Assembly: GCF_011299595.1 (NCBI RefSeq)
Contig: NZ_CP049867.1
Location: 1,302,001 to 1,366,000 of the forward strand
Direction of reading: 5' to 3'
Source of the DNA: Nocardioides sp. HDW12B
GTDB taxonomy: Bacteria; Actinomycetota; Actinomycetes; Propionibacteriales; Nocardioidaceae
Length of the DNA: 64,000 nt
The notes beneath the pieces were generated by a model. The model searched no databases. It saw only the letters and a program-made list of their open reading frames with translations, and was not told the origin of the DNA. This document shows positions 1 to 64,000 of this stretch, one piece after another. The position numbers and the translations under genes are program-made. Each line of letters begins with the position of its first letter. Within the stretch, counting starts at the first letter, position 1.

Positions 1-580
1 ACACCTTCATGCCACGGGCGTGCGCGGCCTCCACCAGCGCCGCCAGCTCGGCGTTGGTGCCGAGGTGGGGGTCGATCTGGGTGAAGTCGGTGATCCAGTA
101 GCCGTGGTAGCCGGCCGAGCCGTCGGTGCCGGTCGGTCCGTCCTCGGACTGCACCGGCTTGTTCTTGAAGATCGGGGTGAACCAGATCGCCTCGGTGCCG
201 AGGCCCTCGAGGTAGTCGAGCTTGTCCTGGAGGCCCTGGATGTCGCCACCGTGGTAGAACCGCTTGCTCGCGGGGTCGAACCCGTGGTCGCGACGGTCCG
301 TCGTGCCGTCGTCGTTGAGGTCGCCGTAGCCACCGGTGTCGTTGGTCTCGTCGCCGTTGTTGAACCGGTCGGCCATGACGAAGTAGAAGTTCTGGTCGGT
401 CAGCGCGTCGCGCAGGGACGGCTTCGCGATGCGCTCCGCGAGGGTGGCGCGGCTCGACGCCGCAGCCTTCTCGGCGGCAGGCCGTCCGGCGGGTGCGGAC
501 TGGGCGGGCTGGGCGGACAGGACGAGGGCGGTGGACGTCGCGGTGGCGACGAGGAACGCGGTACGGCGTGGGGGTGTCAC
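1..580 (-). CDS. Secreted GH13 alpha-amylase-family glycosidase, 5' part only
   Basis: Only the N-terminal 193 residues lie in the window; the gene runs off the left edge. It starts with GTG at 580, with GGGAG about 5 bases upstream. Residues 1-29 form a signal peptide (basic MTPPRR, hydrophobic core, then AQPAQSA). From about residue 60 the GH13 (beta/alpha)8 barrel begins: NFYFVMADRFNNGD, then a Gly/Asp-rich stretch, FYHGGDIQGL and EAIWFTPIFKNKP, and YHGYWITDFTQIDPHLG, which is conserved region I of alpha-amylases and pullulanases. A secreted alpha-glucan hydrolase is the likely role. The catalytic Asp/Glu/Asp lie beyond the window, so specificity cannot be judged. It is divergent from the histidine kinase at 862, and the 281 bases between them hold no further convincing gene. 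Confidence 0.88.
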   Translation of the reverse strand, partial: MTPPRRTAFLVATATSTALVLSAQPAQSAPAGRPAAEKAAASSRATLAERIAKPSLRDALTDQNFYFVMADRFNNGDETNDTGGYGDLNDDGTTDRRDHGFDPASKRFYHGGDIQGLQDKLDYLEGLGTEAIWFTPIFKNKPVQSEDGPTGTDGSAGYHGYWITDFTQIDPHLGTNAELAALVEAAHARGMKV

Positions 581-861
581 GTGATCTCCCGGGGTCGAGC
601 GAGCGGGGAAGGGGTCGGGGTCAGGAGCGGGGGCGATGGTCAGCCGCCGAGGCGGCGTGGTGCAGGTCACAGGACGCACCGGGACGAAACGCTACAACCG
701 ACAACGCGCGATCCGGCCGCCATCCGGGCCCGCTGCGCGGGCGTGTCGCGGTGCTGTCCCGCGGGTGGCAGCGGGACCGGCACCGTGGGGGTTTCGGGAC
801 CAAGGGCCCCGCACCCGGCGAAGCCGGACGACGGTTCGGACCGGTGCTGCACAGTGGCGGG

Positions 862-2064
862 GTGACGGACCCGTGGTCGATCCCAGCGCAGGTGGCGCGG
901 GTCGAGGAGATCAGTGCGCTCGGCGCCCTCGAGCCCGACACCGTCGCCCCCGACCTCCAGTCCCTGCTCGAGCTGGCCGTGCAGTTCTGCGGCGTGTCGA
1001 GCGCGGCGGTCAACATCGTGACCGAGGACTCCCAGCACCAGATCGCCGTCGTCGGGGTGGAGGCCACGGTCTGCACCTCGGCCGAGTCGATGTGCGCCGT
1101 GGTGCTGGACCAGCCGACCCTGTCGGTGGGCAACACCGTCGAGGACCCGCGCTTCGCGACCAACCCCTTCGTCGACGGCCGCCGAGACGAGCTGCGGTTC
1201 TACGCCTCGACCCCGCTGATCTCCTCGCGCGGGGTGGTGATCGGACGCTTCTGCATCTTCGACACCGAGCCGCGGACGCTGACCGGCGACCAGGAGGACG
1301 CCCTGGAGGTGCTCGCCGCCCGGGGGATGGACCTGCTGGAGCTGCGGCGGCGCACCCGCGACCTGGAGGCCTCCAACGCCCGGCTGTCCGACTTCGCCAG
1401 CCAGGTGGGGCACGACCTGAGCTCGCCGCTGGCGGCGATGCTGCTCTACCTCGAGCTCGCCCAGGAGCAGCCCGAGGTGGTGGCGGGCTCGGCGCTGCAC
1501 GGCATGCTCAGCAGGACCGCGGCGATGACGCGCCGCATGGGCATGCAGATCGAGGGCATCCTGCGCAGCGCCCACCAGGAGGTGCCCGTCGACCTGCAGC
1601 AGGTCGACCTGGGCGACGTGGTGGACTTCGTGCTCGTCGACCTCGCGGCGGCCATCGCCGGCAGTGCGGCCGAGGTCACCCGCGGCGACCTGCCCGTGCT
1701 GCGCGCCGACCCGGAGCAGGTCTACTCGCTGATGCTCAACCTCGTGTCGAACGCGCTGAAGTTCACGCGGCCGGGCGTCCCCGCGCAGGTCCACGTGACG
1801 GCCGTCCTCGAGGCGGCGACGCCCGGTGACCCGGAGGGAGCGGACGGCGTGTGGGTCGTCGACGTGACCGACGAGGGTCGCGGGGTGCCGGAGGCGGACC
1901 GGCAGCGGGTGTTCGCCCGCTACACCCGCGGGCACGAGCAGGACACCGTGGGGCACGGCATCGGCCTCGCCACGGCCCGCGGCATCGCCGAGGCGCACGG
2001 GGGCACGCTCACGCTGCACCCGCGTGACACCGGCACGCTGATGCGCCTGCGGCTGCCCGCCTGA
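862..2064 (+). CDS. GAF-domain sensor histidine kinase
   Basis: A soluble 400-residue histidine kinase. Residues ~30-160 form a GAF-type sensor (AVNIVTEDSQHQIAVVG, then FYASTPLISSRGVVIGRFCIFD, as in the GAF modules of many actinobacterial kinases). The phosphoacceptor helix has FASQVGHDLSSPLAAML with His184. The ATPase domain shows the N box NLVSNALKFT, G1 DEGRGVP and G2 GHGIGLA. No membrane segment is visible. GTG at 862 is chosen because upstream codons look non-coding; other upstream starts cannot be excluded. No response regulator is adjacent in the same orientation, so it is an orphan by position. Signal and partner are unknown. Confidence 0.85.
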   Translation: MTDPWSIPAQVARVEEISALGALEPDTVAPDLQSLLELAVQFCGVSSAAVNIVTEDSQHQIAVVGVEATVCTSAESMCAVVLDQPTLSVGNTVEDPRFATNPFVDGRRDELRFYASTPLISSRGVVIGRFCIFDTEPRTLTGDQEDALEVLAARGMDLLELRRRTRDLEASNARLSDFASQVGHDLSSPLAAMLLYLELAQEQPEVVAGSALHGMLSRTAAMTRRMGMQIEGILRSAHQEVPVDLQQVDLGDVVDFVLVDLAAAIAGSAAEVTRGDLPVLRADPEQVYSLMLNLVSNALKFTRPGVPAQVHVTAVLEAATPGDPEGADGVWVVDVTDEGRGVPEADRQRVFARYTRGHEQDTVGHGIGLATARGIAEAHGGTLTLHPRDTGTLMRLRLPA

Positions 2065-2114
2065 GCCAGGCGCCCGAGACGGGGCGCCGGCGAGCCGACC
2101 CGGCGGGGAGCGAG

Positions 2115-2172
2115 GTCAGGGGGCGGTGTCAGGGGCGGGGTCAGGGGCGGGGTCAGGGGCAGGTCAGGGGGC
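2115..2172. repeat. G-rich 11-13 bp tandem repeat
   Basis: About four and a half imperfect copies of GTCAGGGGCGGG lie head to tail between the kinase stop and the 3' end of the DUF2237 gene, overlapping its last codons. Runs of four or five G at regular spacing make the plus strand a G-quadruplex candidate. The two flanking genes converge here. Confidence 0.7.
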
Positions 2173-2574
2173 GAGCGCGCCCGGGTCGGGCGGGACGTCG
2201 ACCGCGTGCTGGCGCAGTGCTTCGAGCGGCACGATGCGCAGCACCGCTCGGTTGGTTGAGGCGAGCACGACCGGTGCGGCGACCCCGTCGGCGTACGCCC
2301 GGGCCCAGTTCCGCGCGGTGACGCACCACCGGTCCCCGGGCGTCAGCCCCGGGAACCCGTACGCCGGCATCGGGGTGGACAGGTCGTTGCCGATGGAGCG
2401 CTGGTGCTCGAGGAACTCGGAGGTCACCACGGCGCAGATGGTGTGGCTGCCGCGGTCCTCAGGCCCGCTGGAGCAGCAGCCGTCGCGGTAGAAGCCCGTC
2501 ATCGGTTCGGTGCCGCACGGCTCCAGCGGCGCGTCGAGGACGTTGAGCTCCGGGCGCTGCGTCGGCTCCGTCAT
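2164..2574 (-). CDS. DUF2237 family protein
   Basis: A small cytoplasmic protein of 136 residues, full length for DUF2237. It shows the family pattern NVLDAPLEPC, then MTGFYRDGCC, HTICAVVTSEFL, FPGLTPGDRWCVTA and the conserved WARAYADGVAAPVVL. Function is unknown for the family. The conserved cysteines (Cys near residue 20 and the DGCC pair) may bind metal or be redox active; that is a guess. ATG at 2574 is the start because the upstream reading frame is non-coding and antisense to the universal stress gene region. Confidence 0.85.
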   Translation of the reverse strand: MTEPTQRPELNVLDAPLEPCGTEPMTGFYRDGCCSSGPEDRGSHTICAVVTSEFLEHQRSIGNDLSTPMPAYGFPGLTPGDRWCVTARNWARAYADGVAAPVVLASTNRAVLRIVPLEALRQHAVDVPPDPGALAP

Positions 2575-2724
2575 GCACCCAGCATCGCGCACGGCTCCCA
2601 CCCGCTCCACGCAGGTGCGGGCCGCTGGTCGTCCGCGCGGTTGACGAACGGCCCTGTCCCGGCCGGACGTGGGGGCGGGACGGTGGGGACGGAGCGGCTC
2701 TCCGCCAGCCGCCGAGGAGGGACC

Positions 2725-3645
2725 ATGTCGACCACGCCGAGCACCTCGGCCGCACCGAGCTCGCGCCCGCTCAACGGGAACGACCGGGTCACCGTCACCG
2801 TCGCCGTGGACGGGACGGCGTCGGACCGTCCCGTGCTCCGGGTCGCCGTCGCGGAGGCCCAGCTGAGGGGGGCGGAGCTGCAGGTCGCGCACGTGGCGCC
2901 GCCGTACGCCGCTGCCGAGCCGACCCATCCGCTGGGCGGCCTCGACCTGTCCGACGTCGGCCGCGAGATCCTGGACGCGGCGCGCACGGAGGTCGAGGCG
3001 CTCGGCCACGCCGGGGTGGTGCGCTCGACGCTCGTGACCGGTCACCGCGTCCCCGAGCTGGTCGAGCTCAGCGAGGGCAGCGGCCTGTTGGTCGTGGGCC
3101 GCGGCGGGCACGGACGGGTCGTGGGTCTGCTCGCGGGCTCGGTCGCCGTCGGGCTGGCCACCCACGCCCGGTGCCCCGTGCGGGTGGTGGCCGCGGACCG
3201 GAGCAGCGCGACGGCCCGAGCCCCGGTCGTCGCCGGGATGTCGCGCGAGCTGGACGCGGAGGTGCTCCTCGCCCACTCCGGTGACGCGGCCGTGCGCGCA
3301 GGGACGTCACTCGTGGTGCTGCACGCCTGGCACCTGCCCAGCCCGTACGCCGACCGGGTCGAGGGGCGCACCCACAGCGGGTGGTGGGCCGATCGGGCGC
3401 GCACCATGGTCGAGACGGCCCTGGAGCCGGTGCGTCAGGCCTGCCCGCACCTGGAGGTCGAGGTGCAGGTGGTCCACGACGACCCGGCGGTGGCGCTGCT
3501 GCACGCCTCGCGTGACGCGACGCTCGTGGTGCTGACCCGCCCGCACGACCGACGTATCGTCGGTGGGCACCTGGGACGGGTGGCGCGTCAGGTGATGGCC
3601 GGCAGCCGGTGCCCGGTCGACGTGGTGCCGCCGGGGGAGCACTGA
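2725..3645 (+). CDS. Tandem-domain universal stress protein (UspA family)
   Basis: 306 residues with two Usp folds (~residues 20-155 and ~165-305). The N-terminal domain keeps the ATP-binding signature GRGGHGRVVGLLAGSV followed by ARCPVRVV. In the second domain the loop is degenerate (TRPHDRRIVGGHLG), so only one nucleotide site may be functional. The start at ATG 2725 is supported by GAGGAGG nine bases upstream. Tandem Usp proteins in actinobacteria typically belong to dormancy or hypoxia regulons; a nearby NarL-type two-component pair is compatible with this but does not prove it. It converges with the response regulator gene. Confidence 0.88.
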   Translation: MSTTPSTSAAPSSRPLNGNDRVTVTVAVDGTASDRPVLRVAVAEAQLRGAELQVAHVAPPYAAAEPTHPLGGLDLSDVGREILDAARTEVEALGHAGVVRSTLVTGHRVPELVELSEGSGLLVVGRGGHGRVVGLLAGSVAVGLATHARCPVRVVAADRSSATARAPVVAGMSRELDAEVLLAHSGDAAVRAGTSLVVLHAWHLPSPYADRVEGRTHSGWWADRARTMVETALEPVRQACPHLEVEVQVVHDDPAVALLHASRDATLVVLTRPHDRRIVGGHLGRVARQVMAGSRCPVDVVPPGEH

Positions 3646-3661
3646 GCGCGGGCCACGGGGC

Positions 3662-4285
3662 TCACGCGCCGCTCAGCCGCCGGACCTCTCGGGCCGCCTC
3701 GTCGCGCGTGGCCGCACCGAGCTTGAGCAGCACCGTGCTGACGTAGTTGGCCACGGTCTTGCGTGACAGGCACAACCGCGCCGCGATCTGACCGTTGCTC
3801 AGCCCGCGTCCGACCAGGTCGGCGACGTCCTGCTCGCGACGGGTGAGGGCATCCAGCACGGTTGGTGCGGTGCTGGGCGCGGCTCGCATCGGCGGTCTGC
3901 TCACCCCGGCCCCGAGCCAGAGGGCACCGGTCAGGACAGCGTCGAGCGCACCGATGATCTGCTCCGGGTCCGCCTGCTTGGACACGTAGCCACTGGCCCC
4001 GGCCTCGAGGGCGCGGACGACCGAGGCCTCGTCGTCGAACAGCGTGATGACCAGGACCCGGGTGTCGGGGTACGCCGCGCAGATGTGTGCCGTCGCGGCG
4101 AACCCGTCGGTGAGGGGCATCGACAGGTCCATGAGCACGGCGTCGGGCCTCTCGGCGGCGACGACCGCGATGGCCTCCTCGCCGTCGGCGGCCTCGCCGG
4201 CGACCTCGTGGCCCTCGGCGCGCAGCAGGGCGCTGACCCCTCGGCGGAAGACGGGATGGTCATCGACGACCACGACGCGGCTCAC
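3662..4285 (-). CDS. NarL/LuxR-family response regulator
   Basis: 207 residues. The receiver domain (1-120) has acidic pocket D8/D9, phosphoacceptor Asp53 in VLMDLSMP, the T/S switch in VITLFDD and Lys in YVSKQ. The C-terminal LuxR HTH (~145-205) contains LTRREQDVADLVGRGLSNGQIA, then LCLSRKTVANYVSTVLLKL. Its start codon overlaps the stop of the histidine kinase at 4282-4285 (ATGA), so the two are translationally coupled and almost certainly a cognate pair. Confidence 0.93.
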   Translation of the reverse strand: MSRVVVVDDHPVFRRGVSALLRAEGHEVAGEAADGEEAIAVVAAERPDAVLMDLSMPLTDGFAATAHICAAYPDTRVLVITLFDDEASVVRALEAGASGYVSKQADPEQIIGALDAVLTGALWLGAGVSRPPMRAAPSTAPTVLDALTRREQDVADLVGRGLSNGQIAARLCLSRKTVANYVSTVLLKLGAATRDEAAREVRRLSGA

Positions 4286-6009
4286 GGCAGCTCCAGGGGG
4301 AGGACGACGACCAGGCGGGTGCCGCGGGCTGCGCCGTCGTAGCGTGCCTCGCCGCCGACCTCGGCCGCACGCTCTGCGATGGAGTGCATGCCGACGCCCG
4401 CTCGGGTGGCGGGAGGGAGCCCGGTCCCGTCGTCCTGGACCACGACGTGGAGGGCTCGGTCGTCGAGGGTGATCTCGACGTCGACGCAGCGCGCCCGTGC
4501 GTGCCGGCGGGCGTTGCTGACGGCCTCGCCCACGATGGCCAGCGCGGCCAGGTCGACGGCGGCCGGGAGGTCGAGCTCGTCGGGGGCGAGCACGCGGACG
4601 TCGAGGTCGGGGGTGCCCGGGGCCGAGGGCTGAGTCGTGCGGTCGACGATCGCCGCGACCAGCCCGTGGTCGTCGAGGATCGGTGGGCGCAGGCCGTAGG
4701 CGAGCTCCCGTGACTGCACCATCAGCCGCTTGACGTCCTCGTGCATCTCGCCCGCCTCGGGCAGTCCGGTACGGCGAGCGAGGGCGGCGGCCGACAGCGA
4801 CAACCCGGAGAGGGCGGGGCCGAGATCGTCGTGCAGGTCACGCCGGAGGCGGCGACGCTCCTCCTCGCGCGCCGCGATCACGCGCTGGCGGGACTCGGCG
4901 AGCTCCATCGCGGCACGGTCGCCGTGCAGCGCCGGCGCCGCGTGCCGGGCGAGCGCGACCACGACGTCGAGGTCCCGACGGGTCAGGGCCGTCTCGCCGG
5001 GGCGGGGCGGCACGGTCAGGGTCGCGAGCTGGGCGCCGCGGTAGTCGACGGGGACCTCCATCACGCGGGACCCGGCCGGCGACCCGACCGGCTCGAACCA
5101 GTCGCCCCGGATCCCGCCGCCGTCGAGGCGGAGGGCGTCGGTCACCGCGCCCAGGACGATCCCGGGCACCGACTCGTCGGCAGCACGTTCGGCGAGCCGG
5201 GCCAGCAGCCGGGAGACAGCGGCGTCGGCGGAAGGTCGACCCCGGTACACCACCCAGTCAGCGATCCTCCGGCCGGCGAGGACCACTGGCGGCGACGCCG
5301 CACCCACACCGATGGCGCCGGCCCACCCGCCGAGGAGCGCGCCGAGGACGGCGTACACGAGGGCGAGGAGGGGGACCACGACGAGGGCCGCGAGGGTGAC
5401 GTAGAGGGCGCGGTCCACGTCGACGCGGCGCGGGGCGAGCACGGCTCCGCCCAGGCACAGCACCAGCGGCAGCGTGGCGAGGTGGGCGCCGACGACCGCG
5501 CCGGCGCTGCCCACCCCGATGGAGCCGAAGGCGACCTGCACGGTCGCGAAGGCCGCACCGGTGAGCAGGGAGCCGAGGATGACCCAGCGCACCGCCTGCC
5601 TCTCTGCCGTCGTGGAGCGCCGCCGGTAGCGGTGCACCTGGGCGAGCAGCAGCGCCGTCTGCGCGGTGGCGAAGGTCGGCCACCACGGCAGCTCGCTCCA
5701 GGCCCCGCCGCTGCGGATGTCGCCCGCGGTGAGGACGGCTGACACGACCACCGGGACGACCATCCAGCGGGGCACGAAGCGTCCGTCCGGGAAGACGGCC
5801 ACGAGGAGCGGGAACGTGGCGAACCAGCTCGCCGGGGGGAGCACGTAGGCGAAGCCGAGCAGCACCAGCACGACCGCGAGGGCCCCGAGGAGGTTCGCGG
5901 CCGGGCGCGGCGCGCGCAGCTGGTGGACCGCGACCACGAGCGCGACACCCAGCGCGACGGCGGGTGACACCGTCTCGCTGGCGCGCACGTACCAGTCCTG
6001 CTCAGGCAC
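4282..6009 (-). CDS. Membrane-bound NarL-type sensor histidine kinase (HisKA_3)
   Basis: 575 residues. The first ~260 contain about eight hydrophobic segments, resembling membrane-embedded sensor modules that lack a large periplasmic domain. A short GAF-like linker (~270-370) follows. The HisKA_3 dimerisation helix has EEERRRLRRDLHDDLGPALSG with phosphoacceptor His393. The ATPase domain has GEAVSNARRHA, DDGTGLP and GVGMHSIAERA. It is transcribed ahead of the response regulator with a 4-base overlap. The ligand is unknown; a membrane-sensed or redox signal is possible. Confidence 0.92.
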   Translation of the reverse strand: MPEQDWYVRASETVSPAVALGVALVVAVHQLRAPRPAANLLGALAVVLVLLGFAYVLPPASWFATFPLLVAVFPDGRFVPRWMVVPVVVSAVLTAGDIRSGGAWSELPWWPTFATAQTALLLAQVHRYRRRSTTAERQAVRWVILGSLLTGAAFATVQVAFGSIGVGSAGAVVGAHLATLPLVLCLGGAVLAPRRVDVDRALYVTLAALVVVPLLALVYAVLGALLGGWAGAIGVGAASPPVVLAGRRIADWVVYRGRPSADAAVSRLLARLAERAADESVPGIVLGAVTDALRLDGGGIRGDWFEPVGSPAGSRVMEVPVDYRGAQLATLTVPPRPGETALTRRDLDVVVALARHAAPALHGDRAAMELAESRQRVIAAREEERRRLRRDLHDDLGPALSGLSLSAAALARRTGLPEAGEMHEDVKRLMVQSRELAYGLRPPILDDHGLVAAIVDRTTQPSAPGTPDLDVRVLAPDELDLPAAVDLAALAIVGEAVSNARRHARARCVDVEITLDDRALHVVVQDDGTGLPPATRAGVGMHSIAERAAEVGGEARYDGAARGTRLVVVLPLELP

Positions 6010-6021
6010 AGGTCGATGGTG

Positions 6022-6729
6022 TCACCGTCGGGACCGCACGAGGAAGGCGCAGCCGAGCACCAGCAGGCACAGCATGGAGCTCACGGCCCACCACGGCGAG
6101 CTGAACGGCTGCGCGAGCCCGGCCACGGGGGCGAGCAGGGACAGTCCGGCCACCACGGCGCTCGGTCGGCCCACGACCCCGGCGCGGCGCGCGGTGGTGA
6201 CGAGCAGCACGGTCCACAGGGTGAAGCCGACGGCGAAGAGCACGATGCCGCCGGTGATGTCGAGGAAGGTCCCCTCGAGGGCCAGCCGCTGCAGCTCGGG
6301 ATCGTCGGTCAGGTCCGGCAACCCGGCGCCGATCGAGGTGTAGAGACGGAACGACTCGGACGCGACGACGAGCCAGGCGACCCCCGACACCACCCCGCCC
6401 ACGAGTCCCACCTGCTGGGCGACCGAGGCCGCCCCGGCACGCGCCCGGAGGAGCTGCCAGGTCGCCAGGACGAAGACGAGCGTGCTGATGCCGATGGCCG
6501 TGAAGATCACCACCTCGATCACCCCCGTCCAGCGCGACGCCTCGATGTCGGCCCAGGCAGGGCTGTCGGGCGCTCCGGAGGCCGCGGTCAGGGTCACCAG
6601 GACCGGCTGGCCCATCCAGGCCAGGGCGGCGCCGACCCCACCGAAGCCGGCGGTCCGCAGGAGCCGGCGTTCCATGTCCGGGGCGAGGGTCGGGGTCGTG
6701 CCGGTGTCGTGCAGGTCGGGCGTCGTCAT
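6022..6729 (-). CDS. Polytopic membrane protein of unknown function
   Basis: 235 residues with a ~25-residue hydrophilic N-terminus and about six membrane helices, for example TGVIEVVIFTAIGISTLVFV, GLVGGVVSGVAWLVV, ITGGIVLFAVGFTLWTVLLV and AVSSMLCLLVLGCAFLV, ending in RSRR. No family motif was recognised. It lies 12 bases upstream of the histidine kinase on the same strand and so is probably the first gene of a three-gene operon with the two-component pair. It could be an accessory sensor or simply a co-transcribed membrane protein. Confidence 0.75.
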   Translation of the reverse strand: MTTPDLHDTGTTPTLAPDMERRLLRTAGFGGVGAALAWMGQPVLVTLTAASGAPDSPAWADIEASRWTGVIEVVIFTAIGISTLVFVLATWQLLRARAGAASVAQQVGLVGGVVSGVAWLVVASESFRLYTSIGAGLPDLTDDPELQRLALEGTFLDITGGIVLFAVGFTLWTVLLVTTARRAGVVGRPSAVVAGLSLLAPVAGLAQPFSSPWWAVSSMLCLLVLGCAFLVRSRR

Positions 6730-6804
6730 GGTCAGCTCCTCGGGTCGGACGACTCGTACGCCGACCTTGGCGCGCCCCGATCCCGGGACGACAGTGAGAA
6801 GCGA

Positions 6805-7866
6805 TCACGGATCCCGCGGGTCGATGAGCGTGATGCCTGCCGCGGTGCTCCGGTCCGGACGGGGGAGTGCGGCTGCTGCCTCCTGCAGCCCGACGACCCG
6901 CCTGACGAGGTCCTGCGGGCGCAGCACGCCGCGCTCCACCAGCGCCATCATCGCCGGGTAGTCGACCGCGGCCATGCCGTGGCTGCCCAGCAGGCTGAGC
7001 TCCCAACCGATGACGCGGTCCATCGGCAGCCGCGGGCGCCCGGTCGCCGCCGGGAGCAGCCCGATCTGGACGTGGCGTCCCAACCGGCGCAGCGACGTGA
7101 TCGCGGCGGTCGCCGTCTGCTCGCTTCCCACGGCGTCGACGCTCACGTGGGCGCCGCCGTCCGTGACCTCGTGGACGGCCGCGGCGACGTCGACGCCGGG
7201 GTCGGCCGGGATCGCGTGAGCCGCCCCGTGGTGCCGGGCCAGCTCCAGGGCCGCCTCGTCGCGGTCGACGGCCACCACCGTGGCTCCCCGGGCGGTGGCG
7301 ATCTGGACCACGCTCAGCCCGACCCCGCCGACCCCGACGACCACCACCCGCTCGCCGCGCTGCAGGCGGGCGCGGTCCACGACACCGCGGTAGGCCGTCG
7401 CGTAGCGGCACCCCAGCGCGGCGGCCGCGTGCATGCCGACGGCGTCGGGCAGGGCGACCAGGTTGGTGTCGGCGGCGTGGATCACGACCTGCTCGGCGAA
7501 GGATCCCCAGTGGCTGAAACCGGGCTGCTGCTGGTCCGGGCAGACCTGGGCCTGGCCGGCGGCACACCACGAGCAGGCGCCGCAGCCCTCGACGAAGGGG
7601 GACGTGACCCGGTCGCCCACCCGCCAGCCGCGGACGCCCTCGCCGACGACATGCACGGTGCCGGCCAGCTCGTGTCCGGGCACGTGGGGGAGCGTGACGT
7701 CGTCGTGGCCGGCCCACGCGTGCCAGTCGCTGTGGCACAGCCCGGTCGCCTCGACCGCCACCACCACGCCTCCCGGCGGCGGCTGCGGGACGGGCACCTC
7801 GTCGACGTACGGCGTGCCGCGGATCTCGTCGTACACGACGGCCCGCATGGTCGGGGCGCCGCTCAT
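6805..7866 (-). CDS. Zinc-dependent medium-chain alcohol dehydrogenase
   Basis: 353 residues, typical MDR length. Catalytic-zinc ligands are visible in ATGLCHSDWHAW and PGHELAGTV. The four structural-zinc cysteines are in CGACSWCAAGQAQVC. The Rossmann NAD(P)-binding motif is VVGVGGVGLSVVQIA. It should oxidise a primary or secondary alcohol or reduce the aldehyde. It is the last gene of an operon with iclR, arylsulfatase and formylglycine-generating enzyme, and its ATG overlaps the previous stop (7863-7866). That context suggests it acts on the alcohol released by the sulfatase, which is an inference. ATG at 7866 is chosen; MRAVVYDE seven residues later is a possible alternative. Confidence 0.88.
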   Translation of the reverse strand: MSGAPTMRAVVYDEIRGTPYVDEVPVPQPPPGGVVVAVEATGLCHSDWHAWAGHDDVTLPHVPGHELAGTVHVVGEGVRGWRVGDRVTSPFVEGCGACSWCAAGQAQVCPDQQQPGFSHWGSFAEQVVIHAADTNLVALPDAVGMHAAAALGCRYATAYRGVVDRARLQRGERVVVVGVGGVGLSVVQIATARGATVVAVDRDEAALELARHHGAAHAIPADPGVDVAAAVHEVTDGGAHVSVDAVGSEQTATAAITSLRRLGRHVQIGLLPAATGRPRLPMDRVIGWELSLLGSHGMAAVDYPAMMALVERGVLRPQDLVRRVVGLQEAAAALPRPDRSTAAGITLIDPRDP

Positions 7867-8774
7867 GGCGCCGGGTCCGCGGCGAGGCGGAAGCCGAGGT
7901 TCCCGGCCGTCGAGTCGGGGGAGTGGGCCTGCCGGGCGGAGGTGCGGTAGCGACGGCAGTACGACGCGTGGCAGAGGTAGGAGCCGCCCCGGCTGACCCC
8001 GTCGGGGGCGCCGGCCGACCACGCTCCGGCGCACCACTCCCAGACGTTGCCGCAGGCGTTGTGCAGCCCGAGGCCGTTGGGCGCGAAGGCGTCGACCGGG
8101 CACGTCCCGCGCCACCCGTCCGCGCCGATGTCGTGACCCGGGAAGGTCCCCTGCCACACGTTCATCCGGTGGGTGCCGTCCGGCTCGAGCTCGGAGCCCC
8201 ACGGGAACGGCTCACCCTCCAGGCCGCCCCGGGCCGCGTGCTCCCACTCGGCCTCGCTCGGCAGGCGCCCACCCCGCCACGCGGCGTACGCCTCGGCGTC
8301 GCGACGCGACACGTGGACGACCGGGTGGTCCGGGCGCCCGCCCACGTCGGACTGCGGGCCCTCCGGGTGCGCCCAGTCGGCGCCGCGGACCTCACGCCAC
8401 CAGGGTGCCGCGGCGACACCCCGGGTGGGCGGGAAGTCGTCGGGCAGCAGGCCGCCGAAGACGAAGGACGTGCCGAACGCCTCGGCGTCCGTCCGGTGGC
8501 CGGTGGCCCGCACGAAGGCGTCGAACTCGGCGTTGGTGACCGCGCAGCGACCGATGGCGTACGGCGCCACCGTGACCTCGCGCACCGGCCACTCCTCGGG
8601 GTGATCGGGGTCGTCGCTGCCGACGCGCGTCACCCCGCCGGCGACCACGACGAGGTCGAGCGACGGGTCCGGCGGGCGGCGCGTCGGCCGGACCGGACCG
8701 GCGGGGACGCCGGCACCCGCGACCGGCCGGGCGGCCGCGGCGTCGGGCCCCGACGGGGTGCAGCACCCGCTCAC
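7863..8774 (-). CDS. Formylglycine-generating enzyme (sulfatase-modifying factor)
   Basis: 303 residues of the FGE/SUMF1 fold. It converts the active-site Cys of type I sulfatases to C-alpha-formylglycine using O2 and copper. The two catalytic cysteines sit in GGSYLCHASYCRRYR at Cys268 and Cys273, matching the actinobacterial enzymes. Family blocks RLPSEAEWEHAARGG, NVWQGTFPGHD and NACGNVWEWCAG are present. It starts inside the arylsulfatase stop (8771-8774), so sulfatase and activator are made together. This fits the Cys-type motif in the neighbouring sulfatase. Confidence 0.95.
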   Translation of the reverse strand: MSGCCTPSGPDAAAARPVAGAGVPAGPVRPTRRPPDPSLDLVVVAGGVTRVGSDDPDHPEEWPVREVTVAPYAIGRCAVTNAEFDAFVRATGHRTDAEAFGTSFVFGGLLPDDFPPTRGVAAAPWWREVRGADWAHPEGPQSDVGGRPDHPVVHVSRRDAEAYAAWRGGRLPSEAEWEHAARGGLEGEPFPWGSELEPDGTHRMNVWQGTFPGHDIGADGWRGTCPVDAFAPNGLGLHNACGNVWEWCAGAWSAGAPDGVSRGGSYLCHASYCRRYRTSARQAHSPDSTAGNLGFRLAADPAP

Positions 8775-11095
8775 TGGTGGATCAGGACCGCGCGCTCCCG
8801 GCCCTCGGGGGTGCCGGGGTCCGCCACCTCGTCGAGGTCGAAGCGCACCCGGTGGATCAGGCCCTCGTAGCGGTTGCGCACCGGCAGGTAGTCGTCGACC
8901 ACCGGGGTGCCGCGGTCGACCCCGACGTTGAAGGTCTCGTCGAAGGAGAAGTAGTAGGCCGTCGTGGCCGGGATCCGGCCGGTGCCCACCATGGCGCCGT
9001 CCACCTCCAACGACACGGCCGCCCCGCTGCCGGGAGGACCGCCGTCGTAGTCGAAGCGCACCACGAGGTCGTGGCGTCCCGGCAGCATCGGCTTGCCGCC
9101 GCGCACGACGGTGAGGTCGCGACCCACGAAGTTGTAGGCGTAGTGCGGCACGCCGCCGACGACGTAGAGCGACCAGCCGCCGAAGCGCCCGCCCTGGGCC
9201 ACCACGACCCCGCTCGTGCCGGTCACCAGCTCGAGGTCGGCGGTGATGACGTGCGAGCGGTTCTTGACGTTCGGCGCGGTCTCCTCGGTGAGACGCCCGA
9301 CGCGGGGGCCGAACGACAGCGACGAGCGTCCGAGGTGCAGGTCGAGCCGGCCGGCGACCTCGGGGTTCTCACGCTCGGTGACGCGGTCGTCGAGGGGGAG
9401 GACGTGGAAGCGCTCGGCCTCCCGCAGGAAGATGTCCTGCAGCTCCTTCAGCTTCTCCGGGTGCTCGGCGGCGACGTCGCGGGCCTGGCTCCAGTCGGCG
9501 GCGTGCTCGTAGAGCTCCCAGACGTCCTCGTCGAACGGCACGCGCCCACCGCCGACCATCTCCCACGGGACACCGTGACGCGTGACCGCGGTCCAGCCCT
9601 CGTGGTGGACGCCGCGGTTGCCGATCATCTCGAAGTACTGCGTGGTGTGGCGGTCCGGCGCCTCGGCGTCGTCGAAGGTGTAGTGCAGGCTCGTGCCCTC
9701 GACCGGCTGCTGGGTGACCCCGCCGAACGTCTCGGGCACCTCGAGCCCGGTCGCCTCGAGGATGGTCGGCAGCACGTCGATGACGTGGTGCCACTGGTGC
9801 CGGACCTCGCCGCGGGCGGCGATGCCGTTGCCCCACCGCACGATCATCCCGTCGCGGGTGCCACCGAGGTGCGCGACCTGCTTGGTCCACGGGTACGGCG
9901 TGTTCATGGCCAGCGCCCACCCCGCCGGATAGATCCCGTACGTCGTGGGGTCGCCCAGGGCGTCCAGGCGGGCGGCCATGTCGGCGGTCTCGTCCTGGAT
10001 CCCGTGACCGACGAGGTGCTCGCGGAAGGTGCCGCGCGGACCGCCCTCGCCGGAGGCGCCGTTGTCGCCGAGCAGGTAGAAGATCAGGGTGTCGTCGAGC
10101 ACCTCGAGGTGCTCCAGCGCGTCGACCAGGCGGCCGATCTGCACGTCGGCGTGCTCGGCGAAGCCGGCGTAGGTCTCCATGAAGCGCGCGCCCACCCGCT
10201 TCTCGGTCTCGTCGAGCTCGTCCCAGTGCGGCACCCCCTCGGCCCACGGCGCCAGCTCGGTGGACTCGGGGAGCAGGCCGAGCTCCTTCTGCCGGGCCAG
10301 GGTGCGCTCGCGCTGCGCGTCCCAGCCGTCGTCGAAGCGCCCGGCGTACTTCTCACGCCACTCGGGGGCGACGTGGAAGGGCGCGTGCGTCGCGCCGAGC
10401 GCGACGTAGGTGAAGAAGGGGCGGTCCGGGGTGATCGCCTGCTGGTTCTCGATCCAGGAGATGGCGTGGTCGACGAGGTCCTCGGTGAGGTGGTAGCCGT
10501 CCTCGGGGAGCCGGTCCGGCTCGACCGCGTAGCGGCCCTGGTAGAGCTGCGGGTACCAGTGGTTCATCTCGGCGCCCATGAAGCCGTAGAAGTAGTCGAA
10601 GCCCTCGCCCATCGGCCAGCGGGGGAAGGGGCCTGAGGGGCTCACCTCCACCGGCGGGGTCTGGTGCCACTTGCCGATCGCGGCCGTGCAGTAGCCGTTG
10701 CCGCTGAGGATCTGGGCGATCGTGGCGGCGCTCGCCGGGCGGTAGCCGTGGTAGCCGGGCTCGGGCGTCGACATCTCGCTGGTGACGCCCATGCCGACGG
10801 AGTGGTGGTTGCGTCCGGTCATGAGCGCCTGCCGGGTCGGCGAGCACAGCGGCGTGACGTGGAAGCGGCTGTAGCGCAGCCCCTCGCCGGCCAGCCGCTC
10901 GGCCGTCGGCATCTCGCACGGCCCGCCGTACGTCGACGAGGCACCGAAGCCCATGTCGTCGATGAGCACCACGACCACGTTGGGCGAGCCGGTGACGGCC
11001 TCGACCGGACGGATCGGACGGGCCGTCGTGTCGACCTCGAGCGGCAGGCGGGTGCGATCGCGACCGCTCCCAGGCTGCCTGTCACGTGCACTCAC
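8771..11095 (-). CDS. Type I arylsulfatase (AtsA/AtsD-like, Cys-type)
   Basis: 774 residues, the length class of the large actinobacterial arylsulfatases. It hydrolyses sulfate esters with a formylglycine nucleophile and Ca2+. The metal-binding Asp pair is in VVVLIDDMGFG (residues 46-47). The modification motif is TPLCSPTRQALMTGRNHH with Cys84 (C-x-P-x-R). There is a further metal site in LLGDNGASGEGG. The C-terminal ~200 residues form an accessory beta domain. No signal peptide is visible, so it is probably cytoplasmic. GTG at 11095 has AGGAGG upstream and overlaps the iclR stop. The substrate is unknown; the neighbourhood (transporter and carnitine genes) hints at a sulfated small organic molecule rather than a polysaccharide. 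Confidence 0.92.
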   Translation of the reverse strand: MSARDRQPGSGRDRTRLPLEVDTTARPIRPVEAVTGSPNVVVVLIDDMGFGASSTYGGPCEMPTAERLAGEGLRYSRFHVTPLCSPTRQALMTGRNHHSVGMGVTSEMSTPEPGYHGYRPASAATIAQILSGNGYCTAAIGKWHQTPPVEVSPSGPFPRWPMGEGFDYFYGFMGAEMNHWYPQLYQGRYAVEPDRLPEDGYHLTEDLVDHAISWIENQQAITPDRPFFTYVALGATHAPFHVAPEWREKYAGRFDDGWDAQRERTLARQKELGLLPESTELAPWAEGVPHWDELDETEKRVGARFMETYAGFAEHADVQIGRLVDALEHLEVLDDTLIFYLLGDNGASGEGGPRGTFREHLVGHGIQDETADMAARLDALGDPTTYGIYPAGWALAMNTPYPWTKQVAHLGGTRDGMIVRWGNGIAARGEVRHQWHHVIDVLPTILEATGLEVPETFGGVTQQPVEGTSLHYTFDDAEAPDRHTTQYFEMIGNRGVHHEGWTAVTRHGVPWEMVGGGRVPFDEDVWELYEHAADWSQARDVAAEHPEKLKELQDIFLREAERFHVLPLDDRVTERENPEVAGRLDLHLGRSSLSFGPRVGRLTEETAPNVKNRSHVITADLELVTGTSGVVVAQGGRFGGWSLYVVGGVPHYAYNFVGRDLTVVRGGKPMLPGRHDLVVRFDYDGGPPGSGAAVSLEVDGAMVGTGRIPATTAYYFSFDETFNVGVDRGTPVVDDYLPVRNRYEGLIHRVRFDLDEVADPGTPEGRERAVLIHQ

Positions 11096-11949
11096 CGGGT
11101 GGGACCTCCTGGGCTCGCGGGGACCGCGGGCGCGCCGCCCGGGTTGCCCGTCGCCTCATGATGGGCCCCCGCGCGACGCCGGGCGACCTCCGCCGCGCCG
11201 GAGAGGGCGAGCCGTCCCAGCGACTCGAAGCGGTCCGGGGTCAGCCGCTCGCCCGGGCCCCAGAGACTGACCACGGCCACCGGCCGGCCCACCAGGTCCA
11301 GGACCGGCGCGGAGACGCCCCAGGCGGAGCTCTCGAACTCGCCGCGGCACACGGCGTACCCGTGGGCCCGCACCTGCGCCAGCTCGTCCTCGAGCGCGGC
11401 GTACGACGTGATCGTGGTCGGCGTGTGCCGGGGCAGGGGCTGGTCGGGGGGCAGGCCCAGGAGCGCGCGACGCTCCTCGTCGGGGGAGAAGGCGAGCAGC
11501 ACCTTGCCGGTCGAGGTGGCGTGGAGGGAGACCTCCTGGCCGAGCCAGCCCGCGGCGACCACGCCTCCTGCCGGGGCCTCGGCCACGTAGGTGAGCGTGC
11601 CGTCGCGGACGACCGCGAGCGCGGCCGTCTCCTGCGCCTGCGCCGCGAGGTCACGCAGCACCTCGCGGGACTTCTCCGCGAGCGCGGTGCCGGAGGCCTG
11701 GTCGGCGAGGGCCAGCAGGGCAGGCCCGAGCACGTAGGTCCCGCGGGCCTCGTCGCGGCGCACCAGGTCCTCCTGCTCGAGCGTGGTGAGCAGGCGCCAC
11801 GAGGTGGTGCGGTTGAGGCCGACGGCCTCGCCCAGGGCGGTCGCCGTGCCGTCGGGACCGGTGGCCGCCGCCACCGCGCGCAGCAGTGCCGCGGCGCGCA
11901 CCACCGACTGCACACCCGCAGCCGCTGGCCTCAGCTGTGATGCCGACAT
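11092..11949 (-). CDS. IclR-family transcriptional regulator
   Basis: 285 residues. The N-terminal winged helix (~15-75) has VRAAALLRAVA, then TALGEAVGLNRTTSWRLLTTLEQEDLVRR. The C-terminal IclR effector domain (~85-255) has LHATSTGKVLLAF, typical of the family. The proline/alanine-rich tail from ~265 is unusual but short. ATG at 11949 is preferred over an upstream in-frame start, because the 26 residues before it do not look like IclR. It is the first gene of the sulfatase operon and divergent from the ABC transporter, so it probably controls both units through the 100-base gap. Confidence 0.92.
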   Translation of the reverse strand: MSASQLRPAAAGVQSVVRAAALLRAVAAATGPDGTATALGEAVGLNRTTSWRLLTTLEQEDLVRRDEARGTYVLGPALLALADQASGTALAEKSREVLRDLAAQAQETAALAVVRDGTLTYVAEAPAGGVVAAGWLGQEVSLHATSTGKVLLAFSPDEERRALLGLPPDQPLPRHTPTTITSYAALEDELAQVRAHGYAVCRGEFESSAWGVSAPVLDLVGRPVAVVSLWGPGERLTPDRFESLGRLALSGAAEVARRRAGAHHEATGNPGGAPAVPASPGGPTR

Positions 11950-11973
11950 CGGAAAACCCGGGCCCTTCAGTCG

Positions 11974-12002
11974 TTGACCGTCTCTTCCCCGCCCTCTAAG
12001 TT
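11974..12002 (+). promoter_or_regulatory. Predicted sigma70-type promoter of the transporter/carnitine operon
   Basis: TTGACC (11974-11979) and TAAGTT (11997-12002) are separated by 17 bases in the iclR/ABC divergent gap. This is a good actinobacterial -35/-10 pair (TTGACN, TANNNT), placed about 48 bases upstream of the GTG start at 12050. Confidence 0.5.
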
Positions 12003-12035
12003 GCAAATATCCACCGGCCGTTCGCATTGCGCAAC
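12000..12035. promoter_or_regulatory. Imperfect inverted repeat, candidate IclR operator
   Basis: GTTGCAAAT (12000-12008) faces ATTGCGCAAC (12026-12035). The right arm also contains the perfect palindrome TTGCGCAA (12028-12035). The element covers the predicted -10 and the likely transcription start of the rightward operon, the place expected for repression by the divergently encoded IclR protein. Confidence 0.45.
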
Positions 12036-12049
12036 AGGGGAGTCACGAC

Positions 12050-13642
12050 GTGAACCAGAACGAGCGCCGCACCTGGCAGATGTCCCGCCGAGAGCTTCTC
12101 CGCTACTCCGGCATCAGCGCCGCAGCCGTCGCCGGCAGCAGCTTCCTCGCGGCGTGCGGGGGTGACAGCGGTGGAGGCAGCGGCTCCGGGGGGAGCGGTG
12201 GCCCGCAGGGCAGCGGGGGCCTGCTGATCCACGGCGCGACCGGCGGTGGCAGCAAGGACACGCTCGACCCGCACGCGCCCGTGACGAACCCGGACATCGC
12301 CCGTGTGAGCAACCTCTACGAGCCGCTTTTCTTCTGGAACAACAATTATGAGCTCGAGCCGGCGCTCGCCGAGTCGATCGAGGGCTCCAAGGACGCCACC
12401 GAGTGGACGATCAAGATGCGTTCGGGCGTCACCTTCCACAACGGCAAGACCGTGACGGCCGAGGACGCCTGGTTCAGCATCCAGCGTGTGGCCGACCCGA
12501 AGGCGCCGCTCTCGGCGGGTGGTCAGCTGTCGCAGATCATCGACTTCGACGCCACCAAGGTCGTCGACGAGACCACGTTGAAGCTCGTGCTGAACACGCC
12601 GTACGCGATCCTCGACTCGCTCCTCGCGGAGTACACGCTCGGCATCATCCCCACCGACTTCGACATCAAGAACCCGGTCGGCACCGGCGCCTTCGCCTTC
12701 AAGTCGTTCGACCCCGGCAAGACCAGCACCTTCACCAAGTACGCCGACTACTGGGGCGACCCGGCCTTCGTCGACGAGCTGCAGATCCAGGACTTCGCCA
12801 ACGACAGCGCCAAGGTCAACGCGCTGCAGGCCGGTCAGATCCAGACCGTCGACAACCTGCCCTACAACCTCATCGAGACGATCAAGGGCGCGGGCGGCGG
12901 CGTGCTGGTCTCCGACACCGGTGCCTGGGTGCCCTTCACGATGCGCGTCGACGTCGCGCCGTTCGACGACGTCCGCGTCCGCCAGGCGATGCGTCTGATC
13001 GTGGACCGTCAGCAGATGATCGACCAGACGCTGAGCGGCTACGGCTCGCTGGGCAACGACCTCTACGCCCCCTTCGACACGGCCTACGCGAGCGACCTGC
13101 CCCAGCGCGAGCAGGACATCGACCAGGCCAAGTCGCTGCTCGCCTCGGCGGGTGCCGAGGGCCTCCAGGTGGAGCTCTTCACCGGCGACGACATCGGCTC
13201 CGTCGCTCCCGCGGCGGCCAACCTCTTCGCCGAGCAGGCCAAGGCGGCCGGCGTCGAGGTCAAGGTCACCAAGAAGACGCCGTTCTACGACGACGACTAC
13301 CTGTCCTACGCCTTCGCCCAGGACTTCTGGAACACGCGCAACTACATCCCGCAGGCCGTCGTCGGCACGTTCCCCCCGGACCAGGGCGGCACCTACAACG
13401 AGACCCACTGGGACAACGAGGAGCACCGCAACCTCGTCAACGCCGCGGCGAAGGAGCTCGACGAGGCCAAGCGCACCGAGCTGCTCCAGCAGGCCCAGGA
13501 GATCGAGTACGAGGAGGGCGGTCTCATCGTCTGGGGCTTCCGTCAGCAGGTCGACGGCTACGCCCAGGGCGTCCAGGGCATCGAGGAGAGCAAGTACCTC
13601 CCGCTCGGCTCCTACAAGTTCCAGAACGTCTCGGTCCAGTAG
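12050..13642 (+). CDS. ABC transporter substrate-binding lipoprotein (SBP_bac_5 family)
   Basis: 530 residues. The N-terminus carries a twin-arginine-like motif (MSRRELLRYSG), a hydrophobic stretch and the lipobox FLAAC, so the mature protein should be a Tat-exported lipoprotein anchored outside the membrane by Cys. A Gly/Ser linker follows. The SBP_bac_5 core contains YEPLFFWNNN, FHNGKTVTAEDAWFSIQRV, GTGAFAFKSFDPG, VRQAMRLIVDRQQMID and TYNETHWDNEEHRNLV. The family binds peptides, opines and other polar solutes. Encoded directly before its permeases, it sets the operon's specificity; carnitine or an acylcarnitine-like cation is plausible from downstream genes. GTG start with GGGGAG nine bases upstream. 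Confidence 0.92.
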   Translation: MNQNERRTWQMSRRELLRYSGISAAAVAGSSFLAACGGDSGGGSGSGGSGGPQGSGGLLIHGATGGGSKDTLDPHAPVTNPDIARVSNLYEPLFFWNNNYELEPALAESIEGSKDATEWTIKMRSGVTFHNGKTVTAEDAWFSIQRVADPKAPLSAGGQLSQIIDFDATKVVDETTLKLVLNTPYAILDSLLAEYTLGIIPTDFDIKNPVGTGAFAFKSFDPGKTSTFTKYADYWGDPAFVDELQIQDFANDSAKVNALQAGQIQTVDNLPYNLIETIKGAGGGVLVSDTGAWVPFTMRVDVAPFDDVRVRQAMRLIVDRQQMIDQTLSGYGSLGNDLYAPFDTAYASDLPQREQDIDQAKSLLASAGAEGLQVELFTGDDIGSVAPAAANLFAEQAKAAGVEVKVTKKTPFYDDDYLSYAFAQDFWNTRNYIPQAVVGTFPPDQGGTYNETHWDNEEHRNLVNAAAKELDEAKRTELLQQAQEIEYEEGGLIVWGFRQQVDGYAQGVQGIEESKYLPLGSYKFQNVSVQ

Positions 13643-13663
13643 GGCCGGGAGGGGAACCCGGAG

Positions 13664-14701
13664 ATGACTGATGTCGCGACAGCCTTGCCGGATCCTCTCG
13701 CGAGGGTCACCCCGCCGAAGGGCCGCCACGGGGCGGCCGCGTGGGCGATGTGGATCGGCCGGCGGTTGCTCCTCGCCCTGCTGACCCTCTGGCTCGTGTC
13801 CGTCCTGGTGTTCCTCGCCACCGCCACCCTGGGTGACCCGGTGCGGGCGATCCTCGGACGCGACTACAACTCCAACCCGGGCCGGGTGGCCGAGCTCGAG
13901 CAGCTGCTCAACACCGACGCGAACGTCGTCTCGCGCTACTTCGACTGGCTCGGCGGGCTGCTGACCGGCGACCCGGGCGTCTCCCTGGCCAGCGGCCAGC
14001 CCGTCGGCGAGCTGATCTCGGACAGCGTCGTCAACTCCGCGGTCCTCGTGCTGCTGTCCGCGGTGGTGATGATCCCGCTCGCCTTCGGCCTCGCGATGGT
14101 CTCCGCCCACTACCGGCGCCGTCGACCCGACACCGTCATCCAGACCGTGCTGCTGGCGATGGCCGGACTGCCCGAGTTCGTCATCGGCGTGCTGCTCATC
14201 GCGCTGCTGGCGACCTCGGTGCTCACCGTGCTGCCGGCGGTGACGATCACCTCGCCGACCGGGAGCCCGTGGGACAACCCCGACGTCATGGTCCTGCCGA
14301 CGTTGACGCTGGTGCTGTGGGTGACGCCGTACGTGTCGCGCATCGTCCGCGCGTCCCTGCTCGAGGTCATCGACAGCGACTACGTCGAGCTCGCCCGGCT
14401 CAAGGGCATCCCCGAGAAGGTTGTGATCCGCAAGCACGCGCTCCTCAACGCGATCGTGCCGGGCATCCAGGTCGTCGCGCTGCAGCTGGCCTTCCTGGCC
14501 GGCGGCGTCGTGATCGTCGAGACGCTGTTCTCCTACCCCGGGGTGGGGCTCCAGCTCGTCGACGCGGTGCGCAACCACGACGTCGCCGTGGTCCAGGCGC
14601 TGAGCATGATCATCGCCGGCGTCTACGTCGTGGTGAACCTGGTCGCCGACCTGCTGTCCATCCTGCTGACCCCCCGAGCGAGGACGGCGATCTCGTCATG
14701 A
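13664..14701 (+). CDS. ABC transporter permease, DppB/OppB type
   Basis: 345 residues with six membrane helices and the binding-protein-dependent permease EAA loop (YVELARLKGIPEKVVIRKHALLN, around residues 240-262), which contacts the ATPase. The N-terminal TM (RRLLLALLTLWLVSVLVF) and large first extracytoplasmic loop are typical of DppB. There is a strong ribosome site just upstream (13648-13663). Its stop overlaps the next permease's ATG. Confidence 0.93.
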   Translation: MTDVATALPDPLARVTPPKGRHGAAAWAMWIGRRLLLALLTLWLVSVLVFLATATLGDPVRAILGRDYNSNPGRVAELEQLLNTDANVVSRYFDWLGGLLTGDPGVSLASGQPVGELISDSVVNSAVLVLLSAVVMIPLAFGLAMVSAHYRRRRPDTVIQTVLLAMAGLPEFVIGVLLIALLATSVLTVLPAVTITSPTGSPWDNPDVMVLPTLTLVLWVTPYVSRIVRASLLEVIDSDYVELARLKGIPEKVVIRKHALLNAIVPGIQVVALQLAFLAGGVVIVETLFSYPGVGLQLVDAVRNHDVAVVQALSMIIAGVYVVVNLVADLLSILLTPRARTAISS

Positions 14702-15543
14702 GTGCACCGGAAGCAGCACCCGCGGAGCCGTCGACGTTCCGCAAGGCCCTGCGCCAGAAGCGCTTCACCGTCGGCCTGGGGATCACCCTGCTGCTGGTGG
14801 CCTTCGTGGTCGTCGCGCCCTCCCTGGCACCCTTCGGCGAGAACGAGACGGCCGGCCCGCCCTACGGCAAGGACGGCTTCCTCGGCACCGACTACCTCGG
14901 TCAGGACGTGCTGTCGCGCGTCATGCACGGGGGGCAGGAGATCCTCCTCATCGCCGTGGGCGGCACCGTCCTCGGCATGGTGCTGGGCATCGCGGTCGGC
15001 ATCGTCGCGGCGTACGCCGGCGGGTGGTGGGACGAGGTGATCATGCGTCTCAACGACGTCGTGCTCTCCTTCCCCCAGATCCTGCTGGCGCTGGTCGTGC
15101 TCACGGCGATCACCCAGCCGTCCGCCTGGATCCTCATCGCCCTCGTCGGCATCTCCCACGCACCCCGTGTCGCGCGGCTGGCCCGCGGCGTCGCGCTCGG
15201 CATCGTCGGCCGCGACTTCGTGATCGCCGCCGAGGCACTGGGCGAGAAGCGGACACGCGTGATCCTCGCCGAGGTGCTGCCGAACATGAACGCCCCGCTG
15301 CTCGCCGAGGGCGGGCTCCGGCTCACCTACTCGATCGGCCTGGTCGGCTCGCTCGGCTTCCTCGGCTTCTCCACCGACCCCGGCGCCGCCAACTGGGGCC
15401 AGATGATCCAGGAGAACCGGTTGGGGCTGGCCACCCAGCCCTGGGCGGTCCTGGCCCCGGTGCTCGTCATCGCGATCTTCGCCATCGGCACCAACCTGAT
15501 GGCCGACGGCATCGCCCAGGTCGCCCAGCGAGGGGACTCCTGA
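14698..15543 (+). CDS. ABC transporter permease, DppC/OppC type
   Basis: 281 residues. The N-terminal helix is TVGLGITLLLVAFVVVAPS, followed by the DppC hallmark FLGTDYLGQDVLSRVMHGG, four further helices and the EAA loop DFVIAAEALGEKRTRVILAEVLPN. It pairs with the preceding DppB-type permease; the start overlaps that stop (ATGA). The upstream in-frame extension belongs to another frame of the first permease and was discarded. Confidence 0.93.
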   Translation: MSAPEAAPAEPSTFRKALRQKRFTVGLGITLLLVAFVVVAPSLAPFGENETAGPPYGKDGFLGTDYLGQDVLSRVMHGGQEILLIAVGGTVLGMVLGIAVGIVAAYAGGWWDEVIMRLNDVVLSFPQILLALVVLTAITQPSAWILIALVGISHAPRVARLARGVALGIVGRDFVIAAEALGEKRTRVILAEVLPNMNAPLLAEGGLRLTYSIGLVGSLGFLGFSTDPGAANWGQMIQENRLGLATQPWAVLAPVLVIAIFAIGTNLMADGIAQVAQRGDS

Positions 15544-17348
15544 TGACCGCCACCGAGCACGGGGCCGTCCCCGCGGGCACGCCGACCGGCGGGCTCGTCG
15601 TCGAGGACCTCGGCGTCGTCCTCACGGGCCGCGACGTCGACGTGGTCGACGACATCGACCTGGTGCTGCGACCCGGCGAGGTCGTCGGCCTGGTCGGCGA
15701 GTCCGGCTCCGGCAAGACGACGGTCGGCACGTCGCTGCTGGGCTACTCCCGCGCCGGGGCGACGATCGCGGCCGGCCGGGTGATGCTGGCCGAGCGTGAC
15801 GTGCTGTCCATGCACTGGCGCGAGATGCGGCAGGTGCGCGGGCAGGAGATCGCCTACGTCCCCCAGGACCCGGCCTCCGCGCTCAACCCGAGCATCCGCA
15901 TCGGCAAGCAGATCGTCGAGCTGCTCGAGCTGCGCGGCATCGGCACCTCCGAGTCCCGGCTCAAGGCCGCGCGCGAAGGCCTGGCCGAGGTGGGCCTGCC
16001 GAACGACGACGCGTTCCTGCGTCGCTACGCCCACCAGCTGTCCGGCGGTCAGGTGCAGCGCGTCGCCCTGGCCATGGCCTTCCTGCCGAAGCCCAAGGTG
16101 CTGGTGCTCGACGAGCCGACCACCGGCCTCGACGTGACCACGCAGGCGATGGTGCTCGCCACCATGGCCGAGCTGTGCCGCGCCCACGGCGTCAGCGCGC
16201 TCTACGTCACCCACGACCTCGCGGTGGTCGCCAATATCGCCGACCGGGTGGCGGTGATGTACGCCGGACAGATCGTCGAGCTCGGACCGAGGGACGCGGT
16301 CTTCGCCGACCCGAAGCACCCCTACACGCGTGCCCTGCTGGACTCCATCCCGCACCTGAGCCAGGCACGGGCGCTGACCGGGATCCCCGGCCGCACCCCG
16401 GCGCCGGGAGCCCGCCCGGGTGGCTGCCGCTTCCACGACCGCTGCTCCTTCGCCGTCGACGCCTGCCGCAGCGAGGTGCCGCAGCTGGCGACGGTGGGCA
16501 CCGACCACGACGTGCGGTGCATCCGGGTGCAGGACATCGGTCGCTGGGACATCTCCCGCGGCACGGTGCCCGACGCCGACCCGGACAAGGCGCGCGAGAT
16601 CATCCTGTCGATCGAGAACCTCGACGTCTTCTACGGCCGCGGCCATGTCGTGCACGACGTCAGCTTCGACCTCGCCAAGGCCGAGGTGGTCGCGCTGGTG
16701 GGGGAGTCCGGCAGCGGCAAGACCACGATCTCGCGCTCGGTCGGCGGCCTGCACAAGGACTGGACCGGGTCGATCTGCCTCGACGGCGAGCCGCTGGCGA
16801 AGGGCGCCCGCCGTCGCAGCGCGCTCGACCGCAAGCGGGTGCAGTACATCTTCCAGAACCCGTACCTCTCGTTGAACCCGCGCCTGACCATCGAGCAGAT
16901 CGTCAAGCGGCCGATGGAGCTGTTCGGCATCGCCTCCGGCAAGGAAGCCACCGACCGCGTCGTCGACCTGCTCGACCAGGTGGCGCTGGGGCCGACGATG
17001 CTGCGCTACCAGGCGAGCCGGCTCTCCGGCGGAGAGCGCCAGCGCGTCGCGATCGCCCGGGCACTGGCCGCCGAGCCGGACGTCATGGTCTGCGACGAGA
17101 TCACCTCGGCGCTCGACGTGTCCGTCCAGGGCTCGATCGTGGCCCTCCTCGAGGGCCTGCGCCTGCAGCGCGGGATCAGCCTGCTGTTCGTGACCCACAA
17201 CCTGGCCCTGGTGCGCTCGATCGCGGCGCGGGTCGAGATCCTCCAGCACGGCAGGATCGTCGAGTCGGGCCCGGTGGTCGACGTCATGGACAACCCGCGT
17301 GAGGAGTACACCCGCACGTTGCTGAGCAACAGCCCCCGGATCGACTGA
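15543..17348 (+). CDS. Fused two-domain ABC transporter ATPase (DppD-DppF type)
   Basis: 601 residues holding two complete nucleotide-binding domains in one chain. NBD1 (~15-330): Walker A GESGSGKTTVG, signature LSGGQVQR, Walker B VLVLDEPTTGLD, and the oligopeptide C-terminal motif CRFHDRCSFAVDAC. NBD2 (~355-600): Walker A GESGSGKTTIS, signature LSGGERQR, Walker B VMVCDEITSALD. The cysteines of the NBD1 tail could hold the Fe-S or metal centre known in some DppD proteins. It powers the two permeases upstream. The start overlaps the previous stop at 15541-15543. Confidence 0.93.
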   Translation: MTATEHGAVPAGTPTGGLVVEDLGVVLTGRDVDVVDDIDLVLRPGEVVGLVGESGSGKTTVGTSLLGYSRAGATIAAGRVMLAERDVLSMHWREMRQVRGQEIAYVPQDPASALNPSIRIGKQIVELLELRGIGTSESRLKAAREGLAEVGLPNDDAFLRRYAHQLSGGQVQRVALAMAFLPKPKVLVLDEPTTGLDVTTQAMVLATMAELCRAHGVSALYVTHDLAVVANIADRVAVMYAGQIVELGPRDAVFADPKHPYTRALLDSIPHLSQARALTGIPGRTPAPGARPGGCRFHDRCSFAVDACRSEVPQLATVGTDHDVRCIRVQDIGRWDISRGTVPDADPDKAREIILSIENLDVFYGRGHVVHDVSFDLAKAEVVALVGESGSGKTTISRSVGGLHKDWTGSICLDGEPLAKGARRRSALDRKRVQYIFQNPYLSLNPRLTIEQIVKRPMELFGIASGKEATDRVVDLLDQVALGPTMLRYQASRLSGGERQRVAIARALAAEPDVMVCDEITSALDVSVQGSIVALLEGLRLQRGISLLFVTHNLALVRSIAARVEILQHGRIVESGPVVDVMDNPREEYTRTLLSNSPRID

Positions 17349-17355
17349 GGGGACC

Positions 17356-18525
17356 GTGCCGGCCTCGCCCCCGGGCCCGCTGCTGTCCCGCCTGCGGTTC
17401 ACCGACCCGCAGGGGGACGCCGACTGGCGCCACGTCGTCGTGCCGGCGTCGCGCGCCCGTGCCCTGCCGAGCGCTCCGGGACCCTCGCTCGCCCCTGCCA
17501 CCGCCCTCGAGATCGCCGGGGCGGGGACCACGTGGACGCTCGACGCGTGGCTCGAGGAGACCTGGACGACGTCGCTGCTCGTCCTCGACGGCGGGGCCGT
17601 CGCGCACGAGTGGTACGCCCCCGGCCTCGGACCACGGACGTGCTTCCTCGGGGCGTCGATGACCAAGTCCGTGCTCGCCCACCTGGTCGGGCGGGCCGTG
17701 ACGGCGGGGGAGCTGCGCGTGGAGGACGAGGTCCGCGCCCTCGTGCCCGAGCTGGCCGGCAGCGGCTACGACGGGACCCGCGTGCTCGACGTGCTGACCA
17801 TGACGACCGGGGTCGACTGGGTCGAGGACCACCGCGACCCCGACTCGCTCGCCTCGACGCTGCTCACCTGCTTCGCCGAGGGTGGCGACTCACGCGCCCT
17901 CCTCGGGCGGGTGCGCCCCGGGGTGGTTCCCGGCACTCGGTGGTCCTACTGCACCGCCGACTCCCAGGTGCTCGACTGGGCGCGCGAGCGGGCCACCGGC
18001 CGCACCTTCGTCGAGGACCTGACGTCGCTGTGGGCCGACCTGGGGTGCGAGGACGACGCGGTCGTGGGGGTCGACGGCCACGGGGTGGCGCTCGCCGGCG
18101 GAGCCCTGGCCGCCACCGCCCGCGACTGGGCCCGGATCGGGCGGCTGGCGGCCACCGGCCGCCCGGCCGGTGCCGACGACCAGGCCCTCCACGACCCCGC
18201 CTGGACCGCGGACGCGGCCCGACCGGCGTACGCCTTCACCGCGCCGGGGCGGCTGCCCAGCAGCATCTGCGGCCACGTCGGCTTCGGACGCCACTGGTGG
18301 CCGCTCGACGACGACGGGCGGCGCGTGGCCGCCGACGGCAGCCGCGGCCAGCTGGTCGCGGTGGACCGCGGCACCGGTGCGGTCGTCGTCAAGACCTCGC
18401 AGTGGCCGTACGGCGACCCGTGGGCGGACCGCCACTTCCGTGACCTCAGCTACCTCGGGCTCCAGCAGCTGCTGGACGCCCTCGACCCGCACGACGATCC
18501 CGTCGAAGGAGTGACGCGCCCGTGA
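17356..18525 (+). CDS. Beta-lactamase-fold serine hydrolase, candidate acylcarnitine esterase
   Basis: 389 residues of the class C beta-lactamase / penicillin-binding-like family. The nucleophile motif S-x-x-K is SMTK at Ser101. The second motif Y-x-T appears as SYCTAD (Tyr198). A third block, [10 protein letters not shown], comes later. No signal peptide is visible, so it is likely cytoplasmic. These enzymes hydrolyse esters or amides. It sits between the transporter and the carnitine genes. Pseudomonas carnitine loci also carry a hydrolase that releases carnitine from short-chain acylcarnitines, although of another fold as far as I recall. De-esterification of the imported compound is therefore a reasonable inference, not shown. 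GTG start, 7 bases after the ATPase. Confidence 0.8.
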
Positions 18526-19409
18526 ACCGCAACGTCATCATCACCTGTGCCCTGACCGGAGCCGGGGACACCACGTCCCGCTCGGAGCACGTGCCGGTCA
18601 CCCCCGAGCAGATCGCCGAGTCCGGCATCGCCGCCGCGCGGGCGGGGGCCGCCATCGTGCACATCCACGTGCGCGACCCCGAGACGGGCCAGGGCTCGCG
18701 TGACGTGGCGCTCTACCGCGAGGTCGTCGAGCGGATCCGGGACTCCGACGTCGACGTGGTGGTCAACACCACCGCCGGCATGGGCGGCGACCTCGTGCTC
18801 GACCCGCACCACCCGACGTCCTTCGTCGAGGGCACCGACCTCGTCAGCGGTGTCGAGCGGCTGGCGCACGTGGAGGAGCTGCTGCCCGACATCTGCACCC
18901 TCGACTGCGGCAGCCTCAACTTCGGTGAGGGCAGCCTGGTCTACGTCAGCACGCCCGACATGTTGCGCGAGGGCGCCAAACGCATCCAGGAGCTCGGCGT
19001 ACGCGTCGAGATGGAGATCTTCGACACCGGGCACCTGTGGTTCGCCCGCGAGCTCGTCGCGGAGGGGTTGGTGGACGCCCCCGCGATGTTCCAGCTCTGC
19101 ATGGGCATCCCGTACGGCGCCCCCGCCGACGCGGCGACCCTCGCCGCCATGGTCAACCAGCTGCCCGAGGGGGCGGTCTGGGCGTCGTTCGCCCTCGGGG
19201 CGATGCAGATGCCGTGGGTGGCCCAGTCGATCCTGCTGGGCGGGCACGTGCGCGTCGGGCTCGAGGACAACCTCTACCTCCGCAAGGGGGTCAAGGCCAC
19301 GAACGCGCAGCTGGTCGAGCAGGCGCGCACCATCATCGAGGCGATGGGGGCCTCGGTCGCGACGCCGGACCAGGCCCGCGAGATCCTCCGGCTGAAGCCG
19401 CGGGGCTGA
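18522..19409 (+). CDS. BKACE family enzyme, probable 3-dehydrocarnitine cleavage enzyme
   Basis: 295 residues of the beta-keto acid cleavage enzyme family (DUF849). These TIM-barrel Zn enzymes condense a beta-keto acid with acetyl-CoA to give acetoacetate and a new acyl-CoA. The zinc ligand motif H-x-H is in IVHIHVRDP. Other landmarks are [34 protein letters not shown] and [14 protein letters not shown]. Followed by a carnitine-dehydrogenase-like gene and a thioesterase, it corresponds to CdhC of Pseudomonas: 3-dehydrocarnitine + acetyl-CoA gives betainyl-CoA + acetoacetate. The GTG start overlaps the previous stop (18522-18525). Confidence 0.88.
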
Positions 19410-19410
19410 G

Positions 19411-20349
19411 GTGCGACCGGCTCCCGAGGACGTCCGCACCGTCGTCTGCGCCGGCGCCGGCGTCATCGGCGGCGGGTGGGTGGCCTGGTTCCTGGCGCGG
19501 GGCTACCGCGTCGTCGCCTGGGACCCCGATCCCGCGGCGGAGGACCGGCTGCGGCACCTCGTCGACGCGGCCTGGCCCGCCCTGAGCGAGCTCGGCCTGG
19601 CCGACGGCGCCGACCGGGCGCACCTCTCCTTCGAGCCCGACCTGGCCACGGCCTGTGCGCAGGCCGACCTGGTGCAGGAGTCCGCCCCGGAGGACCTCGC
19701 GCTCAAGCGCCGTCTGCTCAAGGAGCTCGACGCCGCCACCCCGGCCGACGTGGTGATCTCGTCCTCGACGTCGGGCTACGCCATGACGGAGATGCAGGTC
19801 GACTGCGCGCAGCCGGGTCGCACGGTGGTCGGGCACCCCTTCAACCCGCCGTACCTCATCCCGCTGGTCGAGGTCGTGGGCGGCGAGCTCACCGACGCCG
19901 ACGCGGTGACGTGGACGGCCGACTTCTTCCGCCTCGCCGGCAAGTCGGTCATCCAGATGGACCGCGAGGTGCCGGGCTTCATCGCCAACCGGCTCCAGGA
20001 GGCGCTGTGGCGCGAGGCGCTGCACATGGTGGCGGCGGGGGAGGCGACCGTCGAGCAGATCGACCTGTCGATCACCGACGGTCCCGGCCTGCGCTGGCCG
20101 CTGATGGGGCCGCTGCTCACCTTCCACCTGGCCGGGGGACAGGGCGGGATGGCGCACATGCTCGACCACTTCGGCCCGTCGCTGCTGTCGCCGTGGACGC
20201 GTCTCGAGGCGCCCGAGCTCACGCGCGAGCTGCGCGACGCCGTGGTCGACGGCTGCGAGCGGGAGGCGGGCGGGCGCACGATCGACGACCTGGTGGCGGA
20301 GCGCGACCGCGGTGTGATCGCGGTGCTGCGGGCGCTGGGCCGGGCGTGA
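19411..20349 (+). CDS. Probable L-carnitine dehydrogenase (3-hydroxyacyl-CoA dehydrogenase family)
   Basis: 312 residues. The NAD-binding Rossmann motif is GAGVIGGGWVAWF near the N-terminus. The 3HCDH signature region contains SSSTSGYAMTEMQ, then HPFNPPYLIPLVEVVGG and GFIANRLQEALWREAL. This is the short form without CoA-specific fusion partners, the size of L-carnitine dehydrogenases. It would oxidise L-carnitine to 3-dehydrocarnitine, feeding the BKACE enzyme one base upstream. Lambda-crystallin-type dehydrogenases are the main alternative; operon context favours carnitine. GTG start. Confidence 0.85.
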   Translation: MRPAPEDVRTVVCAGAGVIGGGWVAWFLARGYRVVAWDPDPAAEDRLRHLVDAAWPALSELGLADGADRAHLSFEPDLATACAQADLVQESAPEDLALKRRLLKELDAATPADVVISSSTSGYAMTEMQVDCAQPGRTVVGHPFNPPYLIPLVEVVGGELTDADAVTWTADFFRLAGKSVIQMDREVPGFIANRLQEALWREALHMVAAGEATVEQIDLSITDGPGLRWPLMGPLLTFHLAGGQGGMAHMLDHFGPSLLSPWTRLEAPELTRELRDAVVDGCEREAGGRTIDDLVAERDRGVIAVLRALGRA

Positions 20350-20792
20350 CGACGGTGGCACCCGTGGTGTGGCGCGAGCCGGTCCAGGACGCCTGGGTCG
20401 ACTACAACGGACACCTGTCGGAGGCCTACTACGTGCTGGTGCTCGGCCACGCCACCGACGCCGTGATGGATGCGGTGGGGCTCGGACCGGACTACCGCGC
20501 GGCCCAGGACGCCTCGCTCTACACCGTCGAGGCGCACGTGCGCTACCTCGAGGAGGTGCCCGCTGGCAGCGGCCTCGAGGTCCGGTCGTCGGTCATCGGG
20601 GTGGCGCCCAAGCTGCTGTGGATCTGGCACGAGCTGTGGGTCGACGGCCGGCTGCGCGCCACCGAGGAGGTCCTCGGCGTGCACGTGCGCGGCGGCTCGT
20701 CGGCGCCGATGCCCGACGACGTCGCGGCCCGGGCCCGGGCGTTCCTCGTCGACCCGCCCGCCGAGGCGAGCGGCCGCATCCGCCCCCTCTGA
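20346..20792 (+). CDS. 4HBT hotdog thioesterase, probable betainyl-CoA thioesterase
   Basis: 148 residues with the 4-hydroxybenzoyl-CoA-thioesterase hotdog signature VDYNGHLSEAYYVLVLGHATD (catalytic Asp in D-x-N-G-H). In Pseudomonas the equivalent CdhB hydrolyses betainyl-CoA to glycine betaine, completing the carnitine-to-betaine route started by the two genes before it. The GTG start overlaps the dehydrogenase stop (GTGA), and it is the last gene of the rightward operon. Glycine betaine could serve as osmolyte or carbon and nitrogen source; demethylation genes are not in this window. Confidence 0.85.
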   Translation: MTTVAPVVWREPVQDAWVDYNGHLSEAYYVLVLGHATDAVMDAVGLGPDYRAAQDASLYTVEAHVRYLEEVPAGSGLEVRSSVIGVAPKLLWIWHELWVDGRLRATEEVLGVHVRGGSSAPMPDDVAARARAFLVDPPAEASGRIRPL

Positions 20793-20846
20793 CCCGGGCC
20801 GGTTCCCGGGCACTCCCCGCGGGTGCGCCCGTGCCGGGGGTGACGG

Positions 20847-21212
20847 TCAGACGGTGACGGCGGCAGCCTCGCGGTTGCGTCGTGCGGTGCGGAAGGAACG
20901 GACGGCCAGCGCCAGGAACACGCCGGCGACGACCACGGTGCCGACCTGGGCGACGGCGGCCCAGCCCTCGGAGCCGCGGCCGATCAGCGAGCCGAGGCTG
21001 CCGAGGATCGCCAGCAGCGACAGGGCCGCGGCGGCGTGCATGAGGTGGTGGTTGACCGCGGGCCTGGCCGTGCCGGCGATCCCGAGGACCAGGTAGACCG
21101 CCCCGATGAACGCCGGGATCAGGGAGGTGACCGAGTTCGAGTCGGACGCGACGGTGACCAGCACCCCGAGAGCGATGAGGGCCAGTCCGGTGACGATCGA
21201 GATGCGTGACAT
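20847..21212 (-). CDS. Small four-helix membrane protein, unknown function
   Basis: 121 residues with four hydrophobic segments: VTGLALIALGVLVTVAS, LIPAFIGAVYLVLGIAG, MHAAAALSLLAILGSLGSL and VAQVGTVVVAGVFLALAV. It ends in a basic, arginine-rich tail (RSFRTARRNR), giving a cytoplasmic C-terminus. The conserved GxxYLxLG pattern is common in small actinobacterial membrane proteins of unknown role. It converges with the thioesterase gene and is separated from dnaE2 by a strong inverted repeat, so it is likely transcribed alone. Confidence 0.75.
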   Translation of the reverse strand: MSRISIVTGLALIALGVLVTVASDSNSVTSLIPAFIGAVYLVLGIAGTARPAVNHHLMHAAAALSLLAILGSLGSLIGRGSEGWAAVAQVGTVVVAGVFLALAVRSFRTARRNREAAAVTV

Positions 21213-21277
21213 GCCCCCATTGTGCCGGGGCGACCGAGCCCGTCACGACCGCTGAGGTGTGATCCCGCCCTCCTTCG

Positions 21278-21326
21278 GGATCGTGTGCACGTCGAGCCAC
21301 CAGGTGGCTCCCGGAGCACACGATCC
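21278..21326 (-). terminator. Nested inverted repeat downstream of dnaE2
   Basis: Outer arms GGATCGTGTGC (21278-21288) and GCACACGATCC (21316-21326) are perfectly complementary. Inside them GAGCCACC (21294-21301) pairs with GGTGGCTC (21303-21310). The whole forms a two-tier stem. It lies 36 bases beyond the dnaE2 stop and could terminate that operon, but no T-run follows, so it may instead be a dispersed palindromic repeat or a small RNA element. Confidence 0.5.
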
Positions 21327-21361
21327 GACGTCCCGCCGCCGGCGGGCGGGCGATCCGCCCC

Positions 21362-24300
21362 TCAGCGGAAGTCGCGCGACGACGCCCGCGCCTGGAGGAC
21401 GGCGCCGGCGCCCGCCACGACGACGTCGATCGGCTCGACCCGGTCGGCGACGAGGTTGGTGACGCCCTCGTTGCGCTCGAGCCGACCGCGCACGACGACC
21501 GCGACCCGATTGCGGGCGGCTTGCCGGTGCGCCTTCATCACGCCGATGGAGCACACGACGTTGAGCATGCCGGTCTCGTCCTCGAGGTTGAGGAAGGTGA
21601 CCCCCATGGCCGTCCCCGGTCGCTGCCGGTGGGTGACCAGACCGCCGACGTGCACGCGCCGCCCCGACTCGGTGCTCTCGAGCTCGGCGATGGAGCGGAC
21701 CCCGGCGCTGCGCAGCTGCTGCCTCAGGTGCTCGACGGGGTGTCGCTCGGGCGAGACACCGGTGGCCCAGAGGTCGGCCAGGGTGATCTCGGCCTCGCTC
21801 ATGCCCGGGAGAGCGGGGGCCGCGGGGGCCGGCGTGGTGCCGGGCAGGTGGTGGGCGCTCTCGGCGAACCCGGCCTGCCAGAGCGCCTCGCGCCGGTCGA
21901 GCCCCCACCCGTCGAACGCACCCGCGGTCGCCAGCGCCTCGAGCTGGGCGGAGGTCAGGTCGGCGCGACGCGACAGGTCGGTGACGCCGGTGAACGGTGC
22001 CTCCGTGCGCGCGTCGACGATCCGCTGCGCCACCTCGGCCCCGATGCCGCGCACCGAGTCGAGGCCGAGCCGTACGGCGAGCGCGCCGTCGCGTCGGTGG
22101 GCCGGCACCGGGTCGGGTGTGCCGGGCACCCATTCGACCCGGTCGAACCGGGGCCGGCAGCACCCGCCGAGCCCCGTGGTGGCGACAGGTTCGGTGCCGG
22201 TCGCCTCGAGGTCGGCCTGCGCGGCGGAGCGGTCGATGTCCGGCCGCCGTACGTCGACCCCGTGCCGTCGGGCGTCTCCCACCAGCGACTGCGGCGAGTA
22301 GAAACCCATGGGCTGGTTGCGCAGCAGCCCGGCGAGGAACGCGGCCGGGTAGTGCAGCTTGAACCACGACGACGCGTAGACGAGCAGCGCGAAGGACAGG
22401 GCGTGGGACTCGGCGAAGCCGAAGTTGGCGAAGGACAGGATCTTCACGTAGATGGAGTCGGCCAGGTCGCCGGTGATGCCGCGACGCTCCATGCCGGCGT
22501 ACAGCTTCTGCTTCACCGACTCGATGCGCTCCACCCCGCGCTTGGAGCCCATCGCCCGGCGCAGCAGGTCGGCGTCGTCGCGGCTGCAGTCGCCCAACGT
22601 CACGGCCATCGCCATCAGCTGCTCCTGGAACAGCGGCACCCCCTTGGTCCGCTCGAGCACCGGCACCAGCTCGGGGTGGTCGTAGGTGACCTCCTCCTGC
22701 CCGGTCGCGCGCCGCACGTAGGGGTGCACCGCCCCGCCCTGGATCGGGCCGGGGCGGATGAGGGCGATCTCGATGGCGAGGTCGTAGAACTCGCGCGGCC
22801 GCAGCCGTGGCAGCGTGCCGATCTGCGCGCGGCTCTCCACCTGGAACACCCCGATCGAGTCGGCGCGGCACAGCATGTCGTAGACCGCCGGCTCCTCCTT
22901 CGGCATCGTCGCGAGGTCCCAGCGCTCCCCGAGGTGCCCGGCGACGAGCCGCATCATGTGGTCGAGCGCGCCGAGCATCCCCAGCCCCAGCAGGTCGAAC
23001 TTGACCAGGCCCATCGACTCGCAGGCGTCCTTGTCCCACTGCAGCACGGTCCGCTTGTCCATCCGGGCGCGCTCGATGGGACAGACCTCGCCGATGGGCC
23101 GCTCGGTGAGGACCATCCCGCCGGAGTGGATGCCGAGGTGGCGCGGCGCGCCCATCAGCTCCTCGGCGAGCGCCACGACCGGGGCCGGCACGTCGTGGGC
23201 CGCCGGGTCGCCCTGGTCGCCGGCCACCACGGACTTCCAGCCGTCGATCTGCTTGGACCAGGCGTCCTGCTGGCCGGGGGAGAAGCCCAACGCCTTGGCG
23301 GCGTCGCGCACCGCCATCCGCGGTCGGTAGGCGATGACGTTCGCCACCTGGGCGGCGTTGCGACGCCCGTAGGTGTCGTAGACCCACTGGATGACCTCCT
23401 CGCGGCGGTCGGAGTCGAAGTCGACGTCGATGTCGGGCTCCTCGTCGCGGTGCGCGGAGATGAAGCGCTCGAACGGCAGCCGGTAGAAGACGGCGTCGAC
23501 CGCGGTGATGCCGAGGGCGTAGCAGACCGCCGAGCTCGCCGCGGAGCCACGGCCCTGGCACAGGATGCCGCGCTGGCGGGCGAAGGCGACGATGTCGTGG
23601 ACGATCACGAAGTAGCCCGCGAAGTCCTTCTCGGCGACGACCCCCAGCTCGTGCTCGAGCCGCTCGCGCGCCTCCTGCTCGTGGGGGACGCCGGCGTAGC
23701 GCTCGGCGAAGCCCCGCTCCGCGAGCACGCGCAGCCACGAGTCGGCGCTGTGCCCTTCCGGGATCTGCTGCTTGGGCAGGGCGGGCGAGGCCTTGCGCAG
23801 GTCGAAGGCCAGCTCCGTGGCCAGGCTCGCGCTGCAAGCGACCGCGCCGGGGTACGCCGCCAACGCGGCGGCCGTCTCCGCCCCGCTGCGCAGGTGGGCC
23901 GAGCCGGAGAGGTCGAGCCAGCCGTCGAGCTCCGCGAGGCTGCGCCGCGACCGCACGGCCGCCATCGCCGAGGCCAGCCGGTGCTTCTGCGGGGTGGCGT
24001 GGTGGACGTTGCCGGTCGCGACCAGGTCGAGACCGTGGACGCCCGCCAGCCGCGCCAGCGCGGCGTTGGTGGTGTCCTCGCCGGGGCGCGGCGACAGCTC
24101 CACGACGACATTCCCGAGCCCGAACAGCGACGTCAGGCGGTCGAGCGCCTCGGACGCCGCGCGCTCGCCACCGTTCGCGAGCGCCTGCCGGACCGCACCC
24201 TTGCGGCAGCCGGTCAGCACCACCCAGTGGTCGCGCCCGCGCTCGGCCAGCTCGTCCAGGTGGTAGACCGGGCGCCCCTTCTCATCGCCGCGCAGGTGGG

Positions 24301-24757
24301 CGTCGGTCATCGCCGCGGCGAGCCGGTGGTAGCCCTCGACCCCGCGGGCCAGCACCAGCAGGTGGCTGCCCTCGGGGTCCGGCACGCCGTTCTGCGGCCC
24401 GCTGAGACCCAGGGACAGCTCGGCGCCGAAGACCGTGGGCAGGTCGTACGCCGCTGCCGCCTCGGCCAGCATCGGGGCGCCGTAGAAGCCGTCGTGGTCG
24501 GTGATCGCCAGCGCGGTGAGCCCGAGCCGGACCGCCTCCTCGACGAGCTCGGCCGGCGAGCTGGCCCCGTCGAGGAAGCTGAAGTGGCTGTGGCAGTGCA
24601 GCTCGGCGTACGGCGTGACCTGGGCGGGTCGCTCGATGGACCGTGCCGAGGTCGCGGCGTGCTTGCGACGCGACACCGGGGCGTCGTCGGCCCCGGGCAG
24701 CCCGCTGAGCCGTCTCTCGAGCTCGGCCCACTTCATGGTGGGGTTGTTCCACCCCAT
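21362..24757 (-). CDS. dnaE2: Error-prone DNA polymerase III alpha subunit DnaE2
   Basis: 1131 residues, normal for DnaE2 (shorter than replicative DnaE1). The PHP domain (~50-300) starts with ELHCHSHFSFLDGASSP. The C-family polymerase core carries the catalytic Asp motif EPDIDVDFDSDRREEV near residue 440 and GRGSAASSAVCYALGIT before it. The fingers contain FNLRGLGMLG-like VKFDLLGLGMLG. The C-terminus holds tandem helix-hairpin-helix and OB folds (VHVGGLVTHRQRPGTAMGV, FLNLEDETGMLNVV). It performs translesion synthesis in the SOS mutasome with ImuA' and ImuB, encoded upstream on the same strand. ATG at 24757 (MGWNNPTMKWAELERRL) matches the usual DnaE2 N-terminus. Confidence 0.97.
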   Translation of the reverse strand: MGWNNPTMKWAELERRLSGLPGADDAPVSRRKHAATSARSIERPAQVTPYAELHCHSHFSFLDGASSPAELVEEAVRLGLTALAITDHDGFYGAPMLAEAAAAYDLPTVFGAELSLGLSGPQNGVPDPEGSHLLVLARGVEGYHRLAAAMTDAHLRGDEKGRPVYHLDELAERGRDHWVVLTGCRKGAVRQALANGGERAASEALDRLTSLFGLGNVVVELSPRPGEDTTNAALARLAGVHGLDLVATGNVHHATPQKHRLASAMAAVRSRRSLAELDGWLDLSGSAHLRSGAETAAALAAYPGAVACSASLATELAFDLRKASPALPKQQIPEGHSADSWLRVLAERGFAERYAGVPHEQEARERLEHELGVVAEKDFAGYFVIVHDIVAFARQRGILCQGRGSAASSAVCYALGITAVDAVFYRLPFERFISAHRDEEPDIDVDFDSDRREEVIQWVYDTYGRRNAAQVANVIAYRPRMAVRDAAKALGFSPGQQDAWSKQIDGWKSVVAGDQGDPAAHDVPAPVVALAEELMGAPRHLGIHSGGMVLTERPIGEVCPIERARMDKRTVLQWDKDACESMGLVKFDLLGLGMLGALDHMMRLVAGHLGERWDLATMPKEEPAVYDMLCRADSIGVFQVESRAQIGTLPRLRPREFYDLAIEIALIRPGPIQGGAVHPYVRRATGQEEVTYDHPELVPVLERTKGVPLFQEQLMAMAVTLGDCSRDDADLLRRAMGSKRGVERIESVKQKLYAGMERRGITGDLADSIYVKILSFANFGFAESHALSFALLVYASSWFKLHYPAAFLAGLLRNQPMGFYSPQSLVGDARRHGVDVRRPDIDRSAAQADLEATGTEPVATTGLGGCCRPRFDRVEWVPGTPDPVPAHRRDGALAVRLGLDSVRGIGAEVAQRIVDARTEAPFTGVTDLSRRADLTSAQLEALATAGAFDGWGLDRREALWQAGFAESAHHLPGTTPAPAAPALPGMSEAEITLADLWATGVSPERHPVEHLRQQLRSAGVRSIAELESTESGRRVHVGGLVTHRQRPGTAMGVTFLNLEDETGMLNVVCSIGVMKAHRQAARNRVAVVVRGRLERNEGVTNLVADRVEPIDVVVAGAGAVLQARASSRDFR

Positions 24758-24770
24758 CAGCGCGCCCCTC

Positions 24771-24933
24771 CCCGGTGGTCGAGCAGCCGACGAGCGCAGC
24801 GAGGAGCGTCATCCCGGTGGTCGAGCAGCCGACGAGCGTGATCCCGGTGGTCGAGCAGCCGACGAGCGCAGCGAGGAGCGTGATCCCGGTGGTCGAGCAG
24901 CCGACGAGCGCAGCGAGGAGGTGTGTCGAGACC
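24771..24933. repeat. Four-copy direct repeat of a dispersed actinobacterial-type element
   Basis: Units begin with CCCGGTGGTCGAGCAGCCGA and continue CGAGCGCAGCGAGGAGCGTCAT or a close variant. Copies start at 24771, 24813, 24843 and 24885. Copies 1 and 3 are 42 bases. Copy 2 is 30 bases because it lacks 12 internal bases. Copy 4 ends differently, in GTGTGTCGAGACC. The unit resembles the GGTGGTCGAG...GTCTCGACC palindromes scattered in intergenic regions of many actinobacterial genomes. It fills the gap between imuB and dnaE2, within what should be one transcript. Confidence 0.85.
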
Positions 24934-24934
24934 C

Positions 24935-26503
24935 TCAGTCATACGCCGCCTCCAGGGACCAGCCCGCGGGGTGGCGCAGCAGCAGCCAGGCGCGGCCGTC
25001 GGCGCCGACGACCTGGAAGCGGGCCGACCGGCCGGCGCCTCCGGACCACCAGCCCTCGTCGGTCGGCCACGGGCCGGCCCAGGCGGTCACCGGTTGCCAC
25101 GGGAAGGCGGCGCCGTCGACGCGGAAGCGCCGGGGCTCCCCGGTCACGACGCCGCGCTCGGTGACGCACACCTCCTGGCCGGCGTCGTCGACGACCTCGG
25201 CGGCCGGGGGAGTGGCGAACACCCGGACCGGGGCCGGTCCGGGCACCCGACCCGGCCAGGGCCGGTCGAGCGGACGCAGGTCGACCGCGCGCTCGCCCCA
25301 CGGCACCAGCGCCTGGCGCACCGCCGGGCTGCGACCGCCCTGGACCACGGGGCGGAGGACGGCGTCGAAGCCGACCATGCCCTGCACCCGGGCCACGCCC
25401 CGCTCGACCAGGTCGTCGGACGCGCTGCCCCACAACGCCTCGCCGTGGGCGGCGGCCGACTCGACCACCTCGGGCACGAACCGGACGAGCTCGATCGGGG
25501 CGCGCACCGAGCCGGACTCCTTGCGGGCGCGCAGGGAGCCGCCGACGTCCGCCGACTGCAGCTGCCAGTGCACCCGGTCCACGAGGTCGCGGGCACCGAA
25601 GTGACGCGGGTGCAGCCAGGACCGCGAGGAGCAGACCACGCCGTCGGACTCGGCCTCGACGCGCACCCCGGTGGCGACGAGCTGGCGATGGGCCAGCTGG
25701 GCGACGAACCGCTCGGCGGTGGTGCGCACGCTGAAGGTGATGGCCTCGACGGAGTCCAGCGCGGGCTCGAAGGACACCTGGGCCTCGAGCTCGGGCGGGG
25801 GCGTGCGGGCGTTGAACAGCGCGCGGTCCTCGCCGCGGGCCCGTCGCCGTACGACGGCACCGTAGGCGCCCAGCCGGTGCTCGACCGCCTCGGCCGGCAG
25901 GTCGGCGAGGTCGCCGAGCGAGTGGAGCCCGAGGCGTTCGAGGAGGCCGACCAGCTCTCGGCCGCGGGGCCCGTCGTCGGCCAGGACGTGGACGGGTCGT
26001 TCGCGCAGGAACGTGGCCGAGCTGCCCTCGGGCACGACCACCCACGCCTGCGAGTCGGCGGTGCGCGCGGCCTGCTCGGCGGTGAAGAGGTCGTCGGCGA
26101 TGCCGATGCGCACGTCCCAGACGCCACTCTCGACCAGGGCCTGGCTGACGGTCGCGGCGGCGTGGGTCTCGCTGCCGTACCAGCTCCCGGGCGCCCGTAC
26201 GGCGAGCAGCCCCGGTCGGAGCGCGGCCACCCCCGGGCGCAGGTCCTCGACGGTGGCCAGGACCGGCTCGAAGGCACGCGCGTCCCGGTCGGGGTTGGCC
26301 GGCAGCAGCACCAGCTCCGGGCACCGGGCCTGGGCGTCGCGGCGGCGGTGGCCGCGCCGCACGCCCTCGGAGCGGGCCGGGCCGTTGCAGACCTCGACGA
26401 CGTTGGCGTGCAGCACGGCGGCAGGGGAGCGCGGCGACGCCCCGGCCTCCTCGAGCGCGGCGACCACCGACCAGTCGGGGCACCAGACGACCATCACCCT
26501 CAT
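24935..26503 (-). CDS. imuB: ImuB, catalytically inactive Y-family polymerase homologue
   Basis: 522 residues. The fold is Y-family (palm/thumb ~1-240, little-finger-like ~240-370, C-terminal extension to 522), but the catalytic acidic residues are absent. The N-terminal strand reads VMVVWCPDWSVVAALEEAG instead of a D-x-D-x-F-F motif, and the S-x-D-E motif is replaced around RPGLLAVRAPG. It therefore acts as the adaptor linking ImuA', DnaE2 and the sliding clamp, as in mycobacteria. I could not identify a clear QLPLWG-type clamp motif. The C-terminus has FRVDGAAFPWQPVTAWAGPW and ARFQVVGADGRAWLLLRHPAGW, typical of actinobacterial ImuB. Confidence 0.93.
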   Translation of the reverse strand: MRVMVVWCPDWSVVAALEEAGASPRSPAAVLHANVVEVCNGPARSEGVRRGHRRRDAQARCPELVLLPANPDRDARAFEPVLATVEDLRPGVAALRPGLLAVRAPGSWYGSETHAAATVSQALVESGVWDVRIGIADDLFTAEQAARTADSQAWVVVPEGSSATFLRERPVHVLADDGPRGRELVGLLERLGLHSLGDLADLPAEAVEHRLGAYGAVVRRRARGEDRALFNARTPPPELEAQVSFEPALDSVEAITFSVRTTAERFVAQLAHRQLVATGVRVEAESDGVVCSSRSWLHPRHFGARDLVDRVHWQLQSADVGGSLRARKESGSVRAPIELVRFVPEVVESAAAHGEALWGSASDDLVERGVARVQGMVGFDAVLRPVVQGGRSPAVRQALVPWGERAVDLRPLDRPWPGRVPGPAPVRVFATPPAAEVVDDAGQEVCVTERGVVTGEPRRFRVDGAAFPWQPVTAWAGPWPTDEGWWSGGAGRSARFQVVGADGRAWLLLRHPAGWSLEAAYD

Positions 26504-26543
26504 CCGGGGCTCGTCCCCCGACTCATTCCTGCCTCATCCCGAC

Positions 26544-27206
26544 TCATCCCGAGGCCCGGAGTCTCTCGACCACCGGACGGTCGAGGCGACGCACCCCCGG
26601 CCAGGTCAGGTCCACGTGCTGTGTGGGGCGCGTGCCCCGATGCACCACGACACGGGCTCGGCGCTGCTCCAGGTGTCCGGAGCCGTGCCCCGGTCCGATC
26701 CAGGTCGACTGCTCGGTGGTGAGCCGTGCGTCGACCCGTGGCCAGTGGCCGTGGACCACGAGGACGGCGGAGCGGGTGCGGAGGCGGGAGTCCAGGACGC
26801 TCGCGGAGCGTGCGCTGACCGACGCCGGTGGGCGCAGGACGACGACCCGGAGCACGTCGACCAGCGCGGCCGTCACCTCGAGCCAGTGCTCGCCCGGGTC
26901 GGGCACCAACACGGTGCGCGACAGCTCGATCCCCAGCTCGGCGGCGGCCTCGGCGCCGAAGTCGGGGCAGCCGGCGAACCCGACCCACTCCCCGGCCTGC
27001 GACGCCCCGGCGGCCAGCGCGAGGCCGAGCGAGGCGGAGTCGACGCCGTACGTCGCTCCCGCGTGCAGGGACACCAGGCTCGCGATCCCGGGCAGGGTGG
27101 CGACCGGCTCGGCGGCAGGCTTGCGCTCCATCGCGGCCACCCGCTCGCGCAGCTGCTCGACCACCGGGCGACCCGGGTCGAGGGCGGCGAAGGTGGCGGG
27201 CGGCAT
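26544..27206 (-). CDS. imuA: ImuA', RecA-related mutasome accessory protein
   Basis: 220 residues, the size of actinobacterial ImuA' (Rv3395c-like). The N-terminus has VVEQLRERVAAMERK; the middle resembles a degraded RecA core (GIASLVSLHAGATYGVDSASLGLALAAGAS, VGFAGCPDFGAEAAAELGIEL, RTVLVPDPGEHWLEV) without a proper Walker A. The C-terminal LTWPGVRRLDRPVVERLRASG is conserved in the family. It is first in the imuA'-imuB-dnaE2 operon. ATG at 27206 lies only 10 bases from a perfect LexA box, so leader and SOS operator are tightly packed. Confidence 0.9.
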   Translation of the reverse strand: MPPATFAALDPGRPVVEQLRERVAAMERKPAAEPVATLPGIASLVSLHAGATYGVDSASLGLALAAGASQAGEWVGFAGCPDFGAEAAAELGIELSRTVLVPDPGEHWLEVTAALVDVLRVVVLRPPASVSARSASVLDSRLRTRSAVLVVHGHWPRVDARLTTEQSTWIGPGHGSGHLEQRRARVVVHRGTRPTQHVDLTWPGVRRLDRPVVERLRASG

Positions 27207-27216
27207 CCCTCAAGCA

Positions 27217-27232
27217 TCGAACACATGTTCGA
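27217..27232. promoter_or_regulatory. LexA/SOS box upstream of imuA'
   Basis: TCGAACACATGTTCGA is a perfect match to the actinobacterial SOS box (TCGAAC-N4-GTTCGA). It lies in the gap between imuA' and the exonuclease gene and controls the mutasome operon. Confidence 0.93.
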
Positions 27233-27268
27233 ACACGTCAAGCGGAAGTCCGACACGGTGTCGGCTGG

Positions 27269-28297
27269 TCACCCCTGCCTGTGGGCCTGGTGCTCCTGCC
27301 GCCCGTCGCGGGACGCGGGCGGCTCGGTGAGGACGCGGAGGGCGAGCTCGGTGGTGGCCGGCACCCCGAGGTGGCCGACGCTGGTCCGCACCCGGACGGG
27401 CTCGAGGGGCAGAAGGCCGGGGGAGCCCGGCTCGTCGGGGCGCAGGCCGAGGTCGACGTCGGTGTGGCCGGCCATCATGGACCGGTTGAACTCGAACTGC
27501 TCGCGCGCTCCCGGCAGCCGCAGATGTCCCACGAGGGTGCGGCCGGTGCGGCGGTTGCCGGTCTCCTCGGCCCACGAGTCCAGCGCGGCCACGACGGACG
27601 CCCCCTCGCAGTGCTCGACGTCGGCCCACACGGCCTCCATCGGCCCGACTTCCGCGAGCAGCAGCGCGGCGGACTTCTCGCCGATCCCGCGCACTCCGGG
27701 CAGGTTGTCGCTGGCGTCCCCGCGCAGCGCCGCGAAGTCGAGGTAGTGCTCGGGCGGGACGCCGTACATGGTCCGCAGCCGTGCCGGGTCCAGCAGTGGC
27801 GAGCCGTGGATGCCGCCGCTGATGAGCCGCAGCACCTTCGTGTGGTCGCTGATGTGCGCGAAGGTGTCGCGGTCCGAGGTCACGATGACGCAGTCCCATC
27901 CGTGGCGACCGGCCCAGGTCGCCGCCGACGCGCTCACGTCGTCGGCCTCGAGGCCGTCCGGCTGGACCGCGTGCAGACCGAGCGCGTCGAGGAACGCCTT
28001 GCACCGCTCGAGCTGCTCCACGAGCAGCGCGTCCTTGGGTGCCCGCCCCGCCTTGTACGCCGGGTAGCGCTCCTCGCGCACCGAGGAGCCGCGGTCGTCG
28101 AGGCCGAAGACCAGGGCGTCGGGCGCGAACCGGTCCAGCGCCTCCAGGATCTGCCGCAGCATCCCGTGAAGCGCCCAGGCCGGCCGCCCGCCCCGGTCAC
28201 GCAGGTCCGTGTACGCCCGCGCGTGGTGGTTGCGGTGGAGCAGCGACGGCGCGTCGACGGCGAGGAGGACGCGGCGGGCAGGCGAGGAGGAGGACAC
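27269..28297 (-). CDS. 5'-3' exonuclease, FEN/Pol I 5'-nuclease family
   Basis: 342 residues, a stand-alone 5' nuclease as found in many actinobacteria. Metal-binding acidic residues are in LLAVDAPSLLHRNHHA, GLEADDVSASAA and IVTSDRDTFAHI. The helix-3-turn-helix DNA-binding motif is GDASDNLPGVRGIGEKSAALLL. The C-terminal ~70 residues are a non-conserved tail. It should remove 5' flaps or RNA primers. It sits just upstream of the mutasome operon on the same strand, but the SOS box lies between, so it is probably not part of that operon. GTG start at 28297. Confidence 0.9.
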   Translation of the reverse strand: MSSSSPARRVLLAVDAPSLLHRNHHARAYTDLRDRGGRPAWALHGMLRQILEALDRFAPDALVFGLDDRGSSVREERYPAYKAGRAPKDALLVEQLERCKAFLDALGLHAVQPDGLEADDVSASAATWAGRHGWDCVIVTSDRDTFAHISDHTKVLRLISGGIHGSPLLDPARLRTMYGVPPEHYLDFAALRGDASDNLPGVRGIGEKSAALLLAEVGPMEAVWADVEHCEGASVVAALDSWAEETGNRRTGRTLVGHLRLPGAREQFEFNRSMMAGHTDVDLGLRPDEPGSPGLLPLEPVRVRTSVGHLGVPATTELALRVLTEPPASRDGRQEHQAHRQG

Positions 28298-28353
28298 GGC
28301 GGGGTCAGCCTACGGCCGCCCGTCGCTGTCGGCTCAGCCCCGCTCCGTCCGCG

Positions 28354-29130
28354 TCACCTCAGGCGCTGCACGCCGGAGTGCCACGCCCAGGGTCCGCCCT
28401 CGTACCCCTCGACCCACTCCGCGCTCACGACCACGTCGCCCTTCGTGAACGGACGGTCGATCGACCTGCGGGGGACGGTGAACGTGCGGGTGAACGACTC
28501 GTCGAAGCACGCCACCTCGCTCGCGGCGGGGCTGGTCGCGGAGGTCGGGCCCCTGCGTGTCATCTGGCGCACGTCGAAGGTGAAGTAGCCGAAGATGCGG
28601 CCCTCGACGCAGGAGAACGCCGCGGTGAGACGGAGCCCGCCGGCGCGGGTACGGCGTACGTCGGTGACGTCGACGCGCCCCCCGATGTCGACCGTGCTCT
28701 CGGGCACGAACCGGCCGGCCTTCACGCGTGCGGTGTCGGAGCGCGTCACCTTCCAGCAGCCCTGCTCACCGTTCTCGAGCTCGGAGGTGTCCCAGTACAG
28801 GCACTGCGGGGAGTAGACGGTGGCGTCCACCGTGATCGGCCGGCCCTTGGCGACGGCCGCGCCCTCGGCCAGCAGGACGACCCGTTGCGGCTCGGGGGAG
28901 CACCTGAACTCGAGGTAGCCGTAGTTCGTCGCGAGGGCGTGGCGGTAGCCGTTCGCCGCGTCGGACGGATCCGGGCAGGTGACGACGTACGCGATCTCGA
29001 CCGCGGCCCCGTCGCCGACGCTCCACGCCCGGTCGAACTGGACGACGGGTGGCACCTCGCCCGCTTCCGCAGACGGCATCGCCAGGAGCGAGGTCACCAA
29101 CAGACCCAGGACGGCCCATACCCGACGCAT
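28354..29130 (-). CDS. Secreted protein of unknown function
   Basis: 258 residues with a clear Sec signal peptide (MRRVWAVLGLLVTSLLAMPSAEA, predicted cleavage after AEA). The rest is beta-rich and hydrophilic with paired cysteines (for example VVTCPDP with FRCSPE, QCLYW with GCWKV, FSCVEG with VACFD), suggesting disulfide-bonded extracellular domains. No family was recognised. It is flanked by nuclease and ABC-F genes on the same strand with gaps of about 56 and 97 bases, so probably a single gene. Confidence 0.78.
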   Translation of the reverse strand: MRRVWAVLGLLVTSLLAMPSAEAGEVPPVVQFDRAWSVGDGAAVEIAYVVTCPDPSDAANGYRHALATNYGYLEFRCSPEPQRVVLLAEGAAVAKGRPITVDATVYSPQCLYWDTSELENGEQGCWKVTRSDTARVKAGRFVPESTVDIGGRVDVTDVRRTRAGGLRLTAAFSCVEGRIFGYFTFDVRQMTRRGPTSATSPAASEVACFDESFTRTFTVPRRSIDRPFTKGDVVVSAEWVEGYEGGPWAWHSGVQRLR

Positions 29131-29227
29131 GTCAAACCCCCGCGATTGCTGAGATATCGGACTTGAAACGTACGTCGACCCACCGACAGGACACAGGGTC
29201 GAACGTCCCTTCCGTCGGCACCCCCAC

Positions 29228-30871
29228 TCAGACGTGCCGGACCACGACCTGCCCGGCGTCGACCTCCCAGCGTTGGTCGAGCCGCACGTTCTCGAGCAGC
29301 CGACGGTCGTGCGAGACCAGCAGCAGCGCGCCGTCGTACGACGCCAGGGCCTGCTCGAGCTGCTCGATGGCGGGCAGGTCGAGGTGGTTGGTCGGCTCGT
29401 CGAGGACCAGCAGGTTCACACCCCTGGCCTGCAGGAGTGCCATGGCGGCGCGGGTGCGCTCACCGGGCGAGAGCCGGCCGACCTCGCTGGCGACCTGGTC
29501 GGCCTTCAGCCCGAACTTGGCCAGGAGGGTGCGGACCTCGGCCGGGGTGAGCTGCGGGACCAGGGCCTCGAACGCCCGACCGAGGGGCAGCGCGTCGTCG
29601 AGGGTCGTCCTGGCCTGGTCGATGACGCCGACCGCGACGGAGGCGCCGAGCGAGGCGGAGCCGGTGTCGGGGGAGCTCTCGCCGAGGAGCAGCCGCAGCA
29701 GGGTCGTCTTGCCGGCCCCGTTGGGTCCGGTGATGCCGATCCGGTCGCCCGCCTCGACCTGCGCGGACACCGGCCCCAGCGAGAAGTCGCCGAGCCGCAC
29801 GCGGGCCTCGTTCAGGGTGGCGACCACGGTGCTCGAGCGGGGCGCCGCCGCGATGTCGAACTGCAGGACCCACTCCTTGCGCGGCTCCTCCACCTCCTCG
29901 AGCCGGGCGATCCGCGACTCCATCTGGCGCACCTTCTGGGCCTGCTTCTCCGACGACTCGGTCGCGGCCTTGCGGCGGATCTTGTCGTTGTCGGGGCTCT
30001 TCCTCATCGCGTTGCGCACGCCCTGGGAGCTCCACTCGCGCTGGGTGCGGGCCCGCGCCACGAGGTCGCCGCGCGTGGCGGCGTACTGCTCGTAGGCCTC
30101 GCGGGCGTGCCGCCGGGCGACGGCGCGCTCCTCGAGGAACGCGTCGTAGCCGCCGTCGTACACCGACACCTGTCCCTGGGCGAGGTCGAGCTCGACGATG
30201 CGCGTGACGCAGCGCGCCAGGAACTCGCGGTCGTGGGAGACGAGGACGACGCCGCCGCGCAGTCCCCGGACGAACGGCTCCAGCCGGGCGAGGCCGTCGA
30301 GGTCGAGGTCGTTCGTGGGCTCGTCGAGCAGCACCACGTCGAAGCGGCTCAGCAGCAGGGAGGCGAGCGCGACGCGAGCCGCCTGCCCGCCGGAGAGCGA
30401 GGTCATCAGGGCGTCCGGCCCGACGTCGAGACCGAGGTCGTCGAGCACGGGCGCGACCCGGTCGTCGAGGTCGGCGGCGCCGCTGGCCATCCACCGGTCG
30501 AAGGCGGCGGCGTACGCGTCGTCGGCGCCCGGAGCACCCGAGCCGAGGGCCGCGGCGCTCGCCTCCATCGCCGCGGTGGCCTCGGTCGACCCGGTACGAC
30601 GAGCGACGTACGCCGCGACCGTCTCGCCGGGCACGCGCTCGTGCTCCTGGGGCAGGTGGCCGACGAACGCGTCCGCCGGTGCGCACGAGACCGAGCCGGC
30701 CATCGGCTCCGTCGTGCCGCCGAGGATGGACAGCAGGGTCGACTTCCCCGCGCCGTTGGCGCCGAGCACGCCGACCACGTCGCCCGGAGCCACCACCAGG
30801 TCGAGACCCTCGAACAGCACGCGGTGACCGTGCCCGCCGGACAGGTCCTTCGCGACGAGGGTGGCGCTCAC
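29228..30871 (-). CDS. ABC-F family ATPase
   Basis: 547 residues with two ATPase domains and no membrane segments, the ABC-F layout. NBD1: Walker A GANGAGKSTLLSILGG, signature TSLSGGQAARVALASLLL, Walker B VVLLDEPTNDLDLDGLARL. The charged linker ~230-310 contains the P-site tRNA-interaction motif region (ARTQREWSSQGVRNAMRKSPDNDK). NBD2: Walker A GPNGAGKTTLLRLLLG, signature GRLSPGERTRAAMALL, Walker B LLVLDEPTNHLD. ABC-F proteins act on the ribosome as translation factors or antibiotic-resistance proteins. No resistance partner is near, so a housekeeping or regulatory role cannot be separated from resistance. GTG start. Confidence 0.92.
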   Translation of the reverse strand: MSATLVAKDLSGGHGHRVLFEGLDLVVAPGDVVGVLGANGAGKSTLLSILGGTTEPMAGSVSCAPADAFVGHLPQEHERVPGETVAAYVARRTGSTEATAAMEASAAALGSGAPGADDAYAAAFDRWMASGAADLDDRVAPVLDDLGLDVGPDALMTSLSGGQAARVALASLLLSRFDVVLLDEPTNDLDLDGLARLEPFVRGLRGGVVLVSHDREFLARCVTRIVELDLAQGQVSVYDGGYDAFLEERAVARRHAREAYEQYAATRGDLVARARTQREWSSQGVRNAMRKSPDNDKIRRKAATESSEKQAQKVRQMESRIARLEEVEEPRKEWVLQFDIAAAPRSSTVVATLNEARVRLGDFSLGPVSAQVEAGDRIGITGPNGAGKTTLLRLLLGESSPDTGSASLGASVAVGVIDQARTTLDDALPLGRAFEALVPQLTPAEVRTLLAKFGLKADQVASEVGRLSPGERTRAAMALLQARGVNLLVLDEPTNHLDLPAIEQLEQALASYDGALLLVSHDRRLLENVRLDQRWEVDAGQVVVRHV

Positions 30872-30890
30872 CGGACGAGCCTAGCGGCGC

Positions 30891-31517
30891 TCAGTCGGGC
30901 CGGGCCTGGCTGGTCGCGGCGAAGTTGACGCTGATGCGCGGTCCGGAGGGAGCGGTCTGCTTGGGCACGGAATGTCGCCAGTCCGTCTGGCAGCGCCCGC
31001 CCATCACGACGAGGTCACCGGCCAGGGGACGGAAGCTCGAGCTCCGTCCGCCCGCGGTCGGACGGATCAGGAACCTCCGCGCGGCGCCGAGGCTCAGCAC
31101 GGGGACCACGCACTCGCGACGGCGGGTCGAGGCGCCGTCGCCGTGCCACCCGGTGCTGTCGTGGTGGTCGCGGTAGAGGTTGAGCCAGAGCCGGTCGTAG
31201 GTCACGCCGTAGTGCGCGGACAGGGCACGCGCCGCGTCCTGCAGCGTCTCCGGGGCCGTGGTGAGGTCGTGGTGCTCGGCGGTCAGTCGGGGCTCGACCG
31301 TCCGCTCGCCGTACACCCAGCTACGGCGCTGCTCCCACCCCGCGTCCTGGAGGAGCTCGTCGAACAGCCTGTCCGCCCCCGTCAACCAGCCCGGCACGTG
31401 CTCGACCCACGAGTGCGCGTCGAGGTGCACGCGGTGAGCGGTCGCGAACATCGAGTCCACCGTGACGTGGGCGCCGGTCTCGGCTGCGCCGAACAGGGGG
31501 AGAGCGGCGTCGGTCAT
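30891..31517 (-). CDS. alkB: AlkB-family Fe(II)/2-oxoglutarate dioxygenase (DNA repair)
   Basis: 208 residues. AlkB oxidatively removes alkyl groups from 1-methyladenine and 3-methylcytosine. The double-stranded beta-helix iron ligands are visible as H-x-D in STGWHGDGAS and the distal His in TDWRHSVPK. The 2-oxoglutarate-binding Arg pair is in GPRISVNFAAT. The nucleotide-recognition lid includes RLTAEHHDLTTAP and LNLYRDHHD. A strong ribosome site (GGGAGGGAG) precedes ATG 31517. Confidence 0.92.
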   Translation of the reverse strand: MTDAALPLFGAAETGAHVTVDSMFATAHRVHLDAHSWVEHVPGWLTGADRLFDELLQDAGWEQRRSWVYGERTVEPRLTAEHHDLTTAPETLQDAARALSAHYGVTYDRLWLNLYRDHHDSTGWHGDGASTRRRECVVPVLSLGAARRFLIRPTAGGRSSSFRPLAGDLVVMGGRCQTDWRHSVPKQTAPSGPRISVNFAATSQARPD

Positions 31518-31529
31518 GCTCCCTCCCTA

Positions 31530-31949
31530 TCAGCGGGCTCCGACAGTCCTCTCGGATCGCCGCGCCCGGAGCACCCGGACGCCGTGGCCGAGGGCGGCGC
31601 AGACGGTGAGCCCGACCAGGAGCCCGGCGGCCAGCATGGCGGCGCCGACGATGAACAAACCGGAGTCGTCGGTCCGCGACGCGTGCACGGTCCACGCGGT
31701 CCAGAACCCGGCCCCGATCCCGACCGCCGCGGCGATCGGCTCGGTGAGCGCCGAGAGGACAACGGTGACGAGCGCGACCGTCAGGGCGCAGCCCAGGACC
31801 TGCAGCGTCGTGTAGGGGTCCTGCACCCGGTCGGCGATCGAGTCGTAGCTGGGCTCGTCGTCGTGCCCGAGCCACGCCCACCACAGGGCCGCGCCCAGCA
31901 GCAGCCCGACCGCCGCGCCGAGGGCGCTCCGACTCACCCGTTCCCCCAT
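31530..31949 (-). CDS. Small membrane protein, unknown function
   Basis: 139 residues with about four membrane helices (GAAVGLLLGAALWWAWL, VLGCALTVALVTVVLSAL, AAAVGIGAGFWTAWTV, FIVGAAMLAAGLLVGLTVCAAL) and a basic C-terminus (RARRSERTVGAR). No family motif recognised. It lies between the carotenoid operon and alkB on the same strand, 31 bases after the last crt gene, and might be read through from that operon. Confidence 0.72.
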   Translation of the reverse strand: MGERVSRSALGAAVGLLLGAALWWAWLGHDDEPSYDSIADRVQDPYTTLQVLGCALTVALVTVVLSALTEPIAAAVGIGAGFWTAWTVHASRTDDSGLFIVGAAMLAAGLLVGLTVCAALGHGVRVLRARRSERTVGAR

Positions 31950-31980
31950 CCCCCGAGTGTGGCACCGGCCAGGCGCGCGG

Positions 31981-32283
31981 TCAGGTGTTCACCCGGCGTC
32001 GCCACAGCAGCAGCGTCAGCGTGCACAGGCTGAAGCCGAAGGCGAAGTCCTCGACCGGGATGTCCCAGGGCACGCGGACGCCGATCGTCGCCGCGTCGGA
32101 GTAGAGCACGATCGGGTCGCTCAGCTTGGTGAGCCACCCGTCGACCAGCACCATGAAGAACAGCACGATCGCCATCGAGCCCCAGTAGCGACCGGTCCGG
32201 AGCAGCCCCGTGCGCAGGACGCGCAGCTCCAGCAGGACCACGAGGACGACGGCCGAGACCGCGAGGACGGTGTACTCAGGCAC
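31981..32283 (-). CDS. Heterodimeric lycopene cyclase subunit (CrtYd/Yf type)
   Basis: 100 residues with three membrane helices (TVLAVSAVVLVVLLELRVL, IVLFFMVLVDGWLTKL, AFGFSLCTLTLLLWRR). The lycopene cyclase domain motif is DIPVEDFAFGF. Together with the overlapping upstream subunit it cyclises lycopene ends; sequence alone does not tell beta (CrtYc/Yd) from epsilon (CrtYe/Yf) ring formation. It is the last gene of the crt operon. Its ATG overlaps the previous gene by 8 bases. Confidence 0.85.
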   Translation of the reverse strand: MPEYTVLAVSAVVLVVLLELRVLRTGLLRTGRYWGSMAIVLFFMVLVDGWLTKLSDPIVLYSDAATIGVRVPWDIPVEDFAFGFSLCTLTLLLWRRRVNT

Positions 32284-32626
32284 CGGCCCGCCGCCCTCGG
32301 TCGCGCGCGCTGCGCGCGATCCTCAGCACCGAGCCGACGGCCTCGTAGGTCAGCACCGTGCAGATCGGGATCACGACGAAGAAGACCAGCTCCTCCAGCG
32401 GCATCGGCCCCAGCTCGATGCCGGTGACGAAGCGCGGGTTGTAGGACCAGTGGTCGCGGGCGATGCCGACGAGGTCCCAGACCACGAACACCGCGACCAC
32501 CGGCAGCAGGACCAGCGCCAGGGTCCGCAGGCGGCGGTAGACCCGGACCCCCGGGAACAGCTCGAGCGGCAGGGTGACCGCCAGGCAGCCGGCCATGAGG
32601 GCGAGGTACTGCCAGCGGTCATCCAC
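32276..32626 (-). CDS. Heterodimeric lycopene cyclase subunit (CrtYc/Ye type)
   Basis: 116 residues with three membrane helices. The conserved acidic motif GPMPLEELVFFVVIP marks the lycopene cyclase domain. The N-terminus LALMAGCLAVTLPLELFPGVRVYRR matches CrtYc/CrtYe proteins. It overlaps the end of the phytoene synthase fusion gene by 8 bases (32619-32626) and the next subunit at its own end, so subunit stoichiometry is probably set by coupled translation. Confidence 0.87.
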   Translation of the reverse strand: MDDRWQYLALMAGCLAVTLPLELFPGVRVYRRLRTLALVLLPVVAVFVVWDLVGIARDHWSYNPRFVTGIELGPMPLEELVFFVVIPICTVLTYEAVGSVLRIARSARDRGRRAGA

Positions 32627-34163
32627 CGGTGGGCACCTCGTCGCGCAGGTGTACGGCGGGCGGCAGGTCGCGCGCGTCGGCCTCGGGCCACGTGCGCGGG
32701 TCGTCGCCGAGGTGCTGCAGCACGGCGACCTGCTCGCGGCACCACGGGGAGACGGTGCCCGGACCGGACCCCTGGGGTGTGAGGGCGCGGTCGCGCAGGT
32801 CGGACCAGGACCACCACTGCGCCGTGGCGACCTCGCCCGGGTGCGGCGTCAGGTCGGGCTGGGCCTGGCACCGCGCCACCACGACCGGGCAGAGCTCGTG
32901 CTCGGCCAGCAGGTCGGTCCGCGCCCGGTAGGCGAAGTCGGCGAGCACCAGCCGGACGTCGCCGACCTCGAGCCCGAGCTCGCGGCGCACGCGTCGTCGT
33001 ACCGCGCTCTCGAGCGACTCACCGGGCCGCGGGTGGCCGCACGCGCTGTTGGTGACCACGCCGGGGAAGCTGGCCTTGTCGTGCGCGCGGGTGGTGACGA
33101 GCACGCGACCGTCGGGGTCGACGACGTAGCAGGAGAACCCCAGGTGCAGCGGGGTGTCGTCGTGGTGCGTCTGCGACTTCGGGCGCTGGCCGACGGCGTT
33201 CCCGGTGCGGTCGAGCAGGACGACCGGGTCGTCGTCCGGCCAGCCCGGAGCGGCGGGCGGGTGCACGGTGCGGTCCGCCCACACCGCGTCGGAGGGCTCC
33301 GGGGAGCGGAGCAACCGGGCGGCCGTCGCCGCCTTGCGGGCGGTCGGCACGCGTGCGCGCCCGCTGAACACGTCGAGGTCGCGCTCCTCGATGCGCTCGA
33401 GGATCTGCGCGTAGAGGACCCGGGCGACGCTCACGCAGCGACGCGCTCGCAGCGGGAGGGCGGCAAGGCCCTCGTCGGCCTCGCGGTAGAGCCGGCGGTT
33501 GCGCGCGATCTCGAACCGCATGAGCGCGCGCCACGGCTCGTCCACCGTGCGGCGAGACGGGTCGGCGCCGAAGTGGTCGAGGTCCTCCTGCGGGACGTAG
33601 ACGCGACCGCGGTCGAGGTCCTCGCCGACGTCGCGCAGGAAGTTCGTGAGCTGGAAGGCCAGCCCCAGCGCGCGGGCGGCGTCGCGCACGGCGGGGGTGG
33701 GGCGCTCGGCGCGCAGCACCGGCAGCATCATCTCGCCGATGACCGCCGCTGAGCCGTCCATGTAGCCCAGCAGGTCGTCCCAGGTGGCGTACGACGTGGT
33801 GGTGAGGTCGGCGCGCATGGCGGCGAAGAAGCGCGCGAAGCAGTCGGCCTCGATGCCGCGCTCGCGGGCGGTCGTCGCGGCGGCCAGCAGGACCGGGTCG
33901 TCGGAGGCGCCGGAGGCCAGCGCGGAGAAGAACGAGGTCTCGTAGGCGGTCAGCGCTGTCGCGACCTCGGCGTGGGAGCGGTGGCCGGGGTGGTCGACGA
34001 TGTCGTCGGCGGTGCGGGCCAGACCGTAGACGGCGTGGACGTGCTTGCGGTCCTCGGGGGCGAGAAGCCGCGCTCCCCAGGCGTACGTCGTGCCGTGGCG
34101 CCGGGTCAGGCGCGCGCACCGGCGGTAGCCGAGCGCGAGGTCGGCGGACGTCCCGGGCGTCAT
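32619..34163 (-). CDS. Phytoene synthase - type I IPP isomerase fusion (CrtB-Idi)
   Basis: 514 residues in one uninterrupted frame. Residues ~1-300 are phytoene synthase: first Asp-rich motif ARTADDIVDH, second DVGEDLDRGRVYVP, and TNFLRDVGED, condensing two GGPP. Residues ~325-500 are a type I isopentenyl-diphosphate isomerase with Nudix fold: catalytic Cys375 in TNSACGHPRPGES, Nudix box GESLESAVRRRVRRELGLEV, and the catalytic Glu of LLAEHELCPVV. Isomerase provides DMAPP for GGPP formation, so first and committed steps are joined. The ATG at 34163 overlaps the crtI stop. No internal stop or frameshift is visible at the junction. Confidence 0.92.
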   Translation of the reverse strand: MTPGTSADLALGYRRCARLTRRHGTTYAWGARLLAPEDRKHVHAVYGLARTADDIVDHPGHRSHAEVATALTAYETSFFSALASGASDDPVLLAAATTARERGIEADCFARFFAAMRADLTTTSYATWDDLLGYMDGSAAVIGEMMLPVLRAERPTPAVRDAARALGLAFQLTNFLRDVGEDLDRGRVYVPQEDLDHFGADPSRRTVDEPWRALMRFEIARNRRLYREADEGLAALPLRARRCVSVARVLYAQILERIEERDLDVFSGRARVPTARKAATAARLLRSPEPSDAVWADRTVHPPAAPGWPDDDPVVLLDRTGNAVGQRPKSQTHHDDTPLHLGFSCYVVDPDGRVLVTTRAHDKASFPGVVTNSACGHPRPGESLESAVRRRVRRELGLEVGDVRLVLADFAYRARTDLLAEHELCPVVVARCQAQPDLTPHPGEVATAQWWSWSDLRDRALTPQGSGPGTVSPWCREQVAVLQHLGDDPRTWPEADARDLPPAVHLRDEVPTGG

Positions 34164-35689
34164 CGCCGGCCTCCGCCCAGGTGCTCCTCGACGCGCCAGG
34201 CGGCGTGCTTGCCGCTCATCAGCACCATCGGGATGCCCACGCCGGGGGTGGTCCCGGAGCCGGCGAACACGAGCCCGGGGACCTTGCGGGTGGTGTTGCG
34301 CGGCCGGAACGGGCCCGACTGGCCGAAGGTGTGGGCCAGCGCGAACGGCGTGCCGAGATGCATGCCCTGCGCCTCCCACTCGTCAGGCGTGACGAGCCGA
34401 TCGACGACGACGTCGGTGCCGTAATTGTTGTGCTCCAGAAAAGTCATCAGTCGCTCGCGCATCGCCGGGGCCAGCGTTCGCCAGTCCAGGTCGCTGCCGA
34501 GGTGCGGGACGGGCTCGAGGACGTAGAGGGTGCTGCCTCCCTCCGGTGCGGCGGTCGGGTCGCTCACCGAGGGCGCGGTGACCAGGCGTGACGGGTCGGG
34601 CATGAGGGTGCGGTCGTCGAGCAGGGCGTCGAACGCTCCGGCCCAGTCGGCGCCGAAGTGGATGTTGTGGTGGGCAATCCCCGGCGGCGGCGGGCTGCCC
34701 AGGCCGACGTGCCACACCACGGCCGAGGGGGAGTAGTGGCCCCTGCGCACCGCGCGGGGCGGGCGGACGTCCGGCAGCAGCCGTCGGTAGGCCACCGGGA
34801 GGTCCACCGTGCACACCACGGCGTCGGCCTCCTGCACGTGCCCGTCGGCGAGCCGGACGCCCTCGACGCTCCCGTCGGGCCCGCGGACCAGGGCGGTCAC
34901 CTCGGCGCCCGTCACGACCTCCGCGCCCGCCTTGACGAGCGCCTGGCCCAGGGCGTGGGGCACGGTGTGCATGCCGCCCTCCGGGTAGTGCACGCCGCGG
35001 ACGACGTCCATGTGCGCGATGACGGCGAGGACGGCGCGGGCCAGCTGGGGCGAGACCCCGGCGTACAACGCCTGGAAGCTGAAGACCCGCTGCAGCCGTT
35101 CGTCGTGGAGCCGTCGCGACACCGCCCGGTCGAGGCTGCCGAGGCCACCGAGCCGGAGCAGCTCGAGGGCCCGGAGGGGCGAGGACATCAGGCCGAGCGG
35201 CGAGTCGTAGTTGCGGTCCAGGAAGGTGTCGATCTCGACGTCGTAGAGGCGCGCCAGCCAGTCGAGCAGCCCCTGCAGCCGCTCGGCCTCCTCCGGGGAG
35301 CACAGACGGGCGACCTCCGCCTTCAGGTCGCCCATGTCGGCGCGCACGTCGAGGCTGGTGCCGTCGGCGAAGTGGGCGCGGTACGACGGGTCGAGGCGTC
35401 GCATCGGCACCGCGTCCGCGAGGTCGACACCGAGAGCGGCGAACGGCTCGGCGAGCAGCTCGGGCATCGTCATGACGACCGGGCCGGTGTCGAAGCGGTA
35501 GCCCTGGGAGCGCCAGGTGCCCGCGCGGCCGCCGACCTCGTCGTCGCGCTCCAGCACGGTGACCTCGTGGCCGGCTGCGCGCAGGTGGCACGCGGCAGCG
35601 AGACCGGACAGGCCGGCGCCGGCCACGACCACCTTGGCCGACCGTCCTGCGCTGGTGCCGCCTGCTCCTCGTCGGCGCCGACCCGTCAT
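34160..35689 (-). CDS. crtI: Phytoene desaturase CrtI
   Basis: 509 residues. FAD-binding dinucleotide motif VVVAGAGLSGLAAACHLRAAGHEVTV followed by ERDDEVGGRAGTW. The CrtI C-terminal signature FAGSGTTPGVGIPMVLMSGKHAA is present (third FAD contact). It introduces the double bonds that turn phytoene into lycopene at the membrane. Its ATG overlaps the GGPP synthase stop (35686-35689), and its stop overlaps the crtB-idi start. A basic, Gly-rich stretch (TGRRRRGAGGTSAGRS) precedes the FAD motif and may be a tolerated extension. Confidence 0.94.
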   Translation of the reverse strand: MTGRRRRGAGGTSAGRSAKVVVAGAGLSGLAAACHLRAAGHEVTVLERDDEVGGRAGTWRSQGYRFDTGPVVMTMPELLAEPFAALGVDLADAVPMRRLDPSYRAHFADGTSLDVRADMGDLKAEVARLCSPEEAERLQGLLDWLARLYDVEIDTFLDRNYDSPLGLMSSPLRALELLRLGGLGSLDRAVSRRLHDERLQRVFSFQALYAGVSPQLARAVLAVIAHMDVVRGVHYPEGGMHTVPHALGQALVKAGAEVVTGAEVTALVRGPDGSVEGVRLADGHVQEADAVVCTVDLPVAYRRLLPDVRPPRAVRRGHYSPSAVVWHVGLGSPPPPGIAHHNIHFGADWAGAFDALLDDRTLMPDPSRLVTAPSVSDPTAAPEGGSTLYVLEPVPHLGSDLDWRTLAPAMRERLMTFLEHNNYGTDVVVDRLVTPDEWEAQGMHLGTPFALAHTFGQSGPFRPRNTTRKVPGLVFAGSGTTPGVGIPMVLMSGKHAAWRVEEHLGGGRR

Positions 35690-36798
35690 CGTGTCCTCCT
35701 CGCCAGTCGTGCCGCCAGTCCGGCGAGCGCCCCGCGCGCGGCGGGGTGGGGCAGCCCGTCGGCGACCTCGGCGGCCTCGGCGAGGAGGGCGTCGATCGCC
35801 CGCTCGGCGCGGTCGCGCACCCCGTTGCGCACCAGGGCGTCCGCCAGTCGTACGGCGTCGTCGCGGTCCAGCTCGCCGGTGGAGCACGCCTCGACGAGCG
35901 GGGCGTCCGAGCCGGTCACCATGTCGCGCGCCCAGGCCAGCAGCGTCGTCGCCCGCCCGTCGACCAGGTCGTCGAGGGCCGGCTTCCCGGTCCGTCCCGG
36001 GTCCCCCCACACGCCGAGCACGTCGTCGCGCAGCCCGAAGGCGTCGCCGACGAGGTCGCCCCACCGCCCGAGCACCTCGAGCAGGGACGCGTCGTCGGTG
36101 ACCAGCAGGGCGCCGAGCTCCAGGGGCCGCCGCACGGTGTAGCGGCCGGTCTTGAGCCGGGCCACGACGCGCGTGACTGCCGGGTCGTCGGTCCCGGCCG
36201 CGGTCGCCGTGAGGTCCAGCAGCTGGCCGTGCACCAGCTCGAGGACCATGTGTCGCCAGGCGATCCGCACGGCCTCGGGCAGGGAGGCCACGGCGGCCGA
36301 GGCCTCGGCGAGCAACAGGTCGCCGAGCAGGATGGCGACCCCGTCGCCGTACCGCTCGGCGTCACCGCGCGCTGCTGCCTCGCGGTGCCGGCGCGCGGCG
36401 CGCTCGTGGGTGGTCTCCAGGCCCCGGCGGGTGCGGGAGCGGTCCATGACGTCGTCGTGCACGAGCGCGAACAGGTGCAGCAGCTCGAGCGCCGAGCCGA
36501 GGCTCGCGAGGCCGTCGGCGTCCGGCGACGTGGCACGACCTCCGGCGACGACGAACCCGTGGTGGGCCACGACGGCGCGCACCTGCTTGCCCTGCGAGTC
36601 GGTCCACCGCGCCAGCTCCGCGGCGAGGTCGAGCCCGAAACCTCCGAGGGCAGGCGAGCGCGGGTCGCCCTCGACCCCGGCCAGCACCGCGGTGACGTCC
36701 TGCACGCGGCGGGTGGTCAGCTCGTGGGCCGCAGCAAGGGTCCGGGCCGTGGCGTCAGCAGTCGTCGACGCGGGGCCGGTGCGGTCGGTGACGGTCAC
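35686..36798 (-). CDS. Geranylgeranyl diphosphate synthase (polyprenyl synthetase family)
   Basis: 370 residues. First Asp-rich motif in LFALVHDDVMDRS, with the Arg-rich RTRRGLETTHE after it. The second motif region is GDAFGLRDDVLGVWGDPGRTGKP. It makes GGPP for the phytoene synthase. GTG at 36798 is chosen because it gives a normal N-terminus (VTVTDRTGPAS) and overlaps the SRPBCC gene stop; the much longer upstream open frame is antisense-like low-complexity sequence. It is second in the operon. Confidence 0.9.
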   Translation of the reverse strand: MTVTDRTGPASTTADATARTLAAAHELTTRRVQDVTAVLAGVEGDPRSPALGGFGLDLAAELARWTDSQGKQVRAVVAHHGFVVAGGRATSPDADGLASLGSALELLHLFALVHDDVMDRSRTRRGLETTHERAARRHREAAARGDAERYGDGVAILLGDLLLAEASAAVASLPEAVRIAWRHMVLELVHGQLLDLTATAAGTDDPAVTRVVARLKTGRYTVRRPLELGALLVTDDASLLEVLGRWGDLVGDAFGLRDDVLGVWGDPGRTGKPALDDLVDGRATTLLAWARDMVTGSDAPLVEACSTGELDRDDAVRLADALVRNGVRDRAERAIDALLAEAAEVADGLPHPAARGALAGLAARLARRTR

Positions 36799-37289
36799 CG
36801 CGCTGCCTCCGCGAGCTCCGCGGTCACGGCACGCACGAAGCGGTCCCGCATCAGGCCCATCACGACGTGCATCGCCGCCTCGACGACAGGAGCAGCGCGG
36901 CGCGGCGCAGGGACTCGGGCGGTGACGTCGACCTCGATGGCGAGGTGGACCCGTTCGGAGCCGCCGGTACGGTCGCGGGCCGGGGTGAGCGTGAACGCCC
37001 CCTCCGTGCCGGCCAGCTCGGTGCCGTCGGGGTCGTGGCGGAACGCGATCCGGTGAGGCGGTTCGAAGGTCACCTTCTCGGTGAGAGCCGCGGTGAAGGT
37101 TCCGCCGGGGTAGCGGATGCCCGCGATGTCCCAGCGCCACCGGTCGTCTCCGATGTCGACGACATCCCGGACGAACGGCGTGCTGCGGCTGATGAACTCC
37201 GGACGCGACACGACGGCGTACACGTCCTCGCAGGTGCCGTCGACGTCCGCCTCGGCGTGGAGGCGACCGGTGAACGAGTTCAGGCGCAC
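36795..37289 (-). CDS. SRPBCC (START-like) family protein
   Basis: About 164 residues from GTG 37289 (VRLNSFTGRLHAEADVDG); a TTG at 37349 would add 20 residues and is less likely. The polyketide-cyclase/START-like fold is suggested by FTGRLHAEADVDGTCEDVYAVVSRPEF, then WRWDIAGIRYPGG and FEPPHRIAFRHDPDG. These proteins bind hydrophobic ligands in a deep cavity. It is the first gene of the carotenoid operon and overlaps the GGPP synthase start by 4 bases (GTGA), so a role in isoprenoid or carotenoid binding is possible but unproven. Confidence 0.75.
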   Translation of the reverse strand: MRLNSFTGRLHAEADVDGTCEDVYAVVSRPEFISRSTPFVRDVVDIGDDRWRWDIAGIRYPGGTFTAALTEKVTFEPPHRIAFRHDPDGTELAGTEGAFTLTPARDRTGGSERVHLAIEVDVTARVPAPRRAAPVVEAAMHVVMGLMRDRFVRAVTAELAEAAR

Positions 37290-37368
37290 GCGTGGTCCGG
37301 CTTCTCGGGAAGGTGGCGGGTCGCGACCGACGATAGAGGCAGTGCCCAACCAGACGGACGGGACGCGA

Positions 37369-37413
37369 AACGGGGAGCATCCTGGTCAGCAGGTGACCAG
37401 GATGCTCCCCGTT
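37369..37413 (-). terminator. Perfect 19-bp stem-loop, displaced terminator of glnA
   Basis: Arms 37369-37387 and 37395-37413 are perfectly complementary over 19 bases with a 7-base loop; on the minus strand the stem is followed by GTTTCGC. It lies 25 bases to the left of the left copy of the glnA 3'-end repeat. Before island insertion it would have sat just downstream of the glnA stop codon, the natural place for a glnA terminator. It now separates the island from the crt operon. Confidence 0.75.
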
Positions 37414-37438
37414 CTCGGGTGGCGCGGGAGCGAGCGGC

Positions 37439-37453
37439 TCAGATGTCGTAGTA
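37439..37453. repeat. attL-like copy of the 15-bp direct repeat
   Basis: TCAGATGTCGTAGTA, identical to 60180-60194 and not embedded in any gene here. Flanking bases on both sides differ from the right copy, so the identity is exactly 15 bases. Confidence 0.85.
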
Positions 37454-37567
37454 CTGACTGACTGACCCATGCTGACCTGCGCAAACGTCGAGATTCCCCG
37501 GACATTTGTACCGGGCTTGTAACAGCGTAGCTCTTCTTGGCAGCGATCCCGGGAGCGAACAGACCGC

Positions 37568-37723
37568 CTACCAGGCGGCCATGTCGAGGGCTTGTAGCGG
37601 GAGGATGTCGGCCTTCAACGTCGCCGCGACGTTCCATCCCACGATCCGCCGCGAGTAGACGTCGGTCACGAACGCGACGTAGGCGAACCCCGACCAGCTC
37701 GCGACGTAGGTGATGTCGGCAGT
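37568..37723 (-). pseudogene. IS3-family transposase (orfB integrase core) fragment
   Basis: About 51 residues of the IS3 DDE integrase core are preserved: ADITYVASWSGFAYVAFVTD, then VYSRRIVGWNVAATLKAD, ending ALDMAAW and a stop. An intact OrfB would have ~300 residues, with more than 100 before and ~130 after this piece. It is fused in frame at its 5' side to an integrase N-terminus (next entry). No terminal inverted repeats were found. Confidence 0.8.
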
Positions 37724-37831
37724 GTTGCCGTCGTTGTCACGGAATCGGGTCAGGGCTCGGTCACTTGCGTAGCGGATCTTGTCGGTGGTGATGGTCTTCC
37801 AGGCGCCGAGGGCGAGTGGTTGCCTGGCCAT
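37721..37831 (-). pseudogene. Tyrosine integrase N-terminal remnant
   Basis: ATG at 37831 begins MARQPLALGAWKTITTDKIR and continues through RALTRFRDNDGNT. This closely resembles the arm-binding N-terminus of actinobacterial phage and ICE integrases (pattern MARxxLxLGxWGxI...RxRFRDxDGxT). After ~37 residues the frame passes directly into the IS3 fragment, so core-binding and catalytic domains are lost. It lies within 400 bases of the left att copy, where the integrase of such an element is expected. Confidence 0.7.
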
Positions 37832-37976
37832 GGTGTTCTCGCCGTCCGCTCGGGTGCTAGACGCAGCGGCGGTGGAGCCGCCACTCAGCAGGTCACCGGC
37901 CGTAGCCTCGTCGAGCGGTGCTTGTGGGCTTGGTGTTGGCAAGACTACGGCGGTAGTTGCAGGAAAGGACGAGACT

Positions 37977-38771
37977 GTGTCAGACCCCGAGGAGACCGAC
38001 GAAGGTACACGTGAGTGGTTCTCGGCGGCCGCCCGCGAGCTGGACCAGGCCGAACGGAGCAGGCAGGGGATCGCACCTCTGTCGAGACGGCCCGCTGGCC
38101 TGACGCCGACGGACGCTTGGCGCATCGCGGCCGCGCGCGACGACCTCCGAGCCCAGCGCGGCGAGGTCCGCACCGGCTTCAAGCTTGGCTGGACGTCCGA
38201 GGTGATGCGGCGCTCCCTCGGCGTGAGCGAACCGAACTTCGGGAGCCTGTGGGCCTACATGAACGTTCAGGAAGGACTCCTGGACCTCCAGCGCCTCATC
38301 CATCCCAAGGCGGAGCCTGAGTTCGCGTTCAGGGCCGAGGCGACACTCGCCGGGCCGGGCGTCACCGCTCTGGACGTGACCACGGCCGGGCGCTGGGCGG
38401 TGGCAGTGGAGGTGGTCGACCCGCGGTGGGAGAGCCGGGACTTCGACTGGCTCGACAACACCGCCGACGGCTCCTCTGCCGCCGCGTACGCCGTCAGTGC
38501 CTTCCGTCCGACGGCGGTGCCCCCGGAGCGACTCACCCTGACCATGCAGGCAGGCGACGTCGAGTGCCGTGGGGCGGGTCGGGAGGCGATGGGTTCGCCG
38601 GCCGAGGCGGTGGCCTACCTCGTCCGCGAGCTGCACGCCCGCGGGGCCGCACTGGAGCCGGGGATGGTGGTGCTCACCGGCGGGATCACGGCTCCCGTCG
38701 ATCTCGTCCCGGGGCTCGAGATCCGCGTGTCGTGCCCAGAGCTAGGGACGTGCCGGGTGCGCTGCACGTGA
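37977..38771 (+). CDS. 2-hydroxypentadienoate hydratase / 4-oxalocrotonate decarboxylase family protein
   Basis: 264 residues of the FAH-like hydratase/decarboxylase family used in meta pathways. Landmarks: GFKLGWTSEVMRRSLGVSEPNFG, HPKAEPEFAFRAEATLAGPGVTA, AVEVVDPRWESRDFDWLDNTADGSSAAAY (metal site Glu and Asp) and VLTGGITAPVDLVPG. It is the third family member in the island and lies apart from the main operon, next to the Rieske-hydrolase gene. Hydratase and decarboxylase cannot be told apart from sequence alone. GTG at 37977 follows GAAAGGA. Its 3' end is 6 bases from the convergent fusion gene. Confidence 0.82.
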   Translation: MSDPEETDEGTREWFSAAARELDQAERSRQGIAPLSRRPAGLTPTDAWRIAAARDDLRAQRGEVRTGFKLGWTSEVMRRSLGVSEPNFGSLWAYMNVQEGLLDLQRLIHPKAEPEFAFRAEATLAGPGVTALDVTTAGRWAVAVEVVDPRWESRDFDWLDNTADGSSAAAYAVSAFRPTAVPPERLTLTMQAGDVECRGAGREAMGSPAEAVAYLVRELHARGAALEPGMVVLTGGITAPVDLVPGLEIRVSCPELGTCRVRCT

Positions 38772-38777
38772 GTCGCG

Positions 38778-40010
38778 TCAGGCCAGGAAGTCGCAGAGCA
38801 GCCGGTTGAACTCATCGGCGCGCTCGATCTGGACCCAGTGTCCGCAGCGGCCGAACACGTGGAGCTGGGAGTCGTCGATCAGCTCGTGCAGACGGAGCGA
38901 CGTCGTCAACGGGATCACCCGGTCGTCCCGCCCGTGCACGATCAGTGTCGGCACGGGGATGCGTCGCACCAGCTCCTCGTCGACGGTCATCGCGTCGATG
39001 TGCTGCTGACGCGGTACGGGGAACATGCGCGCGTAGGCCTCGTGGACGCCGGGCCGGGTCGCCGCGTCCAGCCGGAGCAGGGCCAGGTCGTCGTCGACCA
39101 GAGAGCGGTCGTGGGCGAAGACGTTGAGCAGGCTGCGCATGGCAGGCAGCGAGGGCTCGAAACCCCAGACGGCGTCCAAACCGGGGGTGAGGGAGAACGC
39201 CGCGCCCACGCTGCCCATGAGTACCAGCCGGTCGACCCGCTCCGGGTGGAATGTGGCGAGGTTGAGGGCGAGCGCCCCGCCGAAGCTGTTGCCGACAAGG
39301 GAGACGCTGCCGAGCTCCATCGCATCGAGGAAGCCAACCAGGTGATCCGTCCATGCGGCCATGTCGTAACGATCGCTGGGCTTTCGTCGCGTGTAGCCGA
39401 ACCCGAGGAGGTCGGGTGCGAGCACTCGGAACTCCTGTGCCAGCGCAGGGAGGGTGAGACGCCAGTTGGCCCAGGCGCTCACCCCGGGACCCGACCCGTG
39501 GATCAAGACCACCGGCGCCCCCGACCCTTCATCGTGGTAGTTCGTGTCGACGCCCTTGACGTCGACGGTCTGGCCGATCTCGGGCGGCGTGGGTGCGTGG
39601 TCGGGCATGTCGGCACTCCGTTCCGCGGCCTGCTGCAGCAACCAGGCACGCATCGATTGGTGGGGGACCGCCGGAGGGAGCAGTGCCTCCACCCAGCCGT
39701 CGACGATCCGAGTGGGGTAGACGGTCGCGGCCTCGGTCGGTAGGTCAGTACGCCGGCCGTCGCTCAGGTCGAACCGCCAGAAGTGTCCGGGGCAGATGAG
39801 GCTGCCGTCGCGCACCGTGCCTCCCGACAGGGAGATGTCGCGGTGCGGGCACCTGTCGAGCATCGCGACCGGCTGCCCTCCAGGCCCCCGGACGACGCAC
39901 ACGCGATCCCGGTCCTGGCCAGACGTGCCCACCAACCGCCCGATCGGACGGTCCTGATCGAGGTCCTCGATCCGGCAGACCTGCTCCCACGAGCCGGTCA
40001 CGGCTGCCAC
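38778..40010 (-). CDS. Rieske ferredoxin - meta-cleavage-product hydrolase fusion
   Basis: 410 residues in one frame. Residues ~5-110 are a Rieske domain with CPHRDISLSGG and CPGHFWRFD (C-x-H ... C-x2-H for a [2Fe-2S] centre). Residues ~140-410 are an alpha/beta hydrolase of the DmpD/TodF/XylF type: oxyanion HGSGPGVSAWANW, nucleophile elbow VGNSFGGALAL, acid HGRDDRVIP, base GRCGHWVQIE. These hydrolases cleave C-C bonds of ring-fission products. The linker (~115-135) contains an internal ATG at 39608 preceded by GGAG, so a separate hydrolase could also be made. GTG start overlaps the iclR end by 13 bases. Confidence 0.87.
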   Translation of the reverse strand: MAAVTGSWEQVCRIEDLDQDRPIGRLVGTSGQDRDRVCVVRGPGGQPVAMLDRCPHRDISLSGGTVRDGSLICPGHFWRFDLSDGRRTDLPTEAATVYPTRIVDGWVEALLPPAVPHQSMRAWLLQQAAERSADMPDHAPTPPEIGQTVDVKGVDTNYHDEGSGAPVVLIHGSGPGVSAWANWRLTLPALAQEFRVLAPDLLGFGYTRRKPSDRYDMAAWTDHLVGFLDAMELGSVSLVGNSFGGALALNLATFHPERVDRLVLMGSVGAAFSLTPGLDAVWGFEPSLPAMRSLLNVFAHDRSLVDDDLALLRLDAATRPGVHEAYARMFPVPRQQHIDAMTVDEELVRRIPVPTLIVHGRDDRVIPLTTSLRLHELIDDSQLHVFGRCGHWVQIERADEFNRLLCDFLA

Positions 40011-40786
40011 CCGAGGTTCGCCGAGATCCGCAACGCGGTGTCCAGCAGGGGACGGGTCAGGTGTCGGATGCCGGCATCGACCTCATCGACGAGCTCGGCC
40101 ACGGACACCGAGGCGACCACCCGCCCAAGGGGGTCGCGAATGGGAGCGGCCACCGAGCACATGCCCGGTTGTGACTCACCTCGGTTCTCGGCAAAACCCT
40201 GACGCCGAACCCGGGCCAGCTCCTCGAGCAGCGTCCTGGCACTGGTGATGGTGCGGGGCGTCTTGGCCGCCAAGCGCATCGATCCCACCGTACTGCGCTG
40301 CTGTTCCAGCGGCAGGAACGCCAGCAGAACCTTGCCGCTGGACGTGGCATGGGCCGCGTTGCGGGCCCCGACCGCACGGAAGACGGGGATCGCGCCGGGG
40401 CCCTCCCGACGCTCGACGTACAGCACGTCGTCACCGTCCAGAACGCCGATGTGCAGCGTCCCGGGGGTGGCGCTACGAAGCCGGTCGAGGGGCAACGTAG
40501 AGGCCTCGTGCAATCGCTGAGCCGTCTCAGCGCTGGCACCCAACGAGCGCATCGTTGCGGTCAGCCGGAACAACCCGGTTTCCTCTACCTTCTCCAGCAG
40601 TCCCTCCTCCACCAGCGTCCAGATGACCCTGTGGGCCGTGCTCTTGCCGATACCCGCTCGTTGCGCCAGCTGGGTGACGCCGAGCTGAGTGCTGTGCTTG
40701 CCGAATTCCCGCAAGATCCGCGCCGCCGCCGCGACACTCGACAGGCGCTCCTTCTCCGGCTCCTTGTCCCGCACCGAATCGCTCAT
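39998..40786 (-). CDS. IclR-family regulator of the aromatic island
   Basis: 262 residues. Winged helix ~18-80: SSVAAAARILREFGKHSTQL, LAQRAGIGKSTAHRVIWTLVEEGLLEK. Effector domain: AAHATSSGKVLLAFLPLEQ, GFAENRGESQPGMCSVAAPIRDPLGRVVASV. IclR proteins of this kind (PcaR, PobR, OhpR groups) control aromatic pathways with pathway intermediates as ligands. ATG at 40786 gives a normal N-terminus (MSDSVRDKEPEKERLSS) and overlaps the previous stop. It is transcribed away from the main catabolic operon, and is the only regulator in the island besides the antitoxin. Confidence 0.9.
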   Translation of the reverse strand: MSDSVRDKEPEKERLSSVAAAARILREFGKHSTQLGVTQLAQRAGIGKSTAHRVIWTLVEEGLLEKVEETGLFRLTATMRSLGASAETAQRLHEASTLPLDRLRSATPGTLHIGVLDGDDVLYVERREGPGAIPVFRAVGARNAAHATSSGKVLLAFLPLEQQRSTVGSMRLAAKTPRTITSARTLLEELARVRRQGFAENRGESQPGMCSVAAPIRDPLGRVVASVSVAELVDEVDAGIRHLTRPLLDTALRISANLGWQP

Positions 40787-41532
40787 CTGCTGACGTCGTC
40801 CAGTACGGCCCTCAACGCTTCCAGAGCAGACACGCCGGCCGGCAGGGACACCCGGTGCTCCGTGAGCTCGGCCGCTAGCAGCGCCGAGGCCCGCGGGAGC
40901 CCACGACGGACGCACACACCGAACTCGTCGACGGTGGCGGACAGAAGGGGCAGGGCATGTCGCAGTCCCTCCAGATCGCGGCCGGTCTTGGCGTGCTGGT
41001 TGGCCAGCGCCACTCCCGAGTGCTGGGCGTGATGGGGTCCCAGCCCTCCGCCGACGTCAACGGTCAGGTGGTACAGGACGTCATCCATGCCGAGAACGCG
41101 GCGAACCTCGGCGGGTTGGTCCTCCTGCAGCAACCCAAGTGCTGGAAGGACGGACGGGTCGTAGAACCGCAGGACCCAGGTGAGCCCGAGGTAGTCCTCA
41201 ACGATCTCCACCTCGGGCCCCTGAGGGGCCGGCAGATGATCTGCGGTCGCCAACAGGTGTAGCTGCCGGGTTGCGGCGGCCACGACGGTCACCCGCTGTC
41301 CGGCGACGAGGGGCAATCTGCCACGTTCACCGGCCGGAAGGTGACGCGTGTGATCCAAGTACGCGCCATGCAGCGCGAGCACGTAGTCACTGACCAGCTG
41401 GCGCATCGCCTCCGGCTCGGCTGGAACGGCGTTGGTGGACACGCCCTGAGTGTGGGCCTCATGCGACCTGGTCAACATCTGCTGTCCCGTATGGCGGAAC
41501 ACGTCCTGCGTAGGGGTCGGGCGGTCAGTCAT
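40783..41532 (-). CDS. Unrecognised protein linked to the aromatic operon
   Basis: Up to 249 residues from ATG 41532 (MTDRPTPTQDVF). Because that start lies only 9 bases from the divergent dioxygenase start, internal ATGs at 41478 or 41406 (the latter with GGAGGCG directly upstream) are plausible. No known family was recognised. It is soluble, helix-rich in its first half (MRQLVSDYVLALHGAYLDHT), with VAGQRVTVVAAATRQLHLLATADHL, DVLYHLTVDVGGGLGPHHAQHSG and GVCVRRGLPRASALLAAEL. The His-rich GLGPHHAQHSG segment could bind metal. It is translationally coupled to the IclR gene (4-base overlap), so it may be a co-regulator or small enzyme of the pathway. Confidence 0.6.
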   Translation of the reverse strand: MTDRPTPTQDVFRHTGQQMLTRSHEAHTQGVSTNAVPAEPEAMRQLVSDYVLALHGAYLDHTRHLPAGERGRLPLVAGQRVTVVAAATRQLHLLATADHLPAPQGPEVEIVEDYLGLTWVLRFYDPSVLPALGLLQEDQPAEVRRVLGMDDVLYHLTVDVGGGLGPHHAQHSGVALANQHAKTGRDLEGLRHALPLLSATVDEFGVCVRRGLPRASALLAAELTEHRVSLPAGVSALEALRAVLDDVSR

Positions 41533-41541
41533 GTTGCTCGC

Positions 41542-42633
41542 ATGGCAGATGTGAACGGCGTCACAGGCCACCAGGACCTGGTGGAAGGCACCCCGGCCGG
41601 CACGCGCCGGGAGTTCGCCAAGGGCGCACCCCCTGACGGCGCCCGGTTCGATCCGTCGGACACCCGGCAGGCGCACCGCTTCTCAGGGCGCAGCACGGTC
41701 CCGGGAAAGCCGCGCGGGATCCTGCGCCTGGGTCACGTCGACGTGACCGTCACCGACCTCGACCTCGCTGCGGCTTACTACACGGGCGTCATGGGCATGG
41801 ACATCACCGCCCGGACCGAGGACTCGGTCTACCTCAAGTGCTGGGACGAGGAGGACCACCACTCCCTCCGGCTGCGGTACGCCCAGCGCATGGGGATGGA
41901 TCTGATGTCGTTCAAGGTCCACCACGAGGACGACCTCGCCGACCTCGAGAACCGCGTCGGACGCTACGGCTTCCCGGTCGAGCGCATCAGCAGGGGAGAG
42001 GTGCTCGGGCAAGGCGAGTCCATCCGGTTCTCCACCCCAAGCGGACACATCATGGAGCTGGTCGCCGACGTCGAGAAGGTCGGCACATCACGACCCCGTC
42101 ACCAGCTCGAACCGAGCAGCGACAGCGAGCCCTTCCCCCGCGACCGCATCTGCCCGCCGCGGATGGACCACATGCTCATCAACGCCGAGGAGGTCGGCGA
42201 GTCGACAAGGTTCTTCATGGACGTCCTCGGCTTCCGCATCACCGAACAGCTCCTCGACGGCAACGGCCACCAGCTCGGAACATGGATGGAACGCTCCCAC
42301 TCACCCCACGACCTCGCCATCGTTCACGGCCCCAACGGCGGGCTTCACCACTTCGCGTTCTGGCTCGATGACTGGGACGACGTGCGCGACTCCGCGGACG
42401 TCCTCGCCTACAACGGCATCCAGCTCGACGTCGGACCCACCCGGCACGGCATCACCCGCGGATCCACCATCTACTTCTTCGACCCGCTCGGCACCCGCAA
42501 CGAGGTGTTCACCGGCGGCTACCGACCCGATCCCGATTTCCCCACCCTGACCTGGACCGAGGACAACATCGGCCGCGCCGTCTTCTACTACGAAGGCGAG
42601 GTCAACGACCGCTTCATGAGAGTGCACACCTGA
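41542..42633 (+). CDS. Extradiol catechol dioxygenase (VOC, type I), copy 1
   Basis: 363 residues from ATG 41542; GTG 41551 or 41581 are alternatives. Residues ~1-55 are an unusual N-terminal extension rich in Gly/Arg/Asp. The rest is a two-module vicinal-oxygen-chelate enzyme like XylE/C23O: ILRLGHVDVTVTDLDLAAAYY, YLKCWDEEDHHSLRL. Fe(II) ligands: His210 (RMDHMLI), His269 or 270 (GGLHHFAFW) and Glu321 (TRNEVFTGG). It cleaves a catechol next to the hydroxyls. It heads the main operon and its stop overlaps the start of a paralogous copy. Confidence 0.88.
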   Translation: MADVNGVTGHQDLVEGTPAGTRREFAKGAPPDGARFDPSDTRQAHRFSGRSTVPGKPRGILRLGHVDVTVTDLDLAAAYYTGVMGMDITARTEDSVYLKCWDEEDHHSLRLRYAQRMGMDLMSFKVHHEDDLADLENRVGRYGFPVERISRGEVLGQGESIRFSTPSGHIMELVADVEKVGTSRPRHQLEPSSDSEPFPRDRICPPRMDHMLINAEEVGESTRFFMDVLGFRITEQLLDGNGHQLGTWMERSHSPHDLAIVHGPNGGLHHFAFWLDDWDDVRDSADVLAYNGIQLDVGPTRHGITRGSTIYFFDPLGTRNEVFTGGYRPDPDFPTLTWTEDNIGRAVFYYEGEVNDRFMRVHT

Positions 42634-43544
42634 TGACGATTCTGCGCCTTTCCCACGTCGAGATCCGCGTACCCGATCTCGAGCTCGCCACTGCGTACTA
42701 CTCCGAGGTCGTCGGGATGATCGAGACCGGACGAGACGCCAACCGCGTGTTCCTGAAGTGCTGGGACGAGCACCAGCACCACAGCGTCGTGCTCACCATG
42801 GAACCCACTCACGGGCTCAACCACTTCGGGTTCAAGGTCACCGACTCCGAAGACCTCGACCACTATCAGGAGCGCCTCGAGGCAGCTGGCGTCGCTGTTC
42901 ACCGCTACGCCGCCGACGAGTGGGCTCCCGGTCACGGGACCTCCATCCGGTTCGAGCTCCCCAGCGGTCACCAGATGGAGCTCGTCTACGGCATGCAGCA
43001 GGTCGGCAACCTCCTCCCGCAGACCAACCCGCCTCCGCGTCCGATGGGTCTCACCGGCATCGCCCCTCCCCGGGTCGACCACATCTTCCTCACCGCCGAG
43101 GAGGTCGACACCAACACGCGATTCCTCGCCCAGCACCTCGACTTCCGGCTCACCGAGCAGGTGATGGGCGACGACGGCTACCAGATCGCCAGCTGGCTGG
43201 AGGTCAGCCACCGCTCCCACGACATCGCCTTCATCACCGGACCCAACGGCGGCCTTCACCACTTCGCCTACTGGGTGGACGGGTGGAACGACCTTCGCAA
43301 CGCCGCAGACGCGTGCGTCTACCACGGAGTGAACGTCGAGACGAACCCCACCCGACACGGCGCCACCCGCGGGCAATGCCTCTACTTCTTCGACCCCCTC
43401 GGCAACCGCAACGAGATGTTCACCGGCGGCTACTGGGTCGACCCCGGAGCCGAACCCGTGACCTGGACCGAGGCCGAGATGGGACGGGCGATGTTCTATT
43501 ACGACGGCGTCGTGAACCAGCAGTTCCTCACGGTCCACAGTTGA
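42633..43544 (+). CDS. Extradiol catechol dioxygenase (VOC, type I), copy 2
   Basis: 303 residues, the normal catechol 2,3-dioxygenase length. Fe(II) ligands His150 (RVDHIFL), His209/210 (GGLHHFAYW) and Glu261 (NRNEMFTGGYW) match the H-H-E triad of XylE. It is clearly paralogous to copy 1 over its whole length (shared KCWDE, HGxTRG, YFFDPLG blocks) but lacks the N-terminal extension. Overlap of start and stop (ATGA) couples the two. The pair may differ in substrate range or form a mixed oligomer. Confidence 0.92.
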   Translation: MTILRLSHVEIRVPDLELATAYYSEVVGMIETGRDANRVFLKCWDEHQHHSVVLTMEPTHGLNHFGFKVTDSEDLDHYQERLEAAGVAVHRYAADEWAPGHGTSIRFELPSGHQMELVYGMQQVGNLLPQTNPPPRPMGLTGIAPPRVDHIFLTAEEVDTNTRFLAQHLDFRLTEQVMGDDGYQIASWLEVSHRSHDIAFITGPNGGLHHFAYWVDGWNDLRNAADACVYHGVNVETNPTRHGATRGQCLYFFDPLGNRNEMFTGGYWVDPGAEPVTWTEAEMGRAMFYYDGVVNQQFLTVHS

Positions 43545-43554
43545 GGTGCCGCAG

Positions 43555-44619
43555 ATGAGCATCGACGAGCACAGCAGCCCGGGCGCCCTGCCGCGCACCG
43601 AACGCCCTGACGCACCCGCCTACCTGACCCGTCACCGGGTACGCCGTTCTGCCCAGCCCGCCGCTGACCAGGCAGCGGAGGCGGAGGAGGACACGTCCGT
43701 TCCGCTCTACCTGCGCCAGTTCAGAGGCCGCGGGGACCACCGCAGCGACCCGGTCATGTACGACGGCAACGTCGTCGGCAACGCCCGCGCCTGGGCGGAG
43801 GTGACCCGCACCAAGGAGATCGTGCCCGAGCGACGCGACCAGCTCGCCGACATCGACTGCGACATCTACCTCGTACGGCACGGCGAGACGCAGGGCTACT
43901 CCTCCGAGTCGGGTCTGACGCCGCTCGGGTCGTGGCAGGCACACCGCCGCGGCCAGGAGCTGGCGCGCCGCGTCTTCGACGGCCAGAAGGTCGAGCTGCT
44001 GTGCGCCCCCACCAACCGGGCACGGCAGACGGCCGAGCACCTGCGCCGGGGACTCCTCGACAACGTCGAGCTCTACGGACGCGGCGAACCCGACATCAGC
44101 CAGCTCAACGACGACCGCAACTTCCGCAACTTCGAGGTCGCCACACCCGAAGGCCCCAGGGACGTCACTAGCGCCTTCCGCCTCTACCACCGCGAGATGG
44201 AGAAGTACGAGCGCGTCGGACTCGGCGAGCGGCCCGGCTGGTTGGTCGACGTCGACCGGTTCTGGGGAATCCAGCAGGGAGGCGGCGACCCGATCACCCA
44301 CTGGCTGACGATGCCGATGATGTACTTCGAGCCCCCCGTCTCATGTGTGCGCAGGTTCTGGCGCGGCATCCTGACGGCTCGGGAGAACACCGATGCCCGC
44401 AGCATCATCGTCGCCACCCACTCCGGGCCGATCCGGGCGTTCGCCACCCTCGCCATGGGCTACGACCCCGGCGAGCCGTTCAACACCGAGTTCGTCCGGG
44501 TTCGCCTCGTCGCCGGCGGCACCACGGCTCTCGTGCTCTACCGCAACCGCGTCCAGGAAGTCGTCATCCCCGACCTCGACGCGCTGCCCCCGAACTCCGA
44601 CACCCGATTCCAGGAGTGA
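43555..44619 (+). CDS. Histidine phosphatase-family protein, candidate aryl-phosphate phosphatase
   Basis: 354 residues. The first ~100 are a non-conserved extension. The histidine phosphatase core starts at IYLVRHGETQGYSSESGLTPLG, with the phospho-accepting His in RHG, the Arg of NRARQTAEHLRRG and the second catalytic His in IIVATHSGPIRAFATLAMG. The active-site residues R-H-G, R, E and H appear intact. Placed just before the two PEP-synthase-like genes, it could hydrolyse a phosphorylated aromatic intermediate. ATG 43555 is preferred, with GAGG upstream, over GTG 43546. Confidence 0.83.
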   Translation: MSIDEHSSPGALPRTERPDAPAYLTRHRVRRSAQPAADQAAEAEEDTSVPLYLRQFRGRGDHRSDPVMYDGNVVGNARAWAEVTRTKEIVPERRDQLADIDCDIYLVRHGETQGYSSESGLTPLGSWQAHRRGQELARRVFDGQKVELLCAPTNRARQTAEHLRRGLLDNVELYGRGEPDISQLNDDRNFRNFEVATPEGPRDVTSAFRLYHREMEKYERVGLGERPGWLVDVDRFWGIQQGGGDPITHWLTMPMMYFEPPVSCVRRFWRGILTARENTDARSIIVATHSGPIRAFATLAMGYDPGEPFNTEFVRVRLVAGGTTALVLYRNRVQEVVIPDLDALPPNSDTRFQE

Positions 44620-44624
44620 CCCAG

Positions 44625-45728
44625 ATGACCGAATGCCCCAGCGTCCTGCCGTTCGGCAACCTGGCCGCCGAGTTCCACCCCCAGGTCGGCGGCAAGTGCG
44701 CCTCCTTGGGAGTGATGATCCAGGCCGGGCTCCCCGTCCCGCCAGGATTCGCGATCACCACCCACGCCTTCGCGGAGGCCGGTGAAGCCTCCGGCTTGAT
44801 GCCGCGCATCAGCGAGCTCCTCGCGCAGACCGACATCACGGACTCGGCCGCCCTCGAGGCCGCTGCCGCACAAGCCCGCGAAATGGTGACCAGCTGGAAG
44901 CTGCTGGACGAGCACCAGAACCTCCTCGACCAGAACTACGCCGAGCTGTGCGAGCTCGTCGGTATCCCGGACGTCCCGGTCGCCGTCCGCTCCTCCGCTA
45001 CCTCCGAGGACTCCCCGGACGCATCGTTCGCCGGCGAGCACGACACCTACTTGTGGGTGTGCGGCATCGACAACGTGCGGCAGAAGGTCCGCGAGTGCTG
45101 GGCGAGCCTGTTCACGGAGCGGGCCATCGTCTACCGAGCCGAGATGGGCTACCCCCACGACGAGGTCGACATGGCCGTCGCCGTGCAGAAGATGGTCAAG
45201 CCCCGTAGCGCGGGCGTCGCCTTCACCCTCGACCCGACCAACGGCGACCGGTCCGGCATCTGCATCGACGCGGCCTGGGGTTTCGGCGAAGGGGTCGTCT
45301 CCGGCGACGTCACCCCGGACAACTTCCTGGTCGACAAGGTCATGTGGAGCATCAACCGGCGAACCATCAGCCCCAAGACCCACGCCCACCTGCTGGTCGC
45401 GTCCGACAACGGCGCCCACCCGACGGTCGGCCGTGTGGAACTGCCGGCGGAGCAGGTCCACGCCCCGTCGCTGACCGACGAGGAGATCGTCGCCGTAGCG
45501 AGGCTGGCCCGCACCGCGGAGAAACACTACGGGAGCCCGCAGGACATCGAGTGGGCCGTCGACGAGGACCTCCCGCCCGGCGAAAACGTCGTCCTCCTCC
45601 AGGCGCGCCCCGAAACCGTGTGGAGCAAGAAGCACCACGCCGTCAGCGGCAAGAAGGACCCCATGGCCTCCATCGTCGACACCTTGGTCAACCCCCTCTC
45701 TGCCAGGAAGGGGGCCGCGACGGGCTGA
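44625..45728 (+). CDS. PEP-synthase-like ATP-binding subunit (PpsB/CreI-type aryl kinase)
   Basis: 367 residues covering only the N-terminal, ATP-grasp part of PEP synthase/PPDK: VGGKCASLGVMIQAGLPVPPGFAITTHAF, the nucleotide-binding VAVRSSATSEDSPDASFAGEHDTYL, and AWGFGEGVVSGDVTPDNFLVDK, ending VLLQARPETVW. The phosphohistidine and PEP/pyruvate domains are missing; the first is encoded by the next gene. The size fits the ~40-kDa subunit of Thauera phenylphosphate synthase. With its partner it should transfer phosphate from ATP via His to an acceptor. CAGGAG precedes ATG 44625. Confidence 0.88.
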   Translation: MTECPSVLPFGNLAAEFHPQVGGKCASLGVMIQAGLPVPPGFAITTHAFAEAGEASGLMPRISELLAQTDITDSAALEAAAAQAREMVTSWKLLDEHQNLLDQNYAELCELVGIPDVPVAVRSSATSEDSPDASFAGEHDTYLWVCGIDNVRQKVRECWASLFTERAIVYRAEMGYPHDEVDMAVAVQKMVKPRSAGVAFTLDPTNGDRSGICIDAAWGFGEGVVSGDVTPDNFLVDKVMWSINRRTISPKTHAHLLVASDNGAHPTVGRVELPAEQVHAPSLTDEEIVAVARLARTAEKHYGSPQDIEWAVDEDLPPGENVVLLQARPETVWSKKHHAVSGKKDPMASIVDTLVNPLSARKGAATG

Positions 45729-45801
45729 CTCGGGTCAGCACAGCGCACTTGCGCGCACATCCCACGACTCGACACCTCACCCGACGCAAGGAAGAAGACC
45801 C

Positions 45802-47616
45802 ATGGCCGATCGTTTCCCCAGCCCCTTCGAGATCGAAGCACCCGACGGTGCCGACGGCTGGCAAGAGCTGTACTCCTACTCCGCCGTGTTCTCCAGGGAA
45901 CGCCGCGACTACGAGGACGGCGGCTTCTGGTTCCACGACGGAGTCCACTGGCCCGAGGCCCTCACGCCATGGGACGCCGGCGTGTTCGAGGTCGCCATCG
46001 CCTCGCTCGGCCAGTACAACACCCGCCACTACCTCGTCCCGCCCGCCTACGGCGTCGACTTCCGTATCCTCAACGGCTACGCCTACCTCAGCCCCGTGCC
46101 GGCCCCGGAGGGCGACATCGAGAGCCGGGTGCCGCACTTCATGGAGCGGGCCGGCTACTACTTCGCCAACTGGGACCGCCTCTACGACGACTGGCTGGTC
46201 AAGGTCCGGGCGTTGGTGCAGCAGATGAGCGAGCTCGACTTCAGCCCGCTGCCCGAGATGGAGGACATGGACGTCATCACCTCCGGCGCCGGCCGCGGGT
46301 CCGGTGACCGGTTGCTCTCCACCTACCACCGGCTCCTCGATCACGTCGTCACCCTGTGGCAGCACCACTTCGAGTTCCTCAACCTCGGCTACGCCGCCTA
46401 CCTCGACTTCTTCGGCTTCTGCAAGGCCGCCTTCCCCTCCATCCCCGACCTGGCAATCGCCAAGATGGTCGCCGGCGTCGACGTCGACCTGTTCAAGCCC
46501 GACGACCACCTCAAGAGCCTCGCCCGGCTGGCCGTGAGCAGCAGCATCGACGACCGCTTCGACGGCGGCAGCCCCGACGAGGTGTGGGCCAAGCTCGGGA
46601 CCGACGAGGCCGGGCGGGCGTGGATCGCCGAGTGGGACAAGGCCGCGGAACCGTGGTTCAACTTCTCCACCGGTTCCGGGTTTTACCACTCCGACAAGAT
46701 CTGGATCCAGAACCTCGAGGTCCCCCTGGGCTACATCACCGACTACATCGTCAAGGTCAAGGAGGGCGTGGACCTCAACCGGCCCGTGGAAAAGCTGCAC
46801 GCCGAGCGCGACCGGGTCGCCTCCGAGTACCGCGAGCTGCTCGACTCCGACGACGACCGCGAGACGTTCGACGGCAAGCTCGGCCTCTCGCGCACTGTGT
46901 TCCCCTACGTGGAGAACCACAACTTCTACGTCGAGCACTGGGCCCACTCGGTGATCTGGCGCAAGATGCGCGAGCTCGGCGACGTGCTCAAGGACGCCGG
47001 CTTCATCGCCGAGACCGACGACGTGTTCATGTTCCGCCGCTCCGAGCTGGTCGAAGTCCTGTTCGACCTGTACGCGGGATGGGCGGTTGGTGCCCCCTCG
47101 CGGGGCCCCGCCCTGTGGCCCCAGCAGATCGAGCGCCGCCACGCCATCCACAACACCCTCAAGGGCTGGTCGGCCCCGCCGGCGCTCGGTGTGCCACCCG
47201 AGGTCGTCACCGAGCCCTTCACCGTCATGTTGTGGGGCATCACTTCCGACTCGGTGTCGGCCTGGCTCAACACCGGCAGCGACTCCGACGACGGTTCCCT
47301 GAGCGGCTTCGCGGCCTCGCCCGGCCTCGTCGAGGGACCCGCGCGCGTCATCTTCTCCGCCGACCAGATCAGCGAGATCGAAGACGGCGAGATCCTCGTC
47401 GCCCCCCTGACCGCACCGTCCTGGGCGCCGGTGTTCGGCAAGATCAAGGCCACCGTCACCGACGTCGGCGGAATGATGAGCCACGCGGCCATCGTCTGCC
47501 GCGAGTACGGCCTCCCGGCCGTCACCGGCACCGCGTTCGGCACCAAGAACATCACCACCGGCCAGCTGATCCGCGTGGACGGCAACACCGGCACGGTCAC
47601 GATCCTCGAGGGCTGA
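45802..47616 (+). CDS. PEP-synthase-like phosphohistidine subunit (PpsA/CreH-type aryl kinase)
   Basis: 604 residues, matching the ~70-kDa phenylphosphate synthase subunit. The C-terminal ~110 residues are the swivelling phosphohistidine domain: LVEGPARVIFSADQI, ILVAPLTAPSWAPVF, and VGGMMSHAAIVCREYGLPAVTG with His561 as carrier. The N-terminal ~480 residues, rich in Trp/Tyr/Phe (GFWFHDGVHWPEALTPWD, FEFLNLGYAAYLDFFGFCKAAFP), have no counterpart in PEP synthase proper and probably bind the acceptor. No PEP/pyruvate TIM barrel is present, so this is not a gluconeogenic enzyme. 73 non-coding bases separate it from the ATP-grasp subunit. Confidence 0.87.
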   Translation: MADRFPSPFEIEAPDGADGWQELYSYSAVFSRERRDYEDGGFWFHDGVHWPEALTPWDAGVFEVAIASLGQYNTRHYLVPPAYGVDFRILNGYAYLSPVPAPEGDIESRVPHFMERAGYYFANWDRLYDDWLVKVRALVQQMSELDFSPLPEMEDMDVITSGAGRGSGDRLLSTYHRLLDHVVTLWQHHFEFLNLGYAAYLDFFGFCKAAFPSIPDLAIAKMVAGVDVDLFKPDDHLKSLARLAVSSSIDDRFDGGSPDEVWAKLGTDEAGRAWIAEWDKAAEPWFNFSTGSGFYHSDKIWIQNLEVPLGYITDYIVKVKEGVDLNRPVEKLHAERDRVASEYRELLDSDDDRETFDGKLGLSRTVFPYVENHNFYVEHWAHSVIWRKMRELGDVLKDAGFIAETDDVFMFRRSELVEVLFDLYAGWAVGAPSRGPALWPQQIERRHAIHNTLKGWSAPPALGVPPEVVTEPFTVMLWGITSDSVSAWLNTGSDSDDGSLSGFAASPGLVEGPARVIFSADQISEIEDGEILVAPLTAPSWAPVFGKIKATVTDVGGMMSHAAIVCREYGLPAVTGTAFGTKNITTGQLIRVDGNTGTVTILEG

Positions 47617-47695
47617 ACGCTCCCTCCGCCCACTCTGCCCACCGGCCCGACCGCATCTGAAGGCCTGAGACCGTCCCACAAGGAGAGACAACGAC

Positions 47696-48952
47696 ATGCT
47701 GACTGTCGAGCAGAACGAAGAACTGACCCAGGTGGGTCCCGGCACTCCCATGGGTGAGCTGCTCCGGCGCTACTGGTACCCCATCGCGTTCGAGCAGGAC
47801 TTCGACAAGCGACCCAGCAAGACCGTGCGGCTGCTCGGGGAGAACTGGACGCTGTACAAGACCCCCTCGGGCAAGTACGGGATCATCGGCGAGGCCTGCC
47901 CCCACCGCCGTGCCTCCCTGACCTACGGCATCGTCCACGAGGACGGCATCCGTTGTGGCTACCACGGCTGGAAGTACGACTTCAACGGCCAGTGCGTCGA
48001 GCAGCCGGCCGAGAACGACAACACGACCTTCCGCGACAAGATCAAGGCCAAGGCCGGCGTCGCCCAGGTCCTCGGAGGAATGGTCTGGGTCTACGTCGGA
48101 CCCACCCCGGTGCCCGAGCTTCCCCGCTTCGACGTCTACGTCCTGAACGGCATCAGGGACGTCGGCGTCGCGACGCTGAACTGCAACTGGTTGCAGATCA
48201 TGGAGAACTCCGTCGACCCGCACCACGTGGAGTGGCTGCACGGCGCCTACTTCGAGTTCCTGGGCCAGACCCAGGGATTCGAGGCACCCAAGTCGTTCCA
48301 GAAGAAGCACATCAAGGTCGCCTTCGACGAGTTCGAGTACGGCATCATCAAGCGTCGGATCCTCGAGGGACACGGCGAAGAGAACGACGACTGGGCCATC
48401 GGCCACCCGCTGATGTTCCCCTACGGCATGCGCGTCGGCGGGCAGTGGATCGACCAGATGCAGATCCGCGTGCCGATCGACGACACCCACACCTGGAAGC
48501 TCTTCTACTCCCTGCACCACCCCGAGGGCGGCACCTGGGAGAAGCAGGAGCGTCCCGTGGTCTACGACTTTGAGATCTACGACGAGGACGGCAACTTCGT
48601 CACCGACTACGTTGAGGGCCAGGACGCGATGGCTTGGGTCTCGCAAGGCGAGATCACCGACCGTACCCAGGAACACCTGGGGCGCTCCGACCAGGGCGTC
48701 GCCATGCTCCGCAAGATGTTCAAGGAGGCGATGTCCTCGGTCGAGGACGGTGAGGACCCGCCGGGCGTGGTGCGCGAGAAGCACGACGTGATCGACCTGC
48801 CCTGCGAGAAGGACAAGTTCGGTGCCGGCACCGCGTTCACCGACCAGTGGATCAACGGTGGCTCGATGCGGTACAGCCCGATCCGCGAGGAGCTCCTCAA
48901 GCTTCACCGCGACGCCGCCGCCGTGCGGGAGAAGGCGGACTCCGGTGCGTGA
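47696..48952 (+). CDS. Rieske ring-hydroxylating oxygenase, phthalate-dioxygenase type
   Basis: 418 residues. Rieske centre ligands Cys68/His70 (CPHRRASL) and Cys87/His90 (CGYHGWKYDFNG). The mononuclear iron site is in MENSVDPHHVEWLHG (N-x2-D-x2-H-x4-H) near residues 175-188. The wide C-terminal pocket and the absence of a beta-subunit gene place it with the homo-oligomeric phthalate 4,5-dioxygenase / O-demethylase group. It would be the ring-activating (or O-dealkylating) step. The cognate PDR-type reductase is encoded three genes downstream. It lies directly after the aryl-kinase-like pair, which is the key contextual clue. Good ribosome site before ATG 47696. Confidence 0.93.
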   Translation: MLTVEQNEELTQVGPGTPMGELLRRYWYPIAFEQDFDKRPSKTVRLLGENWTLYKTPSGKYGIIGEACPHRRASLTYGIVHEDGIRCGYHGWKYDFNGQCVEQPAENDNTTFRDKIKAKAGVAQVLGGMVWVYVGPTPVPELPRFDVYVLNGIRDVGVATLNCNWLQIMENSVDPHHVEWLHGAYFEFLGQTQGFEAPKSFQKKHIKVAFDEFEYGIIKRRILEGHGEENDDWAIGHPLMFPYGMRVGGQWIDQMQIRVPIDDTHTWKLFYSLHHPEGGTWEKQERPVVYDFEIYDEDGNFVTDYVEGQDAMAWVSQGEITDRTQEHLGRSDQGVAMLRKMFKEAMSSVEDGEDPPGVVREKHDVIDLPCEKDKFGAGTAFTDQWINGGSMRYSPIREELLKLHRDAAAVREKADSGA

Positions 48953-49238
48953 GATCGACCAAGCACGGCGGGCGGCCCACCACGGACCGATGCCGGACCT
49001 GCCGCCGGACCCCTACCTGCTGCCGCCGCCGGGGGACTGGTTCGCCTCCGACGCGGCCCACCACCTGCTCGACAAGCCGAAGTTCTGCCCTTCCTGCGCA
49101 TCGTCGTTGGACCGCGGCCTGACCACGGAGTGGTGGAGCGGGCACGAGCGGATCTTCATGACGTGGTGCGCGGCGTGCCGGTGGACCGGGAACGTGGTGC
49201 TGTTCGACAAGGCGATCATCGAGGAGCCGGAGCACTGA
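48945..49238 (+). CDS. Small zinc-ribbon-like protein
   Basis: 97 residues from GTG 48945, which overlaps the oxygenase stop by 8 bases; ATG 48990 is an alternative. Two C-x2-C knuckles, FCPSC and WCAAC, are separated by ~30 residues, suggesting a zinc ribbon or rubredoxin-like fold. The N-terminus is proline-rich (PDLPPDPYLLPPPGDW). No family was recognised. The tight coupling to the Rieske oxygenase suggests a small accessory factor (assembly, electron transfer or regulation). Confidence 0.72.
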   Translation: MREIDQARRAAHHGPMPDLPPDPYLLPPPGDWFASDAAHHLLDKPKFCPSCASSLDRGLTTEWWSGHERIFMTWCAACRWTGNVVLFDKAIIEEPEH

Positions 49239-49239
49239 G

Positions 49240-49905
49240 ATGACTGTCCCCGCCCTGGTGCTCGACTTCGGTGGCCCGGTCCTCCTCACGCCCTTCGAGC
49301 TGGTCGAGGAGCGGACCGGGACCCCGATCCACGCCCTCCTGCACGGCCGCGGACCGCTGGCATCCCCAGACGACCCGGATCCGGTCTGGCAGGACCTCCA
49401 GGCGGGCCGGATCACCGAACGTGACTACTGGGCAGACCGAGCGCTGCAGTGGGACCGGGAGGGGGGCCACGGCTCGGACATCAGGGCGATGATCGCGCAC
49501 CTGTACGAGCCGCCGCGCCCCAGCCTGGTCCGTGAGGAGGCGCGTCGGCTGGTGCGCGACGCCCTAGCCGCCGGGCACCCCGTCGGGATCCTCACCAACG
49601 ACCTGCACGCCTTCCACTCCGAGGAGTGGGTGCAGCAGATCGAGATCGTCGGTGACGTCGACGTCGTCGTGGACGGATCCCTCGAAGGGCACCTCAAGCC
49701 CGACCCCAGGCTCTACGTGCTGCTGTCCGAACGGCTCGACGTCAGCTTCGCCGACATGGTCTTCCTCGACGATCAGGCCACCAACATCAGAGGTGCCGAG
49801 GCGCTCGGCATCCCATCGGTGCTGTTCGACGTCACCGACCCCGAGACGTCCTACGCAGAGGTGCGCAAGCTCCTCCAGCTACCCGAGGAGGACCACGATG
49901 GTTGA
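49240..49905 (+). CDS. HAD-superfamily hydrolase (subfamily IA), candidate phosphatase
   Basis: 221 residues. Motif I is ALVLDFGGPVLL: the nucleophile Asp is present but the usual second Asp is Gly, as in the YihX-like and epoxide-hydrolase-N-like HAD groups. Motif II GILTNDLHAF, Lys in LKPDPRLY, motif IV MVFLDDQATNIRGAEALG. The all-helical cap (~20-95) follows motif I. A phosphatase role fits a pathway that passes through an aryl phosphate; a dehalogenase or unrelated repair role is also possible. It overlaps the reductase start by 8 bases. Confidence 0.82.
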   Translation: MTVPALVLDFGGPVLLTPFELVEERTGTPIHALLHGRGPLASPDDPDPVWQDLQAGRITERDYWADRALQWDREGGHGSDIRAMIAHLYEPPRPSLVREEARRLVRDALAAGHPVGILTNDLHAFHSEEWVQQIEIVGDVDVVVDGSLEGHLKPDPRLYVLLSERLDVSFADMVFLDDQATNIRGAEALGIPSVLFDVTDPETSYAEVRKLLQLPEEDHDG

Positions 49906-50866
49906 GCAGCGCGAGCTTCGCGTCACCCAGATGACCCTCGAGGCCGAGGGAGTGCTCTCGCTCCGGCTCACCCGGATCGAGAGCGACAAACCGCTACCGG
50001 CGTGGGAACCCGGATCCCACATCGACGTCTACGTCCCCGACGGCACGACCCGGCAGTACTCGCTGTGTGGCGACCCCGAAGACCTGTCCTCCTACCAGGT
50101 GGCGGTCCTGCGTGAACCCGAAGGCCGCGGCGGCTCGGCCTTCATCCACGACGAGCTCAGGGTCGGAGACCGGCTGCTGGTGACGCGCCCCAAGCAAGGC
50201 TTCGCCCTCGAAGACGCGACCTACCACGCACTGGTCGCCGGCGGGGTCGGCATCACTCCCATCATGGCGTTCGCCGAGCACCTCGACCGCCAAGGTCGCC
50301 CGTTCCGACTGGTCTACGGCGGCCGCACCCGGGACTCCATGGCGTTCTGCCCTCGCCTGGGCGCTCTGGGGGAACGGGTGGAGCTGCTCGCCGAGGACGT
50401 CGACGGCAGGCCCGACCTCGACGACGTCGTCAAGCAGCTCCCCGACGGTGGGCTGATCTACGTGTGCGGGCCACTGCCGCTGCTGCGAGCCGTCGAGGCG
50501 GCCGCCGAAGCCGTCCACGGACCCGACCAGGACGTGGTGCGGTTCGAGCTCTTCAGCCGCGCCGGCGTCGAACCGAAGGAGTCGGTGCCTCTCGACGGCG
50601 ACAACTACGAGCTCGTGCTCGCCAAGTCCGGCCACACCCTGCGGATGAAGCCCGACGCCAACATCCTCGACACCGTCCTCGCGCTGGGCGTCGAGGTCGA
50701 GAACGACTGCCGCGACGGGATCTGCGGGTCCTGCATCACCAGCGTCGTCGCAGGCACCGTCGACCACCGGGACCTCGTCCTGACACGCAAGGAGCAAGCC
50801 GCCATGAACAAGATGATGATCTGCTGCTCCCGACCGACCAGCGACCGGCTGGAGCTCGACCTGTGA
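49898..50866 (+). CDS. Phthalate dioxygenase reductase-type oxidoreductase (FMN, NADH, 2Fe-2S)
   Basis: 322 residues. FMN-binding barrel ~1-100 with TRQYSLCGDPED. NAD(H) domain ~105-225 with LVAGGVGITPIMAFAEHL and YVCGPLPLLRAVE. C-terminal plant-type ferredoxin ~235-322 with CRDGICGSCITSVV and the distal Cys in MMICCSRPT (C-x4-C-x2-C ... C). This domain order is the PDR/VanB class, the proper electron donor for the Rieske oxygenase at 47696. The start lies within the end of the HAD gene. Confidence 0.93.
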   Translation: MVEQRELRVTQMTLEAEGVLSLRLTRIESDKPLPAWEPGSHIDVYVPDGTTRQYSLCGDPEDLSSYQVAVLREPEGRGGSAFIHDELRVGDRLLVTRPKQGFALEDATYHALVAGGVGITPIMAFAEHLDRQGRPFRLVYGGRTRDSMAFCPRLGALGERVELLAEDVDGRPDLDDVVKQLPDGGLIYVCGPLPLLRAVEAAAEAVHGPDQDVVRFELFSRAGVEPKESVPLDGDNYELVLAKSGHTLRMKPDANILDTVLALGVEVENDCRDGICGSCITSVVAGTVDHRDLVLTRKEQAAMNKMMICCSRPTSDRLELDL

Positions 50867-51672
50867 TAGATGACGCCACCCGGACCGAGGTCGCCGGGCT
50901 CCTCCTCGACGCCTACGAGACCGGCAAACCCATTCCGCCGCTCACCGCGACCTACGACCTGACGCTCGAGGACGCGTACGCCATCCAGGTCCTGCAGATC
51001 GAACGGTTCCTCGCGCAAGGCCGCAGCGTGAGAGGACGCAAAGTGGGACTGACCAGCGCCGCCATGCAGCGACTGCTGGGAGTCGACGAACCCGACTTCG
51101 GGCACCTCCTCGACGACTTCTTCTACCTCGAGCACGCGCCGATCCCGCTGACCCGCTTCGTCCAGCCCCGGATCGAACCCGAGGTCGCGTTCGTGCTGAA
51201 GAAGCCCCTGACCGGGCCCGGCGTCACCGCGCACGAAGCCATCGGCGCGGTCGACTTCGTCCTCCCCGCGCTCGAGATCGTCGACAGCCGCATCGAGGAC
51301 TGGAGGATCGGCCTGTTCGACACCATCGCCGACAACGCCAGCTCCGGCGCCGTGGTCCTCGGCTCCACACCCACCCCCCTAGCCGACGTCGACCTCCGCC
51401 TCTCCGGCTGCGTCATGACCCGCAACGGGGCCGTGGCCGGCACCGGAGCCGGCGGCGCAGTCCTCGGATCGCCGTTGACTTCACTGGTCTGGCTCGCCAA
51501 CACCGTCGGCGCCCGCGGAGTCGCCCTCGAAGCCGGACAGGTCATCCTCCCCGGCTCCGTCTGCGCGATGTCACCCGTCGCCGCAGGCGACGTCTTCACT
51601 GCGACCTTCGCCGGCCTCGGCAGCGTCACCGCCCGATTCGCCACCCACGACTCCGAGCAGAATGAGGTCTGA
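50863..51672 (+). CDS. 2-oxopent-4-enoate hydratase (meta pathway)
   Basis: 269 residues of the hydratase/decarboxylase family. Landmarks: [78 protein letters not shown] and [20 protein letters not shown]. The family hydrates 2-hydroxypenta-2,4-dienoate to 4-hydroxy-2-oxovalerate (metal-dependent). Its position just before acetaldehyde dehydrogenase and aldolase matches DmpE-F-G order, so hydratase is favoured over decarboxylase. GTG start overlaps the reductase stop. Confidence 0.9.
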
Positions 51673-51673
51673 C

Positions 51674-52681
51674 ATGACGAACGCCAAGGCAACCGCGGCC
51701 ATCGTCGGCCCCGGCAACATCGGGACCGACCTGATGTTCAAGCTGATGCGGCGCAGCGAGATCATCGAACCGCGCTACATGGTCGGCGTCGACCCCGCCT
51801 CCGACGGTCTGGCACGCGCCAAGCGCCGCGGACTCGAGACCAGCGCCGAGGGCGTCGACTGGCTCCTCGCCCGAGGCGAGCTCCCCGACATCGTCTTCGA
51901 GTGCACCTCGGCCAAGGCCCACGCGGCGAACGCACCCCGCTACGCCGAAGCAGGCATCCTCGCCGTCGACCTCACACCCGCCGCAGTCGGTCCCTACCTG
52001 TGCCCCCCGGTGAACCTGTCTTTCAACCTCGACGCCCCCAACGTCAACATGATCACCTGCGGCGGCCAGGCCACCGTGCCCATAGTCCACGCGGTCTCCT
52101 CGGTCGTACCCGTGCCGTACGCCGAGATCGTCGCGTCGGTCTCCAGCCGCTCCGCCGGACCCGGCACCCGCGCCAACATCGACGAGTTCACCGAGACCAC
52201 CGCATCCGCAGTCGAAGCCGTCGGCGGCGCGACTGTCGGCAAGGCCATCATCATCCTCAACCCCGTCGAACCACCCCTGATGATGCGGAACTCGGTGTTC
52301 TGCGCCATCCCGGCCGAAGCAGGCGAAGCGGGCCCGCTGCAGGACCAGATCCTGGAGTCCGTGCACGCGATGGTGCGCACCGTCCAGGAGTACGTGCCCG
52401 GCTACCACCTGCGAGCAGAACCGCAGTTCGACCCCGCCCGGGGCACCTGGCGCGACCAGGCCCGCATCTTCGTCCCCATCGAGGTCAAGGGCCGCGGCGA
52501 CTACCTCCCCGACTACGCCGGGAACCTCGACATCATCACCGCCGCCGCTGCCCGCGTAGGCGACCTCATGACGGCTCACCGCCTCGGCGTGGAGACCTCG
52601 TGGAAGTCTTCCGCAGACCTCGGCGAGCTCGAGCCCGACGAGGCAGCGGTGGTGGCGACCCACCAGAAGGCAGGAGTCTGA
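51674..52681 (+). CDS. dmpF: Acetaldehyde dehydrogenase (acylating)
   Basis: 335 residues. NAD-binding [20 protein letters not shown], catalytic Cys in [11 protein letters not shown], and conserved [19 protein letters not shown]. It converts acetaldehyde channelled from the aldolase into acetyl-CoA. Encoded 2 bases before the aldolase gene, the usual partner of a channelling complex. ATG 51674 is chosen (GAGG upstream) over ATG 51662. Confidence 0.95.
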
Positions 52682-52683
52682 CC

Positions 52684-53820
52684 ATGGGAGACATGATCAT
52701 CCGCCCGGAGGACGCACCGTTGGTAACGACCGAGGTCACCGAGACCGACGTACGCGCCTACACCCCGGTGGCCGGACCCGCCGACCTCCGCATCACCGAC
52801 TCCACGCTGCGCGACGGATCGCACGCGATGTCCCACCAGTTCACCGAAGAGCAGGTCCGCGGCGTCGTCGCAGCCCTCGACCGCGCCGGCGTGCAGGTGA
52901 TCGAGGTCAGTCACGGCGACGGCCTCGGCGGGTCGAGCTTCAACTACGGGTTCAGCAAGGTCGACGAGTTCGACCTGATCGCCGCCGCGGTCGACGAGGC
53001 CGAGCAGGCGAAGATCGCGATCCTGATGCTCCCGGGCCTGGGCACGCTGGGGCACCTGCGACGAGCCCACGGCGTCGGCGCATCGGTGGCACGCATCGCC
53101 ACCCACTGCACCGAGGCCGACGTCTCCGTCCAACACTTCGCCGAAGCCCGTGCACTCGGCATGGAGACCGTCGGGTTCCTCATGCTCTCCCACAGCACCA
53201 CCCCCCCAATCCTCGCGCAGCAGGCACGGATCATGGCCGACGCTGGCGCACAGTGCGTCTACGTCGTTGACTCCGCCGGTGCACTCGTCCTCTCCGACGC
53301 CCAGGAACGCATCCAGGCGGTCCTCGACGAGGTCGGCCGCGACGACGTGCAGGTGGGATTCCACGGCCACCAGAACCTCAGCCTCGGTGTGGCCAACTCG
53401 GTGCTGGCCTTCCAGGCAGGGGCCCGCCAGATCGACGGCGCCCTGTGCGCCCTGGGCGCCGGCGCCGGGAACTCACCCACCGAGGTTCTGGCCGCGACCT
53501 TCGAGCGCATGGGCATCCGCACCGGGGTCGACCTGGGCGACGTCCTCTCGGCTGCAGAGGAAGTGGTGCGTCCGTTCATCCCGCGGCTGCCGTGGATGGA
53601 CCGTGCCTCGATCACCCAGGGGTACGCCGGCGTCTACTCGTCCTTCCTGCTCCATGCAGAGCGGGCCGCCGAGCGGTACGGCGTCCCTGCCCACGCAATC
53701 CTGCAGAAGGTCGGCGAGTACGGGTACGTCGGTGGCCAGGAAGACATGATCATCGACATCGCCCTCCAGCTCTCCCAGGAGCAGGAGCTCGGCGACCTCG
53801 CCGCCGCGGGAGTCCGCTGA
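52684..53820 (+). CDS. dmpG: 4-hydroxy-2-oxovalerate aldolase
   Basis: 378 residues. DRE-TIM barrel with [17 protein letters not shown] (catalytic Arg and metal-binding Asp) and metal ligands in [19 protein letters not shown]. It splits 4-hydroxy-2-oxovalerate into pyruvate and acetaldehyde. The first ~30 residues ([22 protein letters not shown]) extend beyond typical DmpG proteins. The start follows the dehydrogenase stop by two bases, and the stop overlaps the next ATG. Confidence 0.95.
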
Positions 53821-54620
53821 TGACCACCTGGGACGTCGCGGGGGTGGCAGAGGAGCTGCTCAGGTGCGAGGACGAACGCCGCGACCGGGCCCCGTTCACC
53901 GACGAGTGGCCCGAGCTCGACCTCGACACCGGCTACACCATCCAGGACCTCACCCTGGAGAAGCGGCTGGCGCGGGGCGAGACGCTGGTCGGCGTCAAGC
54001 TCGGGCTCACCAGCCGTGCCAAGCAGGAGCGGATGAACGTCAACGTCCCGCTCGTCGCGTGGCTTACCGACGCGATGGTCCTCCCCGCTGGCGAGCGGGT
54101 GCCGCAGGAGCAGCTCATCCACCCTCGTGTGGAGCCAGAGATCGTGTTCGTAATGGGGGATCGGCTCGAGGGCCCCGGCGTCACCGCGGCGACCGCGATG
54201 GCGGCGGTCTCCATCGTCCTGGGCGGCGCCGAGGTGATCGACAGCCGCTACCGCGATTTCCGGTTCACCGCCGGCGACGTCGTGGCCGACAACGCCTCCT
54301 CCGGCGCCTATGTCACCGGCCCGGTCGGTGTCCCACCCAGTGAGCTCGACCTGTCCCTCGAGGCGGTGCTGGTGGAGGTCGACGGCCAGGTCGTCGACTC
54401 TGCGACCGGTGCGGCGGTCCTCGGCCACCCTGGAGAAGCGCTCGCCCTGGCCGCCAACGAGCTCGCCCGGCGTGGTCGCGCCATCGAACCAGGCTGGGTG
54501 GTCCTCACCGGCGGGATGACCGACGCCGTACCGATCCCGCCAGGGTCGTCGGTAGCAATGCACTTCACCAACCTCGGATCCGTCCACGTCCGCGGCGGGG
54601 AGGTTCAGCCATGCCCTTGA
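53820..54620 (+). CDS. 4-oxalocrotonate decarboxylase (meta pathway)
   Basis: 266 residues, paralogue of the genes at 37977 and 50863: [98 protein letters not shown]. Its position directly before the tautomerase and semialdehyde dehydrogenase genes (the oxalocrotonate branch) favours decarboxylase: 2-oxo-3-hexenedioate to 2-hydroxypentadienoate + CO2. It overlaps the tautomerase start by 10 bases. Confidence 0.9.
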   Translation: MTTWDVAGVAEELLRCEDERRDRAPFTDEWPELDLDTGYTIQDLTLEKRLARGETLVGVKLGLTSRAKQERMNVNVPLVAWLTDAMVLPAGERVPQEQLIHPRVEPEIVFVMGDRLEGPGVTAATAMAAVSIVLGGAEVIDSRYRDFRFTAGDVVADNASSGAYVTGPVGVPPSELDLSLEAVLVEVDGQVVDSATGAAVLGHPGEALALAANELARRGRAIEPGWVVLTGGMTDAVPIPPGSSVAMHFTNLGSVHVRGGEVQPCP

Positions 54621-54820
54621 TCGAGGTGACCATGGTCGAAGGCCGCACCCCACAGCAGGTCCGTGCCCTCATCTCCGCCCTGACTGACGCCGCCGTCGAG
54701 ACGGTCGCTGCTCCACGGGAGAGCATCCGGGTGGTCGTCCGGGAGGTGCCCGCCACCCACTGGGCGGCCGGGGACGTCACCATCGCCGAGCGCCGCACCC
54801 CAGAGGAGACGACACCGTGA
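54611..54820 (+). CDS. 4-oxalocrotonate tautomerase
   Basis: 69 residues, the normal length of the hexameric enzyme. The catalytic amino-terminal proline follows the initiator Met (MPLIEVTMVEGRTPQQV). A conserved Arg lies in SIRVVVREVP. It isomerises 2-hydroxymuconate to 2-oxo-3-hexenedioate. Overlaps both neighbours. Confidence 0.93.
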   Translation: MPLIEVTMVEGRTPQQVRALISALTDAAVETVAAPRESIRVVVREVPATHWAAGDVTIAERRTPEETTP

Positions 54821-56256
54821 GCGACATGTTCTTCGGCCACCTCATCGACGGTGAGGAAGTCCCCTCGGTCGACGGGGCCACGTTCGATGTGTGGAACCCG
54901 TGGACCCAAGAAGTGTTCGCCCAGGCCGCGGAAGGTGGCCCCGAGGACGCCGCCCGTGCTGTCGCGAGCGCGCGAACCGCTTTCGACGACGGACCGTGGC
55001 CGCGTCTGGGACGTGCAGAGCGGGCCGACGCGATCCACCGTCTCGCGGACGTCATGGAACAGCACGCCGACGAGCTAGCAACGCTCGACACCACCAACAT
55101 GGGCAAGCCCCTGGCACAGTCACGTCACGACGTGGCGAGGTCAGTGTGGAACTTCCGGTTCTTCGCCGACCACCAGCGAGACCACTGCGGCGAGGTCTAC
55201 CCCATGGACTCCGGCCATCACTCCTTCAGTGAGTACGGCCCCGCCGGCGTCGTGGCTGCGATCAGCCCGTGGAACTTTCCTCTCATGATGGCCACCTGGA
55301 AGATCGCACCGGCCATCGCGTGGGGCAACACCTGCGTCATCAAGCCGTCCGAGGACACCCCCGCCTCGGTGACCCTCCTGGGGCGCCTCGCCGTCGAGGC
55401 CGGGCTCCCGAACGGCGTCATCAACGTGCTGAACGGGCATGGAACGCCCGCGGGCTCCTCCTTGGTCTCCGATGAGCGAGTCGACCGGGTCACCTTCACC
55501 GGATCGTCGGTCACCGGACGACACGTCATGGCGGCCGCAGCCGCGCACCTGGCTCCGGTCTCCCTCGAGCTCGGCGGCAAGGGCGCCAACATCGTCTTCG
55601 ACGACGCCGACATCGACAACGCAGTGCACTGGGCCGTCGAGTCGATCTTCCGCAACTCCGGCCAAGTGTGTCTCGCTGGGTCGAGGCTGTTCGTCGGCTC
55701 GGGCATCTACGACGAGTTCATGTCCCGGTTCGTCGCTGCCGCCGAGGCCCTCACGATCGGCGACCCGTTCGACCCCGACACGAAGTTCTCGACCCTGGCC
55801 AGCAAGCGCCACTTCGACAAGGTCGCCTCCTACGTCGACGGTGTCGGCCCCGACGGTGGCACCGTCCTCACCGGCGGGGTGGACGACCAGGGTCGGTGGC
55901 TGGTGAAGCCCACCATCATCACCGGGCTTCCGCTCAACGCAGCTGCCTACTGCGAGGAGATCTTCGGACCGGTGTGCGTCGTCAACCGATTCGACTCCGA
56001 GGAGGAGGTCGTCGCACTGGCCAATGACACCCGCTACGGCCTCAACGCCATGCTCTTCACCGAGAACCTCTCACGAGCCCACCGCGTCGCCTCCCGCCTT
56101 CGCGCTGGCACGGTGTGGGTGAACTGCTTCTTCATCCGCGATCTCCGCACACCCTTCGGCGGAGTGGGCGACTCCGGTGTCGGGCGGGAAGGCGGAAACT
56201 TCAGCCGGGAGTTCTTCACCGAACCGAAGGCTGTCGTCATGCAGATCCAACGCTGA
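54817..56256 (+). CDS. dmpC: 2-hydroxymuconic semialdehyde dehydrogenase
   Basis: 479 residues of the aldehyde dehydrogenase family. NAD-binding ISPWNFPLMMATWKIAPAIA and FTGSSVTGR; catalytic Glu in SLELGGKGANIVF; catalytic Cys in RNSGQVCLAGSRLF; C-terminal PFGGVGDSGVGREGG. The NCFFIRDLRTPFGG segment is typical of HMSD (XylG/DmpC) rather than general ALDHs. It feeds the oxalocrotonate branch. GTG start overlaps the tautomerase stop. It is the last intact gene of the main operon. Confidence 0.92.
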   Translation: MSDMFFGHLIDGEEVPSVDGATFDVWNPWTQEVFAQAAEGGPEDAARAVASARTAFDDGPWPRLGRAERADAIHRLADVMEQHADELATLDTTNMGKPLAQSRHDVARSVWNFRFFADHQRDHCGEVYPMDSGHHSFSEYGPAGVVAAISPWNFPLMMATWKIAPAIAWGNTCVIKPSEDTPASVTLLGRLAVEAGLPNGVINVLNGHGTPAGSSLVSDERVDRVTFTGSSVTGRHVMAAAAAHLAPVSLELGGKGANIVFDDADIDNAVHWAVESIFRNSGQVCLAGSRLFVGSGIYDEFMSRFVAAAEALTIGDPFDPDTKFSTLASKRHFDKVASYVDGVGPDGGTVLTGGVDDQGRWLVKPTIITGLPLNAAAYCEEIFGPVCVVNRFDSEEEVVALANDTRYGLNAMLFTENLSRAHRVASRLRAGTVWVNCFFIRDLRTPFGGVGDSGVGREGGNFSREFFTEPKAVVMQIQR

Positions 56257-56607
56257 CCATCCGCTCGTAGAGTTCGCACATGGATCTCGACCTCCAGGAC
56301 CGCGTCTTCATCATCACCGACGCGGAACCCGGACTTGGTGACGTTGTCGCGAGTGAACTCGAGACCGAGGCGCTCGAGTCGTGCGCAGCACGTCCAGCAA
56401 CCGCGCCGAGACGGACGGCCTTACGCTCGTGGCGCGGGCGGAGGCCGAATGGGGACGTCTCGACGGCGGCCTCGTCTTCGTACCGGCCTCAGAAGCAGGC
56501 TCGGTCCACGACGTTCGCGACGACGGATGGGCCCTTGGCTTCGAGACGACCTTCCTTCACGTCGTGGACACGCTCGGACAGATCTCGCGGGCACTACCTG
56601 CTGGAGG

Positions 56608-58010
56608 ACTGCGCCCCGCTGGGTGGTGGGCTTTGAGGTGATCCTCAGTGCCTACCGGTCGTCGCTCTCGATGGCGGCGACAGGCTCAGTATTGCTGGTG
56701 TCGTAGAGCTTGGCCATGGAGCCTTCGGAGAGGTAGCGGCGGTCGCCGGCGATCCATTCGTCGTGGATGTCGATGAGGACCGCGCCGACGAGCCTGATCA
56801 CTGCGGCGGCGTTGGGGAAGATTCCCACGACGCGGGAGCGGCGTTTGATCTCCTTGTTGAGCCGCTCGAGGGGGTTGGTCGACCAGATCTTGCGCCAGTG
56901 CTCGCGAGGGAAACGCGGTGAAGGCCAGCACCTCGGCCTTGGCGGCGTCCATGAGGGGTCCGAGCTTGGGGAACCGGGCGGCGAGCTCGTCGCGGGTCTT
57001 GTCCCACCCGGTGTGGACGTCGTCGGCCGACGGCTGGGCGAAGATCATCCGGAACGCCGCGGCGACGTAGTCAGCCTGGCCCTTGGGGACGTGGGCCAGC
57101 AGGTTCCTGGCGAAGTGGACCCGGCAGCGTTGGTGCGCGACGCCTTGGAACGCCCTCCCCAGGGCCGCCACGAGGCCGGAGTGCTGGTCGGAGATGACCA
57201 GGCGCACCCCACCCAGGCTGCGTTGCTTCAAACTGAGCAGGAACGCCCGCCAGAACACTTCGTCCTCGCTGTCGCCGACGTCGAGACCGAGGATCTCCCT
57301 GTCTCCGTTGGCGGTGACGCCGGTCGCGACCACCACCGCCATCGACACAACCTGGCCGCCCTTGCCTGGGTGGTTGCGGACGTGGAGGTAGGTCGCGTCG
57401 AGATAGACGTAGGGGAACTCGACGTGCGCCAAGCTCCGGGTGCGGAACGCTCCGACGGTCTCATCGAGACCCTCGCAGATCCTTGAGACCTGCGACTTCG
57501 AGATCCCGGTGCCGCCCATCGCCTCCACCAGGTCGTCGACCGAACGGGTGGAGACGCCATGGACGTAGGCCTCCATCACCACCGCATAGAGCGCCTGGTC
57601 GATGCGGCGACGGGGCTCGAGGATGACGGGCATGAACGAGCCCTTGCGCAGCTTGGGGATCCGCAGCTCGACATCGCCGGCGGTGGTGGTCAGCACCCGC
57701 GGCCGGTGACCGTTTCGCTCGTTGGTGCGGTCCTCGCTGCGCTCATACGGCGCCGCACCGATCCGTTCGGTCGCCTCGATCTCGATCAGTTCCTGCAACG
57801 CGACCCGGACCGAATCTCGGATCAGATCGACGCCCTCGCCGGCGCGGAACGCCTCGAGCAGCTCGGACAGGGCAGACTGGGGCAAGGCCATCGGCTGGTC
57901 CTCTTTCGGTGTGTGCTTGGCGGTTCACACCGAAGATCCCGCCGATGGCCCTCTACGTCTTCACGCCTCGCCGCCAGCCCTCAAACCCCACCACCCCAGG
58001 GGACTCCTCT
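56608..58010 (-). mobile_element. IS256-family insertion sequence with 9-bp target duplication
   Basis: About 1.40 kb. TGCTGGAGG at 56599-56607 is duplicated at 58011-58019. Imperfect terminal inverted repeats are visible: left CTGGGTGGTGGGCTTTGAGG (56619-56638) against the right-end complement TGGGGTGGTGGGGTTTGAGG. It carries one transposase gene on the minus strand and is inserted into the SDR pseudogene. Confidence 0.85.
56652..57891 (-). pseudogene. IS256-family transposase with a frameshift
   Basis: Reads well from ATG 57891 for ~325 residues: MALPQSALSELLEAFRAGEG, ERIGAAPYERSEDRTNERNG, catalytic Asp in YVYLDATYLHVRNHPG and in RLVISDQHSGLVAALG, with CRVHFARNLLAHVP. Around 56908-56913 one extra base (FTAFP then a shift) breaks the frame. 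In the correct frame the C-terminus continues REHWRKIWSTNPLERLNKEI, then IFPNAAAVIRLVGAVL and GSMAKLYDTSNTEPV to a stop at 56652. An intact protein would have about 412 residues. Transposition is probably lost unless the shift is suppressed. Confidence 0.85.
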
Positions 58011-58381
58011 TGCTGGAGGGTCGCTGGTCGTCGTCTTCGATTCGGTGATCCACGAACCGGCGCCAGTGCGCTCTATGATCGGGGACGCGTTCGGTCGTGG
58101 CCTGGCGACGGTCGTCCTCCAGATGGCCGAGGAGCTGGGCCCCCGGGGAATCCGGACGAATGCGATACTGATGGGCCCCCTGGCCGGCAACCGCGAGCAG
58201 CCCGTCCTACCGGGGGAGGTCGCCTGCGCTCCGCCGGGCTGCTGCCGGACCACTGTCGGGATCTGGCTCCTGTCGAATCCGTGACGGACCTGGGCTTTGA
58301 GTCGTGTCCTGACCGGCATCGGGGGGCCGACTCCGGGCCCCGAACAAGCCACTTGGCTACCCTCGAAGTACACGCCTCATC

Positions 58382-58428
58382 CTACTTGCGAAACAATCGA
58401 AACGCCGGTACGTTTGTTTCGTAAGTAG
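58382..58428. promoter_or_regulatory. 18-bp inverted repeat upstream of the toxin-antitoxin genes
   Basis: CTACTTGCGAAACAATCG (58382-58399) and CGTTTGTTTCGTAAGTAG (58411-58428) are complementary except at two positions, with an 11-base spacer. It lies 15 bases before the antitoxin ATG, where an autoregulatory operator is expected. It is much more AT-rich than its surroundings. Confidence 0.7.
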
Positions 58429-58442
58429 AGGAGTGATGTCCG

Positions 58443-59027
58443 ATGACCGCACAGTTGCTAGAGCAGACCTATCTGCCTGAGCCCGATGATGAGTTGGCTG
58501 AACTGCTCGACTTCTTCAAGCCTCATTCGCACAGCCAGGCCGGCGACTGCTCCGAAGACAGGGCCAGCGACAGCGCTGGTCGTGCTGGTAAGAGTGTCGC
58601 AGAGCCTCGGTACTTCCTTGCTGGGGACGGTCGTCGCGTCGAGCTTCCTGAAGCGTTCCACCGGGTGCTGCTTCAGGTCATCGAGGCGATGAAGGCCGGC
58701 AAGGCCGTGACGGTTGCCCCGCAAAGCCAGCTCCTGACGACCCAGCAGGCGGCTGACCTGCTCGGAGTGAGCCGACCCACGGTGGTAAAGCTCATCGACC
58801 AGGGCGCTCTGCCGGCGCTTGTGCCAGGCAAGAGCCGACGAATGATCAAGCTCGATGATCTCTTGGAGTATCGCGAGCGTCGTCGTGACTCCCAGTACCG
58901 GGCATTGATCGAGACCTCGGTGGACTACGACGAAGAGGTGGAAAGCCAGGAGCCTTCCGAAGAGCGGTTCCGCCGCGTCCGAGCCGAGGTGGCTGCTGCG
59001 CGCCGGGCTCGAAACAGCAGAAGCTAA
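58443..59027 (+). CDS. Antitoxin-like protein with excisionase-type HTH (VapB50-like)
   Basis: 194 residues. The middle carries an excisionase/MerR-like winged helix: LLTTQQAADLLGVSRPTVVKLIDQG, LPALVPGKSRRMIKLDDLLEY (~100-140). The C-terminus is acidic then basic (DYDEEVESQEPSEERF, AARRARNSR), the likely toxin-neutralising tail. It pairs with the PIN-domain gene 65 bases downstream, as in the M. tuberculosis VapBC50 locus, where the antitoxin gene was originally called an excisionase. Its own operator is the inverted repeat just upstream; AGAGGAG precedes the ATG. Confidence 0.85.
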   Translation: MTAQLLEQTYLPEPDDELAELLDFFKPHSHSQAGDCSEDRASDSAGRAGKSVAEPRYFLAGDGRRVELPEAFHRVLLQVIEAMKAGKAVTVAPQSQLLTTQQAADLLGVSRPTVVKLIDQGALPALVPGKSRRMIKLDDLLEYRERRRDSQYRALIETSVDYDEEVESQEPSEERFRRVRAEVAAARRARNSRS

Positions 59028-59092
59028 ACCAGCGCGACGCCCTCCCGCGTATTCCAAACCGGACCGCCGCGCTTGGCTGAGAGGATGGCGGC

Positions 59093-59674
59093 GTGTTCGC
59101 CGCCATCCTCGACACCTGCGTGCTCTGGCCCAGCCTCCAGCGCGACTTCTTGCTGTCGATGGCCATCGAGGGGTTGTACCGCCCGCTATGGAGTGAAGCG
59201 ATTCTCGAGGAGCTGCACCGGCACGAGCAGGCCAAGCTCATCGAACGCGAGCACGCCTCCGAAGACCAGGCTCTCGCTGCCGCGGACCGGCTGGTCGGCT
59301 CTATGCGATCCGCGTTCGACGATGCTCTGGTCATCGGGTGGGAGCCGCTGGAGGGGACCTTCGGGCTTCCCGACGTCGACGATGAGCACGTGGTGGCTGC
59401 GGCGGTGGTGGGCGGCGCCGGCGCGATCGTCACCGACAACCTCAAGCACTTCCCGGTCGACAGGGTTCCCAGAGACATTCAGGTCCTCTCAGCCGTGGAG
59501 TTCGCCTCCAACACCGCGGACGTGAACCCCGAGCACGCTGCGAACGCGATCCGTGAGATCAGCCGACGGCACCAGAACCCACCGCACACTCCTCACGAGA
59601 TCCTGGACCTCTTGGTGCACAGGTACGGCATGACTGACGTCGCTGAGCTGGTCTCTCCGCTTCTGGATGGCTAA
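59093..59674 (+). CDS. PIN-domain toxin (VapC50-like)
   Basis: 193 residues. PIN-fold RNase acidic residues are visible in AAILDTCVLWPSLQRD, LWSEAILEELHRH, FGLPDVDDEHVVAAAVVGGAGAIVTDN (two Asp and Glu) and LKHFP. The C-terminal ~50 residues (VNPEHAANAIREISRRHQNPPHTPHEILDLL) are an extension found in VapC50-type proteins. Expected role: cleavage of tRNA or rRNA when the antitoxin is lost, stabilising the island. GTG/ATG near 59093 reads MFAAILDT. Confidence 0.85.
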   Translation: MFAAILDTCVLWPSLQRDFLLSMAIEGLYRPLWSEAILEELHRHEQAKLIEREHASEDQALAAADRLVGSMRSAFDDALVIGWEPLEGTFGLPDVDDEHVVAAAVVGGAGAIVTDNLKHFPVDRVPRDIQVLSAVEFASNTADVNPEHAANAIREISRRHQNPPHTPHEILDLLVHRYGMTDVAELVSPLLDG

Positions 59675-59750
59675 CAGTCGAGCCTCACCCACCGGGCCGC
59701 CGAGGTGCAGTCCTCCGGGGTCCGCACGCTGGGCCAGCCGCTGGGAAGGG

Positions 59751-60012
59751 TTAGAGCAGGGCTTCGGCGAACGCCTGGACGTCTGTGCCAGCCGCGTGGA
59801 GAGACTGCACAGTCCGTGCGGGCAGTCGTCCGAGTCGACCGAGCACGATTGCTTCCGCGAGGAACCGAGTTCCCGAGGACAGGTACTCCAGATGCTGCCG
59901 CCGGCAGGTCGGAGCCCATCGGCAGGAAGACGAGCGACTCCTCGGGCTTGAAACCGAGCAGGTGCGGGATCACCGCGATCAGCTCGTCGGGGAAGCGGAC
60001 GGAGAGTGTCAT
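59751..60012 (-). pseudogene. DUF4192 remnant fused out of frame to another gene tail
   Basis: ATG 60012 starts MTLSVRFPDELIAVIPHLLG, then FKPEESLVFLPMGSDLPAA, the N-terminus of DUF4192 proteins (normally several hundred residues). After ~40 residues, in another frame, an unrelated-looking C-terminal piece follows (LEYLSSGTRFLAEAIVLGRL, then ARTVQSLHAAGTDVQAFAEALL) that ends at a TAA at 59751. Neither part is complete. The rest of the 505-base gap (59675-60179) shows nothing else recognisable. Confidence 0.6.
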
Positions 60013-60179
60013 ACACACCAGGTGTGACACCTCGACCGCCGCACACGGCCCGAGTCTGGGCCGCACTGGGGCCGCAGAACAACGAAAAACAGCCCCTGAC
60101 GCTGGAAGACTTCGAAAGACGTTTTCCCAGGTCAGAGGCCGTTCTCGGCCACTACTGACAGAGGGCGAAAACCCTAAAA

Positions 60180-60194
60180 TCAGATGTCGTAGTA
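60180..60194. repeat. attR-like copy of the 15-bp direct repeat (end of glnA)
   Basis: TCAGATGTCGTAGTA, covering the stop codon and last four codons (YYDI) of glnA. Identical to 37439-37453. Confidence 0.85.
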
Positions 60195-61604
60195 GAGCTC
60201 GAACTCGTGCGGGTGCGGACGCATCTGCACCGGCAGGATCTCCTGCGTGCGCTTGAAGTCGATCCAGGTCTCGATCAGGTCCGGGGTGAAGACGTTGCCC
60301 TCGGTGAGGAAGGCGTGGTCGGCCTCGAGGTTGTCGAGCACCGCGTTGAGCGACGTCGGCACCTGGTCGATCTCGGCCATCTCGTCCGGCGGCAGCTCGT
60401 AGATGTCCTTGTCGATCGGGGCCGGCGGCTCGATCTTGTTCTTGATGCCGTCGAGGCCGGCCAGCAGCAGCGCCGAGAAGGCGAGGTAGGGGTTGGCCGA
60501 CGGGTCGGGGCAGCGGAACTCGACGCGCTTGGCCTTGGGGTTGGTGCCGGTGATCGGGATCCGCACGCAGGCCGAGCGGTTGCGCTGGCTGTAGACCAGC
60601 GAGATCGGCGCCTCGAAGCCCGGCACCAGACGGTGGTAGGAGTTCACCGTCGGGTTGGTGAAGGCCAGCAGCGACGGGGCGTGCTTGAGCATGCCGCCGA
60701 TGTAGTAGCGGGCGACGTCGGACAGGCCGCCGTAGCCGGTCTCGTCGTAGAACAGCGGCGAGCCGTCGTTCCAGATCGACTGGTGCACGTGCATGCCGGA
60801 GCCGTTGTCGCCGAAGATCGGCTTGGGCATGAAGGTCGCCGTCTTGCCGTTGCGCCACGCGGTGTTCTTGATGATGTACTTGAACTTCATGACGTCGTCG
60901 GCGGCCTTGAGCAGCTCGTCGAACTTGTAGTTGATCTCCGCCTGGCCCGCGGTGCCGACCTCGTGGTGGGCACGCTCGACAACGAGGCCGGACTTCTCCA
61001 GCTCGATGACCATCTCGTCGCGCAGCTCGCCGAAGTGGTCGGTCGGTGCGACGGGGAAGTAGCCGCCCTTGTACTTCACCTTGTAGCCGCGGTTGTCGTT
61101 CTCGAAGGCGTCACCGGTGTTCCAGGCGCCGGCCGAGGAGTTGATCTCGTAGTAGCCGGCGTTGGCCTTGGTCTCGAAGCGCACGTTGTCGAAGACGTAG
61201 AACTCGGCCTCGGGCGCGAAGAACGCGGTGTCGCCGATGCCGGTGCTCGACAGGTAGGCCATCGCCTTGCGCGCGATGTTGCGCGGGTCGCGGCTGTAGG
61301 CCTCGCCGGTGAGCGGGTCGTGGATGAAGAAGTTGACCACCAGCGTCTTCGCGGCCCGGAACGGGTCGAGGTACGCCGTGGTCGGGTCGGGGAACAGCGA
61401 CATGTCGGACTCGTGGATGGCCTGGAAGCCACGGATCGAGGAGCCGTCGAAGTTCAGCCCGTCGTCGAAGACCGACTGGTCGAACGACGAGACCGGGACC
61501 GTGAAGTGCTGCATGATCCCCGGCAGGTCACAGAAACGGACGTCGACCATCTCGACGCCCTCGTCCTTGATGAACTTCAGCAGCTCATCGCTGTTCGCGA
61601 ACAT
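60180..61604 (-). CDS. glnA: Glutamine synthetase type I (GlnA)
   Basis: 474 residues, complete. It makes glutamine from glutamate, ammonia and ATP. Landmarks: [18 protein letters not shown] (Asp50-type latch), [12 protein letters not shown] with metal Glu residues, [10 protein letters not shown] with His, and [27 protein letters not shown]. The adenylylation loop is [11 protein letters not shown], so GlnE-type control is likely. The start at ATG 61604 ([24 protein letters not shown]) is the usual one. Its last 15 bases are duplicated at the far end of the island, and its presumed terminator is now at 37.4 kb. A GlnR box lies 113 bases upstream. Confidence 0.97.
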
Positions 61605-61716
61605 TCGTCCTCCTCGACACCGGAGTCTCGATCCGGGTCTTGCGTGTGCGTGGGGTTTTGGGCGGGAGCCAACCGATGCGACGCTGCACCACTGCCGCTG
61701 AAGGTATGCAGCGCCA

Positions 61717-61754
61717 GTTTCCCGACCGTATCCCACGTGTTTCGCGCGTGTTAC
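61717..61754 (-). promoter_or_regulatory. GlnR box upstream of glnA
   Basis: On the plus strand GTTTC-n6-GTATC-n6-GTTTC-n6-GTTAC; on the glnA strand GTAAC-n6-GAAAC-n6-GATAC-n6-GAAAC. This is the four-half-site pattern of GlnR, the nitrogen regulator of actinobacteria. It lies in the divergent gap with the RDD gene. Confidence 0.88.
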
Positions 61755-61805
61755 GCCGAGCACACAGGTCGGACCGGATCACGCGCGTCCCGATAGGTTC
61801 GGTCC

Positions 61806-62231
61806 ATGAGCTCCCAGCGCGTCCCGAGCGACAGCCAGTACCCCGGCCACCGCCTCGGCCTGCCGGAGACCGGACCGGGGTCGGCCGCCGGCTGGGGCCG
61901 ACGCATCGGCGCCCTCTTCATCGACTGGTTCGCCTCGTCGTTCGTGGCCTACGTGCTCATCGACGTGACCGGCACCAGCCTGCTGCAGGAGTGGCTGACG
62001 CTCGCCGTCTTCTTCACCGAGGTCTCGCTCTTCACCGGCCTGGTGGGCGGCTCGTTCGGCCAGCTCGCGGTGCGTGTCGGCATCGCGCGCCTCGACGGTC
62101 GTCCGATCAGCATCCTCAACGCGATGGTGCGCACCGCTCTGATCTGCCTGGTCGTCCCGCCGGTGGTCTTCAACCCCGACCGTCGCGGCATCCACGACCT
62201 CGTGGTCGGCACGATCGCGCTCAAGCGCTGA
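61806..62231 (+). CDS. RDD family membrane protein
   Basis: 141 residues. RDD domain: WGRRIGALFIDWFASSFVAYVLI (Arg and Asp of the name motif), second helix WLTLAVFFTEVSLFTGLVGGS, and conserved GRPISILNAMVRTALICLVVPPV, DRRGIHDLVVGTIAL. The N-terminal ~30 residues are hydrophilic and proline-rich. Function of most RDD proteins is unknown. In actinobacteria an RDD gene is commonly found next to glnA, in divergent orientation as here. Confidence 0.9.
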   Translation: MSSQRVPSDSQYPGHRLGLPETGPGSAAGWGRRIGALFIDWFASSFVAYVLIDVTGTSLLQEWLTLAVFFTEVSLFTGLVGGSFGQLAVRVGIARLDGRPISILNAMVRTALICLVVPPVVFNPDRRGIHDLVVGTIALKR

Positions 62232-62258
62232 CGCCGGGCCGCCGACGCAGCCCAGGCG

Positions 62259-63149
62259 CTAGCGGACAGCGGCGCTGAGCGCGTCCGTCACCACGTCGAG
62301 GGTCGCGCGCGCCTGGGTCCGGTCGCCGTCGAGGAAGTAGTGGTCGCGCCGCGGCACGACCCGGTGCGTCACCGGCACCCCCGCCTCCTCCAGCCGTACG
62401 GCGTAGCGGTCGCCCTCGGCGCGCAACGCGTCGTACTCCGCGGTCAGCAGCACCGTCGGGGGGAGGCCCGACACGTCGGGCGCGAGCAACGGTGAGGCGT
62501 AGGGCTCGGCCCGCCGCGCCGCGTCCTTGAAGTACGTCGCCCGCACGAGCGCCAGCAGGTCGGGGCCGACCATGGGCCGGCCCAGCACCGACGTCTTGGC
62601 CCGGGCGTCCTCGGCGACGTCGAGCGACGGCACGCCCAGCACCTGCAGCCGCGGTGAGCACGACGCGAGGTCGCGGGCCTGGAGGGCGGCGGAGGCCGCC
62701 AGGTTGCCACCGGCGCTGAAGCCGCCGACCGTCACGACGGCCCACCCGTCGAGGCCGGGCACGCCCAACCGACTCGGGTGGTGCGCCACCCACGCCAGCA
62801 CGTCGTGGGCCTGCTCCTGCGCCACCGGGTAGCGCTTCTGCGGTGCCACGTCGTAGTCGACGTTGACCACGACGAGCCCGCACTCGGCGGCGACGTGGCG
62901 GCAGAAGAAGTCGTCCATCTGCGGGTAGCGCATGAGGAACGCACCGCCGTGCAGGTGCACGTAGGCGCCGACCGGGTCGCCGGGCGGTCGGTAGACCCAG
63001 CACGTCACCTCGCCGCGACGCGTCGGCACCGTCAGGCGCGTCGGGTCGGGCAGGTCGGTGCCGGAGAAGCGCAGCGCGTCGCCGTACCGCGCGCTGCGCG
63101 ACGCCGAGCGCTGCAGGAACCACGCCGTCGCGTCGGCGCGCAGGCCCAC
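62259..63149 (-). CDS. Alpha/beta hydrolase, hormone-sensitive lipase type esterase
   Basis: 296 residues. The oxyanion motif HGGAF is in YVHLHGGAFLMRYP. The nucleophile elbow is GGFSAGGNLAASA. Acid in LLTAEYDALRAEG and base His in RRDHYFLDG. It should hydrolyse short- to medium-chain esters. Encoded 10 bases after the cyclopropane synthase gene on the same strand, so probably part of a lipid-modification operon. GTG start at 63149. Confidence 0.88.
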   Translation of the reverse strand: MGLRADATAWFLQRSASRSARYGDALRFSGTDLPDPTRLTVPTRRGEVTCWVYRPPGDPVGAYVHLHGGAFLMRYPQMDDFFCRHVAAECGLVVVNVDYDVAPQKRYPVAQEQAHDVLAWVAHHPSRLGVPGLDGWAVVTVGGFSAGGNLAASAALQARDLASCSPRLQVLGVPSLDVAEDARAKTSVLGRPMVGPDLLALVRATYFKDAARRAEPYASPLLAPDVSGLPPTVLLTAEYDALRAEGDRYAVRLEEAGVPVTHRVVPRRDHYFLDGDRTQARATLDVVTDALSAAVR

Positions 63150-63159
63150 GTCGGACCGC

Positions 63160-64000
63160 TCAGACCGCGGGGGAGGCGGGACGCTCGATGGTGATGATGG
63201 CGTCGTCGAGGTAGCCGCTGCGGAAGCCCGCCTCGCAGTAGGCGAGGTAGAACTCCCACATCCGGCGGAAGATGTCGTCGAAGCCGAGGGCCTCGACCTC
63301 GACCCAGTTGGCCAGGAACTGCTCGCGCCACAGCCGCAGCGTGTGGGCGTAGTGCGGCCCGATCGCCTTCACGTCGCTGGTGTGCAGGGTGGTGTGGCGG
63401 CCCAGCACGTCCTCGATCGCCTCGGTCGAGGGCAGCAGCCCGCCGGGGAAGATGTACTTGTGGATCCAGGTGTAGGTGTTCCGCGTGGCCACCATCCGGT
63501 GGTGCTCGATGAGGATGGCCTGGATCGCGGCCTTGCCACCGGGGGCGAGCACCTCGTCGATCTTGGCGAAGTAGGTGGGCCAGTACTTCTCCCCGACCGC
63601 CTCGATCATCTCGACGCTGACGACGGCGTCGAAGGTGCCCTCCTGGTCGCGGTAGTCCCGCAGCTCGACCGAGACCCGCTCGGTCTGGCCGGCCGCCTCG
63701 ATGCGCTCGCGGGCGAGCTCGGCCTGCTGGGCCGAGATGGTGATCGAGGTGACCTGCGCGCCGCGCTCGGCGGCCCGGATGGCCAGGCTGCCCCAGCCGG
63801 TGCCGATCTCCAGCAGGCGGGTGCCGTCGGTGACCCCGGCGGCGTCGAGCACGGCGTCGATCTTGGCCAGCTGGGCGCCCTCGTGGTCGGCCTGCGTCGG
63901 CGCCGGGTCGAGGGTGTCGAAGAGGGCGGACGAGTAGGACAGCGACGGGTCCAGGAACAGCGCGAACATCTCGTTGGACAGGTCGTAGTGCCGGTGGATG
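63160..64000 (-). CDS. Cyclopropane-fatty-acyl-phospholipid synthase family methyltransferase, 3' part
   Basis: Open to the right edge of the window; the visible C-terminal ~280 residues start at IHRHYDLSNEMFALFLDPSL, the conserved entry to the catalytic domain, so only an N-terminal part is missing. SAM-binding motif is LLEIGTGWGSLAIRAAERG. CFA-specific blocks: VVSVEMIEAVGEKYWPTYF (Glu near the bicarbonate site), YIFPGGLLPS and YCEAGFRSGYLDD. It transfers a methyl group from SAM to the double bond of phospholipid acyl chains at the membrane. Confidence 0.92.
   Translation of the reverse strand, partial: IHRHYDLSNEMFALFLDPSLSYSSALFDTLDPAPTQADHEGAQLAKIDAVLDAAGVTDGTRLLEIGTGWGSLAIRAAERGAQVTSITISAQQAELARERIEAAGQTERVSVELRDYRDQEGTFDAVVSVEMIEAVGEKYWPTYFAKIDEVLAPGGKAAIQAILIEHHRMVATRNTYTWIHKYIFPGGLLPSTEAIEDVLGRHTTLHTSDVKAIGPHYAHTLRLWREQFLANWVEVEALGFDDIFRRMWEFYLAYCEAGFRSGYLDDAIITIERPASPAV

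Follow-up and report, generated by a model that had tools for sequence, protein, structure and literature searches.

The window analyzed here, a 64,000-nucleotide stretch of Nocardioides sp. HDW12B DNA, carries an operon that joins a two-subunit dikinase of the phenol-phosphorylating type to a Rieske nonheme iron oxygenase (RO) and a catechol meta pathway. Judged from gene content, phosphorylation-initiated aromatic catabolism with an RO as the predicted next step is new at the level of the gene combination, and we found no description in the literature of an aerobic phenol route by kinase and Rieske oxygenase. We lean toward a phosphorylation-initiated aerobic route that would turn simple phenols into catechols by phosphate-directed ring hydroxylation, its regiochemistry left open. 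It is probable that the RO acts on a phosphorylated phenol, and phenol and cresols are the likely substrates. An earlier note on this DNA had proposed a new pathway with a Rieske step on an aryl phosphate; co-occurrence and the absence of other kinase partners uphold it as a gene combination, whereas the chemistry, that is, the substrate, the regiochemistry and the binding of phosphate, is what we infer.

The operon is part of a catabolic island (Table 1) shared with Nostocoides sp. Soil756 (locus L005). Outside the island, a transposase region with 79% identity is the sole blastn match between the window and the 21-kb Nostocoides stretch. The open frames and their coordinates agree with the gene description in the earlier note. 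From the first of the tandem catechol 2,3-dioxygenase genes to the aldolase gene, all genes point in one direction with intergenic spacings of -8 to 79 bp; Pfam, NCBIfam and gene order thus confirm that the dikinase shares one operon with the RO, its reductase, two phosphatase-like genes and the meta pathway. The ferredoxin-hydrolase fusion is matched over its whole length in eight other loci (L005, L007, L008, L011, L012, L021, L024 and L026); both halves are present but apart in L006 and L009, and the ferredoxin half occurs without the hydrolase half in L013, L014, L023 and L025.

Table 1. Features of the catabolic island, by position in the window
Feature	Position	Strand	Basis
Mobile catabolic island (18.1-kb block)	38122..56243	.	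99.3% identity to Nostocoides sp. Soil756 (L005), blastn
Rieske-type ferredoxin (residues 7-95) fused to meta-cleavage product hydrolase, HsaD/BphD-like	38778..40010	-	Pfam/NCBIfam
IclR-family regulator, divergent from operon, start codon uncertain	39998..40915	-	Pfam IclR_C, HTH_IclR
Catechol 2,3-dioxygenase 1, start codon uncertain	41581..42633	+	TIGR03211, 364 bits (cut-off 320)
Catechol 2,3-dioxygenase 2	42633..43544	+	TIGR03211, 368 bits (cut-off 320)
Histidine phosphatase-superfamily protein, candidate aryl-phosphate phosphatase	43555..44619 (frame from 43546)	+	Pfam His_Phos_1
Dikinase ATP-grasp subunit, HpeI/CreI/PpsB-like	44625..45728	+	Pfam PPDK_N, E=2e-105
Dikinase substrate-binding and swivel subunit, HpeH/CreH/PpsA-like, catalytic His561	45802..47616	+	Pfam, NCBIfam, tree, motif
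RO, phthalate/isophthalate dioxygenase group	47696..48952	+	Pfam Rieske (E=1.1e-19), LigXa_C, VanA_C
97-aa two-CxxC protein, zinc-ribbon- or rubredoxin-like, between RO and HAD	48945..49238	+	
HAD hydrolase, second phosphatase candidate	49240..49905	+	Pfam HAD, NCBIfam; motif DFGGP, second Asp absent
RO reductase, C-terminal plant-type [2Fe-2S] domain	49898..50866	+	Pfam NAD_binding_1, Fer2; NCBIfam
2-Oxopent-4-enoate hydratase-like protein	50863..51672	+	ORF and translation
Acetaldehyde dehydrogenase (acylating)-like	51677..52681	+	Translation, position beside aldolase
4-Hydroxy-2-oxovalerate aldolase	52684..53820	+	TIGR03217, 476 bits (cut-off 286)
4-Oxalocrotonate decarboxylase-like, FAA_hydrolase family	53820..54620	+	
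4-Oxalocrotonate tautomerase-like	54611..54820	+	Translation starts MPLIEVTMVEGRT
Aldehyde dehydrogenase, probable 2-hydroxymuconic semialdehyde dehydrogenase	54817..56256	+	Aldedh, 1.7e-161

The dikinase has the features of the HpeHI/CreHI/PpsAB type, namely, a separate PPDK_N subunit, a swivel subunit without the PEP/pyruvate barrel and a catalytic histidine. The single Pfam match of the swivel subunit is the mobile PEP-utilizers domain (residues 526 to 597, E=3.7e-23), in line with the claim that the pyruvate/PEP-binding domain is missing, and three of the five PRK08296 models of NCBIfam score it above their cut-offs (850 versus 650, 793 versus 578 and 713 versus 693 bits). His561 lies within TDVGGMMSH, which fits the HpeH motif T/SxxGGxxxH, and the motif recurs in every one of the 49 kinases in the tree set. 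AlphaFold modeled the swivel subunit poorly (pLDDT 56), and that model was excluded from the assignment. Family membership argues strongly that the dikinase would phosphorylate a phenolic hydroxyl at the expense of ATP, whose β-phosphate would travel via His561 to give an aryl phosphate. In the tree the window kinase falls in a clade of its own (support no higher than 88) beside the clade of P450-linked kinases, and kinases with a neighboring biotin carboxylase fall outside it. By context, the closest kinase group comes from Rhodococcus plasmid loci with a P450 (55% identity in the swivel subunit).

What follows phosphorylation in known systems was sought and not found. Queries for a CreJ-type P450, biotin carboxylase, biotin carrier and the phenylphosphate carboxylase proteins PpcA and PpcB had no match in the 64-kb window (E-value 1e-3), as the earlier note had claimed for carboxylase and P450, nor did P450, biotin carboxylase, biotin-carrier and PpcA/PpcB queries match loci L005 to L026, L064 to L072 and L079 to L081 (E-value 1e-10). 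The missing P450 beside the kinase speaks against the 4-cresol (cre) pathway, in which a P450 comes next and oxidizes the methyl group. Likewise, the missing biotin-dependent carboxylase speaks against the Hpe pathway, and the missing phenylphosphate carboxylase genes, which do lie beside the kinase in Azoarcus KH32C (L084), against the anaerobic Pps/Ppc pathway.

The partner of this kinase is the RO. At an identity of at least 63%, a line set after a gap was seen in the lists (the next values are 55% for both proteins), the 15 genomes with the kinase are also the 15 with the RO, out of 394 class-mate genomes that include the window's own. The two genes are adjacent in 14 of these, and in the 15th the contigs break between them; conserved linkage had been set beforehand as a test of the proposal, and it was borne out. 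More distant kinases, among the matches listed, have P450s, carboxylases or no recognized partner as neighbors. A second kinase type lies alongside a related RO in L110, and in haloarchaea a distant kinase of such type is paired with an RO of another kind (alpha/beta). Conservation of the cassette extends across several lineages of actinobacteria and takes in metagenome assemblies seemingly from lakes, a type of habitat in which scavenging of dilute phenols would make sense.

The RO has the Rieske CxH...CxxH motif and the 2-His-1-Asp iron site of the phthalate dioxygenase group. From alignment and general knowledge of the family, we take C68, H70, C87 and H90 to be the Rieske ligands, H177, H182 and D310 the iron ligands and D174 the bridging residue. 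In RO alignment A1, C87, H90, D174, H177 and H182 are invariant and C68, H70 and D310 almost so; in the alignment of the arginine position discussed below, D310 is Asp in every row, bar a gap in the truncated L035. The closest fold is that of phthalate and isophthalate dioxygenases (PDO and IPDO), whose members, according to a structural report, bind aromatic dicarboxylates, with R244 in PDO and R234 in IPDO holding the carboxylate in the Comamonas testosteroni KF1 enzymes (7fjl/7v25, 9ina/9ioy) (PMC12445078). By contrast, of the 34 kinase-linked RO rows, 28 have Ala and 6 have Lys at the aligned position, A234. This replacement argues against the window RO being a phthalate dioxygenase, and because the arginine is not conserved, the phosphate site in the RO stays putative. 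The reductase, whose start is better placed at 49898 than at 49901, and probably the linked Rieske-type ferredoxin would supply the electrons for oxidation of the aryl phosphate, the new step of the route. Homologues of the two-CxxC protein are present in L037 as well as in each of the 33 loci with a kinase-linked RO that were searched.

A neighboring dihydrodiol dehydrogenase is a hallmark of pathways that begin with cis-dihydroxylation. Within 5 kb of the RO, such a dehydrogenase is matched in 9 of 15 loci without the kinase versus 2 of 32 kinase-linked loci, by profiles partly derived from kinase-free loci and hence biased in sensitivity. The two exceptions are a Gfo/Idh gene 3.2 kb from the RO in L013 and a weak SDR match 4.9 kb away in L064. 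No such profile matched positions 36001 to 60000 of the window. A broken SDR-like remnant is present 7 to 9 kb downstream in the window. The rarity of the dehydrogenase at kinase-linked loci favors oxidation of an aryl phosphate to a product that aromatizes by itself. Most economically, the RO would dioxygenate C1(OP)-C2; the unstable geminal hydroxy-phosphate would shed its phosphate and rearomatize to catechol, so no dehydrogenase would be needed. We regard this C1-C2 form as nearly as plausible as all others together. More tentatively, we suggest that phosphate as a Rieske leaving group, yielding catechol without phenol monooxygenase or dihydrodiol dehydrogenase, was assembled more than once: with the phthalate dioxygenase-type RO and the window kinase clade in actinobacteria of soil and fresh water, in L110 and with the haloarchaeal alpha/beta RO.

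Why, then, do these operons encode phosphatase-like proteins? They could regenerate phenol from aryl phosphate that goes unused or strip a phosphate retained on the product. Of the 34 kinase-linked loci searched, 31 have a histidine phosphatase homologue, located between the second dioxygenase and the kinase, and contig ends cut two of the other three loci. THSGP is present at all 31 of these loci and VRHG at 25, with truncation affecting two of the six that lack it. HAD homologues occur in 33 of 33, adjoining the RO or the CxxC gene except in L064 to L066. The frequency of the histidine phosphatase fits a retained phosphate better than spontaneous loss and speaks against the C1-C2 form. The RO might instead hydroxylate C2 to 2-hydroxyphenyl phosphate, from which either phosphatase would release catechol, much as dephosphorylation is described as a separate step of the Hpe pathway (PMC12167813). 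However, PDO and IPDO, the nearest fold relatives of known function, are cis-dihydroxylases, L064 lacks both the histidine phosphatase and an adjacent HAD, and the HAD protein lacks the second motif-I Asp; we consider this ortho-monohydroxylation unlikely, if the strongest competitor. Less likely still is O-dealkylation, which the earlier note had also allowed: a methoxyphenol such as guaiacol would be phosphorylated, the RO would remove its methyl group to leave 2-hydroxyphenyl phosphate, and dephosphorylation would then give catechol. The LigXa_C and VanA_C matches, the dispensable dehydrogenase, a role for the phosphatases and the methoxylated phenols that HpeHI accepts (PMC12167813) agree with it, but the fold neighbors favor it less. 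It is very improbable that the kinase serves only to trap or detoxify phenol, a function raised by the HpeHI authors (PMC9618137), with phosphatases releasing phenol and the RO taking free phenol or another acid, as L109 (a same-family RO and meta pathway without kinase) might suggest, since kinase and RO co-occur one to one and adjacent, even in the reduced locus L064, and kinase presence tracks the absence of a neighboring dehydrogenase.

The catechol or methylcatechol so formed would pass to the two catechol 2,3-dioxygenases and on through the meta pathway to pyruvate and acetyl-CoA, a step well supported by family. Both ring-cleavage enzymes exceed the equivalog cut-off, and the meta-pathway gene set is complete, with the hydratase (presumed from family resemblance and position), acylating dehydrogenase and tautomerase read from translation and position rather than by family scan.

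One close known counterpart is HpeHI of Rhodococcus rhodochrous GD02, likewise a dikinase made up of an ATP-grasp and a swivel subunit, similar in size and sharing the His motif (PMC12167813, PMC9618137), which targets the hydroxyl groups of phenols and is encoded in an actinobacterial operon for aerobic catabolism (PMC12167813). There, however, biotin-dependent carboxylation follows (PMC12167813), not an RO and meta cleavage. CreHI of the Corynebacterium glutamicum 4-cresol pathway also acts aerobically and phosphorylates first (cited in PMC12167813). Phenylphosphate synthase PpsAB of Thauera/Aromatoleum is a homologous two-subunit kinase, with phenyl phosphate as the activated intermediate (PMC12167813, PMC9618137), but carboxylation there is anaerobic, whereas the window operon is oxygen dependent. 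The rationale of this kinase family was called unclear by its investigators (PMC9618137). If our reading is right, the RO would join Ppc carboxylase, P450 and biotin carboxylase as its fourth partner, and aryl phosphates would be an added substrate class for Rieske oxygenases. Phenols are of central importance both as pollutants and as products of lignin, and their aerobic conversion to catechol is usually written as a single monooxygenase step. In aniline dioxygenase systems, a glutamine synthetase-like enzyme places a γ-glutamyl tag on the amine before Rieske C1-C2 oxidation, catechol formation and meta cleavage. Both systems would thus tag a heteroatom at the expense of ATP ahead of the Rieske attack, although the activating proteins are unrelated to the window dikinase, and phosphate tagging of phenol would be the oxygen analogue of aniline glutamylation.

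The operon carries, in one direction, two tandem catechol 2,3-dioxygenases (C23O1 and C23O2), a histidine phosphatase, a two-subunit dikinase (ATP-grasp subunit first, then the swivel subunit), a phthalate-dioxygenase-type Rieske oxygenase (RO), a two-CxxC protein, a HAD protein, a reductase, and the lower meta pathway. The earlier note had proposed that a phenolic substrate is phosphorylated ahead of Rieske oxidation and meta cleavage, and window ORFs and family scans located every element that it named where it had placed it. The swivel subunit has no PEP/pyruvate domain (Pfam), as had been claimed, and an ordinary PEP synthase is thereby ruled out. Likewise, the reading that neither a P450 nor a carboxylase is present held up, as P450, biotin carboxylase, and Ppc queries had no match within the 64 kb. 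His561 of the swivel subunit lies within TDVGGMMSH, which fits the catalytic His motif given for HpeH (PMC12167813); the AlphaFold model of this subunit has a pLDDT of 56. The kinase function can safely be predicted from the family. The Pfam Phenol_Hydrox model had no match in the strain's own genome, and control genomes gave no match either.

Features of the window discussed in this section
Feature	Position	Strand	Remark
Block shared with Nostocoides sp. Soil756	38122-56243		18.1 kb
Rieske-type ferredoxin + meta-cleavage product hydrolase fusion	38778-40010	-	Halves are separate genes in the homologous loci L006 and L009
C23O1 and C23O2	41581-43544		
ATP-grasp subunit	44625-45728		
Swivel subunit	45802-47616		
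RO	47696-48952		
Two-CxxC protein	48945-49238		97 aa
SDR-like remnant	56280-58284		Out of frame
IS256-like transposase	56686-57891		Interrupts the SDR-like remnant
IS256-like transposase region matching L005	56824-58002		79% identity
Possible toxin-antitoxin pair	58443-59674		Called from translation only

The linkage between this kinase and the RO is established, and it is specific. In a sample of 394 genomes of the class, the swivel subunit was found in 21, the strain's own included (15 at 63 to 100% identity and 6 at 47 to 55%), at a limit of E ≤ 1e−60 that excludes remoter kinases such as one in the locus L110 (8.6e−49). The RO lies immediately downstream of the kinase in 14 of the 15 genomes with the closer kinase; in the 15th (G264) the contig stops after the swivel gene, and the RO begins on another contig, 346 bp away from its end. 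An independent search of the same genomes with the RO gave at least 63% identity in exactly these 15, the threshold for both proteins having been set after the gap between 55% and 63% was seen in the lists. The genome-neighborhood check that the earlier note had called for thus found the same 15/394 genomes in both directions, which rules out a chance neighborhood. None of the six distant kinases has a window-type RO within the 8.0 to 19.9 kb examined; their neighbors include a CreJ-type P450 in two, a biotin carboxylase in two, and neither in two. RO paralogues with 51 to 55% identity occur in three of the 15 genomes (G051, G068, and G320) and a 44% match in G143, the surroundings being read for all but that of G068 (as L109, L110, and L111).

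With the RO as the query against genome contigs, 32 loci were recovered. At the 22 loci whose RO is 75% or more identical, the genes keep the order C23O1-C23O2-phosphatase-ATP-grasp-swivel-RO-HAD up to the contig limits, with the swivel gene in 21 and the ATP-grasp gene in 20 (contig ends cut L010 and L018). The kinase is absent from the 10 more distant loci (29 to 60% identity) within the stretches retrieved. L035 has an RO match of 60% over 171 residues at a contig end, with a Gfo/Idh neighbor and no kinase within 10 kb. Apart from L064, all cassette loci that extend far enough carry both tandem C23Os. In L076 a P450 is also present, 5.6 kb from the kinase.

In midpoint-rooted trees, a branch (SH-aLRT, 88) separates the 34 RO-type rows from the rest of the 49 kinases; these 34 include L079, which is labeled RO-linked although its contig ends before the RO. 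In the RO tree of 44 rows, a branch (100) likewise separates the 31 kinase-linked ROs from the rest. The P450-linked kinases (92) adjoin the RO-type rows, and haloarchaeal kinases are distant. L064, L065, and L066 branch early in both trees.

What chemistry does the RO perform? The cis-dihydroxylation of a ring ordinarily requires a dihydrodiol dehydrogenase. A match to SDR or Gfo/Idh profiles was found within 5 kb of the RO at 9 of 15 kinase-free loci versus 2 of 32 kinase-linked loci (Fisher P = 1.5e−4, ignoring relatedness of the loci), with profiles built from matches that include kinase-free loci and hence biased toward detecting those, and with three short or RO-terminated loci (L029, L032, and L035) in the kinase-free set. 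The count leaves out duplicate contigs (L067, L068, L080, and L108) and L079, which has no RO, and takes L018 as kinase-linked because L079, the other part of the same genome, carries the kinase. The two exceptions are L013 and, weakly, L064. Single queries at any distance (one with an SDR taken from a P450-type locus, one with the Gfo/Idh protein of L037) gave the same trend: the SDR matched 6 kinase-free loci versus no kinase-linked RO locus, and the Gfo/Idh query matched L035, L038, L039, and weakly L013. An SDR lies 7.5 to 8.6 kb from the RO in L009, L011, and L012. The genome G051 has both systems: its RO in L065 is linked to the kinase, and its RO in L109 (54% identity) is kinase-free; in L109 the RO adjoins a Gfo/Idh gene, with a hydrolase and meta pathway genes of its own, as a sister route. 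Presence of the kinase thus tends to go with loss of the dehydrogenase.

The simplest reading of this rarity is that the product aromatizes by itself. We hypothesize that dioxygenation of an aryl phosphate at C1(OP)-C2 would expel phosphate, leaving the ring to re-aromatize unaided. Monohydroxylation by the RO would also fit the missing dehydrogenase, as would O-demethylation. An ordinary phthalate dioxygenase is ruled out, as the carboxylate Arg is not conserved (34 kinase-linked RO rows aligned, three contigs entered twice) and no dehydrogenase is nearby. It is likely that the kinase acts before the RO and that the predicted chemistry is phosphate-directed.

The phosphatases may serve as safety valves or, alternatively, complete the reaction, and which of these roles they have distinguishes the main rival mechanisms. 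Of the 34 kinase-linked loci searched, 31 have a histidine phosphatase homologue; the exceptions are L064 and two loci truncated by contig ends, L010 and L018. A HAD homologue occurs at 33/33, though not adjacent in L064 to L066. The early-branching L064 has IclR, ATP-grasp, swivel, RO, and CxxC genes and neither a histidine phosphatase nor a C23O within its 19.9 kb, so the minimal unit seen is kinase, RO, and CxxC protein. At 33/33 kinase-linked loci searched, the RO is followed by a homologue of the CxxC protein, and the same holds for the kinase-free L037 and L109 (34% identity in both) and for L110 (43%); the protein may be an electron carrier or an accessory subunit for this group of ROs. 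That ferredoxin and hydrolase are separate genes elsewhere suggests that the fused ferredoxin serves the RO. No homologue of the window-type reductase was seen in L016 to L020, L022, L067 to L071, L080, and L081, where a pyridine-nucleotide-disulfide (FprA-like) reductase gene follows HAD instead.

In the window, the operon looks like a catabolic island recently moved into its present place. The shared block matches Nostocoides sp. Soil756 (L005) at 99.3% identity, the remainder of the 21-kb L005 stretch has no window match except at the transposase region, and the G+C content is 0.68 in the block, 0.73 in the left flank, and 0.67 in the right flank. The SDR-like remnant lies immediately beyond the right edge of the island, and the possible toxin-antitoxin pair consists of excisionase-type helix-turn-helix and PIN-like proteins. 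In another 13 stretches, which represent 10 distinct contigs (three in duplicate), the genes after the cassette are reductase-like, sucrase/ferredoxin-like, and a large topoisomerase-subunit-like one (the last called from translation, the first two by Pfam in L067 only), which suggests a fixed chromosomal site there.

Kinase-Rieske pairs also occur elsewhere. In G320, which has the main cassette, a second, distant kinase pair (L110:5528-10914; swivel, 28%; ATP-grasp, 41%; motif GGGMLSHAAIV) adjoins an RO (49%), HAD, and a CxxC protein. In ten records the match spans 80% or more of the swivel subunit, and four of these records are archaeal; genes near the kinase in the other six include a P450 in two, ppc in one, and biotin carboxylase in three. 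On the four haloarchaeal plasmids (Haladaptatus, two Natribaculum, and Natrinema), genes for an alpha/beta Rieske dioxygenase and for a metallophosphoesterase are found no more than 8 kb from the kinase pair. An aldehyde dehydrogenase is also near the kinase at these loci (L085, L086, L087, and L107). The SDR and Gfo/Idh profiles had no match there, an alcohol-dehydrogenase-type gene in L085 and L087 being invisible to them. These loci possibly encode an archaeal phosphorylation-dependent aromatic pathway and, together with the second pair of G320, suggest more than one independent origin of the pairing.

Both C23Os exceed the catechol 2,3-dioxygenase cutoff, and the window carries two meta-cleavage branches, hydrolase and semialdehyde dehydrogenase, which together are a feature of phenol/methylphenol (dmp-type) operons. 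Phenol or cresols are therefore favored as the substrate, and guaiacol is possible. Among the titles and opening lines of abstracts surveyed in the open-access literature, which excludes most subscription papers and preprints, we found no report of an aryl-phosphate kinase paired with an RO. The cre, hpe, and pps pathways are ruled out, queries with the partner genes of each having found no match in the window, and we rate the cassette as a variant of phosphorylation-initiated aromatic catabolism in a combination not found reported. Judged by context, the closest characterized relative of the kinase is CreHI, the 4-cresol kinase, which indicates small phenols rather than hydroxyphenyl ketones.
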